Assembly: GCA_021323335.1 (NCBI GenBank)
Contig: JAJTCN010000006.1
Coordinates: 1 to 64,000 of the forward strand
Length of the DNA: 64,000 nt
DNA from: Ramlibacter sp.
GTDB taxonomy: Bacteria; Pseudomonadota; Gammaproteobacteria; Burkholderiales; Burkholderiaceae_C
Direction of reading: 5' to 3'
The translations under genes were made by a program, and so were the position numbers. Of the stretch, positions 1 to 64,000 are shown piece after piece (the stretch's first letter is position 1; every line of letters starts with the position of its first letter). The notes beneath the pieces were generated by a model, which ran no database searches, had not been told where the DNA came from, and was given only the letters and a program-made list of their open reading frames with translations.

Positions 1-3000
1 GCGCCGAAGCTGGCGGAGCCGATGAATGTGAAGTGCTGCTGGCCAAAGGCAGTCGCGTCGGCGTCGAGCGCGCCGAGGTCGATCCGGTCCACGCCGCGCA
101 TGAAATCGACGACGAGGTCGCGCGCCGCGTTCCGGCTTTCCAATGCGCGTTCGAACAGGAAAAGGTCCGCACCGTCGCCGCCCCTCAATCTATCGCTGCC
201 TCCGCCGCCCAGGAGCGTGTCGTCGCCGGACTGGCCGCTCAGCATGTTGGCCGCGTGATTCCCCGCCAGGAGGTTGGCCAGCCCGTTGCCGATGCCGTCG
301 ATTGTGTCCGTGCCGGACAGCTGCAATTGCTCCGTCTCGCCGGTCAGCGTGAAGGTGACCGTGGCGATCACCCGGTCGGTGCCTCCGACGGGATCGGTTT
401 CGACGACCTTGTCGCCTGGGTCGTCCACGTAGTAGCTGTCGTTGCCGGCGCCGCCTGCCAGCGTGTCGCTGCCGAGGCTGCCGTCGAGCGTGTCGTCGCC
501 TGCAGCGCCGGTGAGGTGATTGGCGAGATCGTTCCCCGTCAACCTTGCGCCACTCTCCGAGAGGATCACGCCACGTTCGATGCCGCTCTCCAATGTATAG
601 CGCAGGAGGGTCGTCAGGACCGTGTCCGTCCCCTGGAGGTGCTCCTCGATGGTGAATGTCTGACGGCTGCGGACGACATAGGTGTCATTGCCCGCCTGGC
701 CTTCCAGCCTGTTCCATCCCGCGCCACCGTCCAAGGTGTCATCGCCGCCGAATCCAATGAGATGGTCGTCACCCGCGTCGCCATGCAGAAGGTCGTCGCC
801 GCCGCCGCCGACCAGGTAGTCATTGCCCCCGCCTCCTCCCAGCTCGTTGTGCACTGGGGCGCCCTCGGTACCGGCGAGCAGGAAATCTCTGCCTTCCCCG
901 CCCATCAAGGTGTCGGACCCGGCGCCACCCCGGAGATGGTCGCTACCGGCGCCGCCGTAAAGGGCGTCGTCTCCGGCGGCGCCCTCCAGAACATCGTCGC
1001 CATCATTGCCTATCAGCACGTCCGACCCATCGTTCCCATAGATCCTGTCGTTACCTGCGGCGCCACGCACGGTGTCGTCGCCCCCGGCGGCCAGAAGAAT
1101 GTCGTCGAAAGGCGTGGGAGCAAGCGTGGTTGCGTCGTCAGCTCCGTCCGTTCCCCGGCGGGCCACGACGGACCCTTCCGACAGGCATTCGACAGTCAGC
1201 GCGACTTCGCCATCGAAGACGATCTTCAGGTCGTATGCGTCGACGACAAAATTCCGGTCGAGGTCCATGAACAGTACCGTCTGGTCTGCGGCAGCGTCAT
1301 ATGCCGTCCACAGTTCCAGGATCTGTTCTTCATCCGGGTCGCCCCCCGCCAGCAGGACGCTCTGGCCTTCGGTCGCCGTGAAACCTGCACCGGCAGCACC
1401 TCGCCAAACCACCGGGCTGTAATCCACCAGTCCCTCCGTCAGATTGGTATGGATGCGGTCACCTTCGGCCATATTGAAATCGGTGATGCGCCCTGGGTTG
1501 CCCACGCTGCTCAAGCCCAGCCAGAACAGGTTGTCCCACTCGCTTCGGTTGAAGCCGAAGAGGTCCGCTCCGCCACCTCCAGTCATCACTCCCGTTTCCC
1601 GGCCGCTTACCAGCAGGTCGTCGCCTTCGCCGCCATCAAGAATGTCCGTGCCGGGCAGTGACGTGTCGGTCGATGCGCCTCGCAGTGTGTCGTTGCCGCC
1701 TCCACCCAGCAAGCTGTCGTTGCCCATTCCGCCTTCCAGCAGGTCAGCCCCATCGCCGCCTTGCAGCGTGTCGTCACCATGGAAGCCGGTCAGTGTGTCG
1801 TTGTCCCCGTCGCCCCACAGGAGGTCGCCGCCCGTGCTCCCCTTCAAGGTGTCATTGCCGCTGCCGCCATGAAGGATGTTGGCATCGCCATCGGCTGACT
1901 CAGAGTAACCCAGTGAGTCGCGAGGGCCGGCGCCGTCCAGGATGTCGTTGCCTTCGCCGCCCCAGAGGGTATCGGCGCCGAGTCCGCCAAACAGGGCGTC
2001 GGCACCCTCGTCACCGGCCAGCTCATCGCTGCCCGCGCCGCCGAAAAGGGAGTCATGGCCGGATCCGCCCGACAGGTTGTCTCGACCGCCGTCACCGTTC
2101 AGCCTGTCGTTGCCGCCCAATCCGGCGAGCGTATCGTCGCCGTCGAACGCGAAGGCGGTGTCGGCCGCCGCGGTGAGGCCGGAGCGCGTATCGGTGTCCG
2201 CGCCCGAAGTTCCGACCTGATACGGGAGGAGGGTGTTGTCGCTGAAGATTTCCGGGGACAAGGCGACGTGACCGTCGAAGATGATCTTCAGGTCGTTGGC
2301 GTCCACCTTCAGGTCGCGGTTCCGGTCTGCGTAGAGGATCGTCTGGTCTGCCTCCGCGTCGTACACGGTCCAGAACTCCACGAAGCGCCCATCGGCTTCG
2401 GCGCCGGCGAGCCGCACGTCCTCCCCTTCGACGGCCCTGAAGAGCGGATTGGCATCGCCGCGCCAGATCACGGTGCGCCACCCACTCCATTCCGCAGTGC
2501 GACCGTCCTGGAACCCACTGACCAGGCGGTCGCCCTCTGCTAGGTTGAAATCCGTGATGCGTGCAGGGCCGGCCACGGTGCTGCGTCCCAGTCGCAGGAT
2601 GTCGTAACCGGGAGCCGAGAACAGATAGGTGTCGACCCCCGCTCCGCCAGTCAGGACCGCCGCGTTCGCGGCGGAATCGGAGTAGCCCCCATAGACCCAG
2701 AACACGTCGTCCCCATCGCCGCCGGACATGGTGTCATGTTCCACGCCGTTGCCGAAGCCGGCCGAAAGCGTGTCGTTGCCGCCGCCGCCCGTGATCATGT
2801 CGTCACCTTGCTCGCCGCCGTACAGCATGTCCGCACCTTCGCCGCCATCGATGGTGTCGTTGCCGTAGCTCCCCGACAATGTGTCCGCACCCAGGCCGCC
2901 CAGCGCAAGGATGCTGGATCCAAGGTAGCCACCCTTCAGGTGAAAACCATCGTCGGCGCCGAGGGCCGTGGCGTCGAAGGTGAGCGCATGGCCCGGCTCC

Positions 3001-3554
3001 GGAAAGACCGTTCCCCCGAAATCGAGCATGACGCGACTGCCCGCGTCGATCACGATACGCTCGAAGCCCGTGATCACGCCCGCGCCGGGGGAGATCCTCA
3101 CCTCGGTTTGGTAGCGTCCACCGAGGTGCAGTTCGTCTCCCCCGCCGGTGCCACCGTCCAGGGCGAACGAGTCAGAGAGGATGTTCTCGCCCAGCCGGAC
3201 CACATCGTCGCCATCACCCGCGCTCACGGTGTCCGTACCACCCTCCGAGAGGTCGAACTGGTCGGCTTGGGCGGAGCCGACGAGACGGTTGGGTCCGGCG
3301 GTGCCTTGGCGGAAGAGGGAGCCGTCCTGGAAGGAGAACTGGGTGCCATCGAGCGCGGTCGGCAGGACGCCGGTCAACCGAACACTTTGGCCGCCGTGCC
3401 AGACCAACGTATCAGCGCCGTCGGCCGCCAGAGACAAGCCGGTGGCCGTAAACCCGTCGGCAAACGTCAGAAGGTCTGTGTCGGGGTCGAACGCAGGAAC
3501 AGCGCCATCGATGTAGTTGGTGAATTCGTAGCTGGCCAAACGCTCGCTCCCCAT
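1..3554 (-). CDS. RTX-type calcium-binding exoprotein, 3' end outside window
   Basis: Predicted secreted Ca2+-binding protein of the haemolysin-repeat family. One frame stays open from an ATG at 3554 to the left edge, giving 1184 codons with the C-terminus missing. Translation shows several blocks of the RTX nonapeptide (GGxGxDxL, e.g. GGDGADLLEGG) at roughly residues 225-290, 470-640, 815-960 and 1060-1140. Two copies of a module of about 110 residues (about 332-450 and 689-800) begin ITDFNxAEGDR and end in a dockerin-like EF-hand loop (DRNRDLKVDANDL; DLDRNFVVDAYDL). The last residues before the edge (VVDFMRGVDRIDLGALDADA, then FTFIGSASF) match the serralysin-type M10_C domain that precedes the type I secretion signal, so little of the protein is missing. 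No N-terminal signal peptide is visible, as expected for type I export. The ATG is the first in frame after an upstream stop; no clear ribosome site precedes it. No ABC exporter genes lie in the window. Confidence 0.88.
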   Translation of the reverse strand, partial: MGSERLASYEFTNYIDGAVPAFDPDTDLLTFADGFTATGLSLAADGADTLVWHGGQSVRLTGVLPTALDGTQFSFQDGSLFRQGTAGPNRLVGSAQADQFDLSEGGTDTVSAGDGDDVVRLGENILSDSFALDGGTGGGDELHLGGRYQTEVRISPGAGVITGFERIVIDAGSRVMLDFGGTVFPEPGHALTFDATALGADDGFHLKGGYLGSSILALGGLGADTLSGSYGNDTIDGGEGADMLYGGEQGDDMITGGGGNDTLSAGFGNGVEHDTMSGGDGDDVFWVYGGYSDSAANAAVLTGGAGVDTYLFSAPGYDILRLGRSTVAGPARITDFNLAEGDRLVSGFQDGRTAEWSGWRTVIWRGDANPLFRAVEGEDVRLAGAEADGRFVEFWTVYDAEADQTILYADRNRDLKVDANDLKIIFDGHVALSPEIFSDNTLLPYQVGTSGADTDTRSGLTAAADTAFAFDGDDTLAGLGGNDRLNGDGGRDNLSGGSGHDSLFGGAGSDELAGDEGADALFGGLGADTLWGGEGNDILDGAGPRDSLGYSESADGDANILHGGSGNDTLKGSTGGDLLWGDGDNDTLTGFHGDDTLQGGDGADLLEGGMGNDSLLGGGGNDTLRGASTDTSLPGTDILDGGEGDDLLVSGRETGVMTGGGGADLFGFNRSEWDNLFWLGLSSVGNPGRITDFNMAEGDRIHTNLTEGLVDYSPVVWRGAAGAGFTATEGQSVLLAGGDPDEEQILELWTAYDAAADQTVLFMDLDRNFVVDAYDLKIVFDGEVALTVECLSEGSVVARRGTDGADDATTLAPTPFDDILLAAGGDDTVRGAAGNDRIYGNDGSDVLIGNDGDDVLEGAAGDDALYGGAGSDHLRGGAGSDTLMGGEGRDFLLAGTEGAPVHNELGGGGGNDYLVGGGGDDLLHGDAGDDHLIGFGGDDTLDGGAGWNRLEGQAGNDTYVVRSRQTFTIEEHLQGTDTVLTTLLRYTLESGIERGVILSESGARLTGNDLANHLTGAAGDDTLDGSLGSDTLAGGAGNDSYYVDDPGDKVVETDPVGGTDRVIATVTFTLTGETEQLQLSGTDTIDGIGNGLANLLAGNHAANMLSGQSGDDTLLGGGGSDRLRGGDGADLFLFERALESRNAARDLVVDFMRGVDRIDLGALDADATAFGQQHFTFIGSASFG

Positions 3555-3672
3555 ACAACTTGTTGTCGGGGCATTTCACCATGGCCGGTTGGGAGCTCAT
3601 CGGTTCTCATCCGAAAGACGCGAAGCCCGGAACCTTCCTGTCCGTGCTGCGCGACAAATCTCTTTCATTGAT

Positions 3673-3706
3673 TTGACATAATACGCATCGTATCAGCGAG
3701 ATAAGA
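3673..3706. promoter_or_regulatory. Palindrome in divergent promoter region
   Basis: This is an AT-rich patch in the 243-bp divergent gap between the RTX gene and the lipoprotein gene. It holds a perfect palindrome ATACGcatCGTAT (3681-3693). A TATTAT -10-like hexamer for the minus strand (3678-3683) lies beside it, with a weak -35 (TTCTTA, 3702-3707), so the palindrome would sit between them. TTGACA on the plus strand (3673-3678) has no good -10 at 16-18 bp. An operator role is inference only. Confidence 0.3.
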
Positions 3707-3797
3707 AGTTACCGTGAGGCCCCGCAGCCGGCATTCGAAGGTAAAAAGCGTGGCGCCGCCCCGGCAAGCGGCCGGCGGCCACGATCTGGGAGATTCC

Positions 3798-4169
3798 ATG
3801 CAATTGAGCCTCACGCGCCTTTCCGTCCTCGCCGCCGCCGCCGCAGTCCTCGCCGGCTGTGCTTCCCAGCCCAGCCAGCCCGCCGGCCCGGGCGGCAAGC
3901 ACCTGGTCTACCGTGATTCCAGCGGCAACGTCGTCCGCCAGTTCGTCTATCCGGACGACGCCTTCTGCCGCCGCGTCGAAGCCATGGCCGGCCGCGGCGC
4001 CCGCTGCCAGGCCGACCCGGCGCCCGGCTTCGCGGCCCAGGCCACGCTGCGCTACAACCCGCCCGGCGTGCTGGTCCAGGGCCACTACGCCGACATGGCG
4101 CGCTGCCGCGCCGACACCAGCGTGATGTCCGCCGGCGTGCAGCTGGTGGACGCCTGCGCCGCCCGCTAA
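3798..4169 (+). CDS. Small cysteine-containing lipoprotein of unknown function
   Basis: 123 residues. The N-terminus (MQLSLTRLSVLAAAAAVLAGC) is a textbook lipoprotein signal with an LAGC lipobox, so the mature protein should be lipid-anchored at Cys21. ATG 3798 was chosen because it places this signal at the N-terminus and has GGGAG just upstream; a GTG at 3714 would add 28 hydrophilic residues before it. The mature part has four further Cys (FCRR, RCQA, RCRA, DACA) that could form two disulfides. I do not recognise a family. It is transcribed alone between the divergent RTX gene and the convergent ankyrin gene. Confidence 0.8.
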   Translation: MQLSLTRLSVLAAAAAVLAGCASQPSQPAGPGGKHLVYRDSSGNVVRQFVYPDDAFCRRVEAMAGRGARCQADPAPGFAAQATLRYNPPGVLVQGHYADMARCRADTSVMSAGVQLVDACAAR

Positions 4170-4199
4170 ATCACTTGAAGTTCCAGCGGCAAGTGGTTA

Positions 4200-4859
4200 T
4201 CACCACTTGCCTTTTGGATTGGCGCTGCGGATGGCACCGGCGATCAGGTCGGCGGCGTCCTGGCGGTTGGCGCGCAGGGCGAAGTCCACCGCCGACAGGC
4301 CCAGCTCGTTGCGCATCAAGGGATCCGCGCCTTCCTCCAGCAACAGCTTGACCGCCTCGGTCGATCCGTATTCGGCGGCCATCATGAGCGGCGTCGTCTT
4401 GTTCGGCGACTCCGCGTTGATGTAGGCGTGCTCCTGCAGCAGGATCTTCATCACGCCCAGATGGCCGCCCGTGGCCGCATAGTGCAGCGGCGTCCAGCCC
4501 GGCTTGTTGACGTCGGCGTCGCGCGCGATCAGCTTGCGCACCAGGTCCGTGTGGCCACGAAAGGCGGCCAGCATCAGCGGACTTTCGTCCTTCGGGCTGC
4601 GCCATTCGACCTTGGTCCTGGGCCAGTTCACCAGCGCCTCGGCCGCCTTCAGCGATCCTTCCTGCAACGCCGCGAACAGCCCGTGCCGGCCCGCCGGATC
4701 GAGGGTGTCGGGGTCGAAGCCGCGCAGCAGCAGCCCGGTGATGGTCTTCGGATCGTCCCGCTTGATGGCCACGAAGAAGTCCTCGTACGATCCCGCATGG
4801 GCGATGGAAAGTCCAATCAGGGTAAACAGATAGACGAGAGACTTAAGGTATTGCTTCAT
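4200..4859 (-). CDS. Exported ankyrin-repeat protein
   Basis: 219 residues. It has a Sec-type signal peptide (KQYLKSLVYLFTLIGLSIAHA, cleavage after AHA), then about four ankyrin repeats with clear signatures: SPLMLAAFRGHTDLVRKLIA, TPLHYAATGGHLGVMKILLQ, TPLMMAAEYGSTEAVKLLLE and LSAVDFALRANRQDAADLIA. It is probably a periplasmic protein-binding scaffold; the partner is unknown. Its ATG overlaps the tatD stop (ATGA at 4856-4859), making it the last gene of the mltG-tmk-holB-pilZ-tatD operon. Similar periplasmic ankyrin proteins sit after tatD in related betaproteobacteria, which I recall but cannot check here. Confidence 0.88.
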   Translation of the reverse strand: MKQYLKSLVYLFTLIGLSIAHAGSYEDFFVAIKRDDPKTITGLLLRGFDPDTLDPAGRHGLFAALQEGSLKAAEALVNWPRTKVEWRSPKDESPLMLAAFRGHTDLVRKLIARDADVNKPGWTPLHYAATGGHLGVMKILLQEHAYINAESPNKTTPLMMAAEYGSTEAVKLLLEEGADPLMRNELGLSAVDFALRANRQDAADLIAGAIRSANPKGKW

Positions 4860-5671
4860 GATTTCACGCCGCTGAACAGCGCCTCGAAATTGCGGCTGGT
4901 GAGCTCGCCCACCGCTTCCCTGGACAGTCCGCGAAGCTCCGCGACCTGGGCCGCCACGAAGGGCACATAGGAGGGATTGTTGACCTTTCCGCGGTACGGC
5001 ACGGGCGCCAGGTACGGGCTGTCGGTCTCGATCAGCAGCCGGTCGAGCGGGACGAAGCGGGCCACCTCGCGCAGGTCGGCCGCGCTCTTGAAGGTCAGGA
5101 TGCCGGAAAACGAAATGTAGAAGCCCAGGTCCAGGGCGGCCCGCGCCACCTCCATCGTTTCCGTGAAGCAATGGAACACGCCGCCGGCCGCGCCGGCGGA
5201 ACCGTCCTCGCCCTCTTCCTTCAGGATGGCCACCGTGTCCGCCGACGCATCGCGCGTATGGATGATCAGCGGCTTGCCGCACTGGCGGGCGGCCCGGATG
5301 TGGGTGCGAAAACGCTCGCGCTGCCACTCCATGTCGGCCACGCTGCGGCCGCCCTTGCGCTCTTCCATCTGGTAGTAGTCCAGCCCGGTCTCGCCGATCC
5401 CCACCACCCGGGGCCGCGCGGCCAGCTCCAGCAGCTTGTCGACCGTGGGCTCGGCGATACCCTCGTTGTCCGGGTGCACGCCGGCGGACGCCCAGAAGTT
5501 GTCGTGGGCCATCGCCAGCGCATGCACGTCCTCGAACTCCTCCAGCGTGGTGCAGATGCAAAGGGCGCGGTCGACGCCGGCGGCGGCCATGGCGGCGCGG
5601 ATCTGCGGCAGTTGCGCGGACAGTTCGGGAAAGCTGAGGTGGCAGTGGGAGTCGACGAACATGGTGCTCAA
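4856..5671 (-). CDS. tatD: TatD-family metal-dependent DNase
   Basis: 271 residues, a full-length TIM-barrel metal hydrolase of the TatD/YcfH family, whose members act as 3'-5' exonucleases on DNA. Metal ligands are visible: HxH at His9/His11 (DSHCHL), Glu in GETGLDYY, His in IIHTRDA, His in FHCFTE and Asp in ETDSPYLAP. It lies after pilZ (64-bp gap) and is translationally coupled to the ankyrin gene. This matches the holB-pilZ-tatD order seen in Pseudomonas. Confidence 0.95.
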   Translation of the reverse strand: MSTMFVDSHCHLSFPELSAQLPQIRAAMAAAGVDRALCICTTLEEFEDVHALAMAHDNFWASAGVHPDNEGIAEPTVDKLLELAARPRVVGIGETGLDYYQMEERKGGRSVADMEWQRERFRTHIRAARQCGKPLIIHTRDASADTVAILKEEGEDGSAGAAGGVFHCFTETMEVARAALDLGFYISFSGILTFKSAADLREVARFVPLDRLLIETDSPYLAPVPYRGKVNNPSYVPFVAAQVAELRGLSREAVGELTSRNFEALFSGVKS

Positions 5672-5735
5672 GGCAAAACGCCGCGCGGCGGGGAGCCGGC
5701 GGCGCTGCCTGGAAGATTGTAGGAGCCCGGGGGAC

Positions 5736-6095
5736 TCAGATCGTCTGGGTGGGCCGCTCGGAGGCCAGGTGGCCGCCGAGGATTTCCTCGATCTTCACCT
5801 TCAGGATCTTGGACTTGTCGTCCGCCGGAAACCGGACGCCGACGCCCTGGGTGCGGTTGGCGGCGGCGCGTGGCGGCGTGACCCAGGCCACCTTGCCGGC
5901 CACCGGATAGCGCTGCGGGTCGTCCGGCAGGGACAGCAGCACGTAGACGTCGTCGCCAAGCCGGTAGTCGCGCGTGGTGGGGATGAACACGCCGCCGTCC
6001 GAGAACAAGGGGATGTAGGCGGCGTACAGGGCGGCCTTTTCCTTGATGGCGAGCTGGATGACGCTCGGGCGCGGGGTGGAAGGAGCGGTGCTCAT
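5736..6095 (-). CDS. pilZ: Type IV pilus assembly protein PilZ
   Basis: 119 residues, a single PilZ domain. The c-di-GMP-binding RxxxR and D/NxSxxG motifs are not present; the corresponding loop reads FSDGGVFIPT, typical of the true PilZ of type IV pilus biogenesis, which does not bind c-di-GMP and works with the pilus machinery. The start ATG overlaps the holB stop (ATGA, 6092-6095). The gene order tmk-holB-pilZ-tatD is the classic one and supports the call. Confidence 0.92.
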   Translation of the reverse strand: MSTAPSTPRPSVIQLAIKEKAALYAAYIPLFSDGGVFIPTTRDYRLGDDVYVLLSLPDDPQRYPVAGKVAWVTPPRAAANRTQGVGVRFPADDKSKILKVKIEEILGGHLASERPTQTI

Positions 6096-7084
6096 GGCTG
6101 CCTTGAGTTTAGGGCCGTCCGCGCCTGGGCCACAAGGCTTTCCAGCTGCAGGCCGGGGTTGAACGGGTGTTCTACCGTTTTCGCGGCCTCCGAGAGGCTG
6201 CGCCACCACGCCGTCAGCGCCGGCACCGAGCCGGCGGCCGGCAGGTCCCCGGCCTCGAAGAAGCGCGGTGCCGCGCCCGAGTGCACGGCCAGCAGGTCGT
6301 GGCACAGTTTCTGGAGGGATTCGAGCAGCTGCGCCGGTCCCCACTGGCCGAATCCGGCAGTGTCGCCTCGGACCAACGCCTTGGGCCACTGCGACCAGGT
6401 GCGGGCGTCCAGCCCGGCCTGGTGCAGCCGCAGCGCGTCCTCCGGCCGGTCGCCGGCGGCGCGCAGCAGGACCGTCGCCGCCGCCCCGGGCACGCCCTCC
6501 TCCGCCAGCCAGGCCGTGGCCTCCTCCGCCCGCGGCCAGGCCATGGGATGCGCCAGGCAGCGGCTGCGGATGGTGGGCAGCAGCTGGTGCGCGGCCTCCG
6601 TCGCCAGCACGAAGCGCATGTCCCCGGGCGGCTCCTCCAGCGTCTTGAGCAGGGTGTTGGCGGTGACGTGGTTCATGCGCTCGGCGGGATACACGAGCAC
6701 CGCCTTGCCGCGGCCGCGGCCGCTGGTGCGCTGCGCGAACTCCAGCATGTCGCGCATGGCGTCCACCCGGATCTCCCGGCTCGGCTTGCGCTTCTTGTCG
6801 TCGATGTCGGCCTGCGCCTTCTCGCCCAGCGGCCAGCCGAGCTCCTGCATGGCCGTCTCGGGCATCAGCACGGTGAGGTCGGTATGGGCGCGCACCTCCA
6901 CCTGGTGGCAGCTGTCGCAGGCGCCGCAGGCGCCGTCGGCGGTGGGCCGGTCGCACAGCCAGGCCTGGACGAGCGCCAGTCCCATCTGGTACTGGCCCAG
7001 CCCCGACGGGCCGTGCAGCAGCCAGGCATGGCCGCGTTGCGCGAGCAGACCGCGCAGCTGGGCCCGGATCCAGGGCGCCGTCAT
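6092..7084 (-). CDS. holB: DNA polymerase III subunit delta'
   Basis: 330 residues, the clamp-loader subunit delta'. The N-terminal AAA+ fold has a degenerate P-loop (GPSGLGQYQ, no GKS/T), as expected for a subunit that does not hydrolyse ATP. A zinc module follows, with Cys44, Cys53, Cys56 and Cys59 (CGACDSC). The sensor/arginine-finger-like SRC motif (TIRSRCLAH) is present. The start ATG at 7084 overlaps the tmk stop and the stop overlaps the pilZ start, so the three genes are translationally coupled. Confidence 0.95.
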
Positions 7085-7725
7085 GGCAGGAAGCCCCGGG
7101 CCCGGACGCCGGCCAGCAGGTCGCGCCAGACCGCCTCGCGTGGCTGGTCGGCGGCGATGCGCAGGAACCGGCCGGGGTCGGCCTGCGCGCGGGCCGCATA
7201 ACCGGCGGCGACCCGCGCGAAGAAGGCCTGCGGCTGAGATTCGAACTTGTCGGGCACGCGCGCGCCGGCCAGCCGCTGCGCCGCGACGGCGGGGTCCAGG
7301 TCGAACCACGCGGTCAGGTGCGGCTGCCGCAGCGCGCCGGCGGGCAAGGCCTCGACGCCCTGCACCCATTGCTCCAGCGTCGCCAGCACCCGCGCATCGA
7401 AGCCGCGGCCGCCACCCTGGTAGGCGAAGGTGGCATCGGTGAAACGGTCGCACAGCACCACTTCGCCCCGCGCCAGCGCGGGCTCGATCACCTGCAGCAG
7501 GTGGTCGCGTCGCGCGGCGAACATCAGCAGCGCCTCGGTCAGCGGATCCATCGGGTCGTTCAGCGCCAGGGCGCGCAGCTTTTCCGCCAGCGGCGTGCCG
7601 CCCGGCTCGCGCGTCAGCACCACGGTGCGGCCGGCCGCGCGAAAGGCGGCGGCGAGTGCCTCGATGTGCGTGGACTTGCCGGCGCCGTCGATGCCTTCGA
7701 AGCTGAGGAAGAGGCCCTGGCTCAT
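7081..7725 (-). CDS. tmk: Thymidylate kinase (dTMP kinase)
   Basis: 214 residues. It phosphorylates dTMP to dTDP using ATP. The P-loop [11 protein letters not shown], the LTREPGG segment and the DRF substrate motif ([17 protein letters not shown]) are all present, followed by the LID region. Length is normal. ATGA overlaps with both mltG upstream and holB downstream show a tightly coupled operon. Confidence 0.96.
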
Positions 7726-8717
7726 TTCCCGCGCTGGAACTTGTTGACCGCGCGGTTGTGCTCGTCCAGCGTCTCGCTGAAATGGCTGGTGCCGTCGCCG
7801 CGGGCCACGAAGTAGATGGCCTTGCCCGGCGCCGGCTGCACCGCGGCCAGCAGCGAAGCCTTGCCCGGCATGGCGATCGGCGTGGGCGGCAGGCCCGGGC
7901 GCAGGTAGGTGTTGTAGGGGGAGTCGGTCTGCAGGTGCACCCGGCGCAGGTTGCCGTCGAAGCTCTCGCCCAGTCCGTAGATCACGGTGGGGTCGGTCTG
8001 CAGGGGCATGCCGATGCGCAGCCGGTTATGGAACACGCCGGCGATCATCGTTCGGTCCGACGGCTTGCCGGTTTCCTTCTCCACGATGCTCGCCAGCGTC
8101 AACGCCTCCTCCGGCGTCTTCAGGACGGACTGCGGGCTGCGCACCGCCCAGGCCTGTTCCAGCCGCCGGTCCATGGCGCGCAAGGCGCGCTGCAGCACCT
8201 TCACGTCGCTGGACCCCTTGGAGTAGGTGTAGGTATCGGGGAAGAAGCGGCCTTCCGGCGCGACGCCCGGGCGACCGAGCAGCGCCATGAGGTCGGCATC
8301 CGACAACCTGGCGGCGTCGGGCCGCAGCTGGTCGGCCTTGGCCAGCGCGGCACGCACCTGGCGCCAGTTCCAGCCTTCCACCAGCGTCACCGCCCGCAGG
8401 GATTCCTCGCCGCGGGAGAGCTTGTCCAGCAAACGCAAGGGCGTGATGCCGCGCTCCAGCTCGTAGTTGCCGGCCTTGATGCGCTGGCCTTCGCCCGAAA
8501 GGCGGAACCAGGCGTAGAGCAGCCGCGGGTCCACGTCGACGCCGGCGTCGCGCACGGACTGGGCCACCCTGCGCGGCAGCGTGCCGGGTTCGATGGACAG
8601 TTCCACGGCCGGCGCGCGCATGGGCAAGGGCTGGCGCAGCCAGTACCAGGCGGCGGCGAGGGCGCCCAGGGCGGCCAGCAGGGCCAGCACGAACAGTGTC
8701 GAAAAGAAGCGGCGCAC
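7722..8717 (-). CDS. mltG: Endolytic murein transglycosylase MltG
   Basis: 331 residues of the YceG/MltG family, which cleaves nascent glycan strands in the periplasm and terminates chain elongation. There is one N-terminal membrane segment (about residues 5-26, [20 protein letters not shown]), a LysM-like region and the catalytic domain. The conserved Glu lies in [10 protein letters not shown], with the FFPDTY and QTDPTVIYG motifs around it. It is the first gene of the minus-strand operon and is divergent from ygfZ (32-bp gap). Confidence 0.95.
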
Positions 8718-8749
8718 CGTCCCTACTTTGTCTGTGGAATGAGTGGACC

Positions 8750-9679
8750 ATGATAATTCAGGGCATGTCCCACACTCTCCACGGCGTTGCGCCCCTGCCC
8801 CACCTCGGCGTGATCCGCGCCCAGGGCGAGGAGGCCGCCCGCTTCCTGCACGGCCAGCTCACCCAGGACTTCGCGCTGCTTGGCGCCGGCGAGGCCCGGC
8901 TGGCGGCCTTCTGCAACGCCAAGGGTCGGATGCTCGCCAGCTTCGTCGCCTTCCAGCGCGGCCCCGACGACATCCTGCTGGTGTGCAGCCGCGACCTCCT
9001 GCCGGCCACCCTGAAGCGCCTGTCGATGTTCGTGCTGCGCGCCAAGGCCAGGCTCACGGACGCGAGCGGCGAATTCGGCGTCTACGGCCTGGCGGGCGAC
9101 GCGGTGCCGGCGGCTGCGCGAACCGCTTCGCCATGGACGCTGGCCAGCGACGGCGAGGCCCGGATCGTCAGCCTGTATCCGGCCGACGGCCAGCCGCGCG
9201 CACTGTGGGTGGCTCCGGTGGCTGCCGGTGCGCCGGCCGGGCCGGCGCTCGATCCGGCCCTCTGGGCCTGGAGCGACATCCGCAGCGGGATCGCCACCGT
9301 CACCGCCCCGGTGGTCGAAGCCTTCGTGCCGCAGATGCTGAATTACGAATCGGTGGGCGGCGTGAACTTCAAGAAGGGCTGCTATCCCGGCCAGGAGGTC
9401 GTGGCCCGCAGCCAGTTCCGCGGCACCCTCAAGCGTCGCGCCTTCGTCGCGCACGCGGACGGCGAACTCGCCGCGGGCCAGGAAGTGTTCCAGGCCGGCG
9501 AGCCGGAGCAACCGGCGGGTGTGGTGGTGCAGGCCGCACCGGCCCCGGCGGGCGGCTGGGAAGCCATCGTCTCGCTGCAGCTCAGCGCGGCGGAGGCGGG
9601 CGACCTGCATGCCGGCAGCGCCACCGGCCCGGCGCTGCGTTTGCAGCCCCTGCCCTACCTGCTGTTGGCCGACGTCTGA
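8750..9679 (+). CDS. ygfZ: Folate-binding tRNA-modifying/Fe-S protein YgfZ
   Basis: 309 residues, a COG0354 folate-dependent protein that helps Fe-S enzymes such as MiaB. The family signature KGCYPGQEVVAR is present and complete (Cys in KGC-Y-x-G-Q-E). ATG 8750 was preferred because GAGTGG lies at ribosome-site distance; an in-frame ATG at 8765 has AGGG only one base away. The last 25 bp overlap the 3' end of the convergent O-antigen-ligase gene. Confidence 0.92.
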   Translation: MIIQGMSHTLHGVAPLPHLGVIRAQGEEAARFLHGQLTQDFALLGAGEARLAAFCNAKGRMLASFVAFQRGPDDILLVCSRDLLPATLKRLSMFVLRAKARLTDASGEFGVYGLAGDAVPAAARTASPWTLASDGEARIVSLYPADGQPRALWVAPVAAGAPAGPALDPALWAWSDIRSGIATVTAPVVEAFVPQMLNYESVGGVNFKKGCYPGQEVVARSQFRGTLKRRAFVAHADGELAAGQEVFQAGEPEQPAGVVVQAAPAPAGGWEAIVSLQLSAAEAGDLHAGSATGPALRLQPLPYLLLADV

Positions 9680-11910
9680 GGCTGCGCCAGCACCTGCGGC
9701 CGCACTTCCGCCGGCACCAGCTGCAACAAGGCCGGGCGTTCCGCCGGTGACGCCGCTGCCAGGCCGCGCCGGTAGTACGCGATGCCGCGCGCCTGGTCGT
9801 TGTATTCCTCCGCGGTCATCCGGCCCAGCTGCACCAGCGCCTCCGCGCTGCTGGCGGGCCAGCCCGCGACACGGCGGGCCAGCGCCTGCCGCGCCGTCGA
9901 ATAGTCCTTGGCCCGCCACGCCAGGACGAACAGCGAGTTCGCCAGGTCGTAGTCGACGATGTTGGCGGCCATGGCCGCCTTGGCCGCCTCCAGCGCCTTC
10001 GCTTCCTGCCCGGTGCGCGCGAGCAGGATCACCTCCAGCGACCGCACCGTCGGCGCGTTCGGCTGGATGCGCCTGGCGCGCTCCAGCAAGGCCAGGGCCT
10101 CGTCCTGCCGGCCCATCGAGGAATAACCGCGCGCCGCATTGCCGATGATCGCCACGATGTGGGGCCGGGAGCCGAGCACGCTGTCCCAGATCCAGGTGGC
10201 GTTCTCCCAGTCGCCCCAGCGCGCGACCTCGTCGCCCACCATCGGCGTGATCTTGCGGTAGTGCGGGTTGAGGGCGATGCCCTCGCGCACCAGCTGCAGC
10301 GCCTCGTCGCGGGTCGCCCGCATGCGCGGATCGTCCGGGTTGCCCGATGCCGTGACGGCCAGCGCCAGCCGCACCGCCATCACCAGCTTGTGCTCCGCCG
10401 CGGCGGCGCGTTGCGTGATGTAGCCGGCGAGCACCAGGCAGGCGGCCGTCGCGGCCAGTGCCCCGCGGGACACGGCGGGCGACCAGCGCAACGGCGCTGC
10501 GAGCCAGCGGGACGTGAAGCCCAGGCGCGCGTCGGACGCCGCCAGGCCGCCCAGGCACAGCGCGAACAGCGCGCCCGTGGTGGCCATGCGCCAGGGAAAG
10601 CCGATGTTGCTGACCAGGAACAGGGCCAGCAGGCTGCACAGCAGCACGCCGCGCCAGGGCTGGTCCGCCGCCGCCTCGTCGCTGTCCGGCCGCCAGCTGC
10701 GCCAGGCCGCCTGCAGCAGGTAGGCGAACAGCAGCAGCAGGAAGGCCCAGCCCGCCAAGCCGTACTCCGCCACCAGCTGCAGGAATTCGTTGTGAACGTA
10801 GTAGTCGGTCTCCAGCTGCGAGCCCTCGGCCTGGTACAGCGGCACGTCGTTCTCCCAGGCGCCGGCGCCCACGCCCGACAGCGGGCGCGCGCGGATCATG
10901 TCGCCCGTGGCCTGCCACATCAGCATGCGCACGCCCAGAGAGTAGTCCTTCGGCCCGATCGACTGCGTGCGCTGGAAGCCGCGCTCCAGGGCGTTGGTGC
11001 CGTGGCCCTCCGCCAGGATCTTCTGGTTGTGGCTCGGGATGAAGCCCAGCGCCAGCACCGTGCCCAGCAGCACCAGCGGCGCCAGCAGGCGCCAGGACCT
11101 CGGCCACTGCGGCCACGCCAGCTGCGCCCGGCAGCGCCAGGCCAGCAGCGGCAGCACCACCAGCACCTGCAGCCACAGGGCCATGAGGGCGGCGCGCGTG
11201 CCGGTCATCAGGATGGTGGTGACGATGAAGCCGATCAGGGCCGCCATCAGCACGATCGAGCCGCTGCTCCGGGCCCGCGCCAGCAGCAGCGCCGAGAACG
11301 GCAGGGTGCAGACCACGAACTCGGCGAAGAAGTTGCGGTTGACGAAGGTGGATGCGGGGTTGGCGCCCTGCGGGAACAGGCTCGACCCGGTCCAGAACTG
11401 CACGGCCGCCCACATGGCGGCGGCCAGCGCTCCGGCATGGATGCACGTGGCCAGCACCGCGAGCCGATCGCGGTTCAGCGTGTTCAGGCCCAGCCATGCG
11501 ATGACGGCGAAGACGAACCAGCGCACCGCCTCCACCCCCGCCAGGTAGGCATGCGACCAGGCCATGCTGCCCAGCGCGTAGGCGCACAGGAGCAGCGGGA
11601 GCCACAGGACGGCATGCCAGCGCAGCGGCGCCGTCCGGTCCTTCTGCGCCAGCAGGAACAGGCCGGCGGCGACCAGCGTGAAGAAGGAGACGATGATGGA
11701 CTTGAGCGTGTCCTGCAGCATCTCCTCGCCCGGAAAGCCGAGGCCCGGCGCCAGGAACATCATCAGCGCCAGGAGGGTGGACGCCCAGCCGTCTGCGGCC
11801 GGTTCCGGCGCCAGCGCGCGCGGCACGATCGCGGGCGAGGCGGCAGCGGGGGCAGCCGGAGCGGCGGGCGCCGCGCGCCCGGCAGCGCCCGTCCGGCGCT
11901 TCTTCGCCAC
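9655..11910 (-). CDS. O-antigen ligase/polymerase-family membrane protein with TPR tail
   Basis: 751 residues. An Ala/Pro-rich cytoplasmic N-terminus (about 1-40) is followed by some 11-12 hydrophobic segments. The long periplasmic loop carries the Wzy_C hallmark near GVGAGAWEND and HNEFLQLVAEYGLAGW. A C-terminal region with TPR-like helices follows (about 480-750, e.g. AARGYSSMGRQDEALALLER). The family joins or polymerises lipid-linked glycans at the outer face of the inner membrane (O-antigen ligase WaaL, Wzy, or PglL-type protein O-glycosylase). The fused TPR tail could suggest a protein acceptor, but no pilin or glycan cluster is adjacent, so the substrate is unknown. Confidence 0.85.
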   Translation of the reverse strand: MAKKRRTGAAGRAAPAAPAAPAAASPAIVPRALAPEPAADGWASTLLALMMFLAPGLGFPGEEMLQDTLKSIIVSFFTLVAAGLFLLAQKDRTAPLRWHAVLWLPLLLCAYALGSMAWSHAYLAGVEAVRWFVFAVIAWLGLNTLNRDRLAVLATCIHAGALAAAMWAAVQFWTGSSLFPQGANPASTFVNRNFFAEFVVCTLPFSALLLARARSSGSIVLMAALIGFIVTTILMTGTRAALMALWLQVLVVLPLLAWRCRAQLAWPQWPRSWRLLAPLVLLGTVLALGFIPSHNQKILAEGHGTNALERGFQRTQSIGPKDYSLGVRMLMWQATGDMIRARPLSGVGAGAWENDVPLYQAEGSQLETDYYVHNEFLQLVAEYGLAGWAFLLLLFAYLLQAAWRSWRPDSDEAAADQPWRGVLLCSLLALFLVSNIGFPWRMATTGALFALCLGGLAASDARLGFTSRWLAAPLRWSPAVSRGALAATAACLVLAGYITQRAAAAEHKLVMAVRLALAVTASGNPDDPRMRATRDEALQLVREGIALNPHYRKITPMVGDEVARWGDWENATWIWDSVLGSRPHIVAIIGNAARGYSSMGRQDEALALLERARRIQPNAPTVRSLEVILLARTGQEAKALEAAKAAMAANIVDYDLANSLFVLAWRAKDYSTARQALARRVAGWPASSAEALVQLGRMTAEEYNDQARGIAYYRRGLAAASPAERPALLQLVPAEVRPQVLAQPQTSANSR

Positions 11911-11912
11911 CC

Positions 11913-12782
11913 TCAGCGCGCCAGCGGCAAGGCGCTGGTCATGTCGACGTGGGGGATGCCGGCTTCCTCGTAGGGCTGGCCCCGCGCCACGAAGCCCAGG
12001 CGCTCGTAGAAGGCGCGCGCGGTGCGCTGGGCATGCAGTTCGATGGCCCGGTCACCGCGCCGCTGCGCCTCGGCCGCCAGCGCGCGCAACACCTGCTCGC
12101 CCAGCCCGCAGCCGCGCAGCACCTGGTGCACGGCCATCCGCCCGATCATGCAGACACCATCGGCAGCGGGCAGCAGCCGCCCGGTGGCGACCGGCTGGCC
12201 CAGGCGGTTGTAGGCCACCGCGTGCACGGCCGTGGCGTCGGCCTCGTCCCATTCCAGTTCGGCCGGGATGCGCTGCTCCTGCACGAAGACGGCGGTGCGG
12301 ATCCGACCCGCGTCGGCGCCGAGCTCGGACCAGGGGCCCGTCTTCACCCGCACCATCGGCTCGCCGGCCTCGAAGCCGGTGAGCATCTCCCGCAGCAGCG
12401 GCGGCACCGGCCTGGACGTCTGCGTGGCCGGATCGGCGAAGACGTAGACCAGCTCGCAGGTGATCAGCAGCTCTTCGCCGCGGAAGATGGCGCCGTGGAA
12501 GACCATCGAGGTATTGCCGATGCGGCTGCACTTCATGCCGACGTCCAGCGTGTCGTCCATCCGCGCGGAGGCGCTGAACTCCACGGTCGCCTTCTTCACG
12601 TAGATGTCGCCCTGCAACTGGTGCATGCCCTCTTCGTAGGGCATGCCGAGCGCGCGCCAGTAGTCGGCCACGGCCGTGTCGAAGTACATCAGGTAGTGGG
12701 CATTGAAGACGATCTTCTGCATGTCCACCTCGGCCCAGCGCACCCGGAGGCGGTGAAAGAAACGGAAGTCTTCTCTGGTCAT
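11913..12782 (-). CDS. Fused acyl-CoA thioesterase (YbgC/FcbC type) and ElaA-like GNAT acetyltransferase
   Basis: 289 residues in two domains. Residues 1 to about 138 are a 4-hydroxybenzoyl-CoA-thioesterase hot-dog fold with the catalytic Asp20 in VDMQKIVFNAHYLMYFD. Residues about 145-289 are a GNAT fold of the ElaA type, with VFVQEQRIP, the acetyl-CoA loop RMAVHQVLRGCGLGEQVL and the closing FYERLGF. One continuous frame spans both, so this is a real fusion. The ATG at 12782 overlaps the stop of the upstream hydrolase gene (ATGA). The hot-dog part hydrolyses acyl-CoA; the acceptor of the GNAT part is unknown. Confidence 0.88.
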   Translation of the reverse strand: MTREDFRFFHRLRVRWAEVDMQKIVFNAHYLMYFDTAVADYWRALGMPYEEGMHQLQGDIYVKKATVEFSASARMDDTLDVGMKCSRIGNTSMVFHGAIFRGEELLITCELVYVFADPATQTSRPVPPLLREMLTGFEAGEPMVRVKTGPWSELGADAGRIRTAVFVQEQRIPAELEWDEADATAVHAVAYNRLGQPVATGRLLPAADGVCMIGRMAVHQVLRGCGLGEQVLRALAAEAQRRGDRAIELHAQRTARAFYERLGFVARGQPYEEAGIPHVDMTSALPLAR

Positions 12783-13729
12783 GCTTGCAAAGCGCCTCGC
12801 AGGGCCGCCGCCGCGTCGGCGTGCGCCTGCCGGGCTTCCGGCAGCGCGCGGCCCATCTTGATGAATTCGTGGGTGACGCCGCGGTAGATTTCCAGCTCCA
12901 CCGCGACGCCGGCAGCGCGCAGTGTATCCGCGTAGGCGATGCCGTCGTCCACCAGCGGGTCGCACTCGGCCAGGCCGAACCAGGCGGGCGCCACCCCTTC
13001 GAGGTCGGGCGTGTTCAACGGGGCGAAACGCCAGTCGTCGCGCTCGGCGTCGTCGATGTACTGGCGAAAGAAGTACTCGATGTGGGCCTGCTCCAGCACC
13101 AGCCCCTGGTGGTAGCGGGCGTGCGACGGCGCCCGCGGCCAGCCCGCGCAGCCGGGATAGAACAGCAGTTGCAGGCGCAGCGGCAGGCGCGCATCGCGCG
13201 CGAGGGTGGCGCAGACCGTGGCCAGGGTGCCGCCGGCACTGTCGCCGCCGACGGCGAGCCGGCCCGCATCGAGTCCGAGCCCGGGTGCGTTGGCCGCCAG
13301 CCACTGCGTCGCGTCCCAGGCATCGTGCACCGCGGTCGGGAAGCGATGCCGGGGTGCGAGCCGGTAGCCGACGGAAACCACCGCGCAACCGGCCAGCTGC
13401 GCCAGCGTCCGGCACAGGATGTCGTGCGACGCGATGCTGCCGATGGTGAAGCCGCCGCCGTGGAAATACAGCAGCACCGGCAGGACGCCGGCGCCGGGCG
13501 CGTAGAGGCGCGCCGGGATGGTGGAGCCGTCGCGCACGGGAACCTGCAGGTCCTCCACGCGCGGCAAGGCCGGACGCGGGACCTCCAGCACGCCTGCCCC
13601 GAATTCATAGACCGCCTTCGCATGCTCCGGTTCGAGGTCGTACAGCGGCCGGTGGCCGGTGCGGGCCATGCGTTCCAGCACCGAGCGCATGGCGGGGGTG
13701 AGTTCGGGAAACTGCGGAAGAAATGTCAC
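12779..13729 (-). CDS. Alpha/beta hydrolase, hormone-sensitive-lipase (HSL) family
   Basis: 316 residues from a GTG start at 13729. It is a carboxylesterase of family IV: the oxyanion motif HGGGF begins at His90, the nucleophile elbow GDSAGG has Ser164, and the Asp (AECDPLVDD) and His (VTHEF) complete the triad. GTG 13729 was chosen because the only upstream ATG (13807) would overlap the divergent alcohol dehydrogenase start; AAGGA precedes it, though closely. An in-frame ATG at 13693 is the alternative. The 3' end overlaps the thioesterase-GNAT gene, so both are co-expressed. Confidence 0.88.
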   Translation of the reverse strand: MTFLPQFPELTPAMRSVLERMARTGHRPLYDLEPEHAKAVYEFGAGVLEVPRPALPRVEDLQVPVRDGSTIPARLYAPGAGVLPVLLYFHGGGFTIGSIASHDILCRTLAQLAGCAVVSVGYRLAPRHRFPTAVHDAWDATQWLAANAPGLGLDAGRLAVGGDSAGGTLATVCATLARDARLPLRLQLLFYPGCAGWPRAPSHARYHQGLVLEQAHIEYFFRQYIDDAERDDWRFAPLNTPDLEGVAPAWFGLAECDPLVDDGIAYADTLRAAGVAVELEIYRGVTHEFIKMGRALPEARQAHADAAAALRGALQA

Positions 13730-13796
13730 GGTCCTTGCAGCGCCGGCGGTGCCGGCTGGCTTACAGTGAGGCTCCCCATCGTAAGCGACCCGCGTC

Positions 13797-14933
13797 ATGA
13801 GCTTCATCTACTACGTCACCCAGATCCAGTTCGATTTCGGCGCCATCCAGCTTCTCAAGCAGGAATGCCAGCGCGTGGGCATCACCAAACCCCTGGTGGT
13901 GACCGACCAGGGCGTCAAGGCCGCCGGCGTGCTGCAGAAGGCGCTGGATGCGCTGGGCGGCCTGCCCCATGCGGTGTTCGACCAGACCCCGTCGAACCCG
14001 ACGGAGGCCGCGGTGCGGGCCGCCGTCGAGATCTACAAGGCCCAGGGTTGCGACGGCCTGGTCGCCGTGGGCGGCGGCTCCGCCATCGACTGCGCCAAGG
14101 GCGTGGCCATCGCGGCCACGCACGACGGCCCGCTCACGCGCTACGCCACCATCGAGGGCGGCTCGCCGCGCATCACCGACAAGGTGGCGCCCCTGATCGC
14201 CGTGCCCACCACCAGCGGGACCGGCAGCGAGGTCGCCCGCGGCGCGATCATCATCGTCGACGACCACCGCAAGCTCGGCTTCCACTCCTGGCACCTGGTG
14301 CCCAAGACGGCAATCTGTGATCCGGAGCTGACGCTGGGCCTGCCGCCCAAGCTGACGGCCGCCACCGGCATGGACGCGATCGCGCACTGCATGGAGACCT
14401 TCATGTCGTCCGCCTTCAACCCGCCGGCCGATGGGATCGCGCTCGACGGGCTGGAGCGCGGCTGGGCGAACATCGAACGGGCCACGCGCGACGGCAGCGA
14501 CCGCGAGGCCAGGTCCAACCTGATGAGCGCGTCGATGCAGGGTGCGATGGCGTTCCAGAAGGGCCTGGGCTGCGTGCATTCGCTCAGCCACAGCCTGGGC
14601 GGCGTCGATCCGCGGCTGCACCACGGCACGCTGAACGCGATGTTCCTGCCGGCGGTGGTGCGCTTCAACGCGCAGGCGCCATCGGTGCAGAAGGAGCGCC
14701 GGCTCGAGCGCATGGCGCATGCGATGGGCCTGAAGGCGGCAGGCGACATCCCCGACGCCATCCGGGACATGAATGCGCGCCTGGGCCTGGCGACCGGCCT
14801 GGCCGAACTGGGCGTGAACCGCGGCATGTTCGAGAAGATCATCGACGGCGCGATGGCCGACCATTGCCACAAGACCAATCCGCGCGAAGCGACGCGGGAA
14901 GACTACGAGGCGATGCTGCTGGCGTCGATGTGA
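13797..14933 (+). CDS. Iron-containing (group III) alcohol dehydrogenase
   Basis: 378 residues. It has the NAD(P)-binding GGGS loop (AVGGGSAIDCAKG), the PTTSGTGSE segment, and metal ligands in GMDAIAHCMET (Asp, His), CVHSLSHSLGG (His) and HHGTLNA (His). Members reduce or oxidise small alcohols, 4-hydroxybutyrate or maleylacetate; the sequence alone does not fix the substrate. It is divergently transcribed from the HSL hydrolase and convergent with the patatin-like gene, with a large palindrome in the convergent gap. Confidence 0.93.
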   Translation: MSFIYYVTQIQFDFGAIQLLKQECQRVGITKPLVVTDQGVKAAGVLQKALDALGGLPHAVFDQTPSNPTEAAVRAAVEIYKAQGCDGLVAVGGGSAIDCAKGVAIAATHDGPLTRYATIEGGSPRITDKVAPLIAVPTTSGTGSEVARGAIIIVDDHRKLGFHSWHLVPKTAICDPELTLGLPPKLTAATGMDAIAHCMETFMSSAFNPPADGIALDGLERGWANIERATRDGSDREARSNLMSASMQGAMAFQKGLGCVHSLSHSLGGVDPRLHHGTLNAMFLPAVVRFNAQAPSVQKERRLERMAHAMGLKAAGDIPDAIRDMNARLGLATGLAELGVNRGMFEKIIDGAMADHCHKTNPREATREDYEAMLLASM

Positions 14934-14940
14934 CGCGCGC

Positions 14941-15024
14941 CGCCGGGGTGCGGCTGCGCCGCAACCCGGCCTACGAGAAGCGAATCACGTAGGCCGGGTT
15001 GCGCGCGACAGCCGCACCCCGGCG
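14941..15024. repeat. Large palindromic repeat in convergent gap (GTAGG type, copy 1)
   Basis: The left arm 14941-14974 and right arm 14989-15024 are near-perfect reverse complements (CGCCGGGGTGCGGCTG pairs with CAGCCGCACCCCGGCG; CGCAACCCGGCCTAC pairs with GTAGGCCGGGTTGCG) around a 14-nt loop. It fills almost all of the gap between the convergent dehydrogenase and patatin-like genes and could act as a bidirectional terminator, although it has no T tract. Confidence 0.85.
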
Positions 15025-15028
15025 TCAC

Positions 15029-16117
15029 TCACAACGCTTCCACGCGCGAAGGGTCCGGCCGCTCCAGCCACTGGGCGAACTCGTCGGCCAGCTGCGCGCT
15101 GGCCGCGGTCGCCGCGGTCCAGTCGCGGATGCGGCCCGGCAGGTCGTCGGCATAGCGCATGAAGTCACCGCGGTCCGGCAGCTTGCCATTCGGCAGCTTG
15201 CGCACCCACTCCGGGTCCGGCGCCAGCACGATCATGCGGTCCAGCGACGCGGTGGCGCGATGGCGCCACTTCAGGCCCTTGTCCAGCCAGCCCGGCACCA
15301 CCGCCTTCTGGAAATGCGGATACAGCACCAGCCCCGGCCCCGGGCCGCAGGCATAGCGCAGGTGCAGGTGGTAGTCCGTGATGCCCCCGTCCCAATAGGC
15401 GCCGCGCGGCGCACCGGGGATGTCGTGCACCGCCTGCAGCAGGAAGGGGATGGAACAGCTCGCCTGCAAGGCCGGCTGGAAATTGGCCTCGGTCAGCGCC
15501 ACCTGCCGGGTCGGGAAGTCGCCGGTGTCGAACGGCAGGGGACATGGCGTGCCCCGCTCCGGCGCCGAGAACACGACGCGCTCGAGCCATGCGCCCATGG
15601 CCTTGCGATGCAGCACGTTGCTCAGGAACGCGCCCAGGTAGCCCACCGGCGTGCCGATGCGATGTTCGCGCCCGAGCACGTGGCGTCCGCGCGCGGTGAC
15701 GATGTGCAGCCGGAAGCGCGGATGCTCCAGCACCTCCCGGATCCGGCCGCCGTAGAAGGCCTCCAGCCCTTCGGCGAAGCGCCGGGAGATGGACGCCGGC
15801 GTCGGCGCCTTGCCGCCCGTGCCGGTGTCCAGGCGCTGCGCGATGTAGTCGCGCTCCATGCGCTCGAAGGCCTGCACGGGTGAGCGCAGGCAGGCGGTGG
15901 CCATGCGCCAGGCGCCGATGGAAGCTCCGACGAGGTGGATGGTGTGGTCGGTGCGCGGCAGCCATTCGCCGAACAGGAAGCGGTCCAGCGCCCCCAGGAT
16001 CAGCCCCTTCGGACCGCCCGCCGCAGCCGGCAGTGCCCCGATGTCGCCCGGGGAGAGCCCGTGTTCCTCGATGTGCCGCCGCGCGGCGGGTCCGGCGTAC
16101 AGGCGCAAGGCTCGCAT
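15029..16117 (-). CDS. Patatin-like phospholipase family protein
   Basis: 362 residues. It carries the patatin dyad context: a Gly-rich oxyanion segment (AAGGPKGLILG), the nucleophile elbow GASIGAW (G-x-S-x-G, Ser about residue 60) and the Asp of DGGITDYH. The family hydrolyses acyl esters of lipids, and bacterial members act in the cytoplasm or as effectors. The C-terminal third has no recognised domain. ATG 16117 begins right before the conserved core; no signal peptide or membrane segment is seen. It is convergent with the iron alcohol dehydrogenase. Confidence 0.8.
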   Translation of the reverse strand: MRALRLYAGPAARRHIEEHGLSPGDIGALPAAAGGPKGLILGALDRFLFGEWLPRTDHTIHLVGASIGAWRMATACLRSPVQAFERMERDYIAQRLDTGTGGKAPTPASISRRFAEGLEAFYGGRIREVLEHPRFRLHIVTARGRHVLGREHRIGTPVGYLGAFLSNVLHRKAMGAWLERVVFSAPERGTPCPLPFDTGDFPTRQVALTEANFQPALQASCSIPFLLQAVHDIPGAPRGAYWDGGITDYHLHLRYACGPGPGLVLYPHFQKAVVPGWLDKGLKWRHRATASLDRMIVLAPDPEWVRKLPNGKLPDRGDFMRYADDLPGRIRDWTAATAASAQLADEFAQWLERPDPSRVEAL

Positions 16118-16149
16118 CACCGCGATTCTAGGAGCCGCCGCCGGGCGGC

Positions 16150-17223
16150 TCAGTGGAAGGCGATGGCGATGGCCCCGGCGGCAGCGGCGGCATAGGCCAG
16201 CAGCCACGCAACGCGGCGCACCAGGCCGGTCGCAGCCGATTCCGCCGCGCCCGTCCCCGCGAGCAGGCCTTTCAGCGCGGCGGATGCATCGAAGCCGGGC
16301 GCCGGGATGAGCGACCACTGCGCCCGCGCGGGGTGCGCGCCGCTGGCGATCAGCAAGTCGATGTCCATGGCGGCCGCGCCGCCGCCGCGCAGCACCGCGT
16401 TGCGGCACTGCACGAGGTCCTGCGCCATTTCCGCGGCGTCCTGGTAGCGCTGCTGCGGATTCTTCTGCATGGCCCGCGCGATCACCAGTTCCACCGACGC
16501 CGGGACGCCGGGACGGGCCTGGCCGGCGGGCAGCGGCGTGGAATGCAGGATGGCCGTGAGCAGCTGGCCGATGTTGCTGCCGGCGAAGGCGGGCGCGCCC
16601 ACCACCATCTCGTACAGCACCGAGCCCAGCGAGAAGATGTCGCTGCGGTGGTCGATGGAGTGGCCTCCCACCTGCTCGGGCGACATGTACTTGGGCGAGC
16701 CCATCATGGTGCCGCTGACCGTCCGCACGTCGGAGGTCTGCATGCGGGCGATGCCGAAATCCATGATCTTCACGTGCCCGCCGGCCAGCAGCATGATGTT
16801 GCCCGGCTTGACGTCGCGGTGCACGACGCCGCGGGCGTGCGCGGCGGCCAGGCCGGAGGCCACCTGCGCGGCGATGTGCAGCGCCTCCTCCAGGGCGATC
16901 GGGCCCTGCAGCAGGCGGTCGCGCAGTTCGACGCCCTGCAGCAGCTCCATCGCGATGTACAGCCAGTCGCCCTCGCGCCCGAGGTCGTGGATGGTGACGA
17001 CGTTCGGGTGGTTCAGTCCGCCCGCGGCCTTGGCCTCCTGGCGGAAGCGCGCCTCCCGGTGCTCGCCGTCCGCGCCCTCCTTGCCCGGCACCAGCAGGGT
17101 CTTGATCGCCACCTGGCGCTGCAGGGATTCGTCCTCGGCCAGGAACACCACGCCCATCGCGCCGCGTCCGAGCTCGCGCAGCAGCCGGTAGCGGCCCAGG
17201 TGGGTGAAGGTCGCGGTCATCAT
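16150..17223 (-). CDS. Membrane-anchored Ser/Thr protein kinase (Hanks type)
   Basis: 357 residues. The kinase domain (about 10-275) is complete: glycine loop LGRGAMGVVFLAE, Lys41 in VAIK, the HRDVKPGN catalytic loop and the DFG motif in IMDFGIARM. A C-terminal hydrophobic segment (WLLAYAAAAAGAIAIAFH) would anchor it with the kinase in the cytoplasm and almost nothing outside. ATG 17223 has GGTGA five bases upstream; a GTG at 17232 overlapping the preceding stop is the alternative. It is coupled to the PEGA-domain gene upstream. Confidence 0.9.
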   Translation of the reverse strand: MMTATFTHLGRYRLLRELGRGAMGVVFLAEDESLQRQVAIKTLLVPGKEGADGEHREARFRQEAKAAGGLNHPNVVTIHDLGREGDWLYIAMELLQGVELRDRLLQGPIALEEALHIAAQVASGLAAAHARGVVHRDVKPGNIMLLAGGHVKIMDFGIARMQTSDVRTVSGTMMGSPKYMSPEQVGGHSIDHRSDIFSLGSVLYEMVVGAPAFAGSNIGQLLTAILHSTPLPAGQARPGVPASVELVIARAMQKNPQQRYQDAAEMAQDLVQCRNAVLRGGGAAAMDIDLLIASGAHPARAQWSLIPAPGFDASAALKGLLAGTGAAESAATGLVRRVAWLLAYAAAAAGAIAIAFH

Positions 17224-17228
17224 GGGCG

Positions 17229-18038
17229 TCACCAGAACTTCAGCCGGTCGATGAGGCCGGGGGGCTGCTGCTTGCGGCGCGGCGGCACCGGCGGCGTCGC
17301 GAAGACGTGCCTGACCTCCAGTTCCTCGGCGGCCTGCAGCGTCACCTCCATGCGCAGCGGCTTGAACCTGCCGTTGCGCACCTCCACCACGTGCGGCCCG
17401 GGCGGCAGCGACAGCCGCACCAGCGGCGGCGTGCGGCCCTTCGGCTCGCCGTCGACATACACGTCGCCCCAGGGGCGGATGTGCAGCTGGATCACGGCCG
17501 GCCGCCGCGCGGCCTCGTACTGTTCCAGCGCTTCCCGTCCCGCGAACCCGGACCCCAGCACGGCCAGTACCCCCAGCCCGGCCAGTGCGTTGCGGCGCGC
17601 TCCCCGTTGTTGCGCCGCGAGCGCGGCGGCGAAGGCGGGCGAGATGCCGATGCGGTCGTCGCCTGCCGCATCGGCTGCCGCGGCCGCCGCATGCAGGGCC
17701 TCGCCGCTGACGCGGGCCTGCACGGAGCGATCCGGCGCGACGCGCAGGACGCCATGGTGCAGCCCCGTGCGCAGCGGCGGCAGCCCCTCGGCCCGGGCCA
17801 GCCGGCGCGCCGTGTCCCAGGCCACCGACGGCGCGACGTGGCCCGCGATCACCAGGCCTTGCGGCGCCTCCAGCACCAGCCGCCGCGCCGCATCCCAGCG
17901 CCCGAGCGCGTCCTTCAGACGGGCGACCAGCTGGTCGTCGATCACCGGCGCCGAACCCGGCTCGCCGTCCCAGCGCAGGAACAGCACGCTGCTCGCCACC
18001 GATGCGGCAGCAGCTGCCGGTGCCGGTGCGACGGTCAT
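17229..18038 (-). CDS. PEGA-domain membrane protein
   Basis: 269 residues. The N-terminal part (about 15-145) looks like a divergent regulatory domain (VLFLRWDGEP start, then LRTGLHHGVLRV). One membrane segment follows (NALAGLGVLAVLGSGFAG, about 160-180). A C-terminal PEGA domain (about 190-255) contains GDVYVDGEPKG and LPPGPHVVEVRNG. PEGA domains are extracytoplasmic beta modules often found with Ser/Thr kinases. The N-terminal half may be a degenerate adenylate-cyclase-like fold, but I cannot confirm that. It is the partner of the kinase encoded directly downstream (stop and GTG overlap at 17229-17232). Confidence 0.8.
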   Translation of the reverse strand: MTVAPAPAAAAASVASSVLFLRWDGEPGSAPVIDDQLVARLKDALGRWDAARRLVLEAPQGLVIAGHVAPSVAWDTARRLARAEGLPPLRTGLHHGVLRVAPDRSVQARVSGEALHAAAAAADAAGDDRIGISPAFAAALAAQQRGARRNALAGLGVLAVLGSGFAGREALEQYEAARRPAVIQLHIRPWGDVYVDGEPKGRTPPLVRLSLPPGPHVVEVRNGRFKPLRMEVTLQAAEELEVRHVFATPPVPPRRKQQPPGLIDRLKFW

Positions 18039-18100
18039 GCGCGGGGAAGCGGGGCCTGCATGCGGGCTATTCTGCGCGACCGTCCCGCCGGGGGGAATGC

Positions 18101-20425
18101 TTATTTCCTCAACCCCTGCAGCTTGGCGAAGGCGCCCTGCATCGCGCCGCCGATGGCGGGGTTGTTCGGCGCGCGCTGGCCGCGGGCCGCGCCCTCGAAG
18201 CGGTTCTCGCGCGGGCCGCCGGGCTTGCCGACGGGTGCCCCGAGCTTCATGGTCAGGCTGATGCGCTTGCGCACCGGGTCCACCTCCAGCACCTTCACCT
18301 TGACGATGTCGCCGGTCTTCACGACCTCGCGGGCGTCGGTCACGAACTTGTGCGACAACTGGCTGACGTGCACCAGGCCGTCCTGGTGCACCCCGAGGTC
18401 GACGAAGGCGCCGAAGGCGGCGACGTTGCTCACCGTGCCCTCCAGCTCCATGCCGGGCTGCAGGTCCTTGATGTCGTCCACGCCGTCGTTGAAGCGCGCC
18501 ACCTTGAAGTCCGGACGCGGGTCGCGGCCGGGCTTTTCCAGCTCGCCCAGGATGTCCTTGACGGTGATGACGCCGAACTTCTCGTTGGCGAACAGCTCCG
18601 GCCGCAGGGTCTTGAGCATCTCGGCGCGGCCCATCAGCTCCTGCACCGGCTTGCCGGCGCGGGCCAGGATCTTCTCGACGACAGGATACGTCTCCGGGTG
18701 AACCCCGGTCATGTCCAGCGGGTTCTCGCCGCCGCGGATGCGCAGGAAGCCGGCGCTCTGCTCGAAGGTCTTGGCGCCCAGGCCGCTCACCTGCAGCAGC
18801 TGCTGGCGGCTGCGGAAGGCGCCGTTGGACTCGCGCCACTGCACCACCGCGCGCGCCACCGAAGGCGACAGGCCCGAGACGCGCGACAGCAGCGGCGCGC
18901 TGGCGGTGTTCAGGTCCACGCCGACGCGGTTCACGCAGTCCTCGACCACCGCTTCCAGCGTGCGCGCCAGCTCGCTCTGGTTCACGTCGTGCTGGTACTG
19001 GCCGACGCCGATCGACTTGGGATCGATCTTCACCAGTTCGGCCAGCGGGTCCTGCAGGCGGCGCGCGATGCTGGCGGCGCCGCGCAGGCTGACGTCGACG
19101 TCCGGCATCTCCTTCGATGCATATTCACTCGCGGAGTAGACCGAGGCGCCCGCTTCGCTGACCACGATGCGCTGCAGGTCCGGCGCGTCCAGCCGCTTCA
19201 TCAGGTCGGCCGCCAGCTTGTCGGTCTCGCGGCTGGCGGTGCCGTTGCCGATGGCGATGAGGTTGACGCCGTGCTTGCGGCACAACTGCCCGAGCGTGTG
19301 CAGCGCGCCCTCCCAGTCGCGGCGCGGCTCGTGCGGGTACACCGTGGCCGTGTCGACCAGCTTGCCGGTGGCATCCACCACCGCCACCTTCACGCCGGTG
19401 CGGATGCCGGGGTCGAGGCCCATCACCACCCGTGGGCCGGCCGGAGCGGCCAGCAGCAGGTCGCGCAGGTTTTCGGCGAACACCTTGATCGCGACCTTCT
19501 CCGCCTCCTCGCGCAGGCGCGAGAACAGGTCGCGTTCGGTGGAGAGCGACAGCTTCACGCGCCACGTCCAGGCCACCGCCTTGCGCAGCAGGTCGTCGGC
19601 GGGGCGCCTGGCGTGGCTCCAGCCCAAGTGCAGCGCGATCTTGCCTTCGGCGATGGAGGGCTGGCCCGGCTCGGGTTCCACCGGCAGCGCCAGCTTGACC
19701 TCGAGGATGTCCAGGGCGCGCCCGCGGAACACCGCCAGCGCGCGGTGCGACGGCACGCGGCCGATCGGCTCGTCGTAGTCGAAGTAATCGCGGAACTTGG
19801 ACACGTCGGGGTGGTTCTCGTCCTTGCCGGCGGCCAGTTTCGACTTCAGCAGGCCCTCCGTCCACAACCATTCGCGCAGCGCCTGCACCAGCACCGCGTC
19901 TTCGGCCCAGCGCTCCGACAGGATGTCGCGCACGCCGTCCAGCACGGCCGGCACGGTGGTGAAGTCTTCGCCACCCTCGCCTTTTTCCTGCTTGACGAAG
20001 GCCTGGGCCTCGACGGCCGGGTCCCGCTTCGGGTCGGCCCACAGCAGGTCGGCCAGCGGTTCGAGGCCGGCCTCGCGCGCGATCAGGCCCTTGGTGCGGC
20101 GTTTCTGCTTGTACGGCAGGTACAGGTCTTCCAGCTCCTGCTTGGTGGGCGCAGCCTCGATGGCCGCGCGCAGCGCGGGAGTGAGCTTGCCCTGCTCCTC
20201 GACGCTCTTCAACACCGCCTCGCGCCGCTCCTCCAGCTCCCGCAGGTAGGCCAGGCGCGCTTCCAGTTCGCGCAGGTGGATGTCGTCGAGGCCACCCGTG
20301 GCCTCCTTGCGGTAGCGGGCGATGAAGGGCACGCTGGCCCCGCCGTCCAGCAGCTCGACCGCAGAGCGGACCTGGCTTTCCTGGACTTTCAGTTCGGCGG
20401 CGATCTGCCGCAGGATCTTTTGCAT
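18101..20425 (-). CDS. tex: Tex-family transcription accessory protein
   Basis: 774 residues, the normal Tex length. It has an N-terminal helical region ([13 protein letters not shown]...), a YqgF/RNase H-like domain ([18 protein letters not shown], about 325-450), helix-hairpin-helix motifs ([30 protein letters not shown]) and a C-terminal S1 RNA-binding domain (about 645-715, [20 protein letters not shown]). It binds nucleic acid and influences transcription and translation. The ATG was chosen because the family starts at this MQKI position; upstream in-frame sequence is not conserved-looking. Confidence 0.95.
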
Positions 20426-20559
20426 CGTGTTACTGCTGGGGGACCGATGAGAAGCGCGCGAGTTTGCCACACCGGTCGCACACGGGAACAGGTCATTGGC
20501 TGACAGTTGCGCGCGCTCCACTGCAGAGAATGGTTTGCACGTCCTAAGGAGTTTTTTCC

Positions 20560-21252
20560 ATGCGCACCCGAAGCATCCTGCTGATCGTGGCCATCTTGCT
20601 GGTATCGGGGTTTGCCGCCCTGAACTGGGAAGAAATCGTCCGGCCCTCCACCCTCTGGTTCGGTCTCTTCGTGACCCAGGCCCCCCTCGGCCTGATCCTG
20701 CTGGGCCTGCTGGCCCTGACGCTGGTGCTGTTCCTGGCGTCCACCGCGGCCATGAAGACCCAGTCCCTGATGGACTATCGCCAGCACCAGAAGACGCTGG
20801 AAGCGCAGCGCGACCTGGCCGACAAGGCGGAAGCCTCGCGCTTCGTCGACCTGCGCCAGCACATGGACACGCAACTGCGCGAACTGCGCGAGCGCGACGC
20901 CATTTCCGCCTCCGAGTTCGAGAAGTCCCGCCTGGAGTCCCAGCGCGAGATCCGCACCCAGCTCGAACAGATCAACCGCACCCTGGCGGCCCGCCTGACC
21001 GAACTGGAAAGCCGGCTGGATGGGCGGCTGGGTGGCAGCGGCGCGCCGGTGACCACCGTGCCCACCGGCGCCGTGGAGGGGCGTTCGCGGATCGAAGACG
21101 CACGCGAAAAGCAGATGCGCGAGGAGGCACGCATCCGCGACGAAGAGCGGCTGCGGGACGAGCGCCTGCGCCAGGACAACCCGGCACGCGTCGAAGAGCG
21201 TGTCACGGCGGTCGACAGGCCGCCGGAGTCCGGCTGGCGCCGCTGGTTCTGA
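20560..21252 (+). CDS. LapA-like membrane protein with long coiled coil
   Basis: 230 residues. Two N-terminal membrane segments (about 5-22 and 40-62) resemble the LapA/YciS domain. A cytoplasmic helical region rich in Glu, Arg and Gln follows (about 70-215), with heptad-like pattern typical of coiled coils ([39 protein letters not shown]). LapA proteins in enterobacteria serve LPS assembly regulation; here the long coiled coil makes the role uncertain. AAGGAG lies eleven bases before the ATG. It is divergent from tex. Confidence 0.8.
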
Positions 21253-21259
21253 GGGCGTT

Positions 21260-21343
21260 GCTGGGGTTCGCTTCGCTCACCACCAGCCTACCGGTGCCGC
21301 TGGGCTTCGTAGGCTGGAGGTGAGCGCGCAGCCGAACCCCAGC
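21260..21343. repeat. Large palindromic repeat in convergent gap (GTAGG type, copy 2)
   Basis: The left arm (21260-21291, starting GCTGGGGTTCG and ending CAGCCTAC) pairs with the right arm (21309-21343, GTAGGCTGG ... CGAACCCCAGC), with a few internal mismatches. It occupies nearly the whole gap between the convergent LapA-like and ogt genes. The same central GTAGG/CCTAC pair recurs at 14941-15024 and 47450-47484. Confidence 0.8.
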
Positions 21344-21345
21344 GA

Positions 21346-21891
21346 TCAAAGGTCGAACAGCCCCGGCGCGCCGCCAAGCCGCGCTGCCTCGATCTCCAGC
21401 ATCTTCAACTTCGTCTCCGCCCCACCCTCGGCCGAGAAGCCGCCGGAGCGCCCGCCCGCCGCGAGCACCCGATGGCAGGGTACGACCGGCGCGAACGGAT
21501 TGCGTCCGAGCGCCTGGCCCACGGCCCGGGCGGCTCCCGGCTCTCCGATGCGGCGGGCCACTTCCCCATAGGTCAGCACCTCGCCCGGCGGAATGGCGCG
21601 GGCCACCTCGTACACCCGCCGGTGGAATTCCGGCACCGCGCTGAAATCCAGCGGCAGATCGCGCAGGTCGTCCCGCTCGCCTTGCAGCAAGGCCTGGATG
21701 CGGGCGATGGCCTGCTCGACGAACAGCGGCGGCGGCAACTGCGCCACCGTGCCGAAAGGTCGGCACAGGCGACCCAGCGTCCCCTCCCGCGTCGTCTCCG
21801 GCAACTGCACGGCCGCGATCGCCTGCGCGTTCCAGGCGATGCCGCAAGCGCCGATGGCGGTGTCGAAGAGGCAGCAGCCTGTCGGCGCCAT
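21346..21891 (-). CDS. ogt: Methylated-DNA-[protein]-cysteine S-methyltransferase
   Basis: 181 residues. It repairs O6-methylguanine by suicide transfer to an active Cys. The PCHR motif (Cys139 in APVVPCHRV), the helix-turn-helix region (LTYGEVARRIGEPGAARAVGQ) and the Asn hinge (GRNPFAP) are all present. There is no Ada N-terminal domain, so this is the Ogt type. It is the last gene after the AidB-like dehydrogenase and GST genes, with a 7-bp gap. Confidence 0.95.
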   Translation of the reverse strand: MAPTGCCLFDTAIGACGIAWNAQAIAAVQLPETTREGTLGRLCRPFGTVAQLPPPLFVEQAIARIQALLQGERDDLRDLPLDFSAVPEFHRRVYEVARAIPPGEVLTYGEVARRIGEPGAARAVGQALGRNPFAPVVPCHRVLAAGGRSGGFSAEGGAETKLKMLEIEAARLGGAPGLFDL

Positions 21892-21898
21892 GGCAGGG

Positions 21899-22852
21899 TC
21901 AGGCCGCGGCGGCTGCCCGCAATACGTAGCCGATGCGCGGGAAGTGCACGTGCACGGTGCCGGCCCGCGCGTCCTCGCGGCGCAGGCTGTAGTGCGTGCG
22001 GGTCGCGGCGATCAGCTCGCCCTCGGTGGTCTCGGAGCCGAAGGTTTCCGGCGTGATGGTCACTCGGGACCCGAGCGCGAGGCCGTGGTCGTCCTGGAAC
22101 GCGCTGTCGATCAGCAGGTTGGCCCCGGCAGGTTGCGGGTCGACGGCGGCGGCCATCGCCACGGCATCGGCCGACGCCAGCCGGGTCATGGGCCCGTGGC
22201 CGATGGCCTCCACCCGCTGCGCCCACTCGCCCACCGACGGCGTGGCGTTCAGGATGTCCGCCAGCACCGGCACCTGGTTGCGCGTGTACCAGATGCCGTG
22301 GTACGCGGCGAAGTCCGCGACGCAGGGTTCCAGGCCGAACAGGAAGTCGTGCTCGTCGGCCATGTTGGCGATGCGGCGCAGGTAGGAGCGGTAGGCGGAC
22401 GTCGCGTCCCCGGGCCGCAGCCGCACCAGGTTGGAAGACATCGCCTTGCGATCGTCGCTGAACGCCTTGGCGGCTTCCGGCGGCGCCTTGGCGAAGACGT
22501 GGGCGGCGCCGCGCGGCTGCAGGTTGTAGCCCATCGCCGCCCAGAACAGCGTGGTGTCGGCCCACTGCGCGAAGATGCGGCAGACCCCCTTGAGGTGCGG
22601 CGGATAGAGCGTCGGCTCGGGACGCACGTGCTCGAGCACGTCGCAGATCAGCGCGGTGTCGCAATAGATGTCCGCCCCCACCTGCAGCACGGGCGTCTTG
22701 CGGTAGCCGCCGGTGAGCGCGACCACGTCGGGCTTGGGCATGATCGGCGGCACCAGCACCGACTTCCACGGCAACTTCTTGTACCCGAGGATCAGGCGGA
22801 TCTTCTCCGAAAAGGGAGAACTCGCGTAGTGGTGGAGGATGAGATCGTTCAT
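21899..22852 (-). CDS. Glutathione S-transferase family protein
   Basis: 317 residues. The thioredoxin-like N-terminal domain (1 to about 78, LHHYASSPFSEKIRLILGYK ... YRKTPVLQVG ... IYCDTALICDVLE) is followed by an all-helical GST C-domain with FLFGLEPCVADFAAYHGIWY. It is about 90 residues longer than a standard GST, with a C-terminal beta-rich extension (SRVTITPETFGSETTEGEL) of a kind seen in a large-GST subgroup. The substrate is unknown. The ATG overlaps the AidB-like gene stop (ATGA), so it is co-translated with the dehydrogenase. Confidence 0.88.
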   Translation of the reverse strand: MNDLILHHYASSPFSEKIRLILGYKKLPWKSVLVPPIMPKPDVVALTGGYRKTPVLQVGADIYCDTALICDVLEHVRPEPTLYPPHLKGVCRIFAQWADTTLFWAAMGYNLQPRGAAHVFAKAPPEAAKAFSDDRKAMSSNLVRLRPGDATSAYRSYLRRIANMADEHDFLFGLEPCVADFAAYHGIWYTRNQVPVLADILNATPSVGEWAQRVEAIGHGPMTRLASADAVAMAAAVDPQPAGANLLIDSAFQDDHGLALGSRVTITPETFGSETTEGELIAATRTHYSLRREDARAGTVHVHFPRIGYVLRAAAAA

Positions 22853-24498
22853 GCGGGGTACGGCAGCGCGCGTTGCAGGATGGTGTCGAAATCGCAGCGC
22901 GAGGACAGCGTGCCGAAGGCCTGCCCCCAGTCGCCGCCCAGGCGGGAGTCGCAGAAGGCGGAGAACACGGCAGGCGGTGCGCACTGGTGCAGCAATGCGG
23001 CCTGCACCGCCAGTGCGACGTCCTGCGCCAGCCGGCGCGCCTCAACTTCCGTCGCCATCTGCTCCACGCGCGCCGGCAGCGCGGAGGCCATCCGGTCCAG
23101 CGCCGCGTGCGCACCCCGGGCCGGCGCCAGTTCGTCGGCCAGCGCTGCCGCGGCGTCGGCCTTGCGCAAGGCCCGCAGCAGGTCCAGCGCCATGATGTTG
23201 CCCGCGCCCTCCCAGATGGAGTTGAGCGGCATCTCGCGGTAGATGCGGGCCATGATGCCTTCGCCGTTCTCCTCGACGTAGCCGTTGCCGCCGAGGCATT
23301 CCATGGCCTCCTGGGCGAAATGGCTGCCGCGCTTGCAGATCCAGAACTTGGCAATGGGGGTCAGCAGGCGCGCCATCGTGGCCTCCCGCGCATCGCCGCG
23401 CCGGTCGAAGGCGCGCGCCAGGCGCAGGGACAAGGCGGTGGACGCCTCGCTCTCCAGCGCCAGGTCCGCCAGCACGTTGCGCATCAGGGGCTGCTCGACC
23501 AGGCGCTTGCCGAAGGCGCAGCGCTGCGTGGTGTGGTGCAGCGCGATCGACAGCGCCTGCCGCATCAGCCCGCTGGTGCCGAGCGCGCAGTCCAGCCGCG
23601 TCATCGTGCCCATCTCCAGGATCTGCGGGACGCCGCGACCCTCTTCTCCCACCAGCCAGGCCGTGGCGCCGCGGAATTCCACTTCGGAGCTCGCATTGGC
23701 CTTGTTGCCCAGCTTGTCCTTCAGCCGCTGGATGGCGATGCCGTTGCGGCTGCCGTCCGGCAGCACGCGCGGCAGGAACAGGCAGCTCAGGCCCGACGGC
23801 GTCTGCGCCAGCACCAGGAAGGCGTCGCACATGGGCGCCGAGAAGAACCACTTGTGGCCGGTGATGCGGTAGCGCTCGCCCCAGTCGTCGCGGCCATCGG
23901 GCTCGGCGCGCGTGGTGTTGGCGCGGACGTCCGAGCCGCCCTGCTTTTCCGTCATGCCCATGCCCATGGTCACGCCGGCCTTGTCGCTCCAGCGCCTGAG
24001 CGCCGGGTCGTAGCTGCGGCTGGTGAGCCCGGGCGCCCAGTCACGGAACACCGCGTCGTTGCCGCGCAGCGCCGGCGTGACCGCGTAGGTCATGGAGATG
24101 GGACAGAGGATCGACGGCTCGAGCTCGGTGAAGAGCATGAAGCCGGCGGCGCGCAGGACGTGGGCGTTGCCGTGGTTGTCGGCCCACGCCGATCCATGCA
24201 GCCCCGCCTCCACCGCCGCCGCCATCAGCGCGTGGTAGCTCGGATGGAACTCCACCTCGTCGATGCGCCGGCCGAAGCGGTCGTGCGTGCGCAGCTCCGG
24301 CGCGTGGGTGTTGGCCAGGCGGGCATGCGCCTGCATCTCCGAGGTGCCGGCCAGCCGGCCCAGGCGCGCCAGCGGCGCCGTGTCGAGCTGCGGCCCATTG
24401 AAGCGCAGCGCATCGCGCAGGGGCCGGTTGGTCTCGAACAGGTCGTAGTCCACCAGCGGCTCGGGCTGGTTGAACACTTCATGGGTCGCGTCCGTCAC
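22849..24498 (-). CDS. AidB-like acyl-CoA dehydrogenase (isovaleryl-CoA dehydrogenase type)
   Basis: 549 residues, an FAD flavoprotein of the AidB branch of the acyl-CoA dehydrogenases. Visible signatures are GMGMTEKQGGSDVRAN, HKWFFSAPMCDAFLVL, LGGNGYVEENGEG and YREMPLNSIWEGAGN. Enterobacterial AidB is linked to alkylation damage, and this gene shares a transcript with the alkyltransferase ogt, which fits. A simple role in acyl-CoA oxidation with the genes upstream is equally possible. Confidence 0.92.
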   Translation of the reverse strand: MTDATHEVFNQPEPLVDYDLFETNRPLRDALRFNGPQLDTAPLARLGRLAGTSEMQAHARLANTHAPELRTHDRFGRRIDEVEFHPSYHALMAAAVEAGLHGSAWADNHGNAHVLRAAGFMLFTELEPSILCPISMTYAVTPALRGNDAVFRDWAPGLTSRSYDPALRRWSDKAGVTMGMGMTEKQGGSDVRANTTRAEPDGRDDWGERYRITGHKWFFSAPMCDAFLVLAQTPSGLSCLFLPRVLPDGSRNGIAIQRLKDKLGNKANASSEVEFRGATAWLVGEEGRGVPQILEMGTMTRLDCALGTSGLMRQALSIALHHTTQRCAFGKRLVEQPLMRNVLADLALESEASTALSLRLARAFDRRGDAREATMARLLTPIAKFWICKRGSHFAQEAMECLGGNGYVEENGEGIMARIYREMPLNSIWEGAGNIMALDLLRALRKADAAAALADELAPARGAHAALDRMASALPARVEQMATEVEARRLAQDVALAVQAALLHQCAPPAVFSAFCDSRLGGDWGQAFGTLSSRCDFDTILQRALPYPA

Positions 24499-24520
24499 GG
24501 CGTCTCCCTTCCGAGGGGCG

Positions 24521-25537
24521 TCAGGAAACCTTCACCAGCTGCTTGCCGAAATTGCGGCCCTTCAGCATCCCGAGGAAGGCCTCGGGGGCGGCCGCCAGGC
24601 CTTGCGCGACCGACTCGCGCGGCCGCAGCTTGCCGCTGCCCACCAGCGTGCCGAGCTCCTGCAGCGCCTGCGGCCACACGTCCATGTGCTCGCTGACGAT
24701 GAAGCCTTCCACCGTGAGGCGGTTGGTCAGGATCAGCTGCGGGTACGCCATCGGGATCGGCTTGCCGTCGTAACCCGCGATCATGCCGCACAGGGCGATG
24801 CGGCCGAAAGCGTTCATGCGCAGCATCACCGCGTCCATCACCATGCCGCCGACGTTCTCGAAGTAGCCATGGATGCCTTCCGGGCACGCTTCCTTCAGCG
24901 CCTTCGACAGCGAAGATGCATCGGCGTGCTGCTTGTAGTCGACGCAGGCGTCGAAGCCCAGTTCCTCCGTGACGTAGCGGCACTTGTCCGGGCCGCCCGC
25001 GATGCCGACGGCGCGGCAGCCGCGCGCCTTGGCCAGCGTGCCGAGCGCGCTGCCCACGGCGCCGCTGGCCGCGCTGACCACGATTGTCTGGCCCTGCTTC
25101 GGCTGGATGATCTTCACCAGCCCGTACCAGGCCGTGACGCCGGGCATGCCGACCGCGCCGAGGTAATGCGACAGCGGCACGTGAGTGGTGTCCACCTTGC
25201 GCAGCGCGCCCGGCTGGTCGGCGGCCACCACGCTGTACTCCTGCCAGCCACCCATGCCCACCACCTTGTCGCCGGGCGCGAACTTCGGGCTGCGGCTCTC
25301 GACCACTTCGCCGACCGTTCCACCCTGCATCACCTGCCCCAGGGGCTGGGGCGCGGCATAGCTCTTGGCGTCGTTCATGCGCCCGCGCATGTACGGGTCG
25401 AGGCTGAGGAAATGGTGGCGCACCAGCACCTCGCCCTCCTTCAGCGCCGGCGTCTCGGCCTCCACCAGCTTGAAGTTGCTGGCGCTGGCCTCGCCCTCGG
25501 GGCGGTTGTCCAGCAGGATCTGCTTGTTCTTCGGCAT
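24521..25537 (-). CDS. curA: NADP-dependent MDR oxidoreductase, CurA/leukotriene B4 dehydrogenase family
   Basis: 338 residues, a zinc-free medium-chain reductase that reduces activated double bonds of enals and enones with NADPH. It has the family N-terminus (LDNRPEGEASASNFKLVE), the substrate segment LSLDPYMRGRM, the nucleotide loop AASGAVGSALGTLAK and the GYFENVGG motif. It sits 9 bp after the PaaI-type thioesterase in the acyl-CoA operon. The symbol is by family resemblance; the natural substrate is not shown by sequence. Confidence 0.88.
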   Translation of the reverse strand: MPKNKQILLDNRPEGEASASNFKLVEAETPALKEGEVLVRHHFLSLDPYMRGRMNDAKSYAAPQPLGQVMQGGTVGEVVESRSPKFAPGDKVVGMGGWQEYSVVAADQPGALRKVDTTHVPLSHYLGAVGMPGVTAWYGLVKIIQPKQGQTIVVSAASGAVGSALGTLAKARGCRAVGIAGGPDKCRYVTEELGFDACVDYKQHADASSLSKALKEACPEGIHGYFENVGGMVMDAVMLRMNAFGRIALCGMIAGYDGKPIPMAYPQLILTNRLTVEGFIVSEHMDVWPQALQELGTLVGSGKLRPRESVAQGLAAAPEAFLGMLKGRNFGKQLVKVS

Positions 25538-25546
25538 GGGGGCCTC

Positions 25547-25975
25547 TCAGTCGGTGGAAATCGTGTTGGCGGGAGCCGTCGGCGCCTGGCGCTTGACGTA
25601 CTTGAAGGTGCCGGTGGCATGGGCGCAGGCCCTGCCCTCGGCATCGTAGATGGTGGCTTCGGTGAACGCCATGGTCTTGGTCCGGTGCATCAGCCGCCCG
25701 CGCCCGGTGAGCAGGCCCTTGCAGGGCTGCATGAAGGTGGTCTTCATCTCGATGGTGACCACGCCGGTGTCCAGCTCCACGCTGCGCGCGGCCGTGGCCA
25801 TGGTCACGTCCATCAGCGTCATGATGGCGCCGCCGTGCGTCACCAGGAAGGAGTTCATGTGCTCGTGCTTCGGCAGGTAGGTCAGCTCCGAAGCGCCGCC
25901 TTCCATCATCACCAGGTCGAAGCCCAGGTGCGTGACGAAGGGAATCTCGACGCCGAACAGCTTGGGAGTCGGCAC
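25547..25975 (-). CDS. PaaI-family hot-dog thioesterase
   Basis: 142 residues. It is a single hot-dog domain with the family motif NSFLVTHGGAIMTLMDVTMA (His-Gly-Gly and the following Asp) and the strand MKTTFMQPCKG. It hydrolyses acyl-CoA thioesters. GTG 25975 was chosen because GGAGG lies six bases upstream; another GTG at 25981 overlaps the SDR stop and is the alternative. It lies between the SDR and CurA-type genes in the operon. Confidence 0.85.
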   Translation of the reverse strand: MPTPKLFGVEIPFVTHLGFDLVMMEGGASELTYLPKHEHMNSFLVTHGGAIMTLMDVTMATAARSVELDTGVVTIEMKTTFMQPCKGLLTGRGRLMHRTKTMAFTEATIYDAEGRACAHATGTFKYVKRQAPTAPANTISTD

Positions 25976-25977
25976 GC

Positions 25978-26769
25978 TCACCCTCCCGTCACGACGCTCA
26001 CGCCGCCGTCCACCGCCAGCCACTGGCCGGTGATGTGCTTGCCGGCGTCCGATGCGTACAGCAGCGTGATGCCCTTGAGGTCCTCGTCGTCGCCGAGGCG
26101 CTGCAGCGGCGCATGGGCGGCCAGTTCGTCGGCTCCGATGCGGTCCAGCGTCCCCTTGGTCATCTTGCTGGGGAAGAAGCCGGGGCAGATGGCGTTGACG
26201 TTGATGCCGTACTTGCCCCATTCGCAGGCCAGCGCCTGGGTGAAGGTGATGACGGCGCCCTTGGAGGTGTTGTAGGCCAGCGTGTTCATCCCCGCCGGGT
26301 TGCCGCCGAGACCGGCGATGGAGGCGATGTTGATGATGCGGCCCTGCTTGCGCGGGATCATGCTGCGCTTGGCGACCTGCTGGCTGAGGATGAAATAGCC
26401 GCGGACGTTGAGGTTCATCACCTTGTCCCAGCCTTCCACCGGATGGTCTTCCGCCGGTGCGCCCCAGGCCGCGCCGGCGTTGTTCACCAGGATGTCGATG
26501 TCGCCCATGCGCTCCAGGGTGCCGTCGGCGAGCTTGCGGATGTCTTCCTCGCGCGCGCAGTCGGCGGCGATCCAGCGCGCGTCGATGCCGGCGGCCTGCA
26601 GGTCGGCGGTGGCTTCTTCCAGGTCGCCGGCCTTGCGCGAGCTGAGCATGACGCGGGCGCCGGCCTCGCCCAGCGCATGCGCCATCTGCAGTCCGAGGCC
26701 GCGGGAGCCGCCAGTGACGAGGGCCGTCTTGCCCTTCAGGTCGAACAGTTGCTGGATGGTACGGGTCAT
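25978..26769 (-). CDS. Short-chain dehydrogenase/reductase
   Basis: 263 residues, a classical SDR. It has the cofactor loop TGGSRGLG, NNAG in VNNAGAAWG, the catalytic Ser in ASIAGLGG, the YNTSK Tyr/Lys pair, and the PG motif in ICPGFFPSKM. The Arg in the loop and SSRKAG after the second strand suggest NADP(H). It probably handles a 3-hydroxyacyl or similar alcohol group in the surrounding pathway. The start overlaps the stop of the small membrane protein gene (ATGA). Confidence 0.92.
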   Translation of the reverse strand: MTRTIQQLFDLKGKTALVTGGSRGLGLQMAHALGEAGARVMLSSRKAGDLEEATADLQAAGIDARWIAADCAREEDIRKLADGTLERMGDIDILVNNAGAAWGAPAEDHPVEGWDKVMNLNVRGYFILSQQVAKRSMIPRKQGRIINIASIAGLGGNPAGMNTLAYNTSKGAVITFTQALACEWGKYGINVNAICPGFFPSKMTKGTLDRIGADELAAHAPLQRLGDDEDLKGITLLYASDAGKHITGQWLAVDGGVSVVTGG

Positions 26770-27002
26770 GCCTGGTTCTCCGGGGCGGGTTTCTTGGATG
26801 GATCGTCTTCCGGCAGGCGGGAGCGGACGTAGATCAGCGCGAAGCCGACGCCGGCGACGATGGCGCCGAGCACGGACAGGCTCCAGCCGGCGATGCGCGC
26901 CTCGTCGTGCGATGCGATGCCGAGCACCAGCACCAGCAGGCCGCCGAAGATCAGCGTCCAGATCAGCGCGTCGAGACGCGCCAGGGTTCGGGCCGAAGCC
27001 AT
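26766..27002 (-). CDS. Small two-TM membrane protein of unknown function
   Basis: 78 residues. Two hydrophobic segments (about 12-28, LIWTLIFGGLLVLVLGIA; about 37-56, WSLSVLGAIVAGVGFALIYV) are joined by a short charged turn (SHDEAR), and the tail is polar (RSRLPEDDPSKKPAPENQA). I do not recognise a family. Its reality is supported by stop-start overlaps on both sides: TGATG with the upstream acyl-CoA dehydrogenase and ATGA with the SDR, so it is translated as part of the acyl-CoA operon. Confidence 0.78.
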   Translation of the reverse strand: MASARTLARLDALIWTLIFGGLLVLVLGIASHDEARIAGWSLSVLGAIVAGVGFALIYVRSRLPEDDPSKKPAPENQA

Positions 27003-28828
27003 CAGAAAGCCTCCTCGGGCATGGTGGCGCAGGTCGGGTCGCGCGTCTCGACGACCCGCAGCCAGGCGCCGATTTTCGGCAGTTCGTAATGGTAGAAGTA
27101 GCGCGCCGCGCGCAGGCGGCCCTCGTCCGCCGGCCGGCTGCTGCCCGGCTGCAGGACCAGCAGCACGTCCAGCCAGGTCCAGGCGATCACCAGGTGGCCG
27201 AACGCCTGCATGTAGGGCACCGCGTTGGCCAGCGCGTCCGCCGGGTTGCCGGTCGCCCACGCAGCCTTGGTCGCGGCGCCGACCTTCTGCAGCGCCTGCC
27301 CCAATGCGTTGGCATGTTCGGCCAGGTGGGGTTGCTGGATGGCGCGCTTGATGGTTCCGTTGATCCGCTGCGCCAGCAGCGACAGGCCCTTGCCGCCTTC
27401 CATCACGACCTTGCGCCCCAGCAGGTCGGCGGCCTGGATGCCGTGCGTGCCTTCGTGGATCATGTTCAGGCGGTTGTCGCGCCAGTACTGCTCCACCGGG
27501 AAGTCACGCGTGTAGCCGTAACCGCCATGGACCTGGATGGCCAGCGAATTCGCCTCCAGGCAGAACTCGCTGGGCCAGCTCTTGGCCACCGGCGTCAGCA
27601 CTTCCAGCAGCAGCCGCGCTTCCTCCGCGGCTTCGGGCGTGCCCGTGTGCTGTTCATCCACCAGGCGGGCACATGACAGCAACAGGGCGAGCGCGCCTTC
27701 GCAGTACGATTTCTGCGCCAGCAGCATCCGCTTGATGTCGGCGTGTTCGATGATGCGCACCTGCGGCTGCGCGGGGTCCTTTCCCGCCGGTCCCACCGGT
27801 CGGCCTTGCGGGCGGTTCTTCGCGTAGTCGAGCGACGCGTAGTAGCCGGCCAGGCCCAGCGCCGTCGCGGCCAGGCCGATGCCGATGCGCGCCTCGTTCA
27901 TCATGTGGAACATGCAGCGCAGCCCCTCGTGCGGCTTGCCTACCAGGTAGCCGATGGCGCCGGGCCCGCCGCGCACCGGGTACTTGCCTTCGCCGAAATT
28001 CAGCAGCGTGTTGGTGGTGCCGCGCCAGCCCAGCTTGTGGTTCAGGCCGGCCAAAGCCACGTCGTTGCGTTCCCCGGTGAGCCGGCCGTCCGTGCCCACC
28101 ATGTGCTTCGGCACGATGAACAGCGAGATGCCGCGGGTGCCGGGGATCAGCTTGCCGTCGGGACCGGGAATCTTGGCCAGCACCAGGTGGACGATGTTCT
28201 CGGCGAGCTCGTGTTCGCCGGCCGAGATCCACATCTTGTTGCCGCGCAGGCGGTAGCGTGGGCCGAGGGGATCGGCCTCGAAGTCCGAGCCGTCCGGGGT
28301 GGCGCGCGTGGTGATGTCGGAGAGCGAGGAGCCGGCCTGCGGCTCGGACAGGGCCATCGTGCCGGAGAAGCGGCCGGCGAATTCGTTGCGGGCGAAGACG
28401 GCCTTCTGCGCTTCGGTGCCGTGCACCAGCAGCAGGTTGGCGTTGCCCTTGGTGAGCAGGCCGCCGCCGATGCTGACGGAAGCGGTGGCGAAGAAGGTGC
28501 CGGCGGCCGCCTCGATGGTGTAAGGCAGCTGCATGCCGCCTTCCTCGTAGTCCTGCGCGGCACTGAGCATGCCGGAGGCGACGTAGGCGTCGTGCGCGTC
28601 GTGGGTGGCCTTGGGGAGGACCACCTTCTCGCCGTCGAAGCGGGGCTCCTCCGTGTCGACGAGGCGATTGAAGGGCGCGTACTTCTCGCGCGCGATCCGT
28701 TCACACGTGTCCAGCACGGCGTCGAACGTCTCCCGCGAATGGTCCGCGAACCGCGCGCGCGCGCCGAGCCGATCGGCGTTCAGCCAGTCGTAGAGCAGGA
28801 AGTCGATGGTGGCGCGGAGGGAAGACAT
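27002..28828 (-). CDS. Acyl-CoA dehydrogenase, long (DmdC/FadE12-like) type
   Basis: 608 residues. It oxidises an acyl-CoA to the 2-enoyl-CoA using FAD. Motifs are YEEGGMQLPYTIEAA, the flavin segment MALSEPQAGSSLSD, KMWISAGEH, NHKLGWRGTTNT, and the C-terminal VHGGYGYTRDFPVEQYWRD with IHEGTHGIQAADL containing the catalytic-region Glu. The extra C-terminal domain (about 470-608) is typical of the ~600-residue subfamily that includes DMSP-pathway DmdC. ATG 28828 was chosen over an ATG at 28870 that adds 14 unconserved residues. Confidence 0.93.
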   Translation of the reverse strand: MSSLRATIDFLLYDWLNADRLGARARFADHSRETFDAVLDTCERIAREKYAPFNRLVDTEEPRFDGEKVVLPKATHDAHDAYVASGMLSAAQDYEEGGMQLPYTIEAAAGTFFATASVSIGGGLLTKGNANLLLVHGTEAQKAVFARNEFAGRFSGTMALSEPQAGSSLSDITTRATPDGSDFEADPLGPRYRLRGNKMWISAGEHELAENIVHLVLAKIPGPDGKLIPGTRGISLFIVPKHMVGTDGRLTGERNDVALAGLNHKLGWRGTTNTLLNFGEGKYPVRGGPGAIGYLVGKPHEGLRCMFHMMNEARIGIGLAATALGLAGYYASLDYAKNRPQGRPVGPAGKDPAQPQVRIIEHADIKRMLLAQKSYCEGALALLLSCARLVDEQHTGTPEAAEEARLLLEVLTPVAKSWPSEFCLEANSLAIQVHGGYGYTRDFPVEQYWRDNRLNMIHEGTHGIQAADLLGRKVVMEGGKGLSLLAQRINGTIKRAIQQPHLAEHANALGQALQKVGAATKAAWATGNPADALANAVPYMQAFGHLVIAWTWLDVLLVLQPGSSRPADEGRLRAARYFYHYELPKIGAWLRVVETRDPTCATMPEEAF

Positions 28829-28851
28829 GCAACGATCCTGAAGACGGACTA

Positions 28852-28960
28852 CCGGACGCAAAGGGCGCAAAAACTACGCAAAGGACGCAAAAGAAACCCG
28901 AGGCATTTTCTGGATGTCCTTTTGCGGCTTTCGCGAAACCTTTGCGTCCTTTGCGTCCGG
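28852..28960. repeat. Inverted repeat of CGCAAAGG units
   Basis: CCGGACGCAAAGGgCGCAAA (28852-28871) pairs with its reverse complement at 28941-28960 (19 of 20 positions). Further copies of the GCAAAGGACGCAAAA unit lie between the arms. It forms most of the 148-bp gap between the thiolase stop and the acyl-CoA dehydrogenase start, inside a presumed operon. Similar CTTTGCGTCC repeats are scattered through many bacterial genomes. Confidence 0.75.
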
Positions 28961-28976
28961 CTGTCCGATCCCGTTT

Positions 28977-30152
28977 TCAGAGCACCTCGAACACCCCTGC
29001 CGCGCCCATGCCACCGCCGATGCACATCGTCACCACGACGCGCTTGGCGCCGCGGCGCTTGCCTTCGATGAGGGCGTGGCCGGTCAGGCGCTGGCCGGAG
29101 ACGCCGTAGGGGTGGCCGACTGCGATGGCGCCGCCGTTCACGTTCAGGCGGTCGTCGGGGATGCCCAGCTTGTCACGGCAATACATCACCTGCACCGCGA
29201 AAGCCTCGTTCAGCTCCCACAGGTCGATGTCCTGCACCGTCAGGCCCAGGCGCTTGAGCACCTTCGGCACCGCGAAGACGGGACCGATGCCCATCTCGTC
29301 CGGCTCGCAGCCCGCCACCGCGAAGCCCAGGAAACGGCCCATGGGCTTGAGGTTGTTCTTGCTCGCATAGTCCTCGCTGACGACCACGCAGGCCCCGGCG
29401 CCGTCGGAGAACTGGCTGGCATTGCCAGCGGTGATCACGCCGCCCGGCAGCGCCGGCTTGATGCCGCTGATGCCTTCCTTGGTGGTGCCTTCCCGCAGGC
29501 CCTCGTCCTTGCTGACCGTGACTTCCTTGGTGATCAGGCCCATGACGGCATCGGCGACGCCGGCCTTGACCGTGATCGGCGCGATCTCGTCGTTGAACTT
29601 GCCTTCCGCCTGCGCCGCGCAGGCATGCTGCTGGCTGCGTGCGCCGTAGAAGTCCATGTCGTCGCGGCTGATGTTGTAGCGCTTGGCCACCTGCTCGGCC
29701 GTCTGCAGCATCGACCAGTAGATCTCCGGCTTCTTCTTCTCCAGGGCCGGGTCGCGCAGCATGTGCTGGTTCATCTCCTGCTGCACGCAGGAGATGCTCT
29801 CCACGCCGCCGGCGACGTACACCTCGCCCTCGCCGGCGATGATGCGCTGCGCGGCCATCGCGATGGTCTGCAGGCCGGAGGAGCAGAAGCGGTTGACGGT
29901 GGCGCCGGACACGGTGATCGGCAGGTCGGCCATCAGCGCGATCTGGCGCGCGATGTTGGCGCCGGTGGCGCCCTCCGGATTGGCGCAGCCCATGAGCACG
30001 TCCTCGATGGCGGCCGGGTCGACGCCGGCGCGCTTGACGGCCTCGCGCACGGCATGGCCGCCGAGCGTGGCGCCGTGCGTCATGTTGAAGGCGCCCTTCC
30101 AGCTCTTGGTCAGCGGCGTACGGGCGGTGGAGACGATGACGGCGTTGGTCAT
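28977..30152 (-). CDS. Acetyl-CoA C-acyltransferase (thiolase)
   Basis: 391 residues. It performs thiolytic cleavage of 3-ketoacyl-CoA. The nucleophile Cys90 lies in [11 protein letters not shown]. The [23 protein letters not shown] and [10 protein letters not shown] motifs (His and second Cys) are complete. It is the degradative (FadA-like) length and lies downstream of the M20 peptidase gene in the beta-oxidation set. Confidence 0.94.
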
Positions 30153-30181
30153 GGTGGATTGCCTTTCAGGGGAAGTTCGGT

Positions 30182-31657
30182 TCAGGGAGCCGGCGCATTG
30201 AGGTTGCGCAGCAGCTGGTGATAGAAGCGCACGAGCTCGCCGAGGTTGGCGACGGCGAGGCGCTCGTTGGTGCCGTGCAGGCGGGGCAGGTCCTCGGGCT
30301 TCGCGCGCACCGGCGAGAAGCGGAAGATGTGGTCGGCGACCGGCACGAAATGCTGGGAGTCCGAGCCGGCGATGTAGAGCGCCGGCGCGACGATGGTGTC
30401 CGGAAACAGCGAGCGCAGCGTGCGCTCGAGCTGGCGGTAGGCGGCCGAATCGGTGGCGGTCACGGGCGTCGGGTCGACCGAGCCCGGCCACTCCTTGAGC
30501 TCGAAGTTCCCGCCGACCTTGCTGCGCACATGCTGCATCACGCCGGCGCGGGTGTCGCCCGGCAGGATGCGGAAGTTGACGGTGGCCTCGGCCACGCCGG
30601 GGATCACGTTCTCCTTGTTCCCGGCGTTCACGATGGTCAGCGCGGTGGTGGTGCGCATCATCGCGTTGGTGCTCGCCCCCCTGGCCAGTTGCGCCTCCAC
30701 CAGCGGGCCGAACAGCCACAGGTTGGACAGCGCCACCCGCTGCAGGCCCTTCATCTCCGGCGCCAGGGTGGCGAAAAGGTCGCGCGCCACGCCCTTGAGC
30801 TCGGCCGGAAACTGTTCGTCCTCCAGGCGCTTCAACGCGACCGCCATCTGGCCGACCGCCGTGGTGCCGGCCGGCGGCGGCATGGACGAATGTCCCGGGG
30901 GCGCCGAGACCTTCAGCTGGATGGAGGTGTAGCCCTTCTCGGCCACGCCCACCAGGGCGGCAGGCGCCGCGACGCCGGGGATCACGCCTTCGGTGAGGAC
31001 CAGGCCTTCGTCGATGACGAAGTCCAGCCGCACCTTGCGCTCCTGCAGCATCCTGGCCGCCTGCTTCGCGCCGCGCTGGCCGGAGACCTCTTCGTCGGCG
31101 CCGGAGAAGATGTAGACCGTCTGGCGCGGCTGGAAGCCGGAGGCCAGCAGGATCTCCGCGGCCTCCAGCTGGGCGACCAGGTTGCCCTTGTCGTCCCAGG
31201 CGCCGCGGCCCCAGATGTAGCCGTCCTTCACCTGTCCGGAGAACGGCGGCACGTCCCACTTGCCTTCGGTGCCGGGGGCGATGGGCGCGACGTCGTGGTG
31301 CGCCATCAGCATCACCGGCTTCGCGTTCGCATCGGTGCCGGGCCACGTGTACAGCAGGCTCAGCTCGCCGACGAACTCGCGCTTGAGCTTCGCATGCACC
31401 AGCGGAAACCGCTGCTCCAGGAAAGCGTGGAGCTTGCGGAACTCGCCCGCGTTGAACGCGGGGTCGTCCTGGCTGGGGATGGTCTGGAAGCGGATCAGGC
31501 CCGCCAGCTTGTCGGCCACCGCATTCACGTCCATGGCCAGCGGCGGCGCCGGCGCAACCTGGACCTGGCGCGAGCCCTGGCGCAGCGTGTTGATGGCCAG
31601 TGCAGCGGCGAGCAGCAGCAGCAAGCCGACGAAGAAAAGCAGGAGGCGCTTGATCAT
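30182..31657 (-). CDS. M20-family metallopeptidase (carboxypeptidase S-like)
   Basis: 491 residues. One N-terminal membrane anchor or uncleaved signal ([19 protein letters not shown]) is followed by an M20 peptidase: zinc motifs [31 protein letters not shown] and FVIDEG, with the dimerisation domain having PPGHSSMPP. It resembles yeast CPS1 and animal PM20D1, the latter hydrolysing or forming N-acyl amino acids. Its place between fadJ-like and thiolase genes suggests it frees fatty acids from amides, but that is inference. Confidence 0.88.
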
Positions 31658-31666
31658 GCAGGGGAG

Positions 31667-31696
31667 CCCTGGATCCCCGCCTTCGCGGGGATGACG
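31667..31696. repeat. dRS3-like palindromic repeat (half element)
   Basis: CCCTGGATCCCCGCC then TTCGCGGGGATGACG is a half copy of the element present in full at 59346-59411. It makes up most of the 40-bp gap between the fadJ-like stop and the M20 peptidase start. The core is an inverted repeat ATCCCCGC/GCGGGGAT. Confidence 0.75.
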
Positions 31697-31697
31697 G

Positions 31698-33797
<2,100 letters not shown>

Positions 33798-33917
33798 GCG
33801 GAAGCTCCATGGCTGGGAGAAACGGGAGAAAAGAACGGTCGTTCTTTTTTGCGATTGTAGGGGGGCCTTGTTGCGGTGCAACGATGCCATGTCCACTGGG
33901 GGACATGGCCTGGAGGT

Positions 33918-34613
33918 TTATACCTCCAGCCACTCCTTGCGAATATACGCGTCGGCGCGCAGCGTGTCCGGCGTGCCGTGGAAGACGATGCTGCCGTGGC
34001 CCATCACCAGCGCGCGGTCCGAGATCGCCATGGCGATGGTGAGCTTCTGTTCGATCAGCAGCACGGAGACGCCACGGGCCTTGAGCGTCTTCAGGTACTC
34101 GCCGACCAGCTCGACAATCTTGGGCGCCAGGCCTTCGGTCGGCTCGTCGATGATGATGAGCTCGGGATCGCCCATCAGGGTGCGGCACAAGGTCAGCATC
34201 TGCTGCTCGCCGCCCGAGAGGACGCCGGCCTCGGTGTGCTGGCGCTCCTTGAGGCGCGGGAACATCCCGTACATGTCGTCGAAGCTCCAGCGTCCCTTCT
34301 GCTTCGCGCTCTTCTGCCCCAGCATCAGGTTCTGGTGTACCGTGAGCTTGGGAAAGATGTCGCGGTTTTCCGGCACGTAGCCGATGCCCAGGTGGGCGAT
34401 CTCGTACGGCTTGCGGCCCTCGATGCGGTCGCCCTTCCAGCTCACTTCGCCGGTGGCCTCCACCATGCCCATGATGGCCTTGGCGGTGGTGGAACGGCCG
34501 GAGCCGTTGCGCCCGAGCAGCGCGACGATCTCGCCCTGCGCCACGTCGAATTGCACGCCGTGCAGCACGTGGCTCTTGCCGTAGAAGGCGTGCAGGTTGT
34601 TCACGCGCAGCAT
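33918..34613 (-). CDS. livF: Branched-chain amino acid-type ABC transporter ATPase LivF
   Basis: 231 residues. It is the smaller of the two ATPases of the Liv/HAAT importer. The Walker A reads GRNGSGRST, with Arg40 where Lys is usual (checked in the DNA: CGT). Walker B (LIIIDEPTEGLAP), signature VLSGGEQQM and the switch region are normal. The start abuts livG (shared base at 34613). It is the last gene of livHMGF. Confidence 0.93.
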   Translation of the reverse strand: MLRVNNLHAFYGKSHVLHGVQFDVAQGEIVALLGRNGSGRSTTAKAIMGMVEATGEVSWKGDRIEGRKPYEIAHLGIGYVPENRDIFPKLTVHQNLMLGQKSAKQKGRWSFDDMYGMFPRLKERQHTEAGVLSGGEQQMLTLCRTLMGDPELIIIDEPTEGLAPKIVELVGEYLKTLKARGVSVLLIEQKLTIAMAISDRALVMGHGSIVFHGTPDTLRADAYIRKEWLEV

Positions 34614-35374
34614 CAGTGGGCCTCCTGCGTGGCGGCCGTGCCGAGATAGGCTTCCTGCACCCGCTGGTTCGCGCGCACGTTCTCCGGCGTGTCGTAGGCG
34701 ATGATTTCGCCGTACACGACCACCGCGATCTTGTCGGCCAGCCCGAACACCACGCCCATGTCGTGCTCGACGGTCAGGAGCGTCTTGCCGACCGTCACTT
34801 CCTTGATCAGCTCGATGAAGCGGCGCGTCTCCGCCCGGCTCATGCCGGCGGTGGGCTCGTCCAGCAGGATCACGTTGGCGCCGCCGGCGATGGTGATGCC
34901 CACCTCCAGCGCGCGCTGTTCGGCGTAGGTGAGGTTGATGGCCAGCACGTCGCGCTTCTTGTGCAGGTGGATCATCTCCAGCAACTGCTCGGCGCGTTCG
35001 TTGGCATCGTCCAGGTCGGCCAGGAACTTCAGGAAGGTGTACTTGTAGCCCAGGCTCCAGAGCACGCCGCAGCGCAGGTTCTCGAACACCGACAGCTTGG
35101 GGAAGATGTTGGTGATCTGGAAGCTGCGCGACAGGCCCAGCCGGTTGATCTCGAAGGGCTTCTTGCCGTCGATGCGGTGGCCGTTGAGCAGCACCTCGCC
35201 GCTGGTGGGCGCGAAGCGGCCGCTGATGAGGTTGAACAGGGTCGACTTGCCGGCGCCGTTGGGGCCGATCACGGCGATGCGCTCGCCCTGCTGCACCGAC
35301 AGCGTGCAGCCGCGGATGATCTCGGTCTTGCCGAAGCTCTTGCGCAGGTCGCGCAACTCCAGAGCGGCCGTCAA
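34613..35374 (-). CDS. livG: Branched-chain amino acid-type ABC transporter ATPase LivG
   Basis: 253 residues from a TTG start. Walker A GPNGAGKST, signature-like NLTYAEQRALEVG (LTYGEQ type typical of LivG) and Walker B VILLDEPTAGMS are present. The TTG at 35374 overlaps the livM stop (TTGA) and has GGAGGGAG at good spacing; no ATG lies nearby in frame and the protein begins right before the conserved LELRDLRKSFG. Confidence 0.92.
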   Translation of the reverse strand: MTAALELRDLRKSFGKTEIIRGCTLSVQQGERIAVIGPNGAGKSTLFNLISGRFAPTSGEVLLNGHRIDGKKPFEINRLGLSRSFQITNIFPKLSVFENLRCGVLWSLGYKYTFLKFLADLDDANERAEQLLEMIHLHKKRDVLAINLTYAEQRALEVGITIAGGANVILLDEPTAGMSRAETRRFIELIKEVTVGKTLLTVEHDMGVVFGLADKIAVVVYGEIIAYDTPENVRANQRVQEAYLGTAATQEAH

Positions 35375-36663
35375 AGCGTCTCCCTCCGCTTCATTTCTTT
35401 CTCGATGAATTCCTGGATCTCGCCCCACTGGCGCACGTAGTGGCGCCGCGTCACCTCGAACAGGCCGATGCCCGTGAGCATGACGAAGGCCGCGCCGAAC
35501 CAGCTGTCGAGGCCCTTGGCGTTGAGGTTGGCGCCCATGAAGCGCAGCTCGGGGCCCAGCGCCGCATTGAGCTGCAGGTGGTAGACCATCTCGATCATGG
35601 CCGCGGCGCCCAGCAGGGTCACCAGCGCGGTGAACGCCAGCGCCAGGTAGCTGACCCACAGCTCCTTCAACCGGCCGAAGGCGGCCACGCGAAGGTTCAT
35701 CATGATCAGGCTGGCGATGCCGCCCGGCGCGTACATCACCATGAACAGGAAGATCAGGCCCAGGTACAGCAGCCAGGCCTTGGTCAGCTCGGACAGCAGC
35801 ACCCCGGCCAGCACCATCAGCACGCCGCCGATGATCGGCCCGAAGAAGAAGGTGGCGCCGCCGAGGAAGGTGAAGAGCAGGTAGGCGCCGGAGCGCGGGC
35901 CGCTCACCACTTCGGAAGTGACGATCTCGAAGTTCAGCGCCGCCAGCCCGCCGGAGATGCCGGCGAAGAAGGCGGAGATGATGAAGACGATGTAGCGGAC
36001 CTTCTGCGTGTCGTAGCCGACGAATTCGACCCGCTCGGGGTTGTCGCGCACCGCATTGATCATCCGCCCGAGCGGCGTGCGGGTGAAGGCGAACATCAAC
36101 GCGGTGCAGATGAAGGTGTACACCGCGATCAGGTAGTACAGCTGGATCTGCGGCCCGAAGGTGATGCCCAGGGGCTTGGGCCCGGCCACCCGGTTGCTCG
36201 AGATGCCGCCCTCGCCGCCGAAGAATTCCGGGAACATCAGCGACGACGCCCACACCAGCTCGCCGATGCCCAGCGTGATCATGGCGAAGGGCGTGGCGGC
36301 CTTCTTGGTGGTGACCCAGCCGAAGAGGACGGCGAACACCATCGCCGCCAGGCCGCCGACGATGGGGATCAGGCTGACCGGGATCGGCCATTGCCCCTTG
36401 CTCACCAGGTTCAGCGTGTGGATCGCCAGGAACGATCCCATGCCCGAATACACCGCGTGCCCGAAGCTGAGCATGCCGCCCTGCCCCAGGAGCATGTTGT
36501 ACGAGAGGCAGACGATGATGGCGATGCCCATCTGCGACAGCATCGTGTGCGACAGGCTGCTGCGGAACAGCATGGGGGCCACCAGCAGCAGCAGCGCGAA
36601 CGCGCCCCAGACGATCCAGCGGCCGACGTTGTACGGGCGGAACTCGTAGTAGTTCTTGCTCAT
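35371..36663 (-). CDS. livM: Branched-chain amino acid-type ABC transporter permease LivM
   Basis: 430 residues with about ten membrane segments and the LivM signature regions (LSYNMLLGQGGMLSFGHAVY; TPLGRMINAVRDNPERVEFVG). It is about 80-100 residues longer than usual, carrying an extra C-terminal membrane pair and a charged tail (HYVRQWGEIQEFIEKEMKRR). It lies four bases after livH and overlaps livG. Confidence 0.92.
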   Translation of the reverse strand: MSKNYYEFRPYNVGRWIVWGAFALLLLVAPMLFRSSLSHTMLSQMGIAIIVCLSYNMLLGQGGMLSFGHAVYSGMGSFLAIHTLNLVSKGQWPIPVSLIPIVGGLAAMVFAVLFGWVTTKKAATPFAMITLGIGELVWASSLMFPEFFGGEGGISSNRVAGPKPLGITFGPQIQLYYLIAVYTFICTALMFAFTRTPLGRMINAVRDNPERVEFVGYDTQKVRYIVFIISAFFAGISGGLAALNFEIVTSEVVSGPRSGAYLLFTFLGGATFFFGPIIGGVLMVLAGVLLSELTKAWLLYLGLIFLFMVMYAPGGIASLIMMNLRVAAFGRLKELWVSYLALAFTALVTLLGAAAMIEMVYHLQLNAALGPELRFMGANLNAKGLDSWFGAAFVMLTGIGLFEVTRRHYVRQWGEIQEFIEKEMKRRETL

Positions 36664-36667
36664 GGCG

Positions 36668-37615
36668 TCAACCTTCCCGCGTCCCGAGGAGGCCCTTCGG
36701 CCGGAAGATCAGGATCAGCACCAGGAACAGGTACGGCAGGATCGGCGCGATCTGCGAGATCTTCAGCTTCCACAGCGGGTAGCCGAAGGTCTGCGGCGTG
36801 ACCTGCAGGCCCACCGTCTGCGCGGCGCCCATCAGCGAGGCGTCGACGCCGACCGCGAAGGTCTGGATGATGCCGATGCCCAGCGAGGCCACGAAGGCGC
36901 CGGCCAGCGAACCCATGCCGCCGACCACCACCACCACGAAGATCACCGAGCCCACCGTCGCCGCCATGCCCGGCTCGGTGACGAAGGCGTTGCCGCCGAT
37001 GACGCCGGCCAGCCCGGCCAGCGCGGCGCCGCCGCCGAACACCAGCATGAACACGCGCGGCACGTTGTGGCCCAGGGACTCCACGGTGTCCGGGTGCGTC
37101 AGCGCCGCCTGGATGACCAGCCCGATGCGCGTGCGGGTGAGCAGCAGCCAGATCGCCACCAGCATGAGCAGGGCCACCAGCATCATGAAGCCGCGGTACA
37201 GCGGGAACTGGGTGCCGTACAGCGTGAACAGCGGACCGCCCAGGATGGCCGGCACGCGATAGTCCACCGAGCTGGTGCCCCACACCAGCTGCACCATCTC
37301 CAGGATGATGAAGGACAGGCCGAAGGTGATCAGCAGTTCCGGCACGTGGCCGAACTTGTGCACCCGGCGCAGCGCGTACTTCTCGAAGGCCGCGCCGGCC
37401 AGGCCGACCAGCAGCGGCGCCACGAACAGCGCCGGGAAGAAGCCGACCAGCTGGGTCGTGGCGTAGGCGAAATAGGCTCCCAGCATGTAGAAGCTGGCGT
37501 GGGCGAAATTGAGCACGCCCATCATGCTGAAGATCAGCGTGAGGCCGGACGAAAGCATGAACAGCAGCAGCCCGTAGCTGATGCCGTTCAGGAGCGATAT
37601 GGTGAAGAACTCCAT
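36668..37615 (-). CDS. livH: Branched-chain amino acid-type ABC transporter permease LivH
   Basis: 315 residues with about eight membrane segments. Family signature: GISYGLLLFMLSSGLTLIFS near the N-terminus, then NFAHASFYMLGAY. It forms the channel with LivM. It is the first gene after the livK terminator, so expression would depend on read-through or an own promoter in the 108-bp gap. Confidence 0.92.
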   Translation of the reverse strand: MEFFTISLLNGISYGLLLFMLSSGLTLIFSMMGVLNFAHASFYMLGAYFAYATTQLVGFFPALFVAPLLVGLAGAAFEKYALRRVHKFGHVPELLITFGLSFIILEMVQLVWGTSSVDYRVPAILGGPLFTLYGTQFPLYRGFMMLVALLMLVAIWLLLTRTRIGLVIQAALTHPDTVESLGHNVPRVFMLVFGGGAALAGLAGVIGGNAFVTEPGMAATVGSVIFVVVVVGGMGSLAGAFVASLGIGIIQTFAVGVDASLMGAAQTVGLQVTPQTFGYPLWKLKISQIAPILPYLFLVLILIFRPKGLLGTREG

Positions 37616-37674
37616 CCGCGTCTTTTCTTTTCTGTCTTCGTTCTGTGGTTGCGCATTCTGCCGCGCCGGCAGCC

Positions 37675-37704
37675 AAAAAAAAGCCGGGACGCTGGCGTCC
37701 CGGC
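37675..37704 (-). terminator. Rho-independent terminator after livK
   Basis: Read on the minus strand: GCCGGGACGC, a two-base tip, GCGTCCCGGC (37704-37683), followed at once by eight T (37682-37675). It is the clearest intrinsic terminator in the window. It separates livK from livHMGF and is likely a partial terminator that gives more binding protein than permease. Confidence 0.88.
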
Positions 37705-37723
37705 CGCTTGCCGCGCCGTGGCG

Positions 37724-38953
37724 TCAGCCCGGACGCTTCATCTGGCAGCTGGTGGGCGTGCTGGACACGTACGGGTCCATCTGCTTGATCGGCACGAAGG
37801 TGTAGCCGGTGTTCTCCACGCTGTACTCGCCGGGCTTGGCCTTCTGCCACTTGGTGATGTACATCGATTGCTGCAGCTGGTGGTCGGAGGCGCGCATGGT
37901 GACGTCGCCGCCGAAGCTCTTGACCGACAGTCCTTCCATCGCCTTGGCCACGGCCACCGGGTTGGTGGACTTGGCCTTGGCCATGGCCGCGGACAGCAGC
38001 TGGATGCCGTTGTAGGTGGCGAAGGTGTAGTAGTCGTCGTTGAACTTCTTCTTGAACTCCGCGCCCATCTGGCCGATCTCGCCGGTGTGGTTGGAGTGGC
38101 CATAGGCCACCACGTACACCTCGCTGTCGCCGCCGCCGGCCAGCGCCGTCGGCGTGCCGGTCACGCCGGCGTAGTAGGTGTACATCGGGATCTTCAGGCC
38201 GGCGTCGTTCATGGCCTTGACCAGCAGGGTCAGGTCCTGGCCCCAGTTGCCGGTGAGCACGGTGTCGGCGCCCGACTGCTTGATCTTGGCGACGTAGGGC
38301 GCGAAGTCCTTGACCTGGCCGATCGGGTGCAGGTCCTCGCCGGCGATCTTGACGTCCGGCCGCTTGCGGGCGATGGCGTCCTTGAAGTACTTGGCGACCT
38401 GCTGGCCGTGCGAGTAGTTCTGGTTCAGGAGGTAGACGCTCTTGACCTTGGGCTGGTCCTTCATGAAGGAGGTCAGCGCCTCCATCTTCATGGAGGTGTC
38501 GGCGTCCAGGCGGAAGTGCCAGAAGTCGCACTTCTCGTTGGTCAGGGCCGGGTCCACCGCCGCGTAGTTCAGGTAGACGATCTCCTTGCCCGGATTGCGC
38601 TCGTTGTGCTTGGACACCGCGTCGAGGATGGCCGTGGCAGCGCCGGAGCCGTTGCCCTGCGTGATGTAGCGGAAGCCCTGGTCGACGGCGGCCTTGACCG
38701 TGTTCAGGCTTTCCTGCGGAGAGCCCTTGTTGTCGAAGCCGACCACCTCGAACTTGACGCCCGCGGGGTTCTTGCCGGACAGCTTCTCGGCGGCGAACTG
38801 CCAGCTCTTGAGCTGGTTCTGGCCGACGTTGGCGAACGGGCCCGACAGCGGGTCCATGAAGGCGATGCGGACGGTCTCGCCCTTCTGGGCGTGGGCGGCG
38901 CCCCCCGCGGCCACCATGGCCGCGACGGCGACGATCTTGAGCGAATTCTTCAT
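37724..38953 (-). CDS. livK: Branched-chain amino acid-type ABC transporter substrate-binding protein
   Basis: 409 residues. The Sec signal peptide (MKNSLKIVAVAAMVAAGGAAHAQ) is followed by a periplasmic binding protein type I fold with FMDPLSGPFANVGQNQ and GFDNKGSPQESLN. The ATG at 38953 has AGGAGA at ideal distance; an ATG eight codons upstream has no such site. Two Cys (KCDFWHFR; TSCQMKRPG). Family members bind amino acids, amides or aromatic and short-chain carboxylates, so with the neighbouring acyl-CoA ligase the ligand may be a carboxylic acid. Confidence 0.93.
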   Translation of the reverse strand: MKNSLKIVAVAAMVAAGGAAHAQKGETVRIAFMDPLSGPFANVGQNQLKSWQFAAEKLSGKNPAGVKFEVVGFDNKGSPQESLNTVKAAVDQGFRYITQGNGSGAATAILDAVSKHNERNPGKEIVYLNYAAVDPALTNEKCDFWHFRLDADTSMKMEALTSFMKDQPKVKSVYLLNQNYSHGQQVAKYFKDAIARKRPDVKIAGEDLHPIGQVKDFAPYVAKIKQSGADTVLTGNWGQDLTLLVKAMNDAGLKIPMYTYYAGVTGTPTALAGGGDSEVYVVAYGHSNHTGEIGQMGAEFKKKFNDDYYTFATYNGIQLLSAAMAKAKSTNPVAVAKAMEGLSVKSFGGDVTMRASDHQLQQSMYITKWQKAKPGEYSVENTGYTFVPIKQMDPYVSSTPTSCQMKRPG

Positions 38954-39079
38954 TGCGGGTCTCCTGATTGGCTGCAACGACAGGCCGCAGGGTAATGGAG
39001 TTCGTGCCGCTCCCCGGTCAGGGATTGCACCTAAGACCTACCCGCGGCTGTTGCGCAGGCGACACCGCACCAGGATGGA

Positions 39080-40723
39080 TCAAGCCGTCGGCAGCTTGTA
39101 ATCCTTCAACTGCTCGCGCAGCCGGGTCTTCAGCATCTTGCCGGTGGCGCCCAGCGGAATCGCCTCCACGAAGACCACGTCGTCGGGGATCTGCCACTTG
39201 GCGGTCTTGCCCTCGTAGAAGCGCAGCAGTTCCTCGCGCGTGACGTCCATGCCCGGGCGCTTGACGATCGCCACGATCGGCCGCTCGTCCCATTTCGGAT
39301 GCCGCATGCCGACGCAGGCGGCCATCTGCACGGCCGGATGCGCCATCGCGATGTTCTCGATGTCGATGGAGCTGATCCACTCCCCGCCGGACTTGATGAC
39401 GTCCTTGCTGCGGTCGGTGATCTGCATGTAGCCGTCGGCGTCCATGGTCGCCACGTCGCCCGTCGGGAACCAGCCGGCGCCGTGCGCGTCCTTCACCAGC
39501 GGGTCGCCGCCCTCGCCCTTGAAGTATTCGCGCACCACCCACGGCCCCCTCACGTACAGGTCGCCGTAGGTCTTGCCGTCCCAGGGCAGTTCCTTGCCGT
39601 CCTCGCCGACGATCTTCAGGTCCACGCCGAAGATGGCCCGCCCCTGCTTGAGGCGGATCTTCATCTGTTCCTCGGCCGGCAGCGCGAGGTGCTTGTTCTT
39701 CAGGGTGCACAGCGTGCCCAGCGGGCTCATCTCGGTCATGCCCCAGGCGTGCAGCACCTCCACGCCGTAGTCCTCGCGGAAAGAGTGGATCATGGCCGGC
39801 GGGCAGGCCGAGCCGCCGATCACCGTGCGCTTGAGGGTGGAAAAGCGCAGTCCCGCCGGCTTCATGTGGCCCAGCAGCATCTGCCAGACCGTCGGCACGC
39901 CGGCGGCGTAGGTCACCTTCTCGGCCTCGATCAGCTCGTACACCGACTTGCCGTCCATGGCCGGGCCGGGGAACACCAGCTTGCAGCCGGTCAGCGCGGC
40001 GGAGTACGGGATGCCCCAGGCGTTGACGTGGAACATCGGCACCACCGGCAGCACCGCGTCGCGCGCGGACAGGCACATCACGTCCGGCAGCGCCGCGGCG
40101 TAGGCATGCAGCGTGGTGGAGCGGTGGCTGTAGAGCGCGGCCTTCGGGTTCCCCGTGGTGCCGCTGGTGTAGCACATGCTCGAGGCGGAGTTCTCGTCGA
40201 AGCTGGGCCACTGGTACGTGGGGGGCTGGCCGCCGATCCACGACTCGTAGGCCACGAGGTTGGGGATGCCGCTGTCCGCGGGCAGCTTGTCGGGCTCGCA
40301 CAGCGCCACGTACTGCCGGATGGTCGGGCACTTCGCGTGCACCGCCTGCACCAGCGGCAGGAAGGTCAGGTCGAAGCAGAGCACCTGGTCCTCGGCATGG
40401 TTGGCGATCCAGGCGATCTGTTCCGGGTGCAGCCGGGGATTGATGGTGTGCAGGACCCGCCCGGAGCCGCTGACGCCGAAGTACAGCTCGAGGTGGCGGT
40501 AGCCGTTCCAGGCCAGCGTGGCGACGCGGTCGGAGAACAGCAGCTGCATGCCGTCGAGGGCGTGGGCCACCTGGCGCGAGCGGCGCGCCACATCCTTCCA
40601 CTGGTAGCGGTGGATGTCCCCTTCGACGCGCCGCGAGACGATCTCGGTGTCGCCGTGGTGGCGCTCGGCGTGCTCGATCAGCGCCGAGATCATCAGGGGT
40701 TGGCTTTGCATCAGGCCCAGCAT
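39080..40723 (-). CDS. Acyl-CoA ligase (AMP-binding, medium/long-chain fatty acid type)
   Basis: 547 residues. It activates a carboxylic acid to its CoA thioester through an acyl-adenylate. P-loop [16 protein letters not shown], the A5 motif [12 protein letters not shown], the A7/A8 region [36 protein letters not shown] (first part 20 residues from GWF) and the C-terminal Lys in GATGKMLK are all present. GAGGAG lies eight bases before ATG 40723 (starting MLGLMQSQP); ATG 40729 is closer than usual to it. The closest types are medium-chain and 3-methylmercaptopropionyl-CoA ligases. It is upstream of livK, so substrate uptake and activation may be linked. Confidence 0.92.
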
Positions 40724-40778
40724 GCGCATGTCTCCTCGTTTCGAAAGATGCGCAATGCTAAACCCGCCGACCCCCTTG

Positions 40779-41951
40779 CTAGCGCTCGTCCCCCAGGGCC
40801 TCGAAGAACAGGGTCACGGACGTGCCTTCGCCGACCACCGACTGCACGTCGATGGAGCCGCTGATGGCCTGCATCACCCGCTGGCAGAACATCAGGCCCA
40901 TCCCGCTGCCGCCGGTGGCGGCGCGGGTGGTCACCGGCTCGCGCGTCAGCTTGGCCAGCACCTCGGGGGGGATGCCGGGCCCGTTGTCCCGCACCCGGAT
41001 CCAGGCCCGCCGGCCCCGGGGCGCCTGCGGCGCGCTGCCCACCTCCAGCACCAGCCGCGGCGGCCTTTCCTGCCCGCGCATGGCGAGCAGCGCGTTCTTG
41101 GTGAGCGTGCACAACACCAGGTACAGCAGGTCGCGGCGGCCGGGCAGCGCGAAGTCCTGCCGCACGTCCGGCGCAACGCAGGCGCGCTCGCTGGCCTCGA
41201 AGGGGAATTCGTCCAGCAGCGCCTCCACCAGGCTGCTGGCGCGGATGGACTGCGGCTGGGCATCCGGATAGGCGTCGCGGGCTGACTGCACGAAGGTGGA
41301 GACCAGCGACTGGCAATACAGGGCGCGGCGCTCCGCCCGTTCGAGCGCGCCCAGCAGCTCCCCGGGGTACTCTTCGGTGAACCGGGCGATGCCGGGCGGC
41401 GAATCGGGCCCGGGCGCGATGTGGCGGCCGGCCACCGAACCGACATAACCGCGCACCGTCGCCAGCGGCGTGTTGAGTTCGTGCGCCAGGAAGCCGAGCG
41501 CCTCGCGCAGGGCCGCCACCCGCCCTTCGTTCACCGCGCGCTCCAGTGCCTGCGTGCGATACAGCGCCAGCGCTTCCCGCAGGGCCTCGCGCGTCAGGTC
41601 GCCGTCGAGCGGCTTTTCCAGGATGCGCAGCACCTTGCCCTGGTTGACGGCGGCGATCGCCACGTCCTTCTCGGCGTAGGCGGTGGCCAGCAGGCGGATC
41701 ACGTGCCGGTAGTCCTGGTGCACGGCGCGCAGCAGCTTCATGCCGTCGCGCTCCGGCATGCGGTAGTCGGTGACCAGCACGCCGAACTCGTGGCTGCGCG
41801 CGCGCAGGATGTCCAGCGCCTCGTCGGCGCCGCCCGCGGTGGCCACCTTGAACTCGTCCCCGAACTCCAGCGCGAACCACTTGCGCGACATGGGTTCGTC
41901 GTCCACGAACAGCACGGACGGCGAATCGGCGGAGAGGTCGGGAGCCAGCAT
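40779..41951 (-). CDS. Hybrid sensor kinase with N-terminal receiver (REC-HisKA-HATPase)
   Basis: 390 residues, cytoplasmic, without membrane segments. The receiver domain (about 12-125) has the acidic pair Asp17/Asp18 and phospho-acceptor Asp62 (LVTDYRMPE), with Lys113 in LEKP. The HisKA domain has His157 in FLAHELNTPL. The ATPase domain has KNALLAM, RDNGPGIPPE and GGSGMGLMFCQ. A receiver in front of a kinase suggests it takes phosphate from an upstream relay, here from the HPt of the kinase encoded 11 bp upstream. It has no DNA-binding output, so its own target is elsewhere. Confidence 0.9.
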   Translation of the reverse strand: MLAPDLSADSPSVLFVDDEPMSRKWFALEFGDEFKVATAGGADEALDILRARSHEFGVLVTDYRMPERDGMKLLRAVHQDYRHVIRLLATAYAEKDVAIAAVNQGKVLRILEKPLDGDLTREALREALALYRTQALERAVNEGRVAALREALGFLAHELNTPLATVRGYVGSVAGRHIAPGPDSPPGIARFTEEYPGELLGALERAERRALYCQSLVSTFVQSARDAYPDAQPQSIRASSLVEALLDEFPFEASERACVAPDVRQDFALPGRRDLLYLVLCTLTKNALLAMRGQERPPRLVLEVGSAPQAPRGRRAWIRVRDNGPGIPPEVLAKLTREPVTTRAATGGSGMGLMFCQRVMQAISGSIDVQSVVGEGTSVTLFFEALGDER

Positions 41952-41962
41952 GTGCGCTTGGT

Positions 41963-44461
41963 TCAGGCGGTGCGGGAGTCGGCGGAGCAGTATGCCTTCA
42001 GCGCCTCTTCGGTGCGGGTCGCCGTGCCCTGCAGCTGGGCCAGCCAGTCGGCGCTTTCGGGCCAGCGGCCCTCTTCCAGCAGCGGCACGTAGATGCGGCG
42101 CACCTGCTGGTAGAGCACCTGCGCGCCGGCTTCGCCACTCATGCCCAGCAGCGAGTGCAGCGCGTCCATGCTCGCGTCGCGGTCGCTTGCCCGGGCGGCA
42201 GCCTGCAGTTCGCCGACCAGCCGGGCCATCTCGGGCAGGTAGTCGTTCAGCAGTTCCTCCACCATCCCGAGGCGGCGGTAGCTTTCCAGCCGCTGCAGGT
42301 TCAGCAGCTCGTCGCCGCTGGGCTGCGGCGGTGCGGCCAGCGCCGGCTCCGCGACGGTGCGCGCGCCGTAGCCGCCCGCCACCAGGCGGGACAGCGTGTC
42401 GTACAGCAGCGGCGCGTCCACCGGCTTGACCAGGAAGCCGTTCATGCCGGCCGCGGTGGCCGCGGCCACCGCGGGTTCGTCGGAGCGCGCGGTCAGCGCC
42501 ACCACCGGCACCCCGGCCCAGCGTTCGCCGGACGACCGGATGGCGCGCGCCGTTTCCAGGCCGTCCATGCCCGGCATGTGGAGGTCGACGATCACGGCGT
42601 GGATGCCGTCCTGCGCATGCAGCTGCTCCAGCACCGCGCGCCCGTGCTCCACCTCGATCACGATGGCTGCGGCGTTGCGCAGGTAGGCGGCGATCGCCTT
42701 GCGGTTGAAGGCGCTGTCGTCGGCCAGCAGGATGCGCCGGCCGGCCAGCCGGCCCTGGGCATCGCGCCCGCCGACCGGCACCTGCAGCGAATGCTGCAGG
42801 GCGGCCAGCAGCGGCAGCTGCGCACAGGGCTTGCTGACGAAGCCGTCCATGCCGCCGCGCAGCGCCTTGCTGCGCGCCAGGTGCGCGGGCTCGCTGGTGT
42901 AGGCGACGATGCGGACGTTCTGGTTCATCCCCGGGTCGCGGCGGATCTTCTCGGCCACCGCGTAGCCGTCCAGGCCGGGCATGTGCAGGTCCAGCAGCAC
43001 GATGTCGTAGGGCTTGCGCGCCAGCTGCGCCAGCGCCAGCTGGCCGTCCGCCGCTTCGTCGAGCTCGGACGTCAGGGCCAGCGGGCCGAGTTTCTGGCGG
43101 GTGGCGTGCCGCTGCACCGGGTCGTCCTCGACGATCAGGATGCGCTTGCCGGCCAGCACGGTGCGGGCCTGCGCGACCGCGGCCAGCCGGTGCTGCTCGC
43201 GCTCCTCCTCGCTGATGGCGGGGAAGCGCATGGTGAATTCGGTGAAGCTGCCGGGCACCGATTCGCAGGCGATCCCGCCGTCGAACGCGCGCATCACGCG
43301 CTGGCAGTAGGCCAGGCCGAGCCCGGTGCCGCCGGACTTGCCGACGGAGCGGAACGGCTCGAACAGCCCCGCCAGCGCGTCGGGGGCGATGCCCGGGCCG
43401 TTGTCGCGCACCTTCACCTGGTGGTCGCCGACCGTGATGGTCACCCGCGTGTGCGGATACGGCTTCACGTAGTACAGGGCGTTCTTCACCAGGTTGAACA
43501 GCACGAACAGGTAGGCCGTCTCGTCGCCCTTGAAGGTGAAGTCCTCCGAGATCTCGACGCTGACCTTGTCGCGCTCCTCGTCGCTGTCGTAGCTGTATTC
43601 CTCCACCGCCTGCTGCACCACCTCGGCGGCGGAAAGATACCGGAACGCGGACGAGTCGATCGGCCGCGCGCTCACCTCGTCGAGCGTCATCGAGATGACC
43701 TGCAGCCCGCGCTGCACCGCCTGCTCGCCGCGCGCCAGGTGGTGGTAGAGCGCCTGCACCTGCTGCGCGTCCAGCTTGGCGGCGTTGCGGTTGGCCCCGG
43801 GCGCCGGCAGCACTTCCTGCATGCCCTCCAGGCTGTGCTTCAACTGCGCCAGCGGATGGCGCATCTCGTGGGCGATGGAGCCCGCCAGCGCCTGCGTCGC
43901 CCGCAGCTTGCGCTCGGCGTCGATCTTGTCGGTGTTGGACTTGAACAGGTTGCCGCCGATCACCACCAGGGCGAAGGCGGGCAGCTGCGCCACCAGGTCC
44001 ATCGGCACCCGCGGGTTGCCGTTGGTGGCCACGTAGATCAGCGCCGCCAGGCCGGTGCCGGCCGACAGCATCACCAGCGTGTTGCGCCAGTCGGTCAGCA
44101 GCACCAGGAAACACAGGATGATGAAGGCGTTCGAGATCGACGCCACGCCGCCGCCGCGCTGCAAGGCGATCAGCACCGTGAAACAGGGCAGGCAGTACAG
44201 CAGCGCGGCGTACGAATAGCGGATGTAGTACGGCTTCAGCCGCTCGGGCCAGTAGTCCCGCATCCCCATCAGCACGAACAGCAGCACCGCCAGCGCGCGC
44301 GCCGGCATGTCGTCGAACAGCACCGGGTTCGGCCGCGTGAAGCGCAGGAAATAGAACGCCACGTAGGTGATGGCCCCCACGTAGCCCATCGTCCGCAGCC
44401 GCGACGGGCCGTAGGCGTGGTAGTCCTCGAAGTACTGGAACAGCCTGCGGAGAACGTTCAT
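41963..44461 (-). CDS. CqsS/LqsS-like six-TM hybrid histidine kinase (HisKA-HATPase-REC-REC-HPt)
   Basis: 832 residues. Six hydrophobic segments (about 25-41, 56-67, 82-100, 109-124, 127-145, 155-173) form an N-terminal sensor. The HisKA has His198 in IAHEMRHP, the N box Asn327 in FNLVKNALYY, G boxes DNGPGIAP and GGTGLGLAYCQ. Two receivers follow (Asp491, Asp626, both in DLHMPG) and an HPt (His769 in DALHSLLG). From memory of Vibrio CqsS, the alpha-hydroxyketone autoinducer receptor, this sensor matches in layout and in local sequence (RRxxQYxE start; FCLPxF-like YCLPCF; IAHEMRxPLxxLK; FNLxKNAxYY; VRDNGxGIAP). The extra REC and HPt would merge roles that Vibrio splits between CqsS and LuxU. 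No cqsA-like synthase lies nearby; instead the coupled upstream gene encodes a LuxI/FeeM-like acyltransferase. Confidence 0.88.
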   Translation of the reverse strand: MNVLRRLFQYFEDYHAYGPSRLRTMGYVGAITYVAFYFLRFTRPNPVLFDDMPARALAVLLFVLMGMRDYWPERLKPYYIRYSYAALLYCLPCFTVLIALQRGGGVASISNAFIILCFLVLLTDWRNTLVMLSAGTGLAALIYVATNGNPRVPMDLVAQLPAFALVVIGGNLFKSNTDKIDAERKLRATQALAGSIAHEMRHPLAQLKHSLEGMQEVLPAPGANRNAAKLDAQQVQALYHHLARGEQAVQRGLQVISMTLDEVSARPIDSSAFRYLSAAEVVQQAVEEYSYDSDEERDKVSVEISEDFTFKGDETAYLFVLFNLVKNALYYVKPYPHTRVTITVGDHQVKVRDNGPGIAPDALAGLFEPFRSVGKSGGTGLGLAYCQRVMRAFDGGIACESVPGSFTEFTMRFPAISEEEREQHRLAAVAQARTVLAGKRILIVEDDPVQRHATRQKLGPLALTSELDEAADGQLALAQLARKPYDIVLLDLHMPGLDGYAVAEKIRRDPGMNQNVRIVAYTSEPAHLARSKALRGGMDGFVSKPCAQLPLLAALQHSLQVPVGGRDAQGRLAGRRILLADDSAFNRKAIAAYLRNAAAIVIEVEHGRAVLEQLHAQDGIHAVIVDLHMPGMDGLETARAIRSSGERWAGVPVVALTARSDEPAVAAATAAGMNGFLVKPVDAPLLYDTLSRLVAGGYGARTVAEPALAAPPQPSGDELLNLQRLESYRRLGMVEELLNDYLPEMARLVGELQAAARASDRDASMDALHSLLGMSGEAGAQVLYQQVRRIYVPLLEEGRWPESADWLAQLQGTATRTEEALKAYCSADSRTA

Positions 44462-45167
44462 GCCATGGCCTCTTCTTCGGAAAGCTCGCGCAGCGCGAGG
44501 ATGTTTTCGGCCAGACGCCGCTCCTCCGGCGTGCCGGCCAGCGCGCGCAGCACGTCGGGCACGGTGCCGTGGATCAGGGAGTAGGTCTCACCCTCTTCCT
44601 GGCTCGCGTCCTTGACCACCACGTTGAAGCCGAAGCGGCGGTACAGCCGGCTCAGCAGGGGCGTGCAGGAGGCGAACAGGTTTTCCACGTCGGTGTTCTC
44701 GATCAGGTGCACCAGGGTCAGGAACAGGCACCGCTTGAGGGAGTCGGGGCCGCTGCGGTAGCGCGGCGCCAGCACGAGGCGCCCCACTTCCCAGCTGCCG
44801 TGGCGCATTTCGGGGTCGATGCCGTGGCGCGCAACCAGCTTCTCGCACGGCGCCAGCCCATGGTCCATGGGCAGCAGGCGGATGGTGCCTATGTATTCGC
44901 CGAATCGCAGGAAGGCCCCCACGAGACCGATCTCGTCTCTTTTTTTTCGCGGGTCGCGAATCCCGTGTCCGCCAGGGCGGACGCGGGCAGCTGGATTTCC
45001 TGCCGGAGGTGGACGATGCGGGAGATTTCGGCGGCACTGCGCAAGTGCCGGAAATTGACCTCGTGCGGCTGCACGTCGTTGGAGACGGGCGGGGGCTCGT
45101 CGACCAGATTGGCAAAACCCGCGGGCATGAGCCCGAACGACCGCTCCAGCGCAGAAAAATCGCTCAT
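44458..45167 (-). pseudogene. LuxI/FeeM-like N-acyltransferase gene, interrupted by a frameshift at an A8 tract
   Basis: Two reading frames together encode one GNAT-fold acyltransferase. The first frame starts at ATG 45167 (strong site GGGAGGG four bases upstream), reads through HLRQEIQLPASALADTGFA, and ends at 44889 (92 codons). The second continues from the A8 tract as GAFLRFGEYIGTIRLLP, then SWEVGRLVLAPRYR and LLSRLYRRFGFNVVV, to a stop overlapping the kinase start (ATGA). Joining them needs one extra A, or a -1 ribosomal shift, near codon 74, and gives 236 residues. E-x-x-R-L ahead of a basic loop and the final Y-x-R-F-G-F are typical of the acyltransferases related to LuxI, FeeM and the PEP-CTERM-associated family. 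A -10-like CATAAT lies at 45219-45214. It may be a true pseudogene, a slippage-decoded gene, or a sequencing error. Confidence 0.8.
44940..44947 (-). other. Eight-A homopolymer at the frameshift point
   Basis: On the minus strand this is GAA AAA AAA GAG in the upstream frame, so the heptamer A_AAA_AAA is in slippery phase. Shifting back one base continues as AGA GAC GAG ATC into the downstream frame. Runs of this length are rare in the high-GC surroundings. Confidence 0.85.
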
Positions 45168-45296
45168 TTTCCCTCCCGTACCGGCCCCATGACACAGGCA
45201 GCTCGGCGGGAAGATTATGAGCAGAATTCCCCATGCCCCGACGATAAGCCATTCCCCTAAGCGCCCGCGGCTTCGCCCCCGCGGGGACAATGGGGC

Positions 45297-45716
45297 ATGA
45301 CCTACCCGATCCAGAAGACCGAGGCCGAATGGAAGGCCGTGCTGGCCGAGAAGGGCGCCGAGCCGGGCGCCTTGCAGGTGACCCGCCACGCCGCCACCGA
45401 GCGCCCGTATTCCGGCAAGTACGAGCGCGTTTGGGCCGACGGCAGTTACCACTGCATCTGCTGCGGCAACAAGCTGTTCGACTCCGGCACGAAGTTCGAC
45501 GCCGGCTGCGGCTGGCCCAGCTTCTCGCTGGCCGTGCCGGGCGCGATCCAGGAGATCCGCGATGCCAGCCACGGCATGGTGCGAACCGAGACCGTGTGTG
45601 CACAATGCGGCGCGCACCTGGGCCACGTGTTCCCGGACGGCCCCGAGCCGACCGGCCTGCGCTATTGCATGAACTCGGCGTCGCTGGACTTCCAGCCGCA
45701 AGACAAGAAAGCCTGA
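45297..45716 (+). CDS. msrB: Peptide-methionine (R)-S-oxide reductase
   Basis: 139 residues. It reduces methionine R-sulfoxide in proteins. The two zinc CxxC pairs ([19 protein letters not shown]), the substrate motif GCGWPSF, and the catalytic Cys in [11 protein letters not shown] are present. It is divergent from the acyltransferase operon (129-bp gap) and shares one base of its stop with the yciB start. Confidence 0.96.
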
Positions 45717-46270
45717 TGAAACTCCTGCTCGACTTCTTCCCCATCGTCCTGTTCTTCGTGGCGTACAAGGTCTGGGGCATCTACGTCGCCACCGCCGTCG
45801 CCATCGTGGCGACCGTCGCCCAGATCGCCTGGTTCCGCTACGCGCAGGGCAAGGTGGAGCCGATGCAGTGGCTCAGCCTGGGCATCATCGTCGTCTTCGG
45901 CGGCGCGACGATCCTGGCGCAGGACGAAACCTTCATCAAGTGGAAGCCCACCGTCCTGTACTGGCTGATGGGCGGGGCGCTGGCGGCGGGGCTGCTGTTC
46001 TTCAGGAAGAACCTGCTGAAGTCGCTGATGGGGTCGCAACTGGAACTGCCCGCCGCCGCCTGGCGCGCCATGAACTGGAGCTGGGTCACGTTCTTCGCGG
46101 TCATGGGCGTGCTGAACCTGTGGGTGGCGTTCACCTTCGACACGGACACCTGGGTCAACTTCAAGCTGTTCGGCGGGCTCGGCCTGATGGCCCTGTTCGT
46201 CGTCGGCCAGGCCATCTACCTGGGCCGCTACATGAAGGACGCCAAGGAAGCGGGCGCGGGCGAGCCGTGA
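45716..46270 (+). CDS. yciB: YciB/IspA-family inner membrane protein (septation protein A)
   Basis: 184 residues with five predicted membrane segments. Family signatures: LLDFFPIVLFFVAYK at the N-terminus, TFIKWKPTVLYWLMG, and WRAMNWSWVTFFAVMGVLN. It is linked to cell-envelope synthesis and division in enterobacteria. Start and stop overlap msrB (1 base) and bolA (GTGA), so the genes are translationally coupled. Confidence 0.94.
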   Translation: MKLLLDFFPIVLFFVAYKVWGIYVATAVAIVATVAQIAWFRYAQGKVEPMQWLSLGIIVVFGGATILAQDETFIKWKPTVLYWLMGGALAAGLLFFRKNLLKSLMGSQLELPAAAWRAMNWSWVTFFAVMGVLNLWVAFTFDTDTWVNFKLFGGLGLMALFVVGQAIYLGRYMKDAKEAGAGEP

Positions 46271-46548
46271 GCAGTAACGGCACCGGCATCAGCGCCGAAG
46301 ACCTGCGCCTGCGGCTGGCCGAAAAACTGTCGCCGACGCAGCTGGAAGTGGTGGACGAAAGCGCCGCGCACCTGGGCCACGCGGGCCAGGACGGCACCGG
46401 CGCCGGCACCCATTTCCGGGTGCGCATCGCCTCCCCGCTCTTCGCCGGCAAGCCCCGCGTGGCCTGCCATCGCCTTGTGTATGATTCCCTGCGCGATTTC
46501 ATCGACCGGGACCGTGGCGTCCACGCGCTCGCGATCGAACTGCTCTGA
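46267..46548 (+). CDS. bolA: BolA-family protein
   Basis: 93 residues from a GTG start overlapping the yciB stop. It is a single BolA domain with LEVVDESAAHLGH, the strand HFRVRIASPLFAG, and the helix region RVACHRLVYDSLRDF with the conserved His, ending GVHALAIEL. BolA proteins work with monothiol glutaredoxins in Fe-S and iron handling, and some regulate transcription under stress. Confidence 0.92.
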   Translation: MSSNGTGISAEDLRLRLAEKLSPTQLEVVDESAAHLGHAGQDGTGAGTHFRVRIASPLFAGKPRVACHRLVYDSLRDFIDRDRGVHALAIELL

Positions 46549-46579
46549 CCTCCAGCCTCCGCTCCCAAGAGACATCCCC

Positions 46580-47359
46580 ATGAAACAAGCCTTCCTGACC
46601 GCGCTGGCCGCGGCCACCCTCGCCGTTGCCCTGCCGGTCGCGGCGCAGAACGTCGCCATCGTCAACGGCAAGCCGGTGCCCAAGGCGCGCATCGACATGC
46701 TGGAACAGCAGCTGGCCAAGTCCGGGCGCCCGGTCACGCCGGAAATGCAGGGCCAGATCCGCGACGAGGTCATCGCCCGCGAGATCTTCATGCAGGAAGC
46801 GCAGAAGCGCCGGCTGGACGTCACCGCGGACTACCGGGCGCAGATGGAGCTGGCCCGCCAGACCATCCTGATCCGCGAATTGTTCGCCGACCAGCAGAAG
46901 AAGAATCCCGTGACCGACGCCGACATCCAGGCCGAGTACGACAAGTTCGTGGCGGCCAACGGCGGCAAGGAATTCAAGGCGCGCCACATCCTGGTGGAAA
47001 CCGAAGACGACGCCAAGAAGATCATCGGCGACCTGAAGAAGGGCCAGAAGTTCGAGGACATCGCCAAGAAGCAGTCCAAGGACCCGGGCTCCGGCGCCAA
47101 CGGCGGCGACCTCGACTGGGCCGCTCCCGGCAGCTACGTGCCGGAGTTCGCCGAGGCCCTGGGCAAGCTGAAGAAAGGCGAACTGACCGCCGAACCCGTG
47201 AAGTCGCAGTTCGGCTGGCACGTGATCCGCGTCGACGACATCCGCGACGCGCAGCTGCCCAAGCTGGAAGACGTGCGCCCGCAGATCGCCAAGCAGCTGC
47301 AGGAGCAGAAGCTGGCCGAGTTCCAGGAAAAGCTGCGCAAGAGTGCGAAGATCAAATAA
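46580..47359 (+). CDS. Periplasmic parvulin-type peptidyl-prolyl isomerase
   Basis: 259 residues. The Sec signal (MKQAFLTALAAATLAVALPVAA, cleavage after the second ALA/VAA) is followed by a SurA-like N-domain and one rotamase domain (about 130-225) with KARHILVETEDDAKK, GSGANGGDLDWAAPGSYVPE and SQFGWHVIRVDD. It assists folding of exported proteins. AAGAGA lies ahead of the ATG. It ends the msrB-yciB-bolA operon and is followed by a terminator. Confidence 0.93.
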   Translation: MKQAFLTALAAATLAVALPVAAQNVAIVNGKPVPKARIDMLEQQLAKSGRPVTPEMQGQIRDEVIAREIFMQEAQKRRLDVTADYRAQMELARQTILIRELFADQQKKNPVTDADIQAEYDKFVAANGGKEFKARHILVETEDDAKKIIGDLKKGQKFEDIAKKQSKDPGSGANGGDLDWAAPGSYVPEFAEALGKLKKGELTAEPVKSQFGWHVIRVDDIRDAQLPKLEDVRPQIAKQLQEQKLAEFQEKLRKSAKIK

Positions 47360-47362
47360 CGG

Positions 47363-47389
47363 AAAAGCGGCCTCGGCCGCTTTTCTTTT
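47363..47389 (+). terminator. Rho-independent terminator after the parvulin gene
   Basis: AAAAGCGGCC, a two-base loop, GGCCGCTTTT then CTTTT. The stem is fully paired and lies three bases after the stop codon, closing the msrB-yciB-bolA-parvulin operon. Confidence 0.88.
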
Positions 47390-47394
47390 GGGAG

Positions 47395-47484
47395 CCCTGA
47401 GTTCCGCCCCCCGCCTGCGCGGGGGCAGGCTTCGCGGGAATGACAGACCGTAGGGCGGGTTCGCGCCAGCGACCCCGCCGCTAC
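47395..47484. repeat. dRS3-like fragment plus GTAGG-type palindrome (copy 3)
   Basis: 47395-47444 is a degenerate copy of the CCCTGGATTCCCGCC...GGGAATGAC element with internal changes. 47450-47484 is a palindrome starting GTAGGGCGGGTTCGCG and ending CCCCGCCGCTAC, the same type as at 14941 and 21260. Together they fill the gap between the parvulin terminator and the convergent hemerythrin gene. Confidence 0.7.
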
Positions 47485-47486
47485 CC

Positions 47487-47963
47487 CTATGCCATCTCCG
47501 CTTCCAGCTCCTGCTGCCGCTGCCTGAGCTGCGCGCCCAGCGCGTCCAGGTCCAGGCCGGCGGCCGAGCGCGCCTTCGGGAACAGTTGCGTGCGCTCCTC
47601 CTTCACGTGGTGCTCGATCGCAGCCGCGAGCTTGGCGACGAGGTCGTCCATGGCTGCGTCGGGCCCGGCCATGGCCTCGATCTGCGCGATCATGTCCTTG
47701 GCTTCCTGGTGCTCCGCCTCGGCTTCGTCCAGCAGCTCCGGCGCGTCGATCGCCTTGCGCAGCGCCGGATAGAAGATCTCTTCCTCGATCTGCGCGTGCA
47801 CCGTCAGCTCGCTGCAGATCTTCGTCGCATAGGCCTGGCGCTCGCCGGCGGGATCGCCGGCCGTCGCCAGGCGCGCATATTCCACGAACAGGTGTTTCAC
47901 GGCGACGTGGTCGGCGTCGAGCAGGTCGCACGCGTCTTTCTCGATCAGTTGGGGCATGTTCAT
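47487..47963 (-). CDS. Hemerythrin HHE-domain protein
   Basis: 158 residues of a four-helix hemerythrin-like domain. Likely di-iron ligands are His19 in DADHVAVKH, the HAQIEEEIFYP pair, HQEAKDM and HHVKEERTQLFP. Such proteins bind O2 or handle iron, NO or peroxide. The start is 28 bp after the catalase stop in the same direction, so the two are probably co-transcribed in oxidative stress defence. Confidence 0.92.
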   Translation of the reverse strand: MNMPQLIEKDACDLLDADHVAVKHLFVEYARLATAGDPAGERQAYATKICSELTVHAQIEEEIFYPALRKAIDAPELLDEAEAEHQEAKDMIAQIEAMAGPDAAMDDLVAKLAAAIEHHVKEERTQLFPKARSAAGLDLDALGAQLRQRQQELEAEMA

Positions 47964-47991
47964 TCCTTGAAGGTTTGCGGGTGGGCGGCGG

Positions 47992-50424
47992 TCAGACCAT
48001 CGGGGGGTCCATCTCGCGGCCGAAATGGCGGTGCTTGGCCAGCGCTTCCAGGAACGCCTCCGACGCGGTGGCCTCATCGCCGGCATCCGCGACGATCAGG
48101 CCGGTGCCGCCCTGCACCAGGCTCTTGTCCATGCTCACCGGCACGCCCGCCTTGGTAAGCAGCGCGCGCGACGCGCCCAGCACCAGGATGGTCTTGCAGT
48201 GGCGGAACTGGTCCTTGATGAATTCGGGCGTGTGGCCGTCGCCAGCCAGCGCCGCGACCGCTTCGGCGCCGTCCGGCAGCACCAGGCCGTCGAACAGGAA
48301 GCCGGGTTCATTCTCCAGAGACGCATCGGCCTCGATGGTGTTGCCGTCGGCGGTGGGGAAGGTGCCGATGCGCGGGCCGACCAGCCGGCCGACCGCGCCC
48401 CGCTCCAGCAGCGCGGCCTGCAGCGCAAGCAGCGGCTTGGCGTCGACGCCGGGCGCCACCAGGATCGCGACCTTGCGGCCCATCAGCGCGGCGGCCGGGT
48501 CGCCGGGGCGGGCCAGCAGCGACAGCGCCGGCGACTTGGTCACCTCCGGCGTGGCCGGGTTCGGCAGCGCCAGCGGCAGCGGATCGGGCAGCTCCATGCC
48601 CAGGCCGTCGGCGACTTCCTTGGCCAGCTGTTCCGATGCGTTGCGCAGCATCGCCACGGTGCGCTCGCGGATGGCGGGGACCGTCACCTTGCTCAGCTCG
48701 AAGCGGAAGGCGTTGGCGATGTGGCACTGCTCCACCGGTGTCTGGCTCTCGTAGAACAGCGTGGCCTGGGTGTAGTGGTCGGCGAACTTCTCCGGCTTGG
48801 CGCGGACCTTGCCCTGCTCCTCGTCGGCGCGGATGCGCGCCGGCACCGAGACGAAGCCCTGTGCCGCGCCGGCCTGGAACGGGCAGCCGCCCGCCAGCGA
48901 GTTCGGCTCGTAGTTCACGCGGCCCCGGTGGATCGCCTGGCGATGCAGGCCGTCACGCTGGTTGTTGTGCACCGGCGCGATCGGCGCGTTGATCGGGATC
49001 TCGTGGAAGTTGGGGCCGCCCAGGCGGGAGATCTGCGTGTCCACGTAGGAGTGGATGCGTCCGGCCAGCAGCGGGTCGTTGCTGAAGTCGATGCCGGGCA
49101 CGACGTGCGCCACGCAGAAGGCCACCTGCTCGGTTTCGGCGAAGAAGTTGTCCGGGTTGCGGTTGAGCACCATCCGCCCGACGATGCGCACCGGCACCAG
49201 TTCCTCGGGAACGATCTTGGTGGCGTCGAGGATGTCGAAGCTGAACTGGTCGGCCTGCTCCTCGGTGAAGACCTGCAGGCCCAGTTCCCACTCGGGGAAG
49301 GCCCCGCCCTCGATGCGCTCCCACAGGTCGCGCCGGTGGTAGTCCGGGTCGGCGCCGGAGATCTTCACGGCCTCGTCCCAGACCAGCGAATGGGTACCGA
49401 ACTTGGGCTTCCAGTGGAACTTGACGAAGACCGACTCGCCGGCTTCGTTGACCATGCGGTAGGTGTGGACGCCGAAGCCTTCCATGGTGGCGTAGCTGCG
49501 CGGGATGGCGCGGTCGGACATGGCCCACATCAGCATGTGGGTGGACTCGGGCATCAGCGAGACGAAGTCCCAGAAGGTGTCGTGCGCACTGGCCGCCTGC
49601 GGCATCTGGTGGTGCGGCTCGGGCTTGACCGCGTGCACCAGGTCGGGGAACTTCATCGCGTCCTGGATGAAGAACACGGGAATGTTGTTGCCCACCAGGT
49701 CCCAGTTGCCCTCGTCGGTGTAGAACTTCACGGCGAAGCCGCGCACGTCGCGCGCCGTGTCCTTGGAGCCGCGCTCGCCGGCCACGGTGGAGAAACGCAC
49801 GAACACCGGCGTCACCTTGCCGGCTTCCTTGAAGGGCGCGGCGCGCGTGATGTCGGTCGCCGGCTCGTAGCACTCGAAGAAGCCGTGGGCGGCGGAGCCG
49901 CGCGCGTGCACGATGCGTTCCGGGATGCGCTCGTGGTCGAAGTGCGTGATCTTCTCGCGCAGGATGAAGTCTTCCAGCAGCGCGGGGCCGCGCACGCCGT
50001 ACTTCAGCGAGTTCTGGTTGTCCGCGATGGGGACACCCTGGTTGGTGGTCAGCACCTGGCCGGTGGAGTCCACGCGGACGCGGTCGAGCGGCTCGATGGT
50101 CGCGTTGCGGCCGTCGATGGCCGTGCTGCCAGTCTTCTCGGAGCCGTTCTCCTCGGACAGCGTGCTGGCGCCGACGAGGCGCGAGGCGGGCGCGGAATGG
50201 GCGCCCTGCTGCGGCTGCAGGCCATTGGCGAAGCCGTGCTCGGCGGCCTTGGTGGCGTTGTGGGGCATGGAGGCGACGAGCGCCTCGGTGTCCGCCATCT
50301 TGCGGGCAGCAGGGTCCCCCGATGCAGACGGGTCGACGCGGCTGGGGCCGCTGTCGGTGTTGCGGGCGGCGGACTTGGCTGCGGCCTTCTTGGCGGGCGC
50401 GGGCGGCTTGGTGTTCTTGGGCAT
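47992..50424 (-). CDS. katE: Large-subunit catalase (HPII/KatE type)
   Basis: 810 residues. The heme catalase core has [17 protein letters not shown] (distal His), the Asn region [12 protein letters not shown] and the proximal Tyr in [13 protein letters not shown]. The C-terminal DJ-1/PfpI-like flavodoxin domain (about 655-810, [13 protein letters not shown]) marks the large-subunit clade. The N-terminus ([19 protein letters not shown]) is Lys/Ala/Pro rich, longer and more basic than I recall for E. coli HPII. ATG 50424 is the first residue of that tail; an ATG at 50508 has no support. It makes H2O2 into water and O2 in the cytoplasm. Confidence 0.94.
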
Positions 50425-50523
50425 GTCGGCGATCGGTCGGTTCGGCGGGATTGCCGTCCCACACGGTAGGTGCGACCGCGCCCCCGCCTCGTAGGCGGAT
50501 GCCGACACCCGCGTGTGCCCAGA

Positions 50524-51264
50524 CTATCGGACCCATAGCATCGCGCCGATGAGCAAGGGCTGGTGCAGCATGTACCAGCTGAGGCTCCAGCGGCCGAGCC
50601 ACGCGAGCGGCGCCGCTGCGCGCGGGATCGGTCCCTGCACGACGGCAGGTCGCCGCTGCAGCAGCCGCCGCCCCGCTGCCATGCCCCACCACATGACGCC
50701 CAGCCAGGGCAGCAGCGGGACATAGTCTTCGGTCACGGGCTTGCGCGAGATGAAGCCGATCCAGTTGAGCCAGCGGCCGTTCATCACGTCGAGCGCGGGC
50801 CAGGCCTGGTGCGCGGCCGGAGCGGCCAGCGGCAGCAGCACGGCGATCAACCCCGCCAGCCACAGCCACCGGCCCCAGCCCGCGCTGAGGCGCACGATCA
50901 CGAGCATGACGGCGATGCCGTGCAGCACGCCGAAATAGATGTAGCTGCGCGGGAACATCAGCGCCGACCCGGCGCTGACCAGCAGCGCGCACCCGGCGAC
51001 CTGCGCCCAGCGCCGCCAGAACCGGGGCCAGCCTTGCCCCTGCGCGGCGGCAACGGCCTGCCCCAGGCCGGCGCAGAAGAGGAACAGGCTGACGATGGCG
51101 GTGCGCTGCCAGGTCCAGAACGGATCCAGCATGAAGTTCTGGCGGATCCACCCGAAGTAGTTCAGGTCGAAGCAGAAATGGAAGATCGTCATCCAGACGA
51201 TCGCGAGGCCCCGCAACGCATCGATGCGGTCGTGGCGGGGGCGGTGGTCGCTCGGGCTGGGCAT
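50524..51264 (-). CDS. DUF1624 heparan-alpha-glucosaminide N-acetyltransferase-like membrane protein
   Basis: 246 residues with about seven membrane segments. The N-terminal RIDALRGLAIVWMTIFHFCF and the C-terminal LSWYMLHQPLLIG are the signature regions of the DUF1624/YeiB-like acyltransferase superfamily, which moves acetyl or other acyl groups across the membrane to an extracytoplasmic sugar. The acceptor is unknown. ATG 51264 starts at the usual position before the first conserved helix. It is divergent from the MBL-fold lipoprotein gene. Confidence 0.85.
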   Translation of the reverse strand: MPSPSDHRPRHDRIDALRGLAIVWMTIFHFCFDLNYFGWIRQNFMLDPFWTWQRTAIVSLFLFCAGLGQAVAAAQGQGWPRFWRRWAQVAGCALLVSAGSALMFPRSYIYFGVLHGIAVMLVIVRLSAGWGRWLWLAGLIAVLLPLAAPAAHQAWPALDVMNGRWLNWIGFISRKPVTEDYVPLLPWLGVMWWGMAAGRRLLQRRPAVVQGPIPRAAAPLAWLGRWSLSWYMLHQPLLIGAMLWVR

Positions 51265-51368
51265 CGCGCGCAAGTGTATGGCTTGCCCCGTTGACGCCGC
51301 AGCGGCTGGACGTTCCAATCCGCCGATGCCACCCCATACCGGCTGGCATGCCAACAAGAGGACAAGCG

Positions 51369-52244
51369 ATGAAGACCTTGCATTCCCTGCTGCTGAGCGC
51401 CGTCGCGGCGGCGGCCCTGGCCGGCTGCGCCGGCACGATGCGAACCGCGGCGCCCGTGCCGCAGGCCATGCCGGGCGGCTCGCCCATCGCGGCGGGCAAG
51501 ACCGAGGTGCTGTGGCTCGGGCAGGCCGCCGTGCGCATCACCACGCCCGGCGGCAAGGTGATCATGATCGACCCCTGGCTCACGTCCAACCCCAAGACGC
51601 CCGCCAACTGGAAGCAGCTCTCCGCGCTCGGCAAGGTGGACGCCATCCTGGTGACGCACGCCCACTTCGACCACCTGGCCGACGCCCCCGCGCTGGCGAA
51701 GATGCACAACGTGCCGGTGTACGGCCCCGCCGGCATGAACCAGACGCTGGCGACCTACGGCATCCTGCCGGCCGAACTGGCGCCGCGCTTCGGCAAGGGC
51801 GGCACCATCATGCCCTGGGGCCCCACCGGTCCCAAGATCACCGCGGTGCGCGCCGAGCACTCCTCCGAGCTGGCGCACAAGGACGCCGCCGGCAAGGACA
51901 TCGTGCTGCCCGGCGGCGAGCCGGTGGGCTTCATCGTGGAGATGGAGAACGGCTTCAAGGTCTGGCACATGGGCGACACCGGCGTCTTCGGCGACATGCG
52001 CCTGATCGGCGAGATGTACCGGCCCGACGTGGTGCTGCTGCCGATCGGCAACCACTTCGTCATGAGCCCGCAGGACGCCGCGATGGCGATGCGCGACATG
52101 GTCCGCCCGAAGTACGCGATCCCGATCCACTACGGCACCATTCCGCAGCTGCGCGGCACGCCGGCGGAGTTCATCGCTGCGATGGGAACGTCCTCGTCCG
52201 TGCGCGTGCTGGTGCCCGACCCGGGCCAGAAGTACGACTTCTGA
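51369..52244 (+). CDS. Lipoprotein-type metallo-beta-lactamase-fold hydrolase (UPF0173-like)
   Basis: 291 residues. The signal ends in LAGC, so it should be lipid-anchored at about Cys22. The MBL domain has THAHFDHLA (HxHxDH metal motif), GDTGVFGDM and the final His in PIHYGT. UPF0173/UlaG-like members are phosphodiesterases or lactonases. AGAGGA precedes ATG 51369. It overlaps the following solute-binding gene by one base. Confidence 0.88.
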   Translation: MKTLHSLLLSAVAAAALAGCAGTMRTAAPVPQAMPGGSPIAAGKTEVLWLGQAAVRITTPGGKVIMIDPWLTSNPKTPANWKQLSALGKVDAILVTHAHFDHLADAPALAKMHNVPVYGPAGMNQTLATYGILPAELAPRFGKGGTIMPWGPTGPKITAVRAEHSSELAHKDAAGKDIVLPGGEPVGFIVEMENGFKVWHMGDTGVFGDMRLIGEMYRPDVVLLPIGNHFVMSPQDAAMAMRDMVRPKYAIPIHYGTIPQLRGTPAEFIAAMGTSSSVRVLVPDPGQKYDF

Positions 52245-53044
52245 TGGCGAACCGCCGCCTTTTCTGCGCCGCGGCCGCCGCGGCGCTGGCGGGCTGTGCC
52301 ACGCGCACGGCCGCGCCGCCTGCCGCTGTCGTGGCGGAGCTCGGCTCCACCGGCAAGCTGCGCGCCGCCATCAACTACGGCAACCCGATCCTCGCGACCC
52401 GCGGTGAAGACGGCCAGCCGCGCGGGGTCTCGGTCGACCTGGCGCGGGAGGCCGGCCGCCGGCTCGGCCTGCCGGTCGAACTGGTGACCTTCACTTCCGC
52501 CGGCAACACCGTGATCGGCGTCAAGGCCGGCCAGGTGGACCTGGCCTTCGTGGCCATCGACCCGGTGCGGGCCGCGGACATGGAGTACACCGCGCCCTAC
52601 GTCGTGATCGAGGGCGCCTACCTGGTGCGCAACGGCTCGCCATTGCAGCGCAACGAGGAAGTGGACCGCGCCGGCCACCGGGTGGCGGTGGGCCGCGGCA
52701 GCGCCTACGACCTGTACCTCACGCGCGAGCTGAAGGCCGCGACGATCGTGCGGGTGCCGACCTCGCCCCAGGTGGTGGATGACTTCCTGGCGCAGAACCT
52801 GGAGGTGGCCGCCGGCGTGAAGCAGCAGCTGGAGATGGACGCCCGCCGGGTCGGCGGCGTGCGGCTGCTGCCGGGGCGCTTCATGGTGATCAACCAGGCG
52901 ATGGGCGTGCCCAAGGGCCGCACCGCGGCCCAGGCCTGGCTGAGCGCCTACATCGAGGAGATGAAGGCCACCGGCTTCGTCGCGGACGCCCTGCGCAGGC
53001 ACCGGATCGAGGGGGCCGCGGTGGCTCCCCCGGGACGCGCCTAG
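52244..53044 (+). CDS. Lipoprotein amino-acid-type ABC solute-binding protein
   Basis: 266 residues. The lipobox LAGC (about Cys17) is followed by a family 3 solute-binding fold with GKLRAAINYGNPILATR, RGVSVDLAREAGRRLGLPVE and QVDLAFVAIDPVRA. No permease or ATPase gene is adjacent, so it may be an orphan receptor or serve a distant importer. Start and stop overlap (TGATG) with the MBL gene suggest a shared function. Confidence 0.86.
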   Translation: MANRRLFCAAAAAALAGCATRTAAPPAAVVAELGSTGKLRAAINYGNPILATRGEDGQPRGVSVDLAREAGRRLGLPVELVTFTSAGNTVIGVKAGQVDLAFVAIDPVRAADMEYTAPYVVIEGAYLVRNGSPLQRNEEVDRAGHRVAVGRGSAYDLYLTRELKAATIVRVPTSPQVVDDFLAQNLEVAAGVKQQLEMDARRVGGVRLLPGRFMVINQAMGVPKGRTAAQAWLSAYIEEMKATGFVADALRRHRIEGAAVAPPGRA

Positions 53045-53054
53045 GCGGCGGCCG

Positions 53055-54032
53055 TCATTCCGCCTTGATGCCGGCCCGCTTGATCACCGGGCCCCACTTG
53101 GCGCGCTCGCCCTGCATGTAGGCGGCGAACTGCTCCGGTGTGCCGGGCTCCGGCTCCATGTACTGGGCGCGCAGCTTGGCGATGACCGCCGGGTCGCGCA
53201 TGGCGCCGGCGAAGGCCTGGTTGAGCTTCTGCAGCACGGCCGGGGGCATGCCGGCCGGCCCGATCACGCCGATCCACGCGCTGCCGTCGAGCGCCACGCC
53301 GGATTCGCGGAACGTGGGCACGTCGGGCAGCTGCGGCAGGCGTCTGGCGGTCGACACCGCGATCACCTTCATCTTGCCGGCCTGCACCTGCGGCATGACG
53401 GCCAGCGGCGCCAGGCTGACCATGTGGGTGTCGCCCTGCAGCACGCTCATCACGGCAGCGGGCGAAGAGGCGTACGGGACCTGCACCACATAGCTGTTGG
53501 TGAGCGCCTTGATGGCTTCCATGCTCAGCTGCGACAGCGTGCCGACGCCGACCGAAGCGTAGTTGTACTTGCCCGGGTTGGCGCGCAGCAGCGCCATCAG
53601 TTCGCGCATGTTGTTCACGCCGAGCGAGCTGCTCACGGCCAGCACGTTGCCCTGGTGCACGCCGAAGGTGATGGGCTGGATGTCCTTGAAGGGATCGTAC
53701 GGCAGGTTGTCGTAGATCATCGTGTTGTTCACCAGCGGGCCGGTGATCGACACGCCGATCGTGTAGCCATCCGGTGCCGCCTTGGCCACCAGGTTGGTGG
53801 CGACGTTGCCGCCCGCGCCCGCGCGGTTCTCGATGACGATGGACTGGCCCAGCGTCTTGCCGGCGTACTCGGTGAGCGTGCGCGCGAACACGTCCGGCGT
53901 CGAGCCCGGACCGAACGGCACCAGCAGCCGGATCGGCTTGTTGGGGAAGTCGGCCTGCGCGAAGGCGCCGCCGGCGGCGAGCGCCAGGGGCAGGGCCGCA
54001 AGGGCGGAGAGGATTCGGCGACGCTGGGTCAT
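53055..54032 (-). CDS. Bug-family tricarboxylate receptor (TctC type)
   Basis: 325 residues. The signal peptide (ILSALAALPLALAAGGAFAQ) leads to a periplasmic Bug fold with the signature PNKPIRLLVPFGPGSTPDVFAR, ENRAGAGGNVATNLVA and DGYTIGVS. It binds a small carboxylate or similar ligand. No TctAB membrane genes accompany it; orphan Bug genes are common in Comamonadaceae and Bordetella. It overlaps the chorismate mutase stop (54029-54032). Confidence 0.93.
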   Translation of the reverse strand: MTQRRRILSALAALPLALAAGGAFAQADFPNKPIRLLVPFGPGSTPDVFARTLTEYAGKTLGQSIVIENRAGAGGNVATNLVAKAAPDGYTIGVSITGPLVNNTMIYDNLPYDPFKDIQPITFGVHQGNVLAVSSSLGVNNMRELMALLRANPGKYNYASVGVGTLSQLSMEAIKALTNSYVVQVPYASSPAAVMSVLQGDTHMVSLAPLAVMPQVQAGKMKVIAVSTARRLPQLPDVPTFRESGVALDGSAWIGVIGPAGMPPAVLQKLNQAFAGAMRDPAVIAKLRAQYMEPEPGTPEQFAAYMQGERAKWGPVIKRAGIKAE

Positions 54033-54451
54033 TGGGGGGATTCCTTGTCGGATGGCACGACCGGCTCGGTCGTGCCGAAATAGTTTTGTTCACATGCAAT
54101 ATACCCGGCCACGAGGGCCCGGTACGCGGCGTCCACCACCCCGGGCAGGCCTTCGAAGCCGCCGTTGAAGCCCGGGTCGTGCCGCTGCGCGAGCTCCCGC
54201 ACCCGGGCGAACACCTGCTCCTGCCGGGCCGGGGCGCTCACCTGGAAGGCGTCGCGCTTGAAGCGGGCGGCGTCCTTGACGTACATCGCGCGTTCGGCGA
54301 GCAGGCGCACGACGGCTTCGTCGATGCGGTCGATCTCGCGCCGCAGGCTGGCCAGGTCGTCGGCCATCGGCCGGTAGGCCGGGTCACGGAAGCGGCGCAC
54401 CGGGGCGGCATGCGGATCCGGTTCGCGTTGCGGCTGGTGTTGCGAGCTCAT
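54029..54451 (-). CDS. AroQ-class chorismate mutase-like protein
   Basis: 140 residues. The domain (about 30-120) has the AroQ pattern LRREIDRIDEAVVRLLAERA, then KDAARFKRD and VFARVRELA. It converts chorismate to prephenate, or acts as an isochorismate pyruvate lyase (PchB type); I cannot separate these by eye. The first 28 residues are a polar tail, with ATG 54451 directly after the purL stop. It lies between purL and a Bug receptor, with both neighbours in the same direction. Confidence 0.82.
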   Translation of the reverse strand: MSSQHQPQREPDPHAAPVRRFRDPAYRPMADDLASLRREIDRIDEAVVRLLAERAMYVKDAARFKRDAFQVSAPARQEQVFARVRELAQRHDPGFNGGFEGLPGVVDAAYRALVAGYIACEQNYFGTTEPVVPSDKESPQ

Positions 54452-57400
54452 TCATCCCACCCATTTCCTGGCGTTGTGCCAGATCTGCATCCAGGGGCTG
54501 TGCGCCGACGGGTCGCCGGAGGTCCACGACATCTGGATGTTGCGGAACACGCGTTCCGGGTGCGGCATCAGCGCGGTGAAGCGGCCGTCGGGCGTGGTCA
54601 CCGCGGTCAGGCCGCCGGCGCCGCCGTTCGGGTTGAACGGGTAGCGCTCGGTCGGCTGGCCGTGGTTGTCCACGAAGCGCATCACCGCCAGCGCGCGGGA
54701 GGCGTCGCCCCGGTGCGCGAAGTTGGGATAGCCCTCGCCGTGCGCCACCGCGATCGGCAGGCGGGCGCCGGCCATGCCCTGGAAGAACAGGCTGGGCGAC
54801 TGAACCACCTCCACCATCGACAGGCGCGCCTCGAAGCGTTCGCTGCGGTTGGTGGTGAAGCGCGGCCAGGCTTCGGCACCCGGGATGATGTCGGCCAGCT
54901 CGGCAAACATCTGGCAGCCGTTGCAGACGCCCAGGCCGAAGGTGTCCTTGCGAGCGAAGAAGTCCTGGAACTGCTGCGACAGCACCGGGTTGAACGTGAC
55001 GCTGCGGGCCCAGCCGATGCCGGCGCCGAGCGTGTCGCCGTAGCTGAAGCCGCCGCAGGCGACGATGCCCTGGAAGTCCGCCAGGCTGTGCCGGCGCGCC
55101 TGCAAGTCGGTCATGTGCACGTCCACCGCCTCGAAACCGGCTTCGGTGAAGGCATAGGCCATCTCGACGTGCGAGTTCACGCCTTGTTCGCGGAGGATGG
55201 CGACGCGGGGCTTGGACACGGCGAGGGCTGGTGCGCCAAGGCCCTCACCCCTGCCCTCTCCCGCAAGCGGGAGAGGGAGGAAGACATGCAACCCCGGATC
55301 CGCCGCATCCCCCGCCGCCGCGTGCTCGCTGTCCGCGCAGGCCGGGTTGTCGCGCTGCTGGCAGATCTTCCAGCTCACGCTGTCCCATACCTGGTGCAGG
55401 TCCTGCAGCTTCGCGCCGAACACCACCTTGGTGTCGCGCCACACCTGCACCTCGCCCTTGCCGACCTCGATGGCGTCGGCCGCGGGGCGGGTCTTGCCGA
55501 CGAAGTGGCTGTGCTTCGACAGCCCATGGGCGCGCAGCACCTGCATCACTTCATTGCGCTCGGCGGTGCGCACCTGCAGCAGCACGCCGAGCTCCTCGTT
55601 GAGCAGGGCCTTGAGCGTCAGCTCCTCGCGCCGGGCGCCCACCTGCGACGCCCAGTTCTTGGCGTCGCCGTACTCCGCGCGGCTGTCGCTGATGCCGTCG
55701 CCCTCGGTGACCAGCAAGTCGATGTTGAGCGCCACGCCGACGTGGCCGGCGAACGCCATTTCGCAAGCCGCGGCGATCAGGCCGCCGTCGCTGCGGTCGT
55801 GGTACGCCAGGATGCGGCCCTGCCGGCGCAGCGCATTGACGGCGTCGACCAGCCGCACCAGGTCCTGCGGGTCGTCGAGGTCCGGCACCGCGCCGCCGGG
55901 CTGCCCGAGCACCTGCGCCAGGATGCTGCCGCCCATGCGGTTGCGCCCGTGCCCCAGGTCCACCAGCACCAGCGTCGTGTCTTCGGTCGCCTGCAATTGC
56001 GGCGTCAGCGTGCCGCGCACGTCGGCCAGGCTGGCAAAGGCGGTCACGATCAGGCTCACCGGCGAGGTGACCTTCTTCGTCACGCCGCCCTCGCTCCACT
56101 GCGTGCGCATGGACAGGCTGTCCTTGCCGACCGGGATGGAGACGCCCAGTTGCGGGCACAGCTCCATGCCGACGGCCCGCACCGTGTCGTACAGCGCCGC
56201 GTCCTCGCCCGGTTCGCCGCAGGCCGCCATCCAGTTGGCCGACAGCTTGACGCGCGGCAGTTCGATCGGCGCGGCCAGCAGGTTGGTGATGGCCTCGGCC
56301 ACGGCCATCCGGCCCGACGCCGGCGCGTCGACCGATGCCAGCGGCGTGCGCTCGCCCATGCTCATGGCCTCGCCGGCGAAGCCCTTGTAGTCCGCCAGCG
56401 TGACGGCGCAGTCGGCCACCGGCACCTGCCAGGGGCCCACCATCTGGTCGCGGTGCGTGAGGCCACTGACGGTGCGGTCGCCGATCGTCACCAGGAAGCG
56501 CTTGGAGGCGACCGTCGGATTCGACAGCACCCGGATCACCGCGTCCTGCAGCGACACGCCGCCGAGGTCCAGCGGCGGGGCTTCGCGCGCCACCCGCTGC
56601 ACGTCGCGATGCATCTTCGGCGGCTTGCCGAGCAGCACGTCCATGGGCATGTCGACCGGTGTGTCGGCCCCTTCATCGGCGACGACCAACTGCCGCTCCG
56701 CCGTCGCCACGCCCACCACCGCGAACGGGCAACGCTCGCGTTCGCAGAAGCCGCGGAACTGCTCCAGCGACTCCGGGGCGATCGCCATCACGTAGCGTTC
56801 CTGGCTCTCGTTGGACCAGATCTCGCGGGGCGCGAGGCCCGACTCCTCCAGCGGCACCTTGCGCAGGTCGAAGCGGGCGCCGCGGCCCGCATCGTTGCTC
56901 AGCTCGGGAAAGGCGTTCGACAGGCCGCCGGCGCCGACGTCGTGGATCGCCAGGATCGGGTTGCGGTCGCGCAGCGCCCAGCACTGGTTGATGACTTCCT
57001 GCGCCCGCCGCTCGATCTCGGGGTTGCCGCGCTGCACCGAATCGAAATCCAGCTCCGCAGCGTTGGTGCCGGTCGCCATCGACGACGCCGCGCCGCCGCC
57101 CATGCCGATGCGCATGCCCGGTCCGCCCAGCTGCACCAGCAGCGTGCCGGGCGGGAACGGGATCTTCTGCGTCAGGACAGCGTCGATGGAGCCCAGGCCG
57201 CCGGCGATCATGATGGGCTTGTGGTAGCCGCGGGCCACGCCCGCCACTTCCTGCTCGTACTCGCGGAAGTACCCCAGCAGGTTGGGCCGGCCGAACTCGT
57301 TGTTGAACGCGGCGCCGCCGAGCGGCCCCTCGGTCATGATCTGCAGCGGCGACGCGATGTGCTCCGGCTTGCCGAACGCACCATCCCACAGCTTGGAGAC

Positions 57401-58429
57401 CGTGAAGCCGGTCAGGCCCGCCTTGGGCCGCGAGCCGCGCCCGGTGGCGCCCTCGTCGCGGATCTCGCCGCCCGCGCCGGTGGAGGCGCCGGGAAACGGG
57501 GAGATCGCGGTCGGGTGGTTGTGCGTCTCCACCTTCATCAGCACGTGATGGGTCGCGGCATCCTTGCGGTAGACGCCGCCCTCGCCCGGCAGGAAGCGCT
57601 CGACCGCATGCCCTTCCATCACCGCCGCGTTGTCGGAATAGGCGATGACGGTATGTTCGGGGTGGGCCTGGTGCGTGTTGCGGATCATCCCGAACAGGCT
57701 CTTCTCCTGGGGCGCGCCGTCGATGGTGAACGTGGCGTTGAAGATCTTGTGGCGGCAGTGCTCGCTGTTCGCCTGCGCGAACATCATCAGCTCGACATCG
57801 GTGGGGTTGCGCCGCAAGCCGGTGAACGCCTGCACCAGGTAGTCGATCTCGTCTTCCGCCAGCGCCAGGCCGAAACGGCGGTTGGCATCCTCCAGCGCCG
57901 CGCGGCCGCCGCCGAGCACGTCCACGTGCTCCATCGGCGCGGCCTCCAGCCCGGTGAACAGGCGGGCGGCATCGGCGCGCTGCGCCACCACGCTTTCCGT
58001 CATCCGGTCGTGCAGCAGCGCGGCGATGGCGGCCAGCTGGTCCGGCTCGAGCGTCGCCTTGGACAGCCAGCCCGATGCCATCTGCACCCGGTACTCGACC
58101 ACGCGCTCGATGCGCCGGATGGCCAGCCCGCAGTTGTGCGCGATGTCCGTGGCCTTGGAGGCCCAGGGCGACACCGTGCCGAGGCGCGGCGTGACGACCA
58201 GCAGGGGGCCGTCCGCCGCGCCGTCGAACGGCTCGCCATAGGTCAGCAATGCCGCCAGCCGCTCCCGCTCGCCGGCGTCCGGCGCGTGGTCGCCCGCCAC
58301 CAGGTGGACGTACCGTGCCGCGAGGCCGGCGATCTTCGGGTGCACCGCTTTCAGCCGCGGCAGGAGTTGCTGGATCCGGAAGTCGCTGAGGGCCTTGCCG
58401 CCCTCGAACTCGGTGATGTGCAGGGACAC
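54452..58429 (-). CDS. purL: Phosphoribosylformylglycinamidine synthase (large single-chain)
   Basis: 1325 residues. Step 4 of purine synthesis: FGAR, Gln and ATP to FGAM. It has the N-terminal linker domain, two AIRS-type synthetase halves ([25 protein letters not shown]-type repeats) and a C-terminal glutaminase with the Cys in [10 protein letters not shown] and His/Glu in PHPERVFRN. The linker between synthetase and glutaminase (about residues 1045-1073) contains [14 protein letters not shown], encoded by a palindromic repeat (55241-55277), where homologues have an unrelated segment. Length is otherwise normal and the frame is unbroken. Confidence 0.96.
55241..55277. repeat. REP-like palindrome inside purL
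   Basis: CCCTCTCCCGC (55253-55263), AA, GCGGGAGAGGG (55266-55276) is a perfect 11-bp inverted repeat, preceded by CCCTCACCCCTG. Translated in the minus frame it gives [12 protein letters not shown], a string met in many genomes where such CCCTCTCCCG elements are read through. Confidence 0.88.
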
Positions 58430-58533
58430 TGTCTGAAACCTGTCTGGGGTGGGGCCCGCCGGCCGCTGACTGGGGCCGAGGTGAACTTGGGATTCTACCT
58501 GCGAGGGATTGCATGCTCTGGGATAATCAAGCG

Positions 58534-59337
58534 ATGACGATCACGATCAAGGACGAAGCAGGCATCCAGGGCATGCGCACGGCGGGCCGGCTGGCGTCGG
58601 AGGTGCTGGACCACCTGACGCCCTTCATCAAGCCCGGCATCACCACCCGCGAGATCGACCGCATCGCCGCCGAGGTGATGAAGAAGCAGGGCACGCTCTC
58701 GGCCACGCTGGGCTACCAGCCTTCCGGCTACCCGCCCTACCCGGCCTCGCTGTGCACGTCCGTGAACAACGTGGTGTGCCACGGCATTCCCAACGACAAG
58801 CCGCTGAAGAAGGGCGACATCGTCAATGTCGACGTCACGGTCATCAAGGACGGCTGGTACGGCGACACCAGCCGCATGTTCATCGTGGGGGAGGCCTCCA
58901 TCGCGGCCAAGCGGCTGGTCGGCATCACCTTCGAGGCGATGTGGCACGGCATCGTGCAGGTCAAGCCCGGCATCCGGCTGGGCGACGTCGGCTGGGCGAT
59001 CCAGAAGTTCGCCGAAGGACACGGCTTCACCGTGGTGCGCGAATTCTGCGGCCACGGCATCGGCCGCAACTTCCACGAAGAGCCGCAGGTGCTGCACTAC
59101 GGCAAGCCCGGCACGCTGGAAGAGCTGGTTCCGGGCATGACTTTCACCATCGAGCCGATGATCAACGCCGGGCGCCGCGACGTGAAGGAGTTCGGCAACG
59201 ACGGCTGGACCATCGTCACCAAGGACCATTCCCTGTCGGCGCAGTGGGAGCACACGGTGCTGGTCACCGAGACCGGCTACGAGGTGCTGACCCTGTCCGC
59301 CGGCAGCCCGCCGCCGCCGGCCTTCGTCAAGGGATGA
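58534..59337 (+). CDS. map: Type I methionine aminopeptidase
   Basis: 267 residues. It removes initiator Met from nascent proteins. Metal ligands lie in [16 protein letters not shown] (two Asp), [13 protein letters not shown] (His), FTIEPMI (Glu) and [12 protein letters not shown] (Glu). ATG 58534 was chosen over an ATG seven codons upstream because the family starts at MTITIK. It is divergent from purL and overlaps the glnD start (ATGA). Confidence 0.96.
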
Positions 59338-61919
59338 CGAACCCCGTCATCCCCGCGCAGGCGGGAATTCAGGGAGCGGGAGCCCTGGATTCCCGCCTGC
59401 GCGGGAATGACGTTGCTGCCGTTCGCGATGCCTACAAGGCAGGCAAGGCCGCCCTGCTCGCCGACCTCCAGGCCGAGGGCGGCTCCACCCGCACCATCAA
59501 GTCGCTGCTGCAAGCCCTGGCCCAGCACGCCGACGGCACGCTCAAGCTGCTCTGGGCCCGTGCCGGCCTGCCCGCCGGCGTGGCGCTGGTGGCCGTCGGC
59601 GGTTTCGGTCGCGGCGAACTGTTCCCGCATTCCGACGTCGACGTGCTGCTGCTGATGCCCGACGGCATCCGCTGCGACACCGACGCCGCGCTGCAGCAGA
59701 AGGTGGAGAACTTCATTGGCAGCTGCTGGGACGCCGGCCTGGAGATCGGTTCCAGCGTGCGCACCCTGGAGGAATGCCTGGCGCAGGCGGCCGGCGACGT
59801 GACGGTGCAGACCTCGCTGCTGGAGGCCCGCCTGGTCACCGGCTCGCGCAAGCTCTTCACCACCTTCCAGGCGCGCTTCCGGGCCCAGATGGAGCCACGC
59901 GCCTTCTTCGTCGCCAAGACGCTGGAGATGCGCCAGCGGCACAACAAGTTCGAGAACACGCCCTATGCGCTGGAGCCGAACTGCAAGGAGTCGCCCGGCG
60001 GCCTGCGCGACCTGCAGGTGATCCTGTGGGTGGCCAACGCCGCCGGCTTCGGCCGCAGCTGGGACGAGCTGGCCCGCAACGGCCTGGCCACGGCTTTCGA
60101 GGCCCGCCAGATCAAGCGCAACGAGGCGCTGCTGTCGATGATCCGCGCCCGGCTGCACGTGGTGGCCGGCCGCCGCGAGGACCGGCTGGTGTTCGACCTG
60201 CAGAACGCCGTGGCCGAATCGTTCGGCTACAGCGCCACCATGCGCACCGACGGCCGCATCGTGGCGCGCGCCAGCGAGCGGCTGATGAAGCGCTACTACT
60301 GGGCGGCCAAGGCCGTGGCCCAGCTGAACCAGATCCTGCTGCTGAACATCGAGGAACGCCTGAACCCGGCGTCGCCGGAGGCGCGGCCGATCAACGAGCG
60401 CTTCTTCGAGAAGGCCGGGATGATCGAGGTGGCCAGCGACGACCTGTACGTGAAGCACCCGCGGGCGATCCTGGAGACCTTCCTGCTGTACCAGTCCACG
60501 CCGGGCATCAAGGGGCTGTCGGCGCGCACGCTGCGGGCGCTGTACAACGCCCGCAAGGTCATGGACGCGGGCTTCCGCAACGACCCCGAGAACCACAAGA
60601 CCTTCCGCGCGATGCTGATGGAGCCGCGCGGCATCACCCACGCCATGCGGCTGATGAACCAGACCTCCATCCTCGGGCGCTACCTGTGGGTGTTCCGCCG
60701 CATCGTCGGCCAGATGCAGCACGACCTGTTCCACGTCTACACGGTGGACCAGCACATCCTGATGGTGCTGCGCAACGTGCGGCGCTTCTTCATCGCCGAG
60801 CACGCGCACGAATACCCGTTCTGCTCGCAGCTCGCGGCCGGCGACCTGGGGGCGCGCGAAGTCCGGCGCTTCTGCCGCCAGCACGAGATCGACCCCGAGG
60901 ACTGCAAGCTGATCGAGTTCCTGGTGCGCCAGCACCTGGCCATGAGCCGGGTGGCGCAGAAGGAGGACCTCGGCGACCCGGCAGTCATCCAGGCCTTCGC
61001 CGCGCGCGTGGGCAACGAGCGCTACCTGACGGCGCTGTACCTGCTGACGGTGGCGGACATCCGAGGCACCAGCCCCAAGGTGTGGAACGCCTGGAAGGGC
61101 AAGCTGCTGGAAGACCTGTACCGCGCCACCCTGCGGGCGCTGGGCGGCGCCTCGCCCGACCCGAAGGCGGAGATCGAGGCCCGCAAGCGCGACGCGCTGG
61201 TGCAACTGCAGCTGTTCGCCCTGCCCTTCGAGGCGCACAAGAAGCTGTGGGACACGCTGGACGTCGGCTACTTCATGCGGCACGACGCCAACGACATCGC
61301 CTGGCACACCCGCCACCTGTCCCGCCACGTCGGCAGCGCCAAGGTGATCGTACGCGCGCGGCTTTCGCCGGTGGGCGAAGGCCTGCAGGTGGTGGTCTAC
61401 ACGCCGGACCAGCCGGACCTGTTCGCCCGCATCTGCGGCTATTTCGACCAGGCGGGCTTCAGCATCCTGGACGCCAAGATCCACACGGCCACCAACGGCT
61501 ACGCCCTGGACACCTTCCAGGTGGTGACGGCCATGATGCCCGACCACTACCGCGAGCTGTGCTCGATGGCCGAGTCGGAACTGGCGGCCACCATCGCCGC
61601 GGCCGGCCCCCTGCCGCCGCCCAGCCGCGGCCGGGTGTCGAGAAGGGTCAAGAGCTTCCCGATTCCGCCGCGGGTGGACCTGCGCCCGGATGAGAAGGCG
61701 CAGCGCTGGCTGCTTTCGGTCTCGGCCAGCGACAGGGTCGGCCTGCTCTATTCCATCGCCCGCGTGCTCGCCAACCACAAGCTGAACCTGCAGCTGGCCA
61801 AGGTGACGACGCTCGGCGAACGGGTGGAGGACATCTTCCTCATCGACGGCCCGGAACTGCAGCAGAACAAGCGGCAGCTCGAGATCGAGACGGAACTGCT
61901 GGCAGCGATAGCCTCCTAG
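59334..61919 (+). CDS. glnD: Bifunctional PII uridylyltransferase/uridylyl-removing protein with HD-motif deletion
   Basis: 861 residues. It senses Gln and modifies PII. The nucleotidyltransferase motif [19 protein letters not shown] (about 88-106) is intact and two C-terminal ACT domains are present. The HD domain is broken: [11 protein letters not shown] (to Gly503) runs straight into [11 protein letters not shown] (from Asp504). Enteric and related GlnD have about 25 more residues here, including FHDIAKGRGGDHS, which holds the metal-binding His-Asp. The frame is kept. Residues 4-27 ([10 protein letters not shown] ... SRLRGND) are encoded by a dRS3-like repeat, replacing the usual N-terminus. 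Expected effect: UTase kept, uridylyl removal lost or weak. Confidence 0.93.
59346..59411. repeat. Full dRS3-like inverted repeat inside the glnD 5' end
   Basis: Arms 59346-59374 and 59383-59411 are reverse complements with two mismatches. The right arm contains ATTCCCGCCTGCGCGGGAAT, which fits the neisserial dRS3 consensus (ATTCCC-N8-GGGAAT). It lies wholly in the glnD reading frame just after its ATG. Confidence 0.9.
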
Positions 61920-61931
61920 GAGGCTGCCGCT

Positions 61932-62234
61932 TCAGCGCACGCGGTGCGGCGGCTTCTTGCGCGATTGCATCGGCCCGACGGCGCGGCGCATCACGGTCAG
62001 CAGCACGACCAGGGCGACCGCCCCGCCGATCGCATTGACCAGCCCGATCGTGGTGAACTCGGTCTGCTGCTTGCCCGAGTTCAGCATCGCGGTCACGAAC
62101 TCCCCGCCGATGAAGGCGCCGAAGACGCCGACCAGGACTTCCTCGATGCGCGTGACCTTGGTCTTGCTGCCGATGAACAGGCCGGCCATTCCGCCGACGA
62201 CAGCGCCGACGGCGCACCAGATGTAGAAATTGAT
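61932..62234 (-). CDS. GlsB/YeaQ/YmgE-type small membrane protein, probable ATC start
   Basis: 100 residues if translation begins at ATC 62234. It has three hydrophobic segments (FYIWCAVGAVVGGMAGLFIG; VLVGVFGAFIGGEFVTAML; IGLVNAIGGAVALVVLLTV), as in GlsB/transglycosylase-associated stress membrane proteins. No ATG, GTG or TTG is in frame upstream of Met16 (62189), but starting there cuts the first membrane helix. AGGAG sits five bases before ATC 62234. It is convergent with glnD (12-bp gap) and has a basic tail (SRKKPPHRVR). Confidence 0.75.
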   Translation of the reverse strand: MNFYIWCAVGAVVGGMAGLFIGSKTKVTRIEEVLVGVFGAFIGGEFVTAMLNSGKQQTEFTTIGLVNAIGGAVALVVLLTVMRRAVGPMQSRKKPPHRVR

Positions 62235-62469
62235 CTCGGCTCCTCTCCATGGGAACCATGGAAGCCCATGGTGACAGCAATCCGCCCGGCGGGCCGGTTT
62301 TCTTTTGCGGCGCCCCGCGAGGCCTTCCCCCGCCAGGGCGCCGGCACGCGTTTAAGCCATTCACTTACCCCGTTCGGGTGAGAACGGCTTGCTGTCGAGC
62401 TAGCATCGCCAGCGGCCCAGAGAGGCCGTTGTTGGCCCGCCAGGGCCGTTTGCCCAAGAAGGACCTCGC
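62235..62469. other. Divergent intergenic region between the GlsB-like and Bug genes
   Basis: 235 bp with no gene I can support. It contains the ribosome site of the GlsB-like gene (62235-62245), three CCATGG-type sites close together near 62248-62272, a GC-rich palindrome GCCCGGCGGGC followed by T-rich DNA (62284-62306), and an imperfect inverted repeat CTTACCCcgttcGGGTGAG (62363-62382). Promoters for both neighbours must lie here but none is obvious. Confidence 0.5.
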
Positions 62470-63492
62470 ATGTTGAAGACCGCCGCACGGCGCCGTTTCG
62501 TGCTGCTGGCGCTTGCCGCCGCCACGGGCAGCGCCGCTGCCCAGAAGACCGCTCCCGCCCCCGCCCCGAAGGCGGCTGCCGCTGCCTCCGCCCAGAACTG
62601 GCCGACCAAGCCGGTGCGGATCATCGTCGGCTTCCCGGCCGGCTCCACGCCGGACCTCGTGGCGCGCACGATCGCCGAGCCGCTGTCCCGGGAGCTGGGA
62701 CAGCCGGTGCTGGTGGAAAACAAGGTCGGCGCCGGCGGCAACATCGCGGCCGACCAGATCGCCCGCGCCACCGACGACCACACCATCGGGGTGATGATCA
62801 ACGGCAACATGACGATCGCCAAGCTGCTGAACCCGGCGGTCCCGTACGACCCGCTGAAGGCTTTCCAGCCGATCAGCCTGATCGGCACCGCGCCGCTGAT
62901 CCTGACCGCGCCCGCCACCGCGACCTTCGCCAACGCGCAGGAATTTTTCCTCGCGGCGCGCAACGGCGGCACCAAGTGGAGCTACGGCTCCCCGGGCGTC
63001 GGCACCGTCGGCCACATCGGCATGGAACTGCTGAAGACCAAGACCAACATGGATCCCGTGCACGTGCCCTACCCGGGCAATCCGCAGGTGATCCAGGCGC
63101 TGATCACCAACCAGATCCAGCTGGCGCTGCTGCCGCCCGGCCTGGCCGCCCCGCAGGTGAAGGCCGGCAAGCTGAAGGCGGTGGGCGTGACCTCCGTGGC
63201 CCGCAGCCCGCTCGCCACCGAATACCCCAGCCTCGCCGAGCAGGGCATCCTGGGCTTCCAGCTGGAGATCTGGACGGCGGCGGCGGCGCCCAAATCCATG
63301 CCGAAGCCCATCGTCGACAAGCTGTCCACGCTGGTGTCGCGGATCGCGCGGTCGCCGGAAGTGCGCGGCAAGCTGTTCCAGCAGGGCTGGCAGACGGCAG
63401 GCACCACCGCCGAAGGCCTGGCCAACCGCATCCGGCAGGACACCGCCATCCTCGGCGGCGTGATCATGATGCGGGGCATCACGGCGCAGTGA
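62470..63492 (+). CDS. Bug-family tricarboxylate receptor (second copy)
   Basis: 340 residues. The signal peptide (RRRFVLLALAAATGSAAAQ) is followed by an Ala/Pro-rich linker and the Bug fold: WPTKPVRIIVGFPAGSTPDLVAR, ENKVGAGGNIAADQIA and GVMINGNMT. AAGGA lies six bases before the ATG. It is only distantly similar to the copy at 53055-54032, so the ligands probably differ. No TctAB genes are adjacent. It is convergent with the deformylase gene (27-bp gap). Confidence 0.93.
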   Translation: MLKTAARRRFVLLALAAATGSAAAQKTAPAPAPKAAAAASAQNWPTKPVRIIVGFPAGSTPDLVARTIAEPLSRELGQPVLVENKVGAGGNIAADQIARATDDHTIGVMINGNMTIAKLLNPAVPYDPLKAFQPISLIGTAPLILTAPATATFANAQEFFLAARNGGTKWSYGSPGVGTVGHIGMELLKTKTNMDPVHVPYPGNPQVIQALITNQIQLALLPPGLAAPQVKAGKLKAVGVTSVARSPLATEYPSLAEQGILGFQLEIWTAAAAPKSMPKPIVDKLSTLVSRIARSPEVRGKLFQQGWQTAGTTAEGLANRIRQDTAILGGVIMMRGITAQ

Positions 63493-63519
63493 TCCCGCGC
63501 GGGAGCGGAGGCCGGCTGC

Positions 63520-64000
63520 CTAGTCGTCCTCCGCGTCCAGCCCCGGGAACAGCACGTCGGTGAAGCCGAACTTCGTGAAGTCCCGCACCCGCATCGGATA
63601 GAGCTTGCCCACCAGGTGGTCGCATTCGTGCTGCACCACCCGGGCATGGAAGCCTTCCGCCTCGCGGTCGATGCGCCGGCCGTCCAGGTCGAATCCGGTG
63701 TAGCGGATGCGGCGCCAGCGCGGCACCACGGCGCGCAGGCCCGGCACCGACAGGCAGCCTTCCCAGCCCTCCTCCTCCTCGCTGCCCAGGGGCGTGATGA
63801 CCGGGTTCAGCAGCACCGTACGCGGCACCGCCGGCGCCTCCGGATAGCGTGGGTTGGCCTGGTCGGTGCCGAAGATCACCAGCTGGAGGTCGACGCCGAT
63901 CTGCGGCGCGGCCAGGCCCGCGCCGTTGGCCGCCTTCATGGTGTCTTCCATGTCACCGACCAGCGCGCGCAGTTCGGCCGTACCGAACTTGCGCACCGGC
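63520..64000 (-). CDS. def: Peptide deformylase, 5' end outside window
   Basis: 160 codons are visible; the frame is open to the right edge, where it reads [17 protein letters not shown], so perhaps 15-20 N-terminal residues are missing. It removes the formyl group from nascent proteins with a metal. All three motifs are there: [13 protein letters not shown] (Cys ligand) and QHECDHLVG (HExxH ligands). The C-terminus ([16 protein letters not shown]) is the usual betaproteobacterial tail. Confidence 0.93.

Follow-up and report, generated by a model that had tools for sequence, protein, structure and literature searches.

A candidate signalling locus of Ramlibacter pairing a frame-split LuxI/FeeM-type acyltransferase with a CqsS-family receptor kinase

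The window analyzed here is a 64,000-nucleotide stretch of a Ramlibacter sp. genome (contig JAJTCN010000006.1), in which an acyltransferase, a hybrid sensor kinase and a REC-HK, a receiver domain fused to a histidine kinase, lie in this order on the minus strand. An earlier sequence-only reading had described three tightly linked genes, and all three are present where it placed them, with the overlap of the acyltransferase TGA and the kinase ATG as ATGA and the 11 bp between the kinase and the REC-HK both seen in the sequence. Its single acyltransferase open reading frame, however, does not exist: the interval 44458-45167 is 710 nt long, and the frame opened by the ATG stops after 92 codons. 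Instead, an N-part (44940..45167, minus strand) runs for 76 codons from the ATG at 45167 to a Glu-Lys-Lys at a run of eight A residues (A8), and a C-part (44458..44940, minus strand) with the motifs GTIR..P, WE.GRL and RLYRRFGF continues in a reading frame shifted by -1 from that of the ATG. The putative slip site between them (44940..44948, minus strand) consists of a G and the A8 (44940-44947), followed by GAGA. The 832-aa kinase (41963..44461, minus strand) has the architecture CqsS-type membrane sensor-HisKA/HATPase-REC-REC-HPt, as assigned by Pfam, residue check, conservation, sensor profile and tree; the HisKA domain scores below the Pfam cut-off, and the sensor region (residues 1-190; 43892..44461, minus strand) was compared with CqsA-linked sensors by hhalign. 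The REC-HK (40779..41951, minus strand) exceeds the Pfam cut-offs for Response_reg and HATPase_c and falls just under that for HisKA. An acyl-CoA ligase of the 3-(methylthio)propionyl-CoA ligase type (39080..40729, minus strand), which scores 1025.8 bits for NCBIfam NF005426 (cut-off 822), provides context, its membership of the locus being uncertain. A branched-chain transporter also neighbours the locus.

The first gene had been read as a GNAT-fold acyltransferase of the LuxI/FeeM type, and profile matches together with a predicted structure support a relationship of this kind. Pfam FeeM matched the window C-part with E=4.8e-6 and 26.9 bits against a cut-off of 27, and the synthase family profile matched the TofI AHL synthase (E=2.5e-4), while the N-part alone had no Pfam or NCBIfam match and a naturally in-frame homologue, L071 from Hydrogenophaga, had no Pfam FeeM match when searched alone. 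The R..P and E..R positions, which we take to be those of LuxI-type enzymes, are invariant in the synthase alignment. The AF2 model of L071 (pLDDT 87.2) predicts a GNAT fold, in which the stretch homologous to the N-part folds into the opening strand and the first of the long helices; Foldseek matched this model to LasI (1ro5), RpaI (6wn0), TofI (3p2h) and FeeM (2g0b) with TMq 0.50-0.60, generic GNATs ranking as high as or above LasI and FeeM. On sequence grounds, the enzyme is an acyltransferase akin to LuxI/FeeM, at the edge of the curated family.

Assignment to the PEP-CTERM/exosortase-associated acyltransferases (TIGR03694) was rejected, the C-part scoring 14 bits against an NCBIfam cut-off of 111.95 and L071 giving no match. 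The PF00765 profile found no match in the window's genome, nor in the control genomes, so that this negative carries no weight. Distant synthase-like proteins occur on 24 plasmid records, 23 of them from Pseudomonas, and one 5.4-kb plasmid stretch with such a protein has no annotated kinase.

Relatives of the locus were gathered by a collection scan with a six-row synthase alignment, a nine-row alignment being too variable for this use, and two peptide patterns, which matched at least 80 stretches. In the window, the unshifted N frame ends 16 codons past the A8 run, with its stop at 44889-44891, and the LuxI/FeeM-like C-part frame takes over at the run. The matches listed give 43 distinct loci, from several genera, of which 38 show the same -1 split at A8 (once A9). 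Among the carriers of the split gene are the culturable strains Ramlibacter pallidus HM2, R. paludis XY19 and R. cellulosilyticus USB13. Thirty-six of these 43 carry G-A8-GAGA(C/T), and two more share the -1 register, L058 with A9 and L073 with GGGAT. Homologous N-frame segments are found in 35 of 38 listed relatives, and all 36 split rows of the alignment, namely the window and 35 of the loci L039-L076, on which the wobble and codon counts were made, have eight A's. The conserved frame split, like the diiron enzyme of some relatives described below, had not featured in the sequence-only reading.

That the window synthase is a pseudogene, or its frame break a sequencing error, leaving the kinase pair alone functional, could appeal to the lack of a single open reading frame, to an assembly that is 90% complete in 165 contigs, and to the proneness of homopolymers to sequencing error. 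We find this scarcely credible, as the same register change comes from many separate assemblies, A8/T8-or-longer runs are otherwise rare (seven others in 563,423 bases of 38 loci), and both halves keep protein-like codon-position patterns. In the 36 split rows the codon position that varies most is in register with the N frame up to the run and with the C frame beyond it; in eight close rows compared without gaps, the fractions differing by codon position were 0.31/0.19/0.45 for the N half and 0.21/0.17/0.45 for the C half, which indicates protein-level selection on each half. Homopolymers within coding sequences are also a classic substrate of phase variation, and in-frame forms occur in nature, so that the A8 might be a contingency switch toggling the synthase on and off by changes in DNA run length. 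Such a switch should give mixed registers, which disfavours it: 37 of the listed 38 split loci have a run of exactly eight, the A9 of L058 keeps the -1 register, and in-frame L069, L071, L022 and L023 have no long A run, L054 being the in-frame locus that has one. We therefore regard phase variation as very unlikely. L054 alone among the in-frame loci looks unreliable, since its assembly has other broken genes.

With a conserved slippery site and the same register change in diverged homologues, the pattern by which programmed frameshift genes are recognized, and with both halves under protein-level selection, the split points to programmed frameshifting or transcriptional slippage rather than to a pseudogene. 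A full-length synthase thus apparently needs the cell to shift frame in most relatives; the five in-frame loci among the 43 listed indicate that the shift is not required by the synthase family as a whole. In 27 of the 36 split rows, the stretch of C frame leading from its last stop to the run lacks a start codon; the window is among the nine that have possible ones upstream. AAA accounts for 9.8% of Lys codons in the genes called in these loci, and Leu codons preceding GAA are CTC in 11 of 11 cases, against 21% of Leu codons overall. RNA folding gave no structural signal beyond the slip site: the mean z was -0.11 over +14..+63 and -0.52 over +14..+93, compared with -0.07 in a control stretch and -0.85 upstream. 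The usual stimulator of a ribosomal -1 shift is thus not evident, which leans to transcriptional slippage; downstream RNA structure is not needed for slippage on A runs. The window's genome has tRNA-Lys with both TTT and CTT anticodons (30 of 38 tRNA places scanned), so that ribosomal slippage would likewise fit the strict preference for AAA rather than AAG. In another gene family, part of one study reports shifts of 10, 40 and 63% for A7, A9 and A11 cassettes (PMC3711429).

The linkage of the acyltransferase to the kinase was then followed among the matches listed, and it holds elsewhere: each of the 38 synthase relatives has a sensor kinase downstream, encoded on the same strand. The two genes are adjacent in 32 of them and separated by a single further gene in six; in four (L049, L050, L062 and L075), the contig ends within the kinase. 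Among 200 genomes of the family, the eight with the synthase, including the window's own, all fall within the 11 with the sensor. By these counts, the linkage goes beyond chance. Across the order, the synthase profile matched one of 399 genomes, the window's own, when at most ten candidates per genome were scored, suggesting that the signalling system is rare, although this search was shallow. The synthase-receptor pair is found in relatives of Ramlibacter from soil and water.

The kinase sensor had been assigned to the CqsS family, and the profile check of the sensor upheld this. The sensor region, for which neither Pfam nor NCBIfam has a dedicated family, aligned by hhalign with seven CqsA-linked sensors at a probability of 99.9 (E=3.1e-32, 180 columns), and a CqsS-like kinase adjoining CqsA in V. 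campbellii is 31% identical to the window kinase over q1-416. The sensor is strongly hydrophobic at approximately residues 47-173, which fits several membrane segments, six having been proposed in the sequence-only reading. In a quick tree with SH-aLRT support only, the FeeM-linked kinases form a single group, separate from the CqsA-linked ones, except that the kinase of L147, a locus with no detectable synthase, falls inside the FeeM-linked clade. Residue counts among the matches listed separate the two groups: a sensor Trp is present in 24 of 25 other CqsS-type sensors versus none of 41 FeeM-linked ones, a sensor Ser in 22 of 25 versus none of 41 (N in 36, D in 5), and a Trp in the first segment in 22 of the 23 other sensors with a letter there versus none of 41. 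The 25 comparison kinases comprise 21 with CqsA in the fetched stretch and four without (L036, L135, L136 and L147), and L029 was placed with the FeeM-linked kinases because of a synthase match that was fragmentary. Tree and residue counts leave out the duplicate or truncated copies L024, L026, L030 and L027, as well as L028, which never qualified; L034, L053, L062, L075, L146 and L153 were left out with a best match too short or on another kinase, and L054 was left out of the count of changes on the tree.

The earlier statement that no CqsA-like enzyme is present is true of the locus, but the same genome encodes a CqsA over the family cut-off on contig C75. With homologous sensors, the window kinase might accordingly sense the alpha-hydroxyketone of that separate CqsA, the acyltransferase being a mere neighbour. 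This appears most improbable: the separate CqsA has its own CqsS-like kinase nearby, none of the 41 FeeM-linked sensors listed has the Trp or the Ser conserved in CqsA-linked ones, and every one of the 38 listed synthase relatives keeps its kinase, none of their stretches containing a CqsA match. The pairing of a LuxI/FeeM synthase class with a CqsS receptor class, as originally put forward, finds good support in conserved linkage, profile matches and the tree.

For signal transfer, His198, Asp491, Asp626 and His769 of the kinase were found exactly where the sequence-only reading had put them. Among the matches listed, they are retained in 40, 34, 36 and 33 of 41 aligned kinases, respectively, the rest being gaps, and Asp62 of the REC-HK is present in 26 of 26 aligned rows. 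The REC-HK adjoins the kinase in 23 of the 38 listed relatives at 150 bits or more; L065 ends with part of a further copy, and several relatives lack the gene.

Two further genes recur among the listed relatives: a gene for a haem-oxygenase-like diiron enzyme is added in 10 of 38, and the stretches fetched for 22 of the 38 contain an acyl-CoA ligase. The latter bears on metabolic control in place of cell-cell signalling, whereby an N-acyl lipid or catabolic intermediate would be tied to the acyl-CoA ligase and the branched-chain transporter, and the kinase would sense a metabolite or the membrane state. To our knowledge, the N-acyl amino acids made by FeeM enzymes are not established signals, which counts in its favour. 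However, the ligase is absent from the fetched stretch in 16 of the 38, some of which are short, whereas the kinase is present in all, and a synthase adjoining a receptor is the layout of CqsA/CqsS, with a sensor of the same receptor family. We consider metabolic control rather unlikely.

Collectively, we propose that two genes form the core of a signalling system, to which other genes may be added. A GNAT N-acyltransferase, placed in the LuxI/FeeM type by homology, would make a fatty-acyl amide or amino-acid signal. A slip to the -1 register at A8, by the ribosome or RNA polymerase, would join the N-part to the C-terminal catalytic part, and may thereby cap or condition synthase output. The CqsS-family membrane kinase, its sensor changed at positions near-invariant in CqsA-linked relatives, would detect the signal, and phosphate could pass through conserved residues in the order His198, a REC Asp, HPt His769 and Asp62 of the REC-HK. 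In some lineages, the haem-oxygenase-like diiron oxidase probably tailors the signal. We judge it likely that a frameshifted LuxI/FeeM-type synthase and a CqsS-family receptor kinase, with optional genes, form such a core. We lean, with less assurance, towards an undescribed Burkholderiales quorum-sensing class, in which the signal would be neither an AHL nor an alpha-hydroxyketone, with a LuxI/FeeM-type synthase whose output is set by -1 frameshifting at A8, diiron oxidation in some lineages and a ligand-swapped, CqsS-derived receptor.

If this is true, one receptor family has changed signal class together with its synthase, and the changed receptor positions are already visible, making receptor-ligand co-evolution directly testable. 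It would also place programmed frameshifting inside a signal-making enzyme, so that signalling could depend on the state of the cell through the fidelity of translation or transcription. A further prediction is that environmental bacteria which can be cultured make a new natural product. Automated annotation may tend to label split synthases as pseudogenes, which could be why the system went unnoticed. A search of open-licence papers found none describing a FeeM-like synthase together with a CqsS-type receptor, and none describing an autoinducer synthase made by recoding; as far as we know, this would be the first recoded autoinducer synthase.

Among known systems, CqsA/CqsS alpha-hydroxyketone quorum sensing in Vibrio likewise has a homologous membrane sensor kinase next to a synthase gene. 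The Ramlibacter locus differs in that its synthase is a GNAT acyltransferase, not the PLP-dependent CqsA, its gene is split between frames, and its kinase ends in REC-REC-HPt, has changed sensor Trp/Ser positions and is accompanied by a REC-HK partner. More generally for CqsS-type kinases, the neighbour here is a FeeM-like synthase, in 38 of 38 listed relatives, rather than CqsA or LqsA. LuxM/LuxN of Vibrio also places an acyl-type synthase beside a membrane hybrid kinase, and the window kinase has the LuxN model as its best NCBIfam match, at 248.8 bits where the cut-off is 1550; the window sensor, however, is CqsS-type, and its synthase is LuxI/FeeM-like, set apart from LuxM by description. 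With LuxI/FeeM synthases the window synthase shares the GNAT fold and the R..P and E..R positions, with a family-profile match to TofI and a Pfam FeeM match a fraction under the cut-off, but its partner is a membrane histidine kinase rather than a LuxR regulator, and its gene is split by a -1 register change. LqsA/LqsS of Legionella, likened by description, has a sensor kinase next to a synthase gene, and part of one paper describes lqsA/lqsS-like clusters in other proteobacteria (PMC3376566). In Ralstonia, PhcB/PhcS/PhcR is presented, in part of another, as combining a fatty-acid-derived signal with a sensor kinase and with response regulators that lack a DNA-binding site (PMC11960443); the likeness to PhcS/PhcR is by description only, and PhcB is a methyltransferase, unlike the window acyltransferase. 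A term search of the main text of PMC3711429 turned up no autoinducer or acyl synthase family among its A-run frameshift genes; with the A-run genes treated in part of that paper (GeneTack clusters and dnaX-type sites), the window synthase shares the A_AAA_AAA heptamer and the -1 register.

The three genes that the sequence-only reading had put forward as a candidate new signalling system lie, as it described, on the minus strand in the order acyltransferase (the synthase; 45167 to 44458), hybrid kinase (44461 to 41963) and receiver-kinase (REC-HK; 41951 to 40779), and the ATGA overlap between the first two and the 11-bp gap between the second and third were found as claimed. An acyl-CoA ligase gene (40729 to 39080, minus strand) follows REC-HK, with a branched-chain-type transporter operon beyond it. 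Pfam identified FeeM in the C-terminal part of the acyltransferase, marginally under the curated cut-off (E=4.8e-6), two receiver domains, HATPase, HPt and a weak HisKA in the hybrid kinase, and a receiver, HATPase and borderline HisKA in REC-HK.

The acyltransferase had been taken as a single intact frame, which was not borne out. The frame that opens at ATG 45167 runs for 76 codons up to Glu-Lys-Lys and meets a stop 16 codons further on, while the FeeM-like part is encoded in the -1 frame; the switch falls at a run of eight A (A8) at 44940-44947. This conserved -1 split, missed in the sequence-only reading, is the most surprising part of the system. The sole other A8/T8 run in the window, at 37675-37682, lies between transporter genes 36668-37615 and 37724-38953.

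At first sight the window's synthase, taken alone, looks like a broken gene, but its relatives contradict that. When 84,980 species genomes were scanned for patterns of the synthase C-part, at least 38 loci were recovered, in Ramlibacter, Caenimonas, Polaromonas, Hydrogenophaga, Paraburkholderia, Burkholderia sp. H160 and further Burkholderiales. The query rows came from split genes; since their C-parts alone were used, the scan did not select for frame. Position and register of the split agree with those of the window in 35 of the 38 scan loci, and 38 of 43 distinct loci are split once the window and four more loci (L018, L021, L022, L023) are added. Among the split loci the run is A8 in 37 and A9 in one (L058), which is still in the -1 register. 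Of the five in-frame loci, four (L069, L071, L022, L023) lack any long A run; the fifth, L054 (R. montanisoli), comes from an untrustworthy assembly in which several more genes are broken. The L053 assembly (Ramlibacter terrae) likewise has several broken neighbouring genes, so that frames in neither are to be trusted. A second, divergent synthase-kinase pair, in frame and without the A8 run, occurs in L025 (G134:C5:70000-84800; 12664-14801) and L033 (3773-6267) beside genes that by eye are of fatty-acid oxidation type; genome G134 carries both kinds of pair, one on each side of transporter and ligase genes.

Both halves of the synthase behave as protein. Across 36 aligned split rows, mean information by codon position was 0.70/0.66/0.47 bits for the N frame upstream of the run and 1.03/1.29/0.51 bits for the C frame downstream, position three being the least constrained on each side, each in its own frame. 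Among eight close rows compared without gaps, the differing fraction by codon position was 0.31/0.19/0.45 for the N half and 0.21/0.17/0.45 for the C half. The A8 run is kept against codon bias: in the genes of these loci (simple caller) 9.8% of Lys codons are AAA and 0.4% of Arg codons are AGA, and only seven other A8/T8 runs occur in their 563,423 bases. The Leu that precedes the run is encoded by CTC in 11 of 11, against 21% of Leu codons overall; because the rows are related, these codon and run counts are not independent events. The C frame has no start codon between the preceding stop and the run in 27 of the 36 split rows, the window being among the nine with a possible one. We read the frame split as programmed frameshifting or transcriptional slippage.

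With 39 rows placed on the kinase tree, three changes are needed to account for four loci being in frame. With midpoint rooting, the first branches within the group of kinases beside FeeM-like synthases (FeeM-linked) are L068, then Paraburkholderia and Burkholderia sp. H160; all of these have the split gene, suggesting that this state is old.

An AlphaFold2 model of the in-frame Hydrogenophaga homologue L071 (pLDDT 87.2) has a GNAT fold; its first strand and first long helix are formed by the stretch matching the N half, and a helix at residues 57-69 holds the junction. Among the many GNATs that Foldseek returned for this model were LasI, RpaI, TofI and FeeM, none of which ranked above the others. 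Against solved structures, the synthase family profile gave one significant match, the AHL synthase TofI (E=2.5e-4); E was at least 0.25 for the other six matches listed. A putative LuxI/FeeM-like synthase is thus supported, though at the edge of the curated family. TIGR03694, also tried for the C-part, scored far under its cut-off.

The linkage claimed for the locus holds across relatives: 38 of 38 loci have a sensor kinase downstream of the synthase and in the same orientation, immediately next to it in 32 and separated from it by one extra gene in six; the kinase is cut by a contig end in L049, L050, L062 and L075 and broken by assembly in L053. REC-HK was found at 150 bits or more in 23 of 38 loci (partial in L065), the acyl-CoA ligase in 22 and a haem-oxygenase-like enzyme in 10 (before the synthase in four, between synthase and kinase in six), some stretches ending too soon to tell. 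The L031 copy of this enzyme matches Pfam Haem_oxygenas_2 (E=3.8e-20), the closest solved structure is 3dde, of haem-oxygenase-like fold (E=1.6e-38), and E-x-x-H and D-x-x-H motifs are kept in twelve such enzymes, one from a Pseudomonas coronafaciens plasmid. On that plasmid (L154; NZ_CP046442.1 32894-38304), a distant synthase-like acetyltransferase adjoins the diiron (haem-oxygenase-like) enzyme, which is 48% identical, along with anthranilate synthase, CoA ligase, flavodoxin and EamA transporter genes; no kinase is annotated in the 5.4-kb stretch. Another 22 Pseudomonas plasmid records and one Agarilytica record gave similar matches. Among 200 genomes of the family, the synthase occurs in eight, all within the 11 that have the sensor; a profile search of 399 genomes of the order, in which a portion of the candidates was scored, placed the synthase in the window's genome alone and the sensor in 17.

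The sensor falls in the CqsS family, as had been proposed: a profile of 18 FeeM-linked sensors matched seven CqsA-linked sensors with probability 99.9 (E=3.1e-32, 180 columns). The window kinase is 31% identical over residues 1-416 to a Vibrio campbellii kinase that adjoins a CqsA match, in a record without annotation there. In a quick tree of 66 kinases, its nearest relatives are from Ramlibacter, and the FeeM-linked kinases fall in one starred group of 42 rows, 41 FeeM-linked plus L147 on a long branch. A sensor Trp is present in 24 of 25 CqsA-linked or other sensors vs 0 of 41 FeeM-linked; a sensor Ser, in 22 of 25, is N (36) or D (5) in the FeeM-linked; and a first-segment Trp, in 22 of 23, is R (35), Y (5) or N (1). 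The Trp/Ser pair probably corresponds to residues that contact the ligand in V. cholerae CqsS. Since L147 has the CqsA-type Trp, it may be misplaced in the tree. Its CqsS-type kinase (G449:C5:524000-538000, about 6385-7587, minus strand) adjoins a protein at 7670-8374 (minus strand), and neither CqsA nor a FeeM-like synthase was matched in that stretch.

The proposed relay residues, His198, Asp491, Asp626 and His769 of the kinase and Asp62 of REC-HK, are conserved wherever an aligned row has a residue at that position, in keeping with a putative His-Asp-His-Asp relay of inferred transfer order and output. The relay would differ among lineages, since the kinases of L057, L064, L068 and L033 end short of 800 residues (that of L053 being broken).

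The absence of a CqsA-like enzyme holds at the locus but not for the genome, which encodes a CqsA over the NCBIfam family cut-off on contig C75 (L107, G000:C75:20000-28904; 6472-7722, minus strand), near a CqsS-like kinase (3692-5458) and a receiver protein (5486-6463), both on the plus strand. The contrast with CqsA is thus limited to the locus; both systems seem to be present in the organism.

In open-licence literature, programmed frameshifting of an autoinducer synthase was not found, and this synthase-receptor system is undescribed among the matches listed (titles and abstract openings), from which absence from print is not claimed. We could find no description of the combination made here of membrane-kinase signalling, LuxI/FeeM synthases and A-run recoding. 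PMC3711429 reports that A7, A9 and A11 cassettes of magnesium chelatase genes give 10, 40 and 63% frameshifting, and PMC3285556 that CqsS chain-length preference is set by a single residue of the last membrane segment. The unusual pairing of a LuxI/FeeM-type synthase with a CqsS-type receptor is supported.
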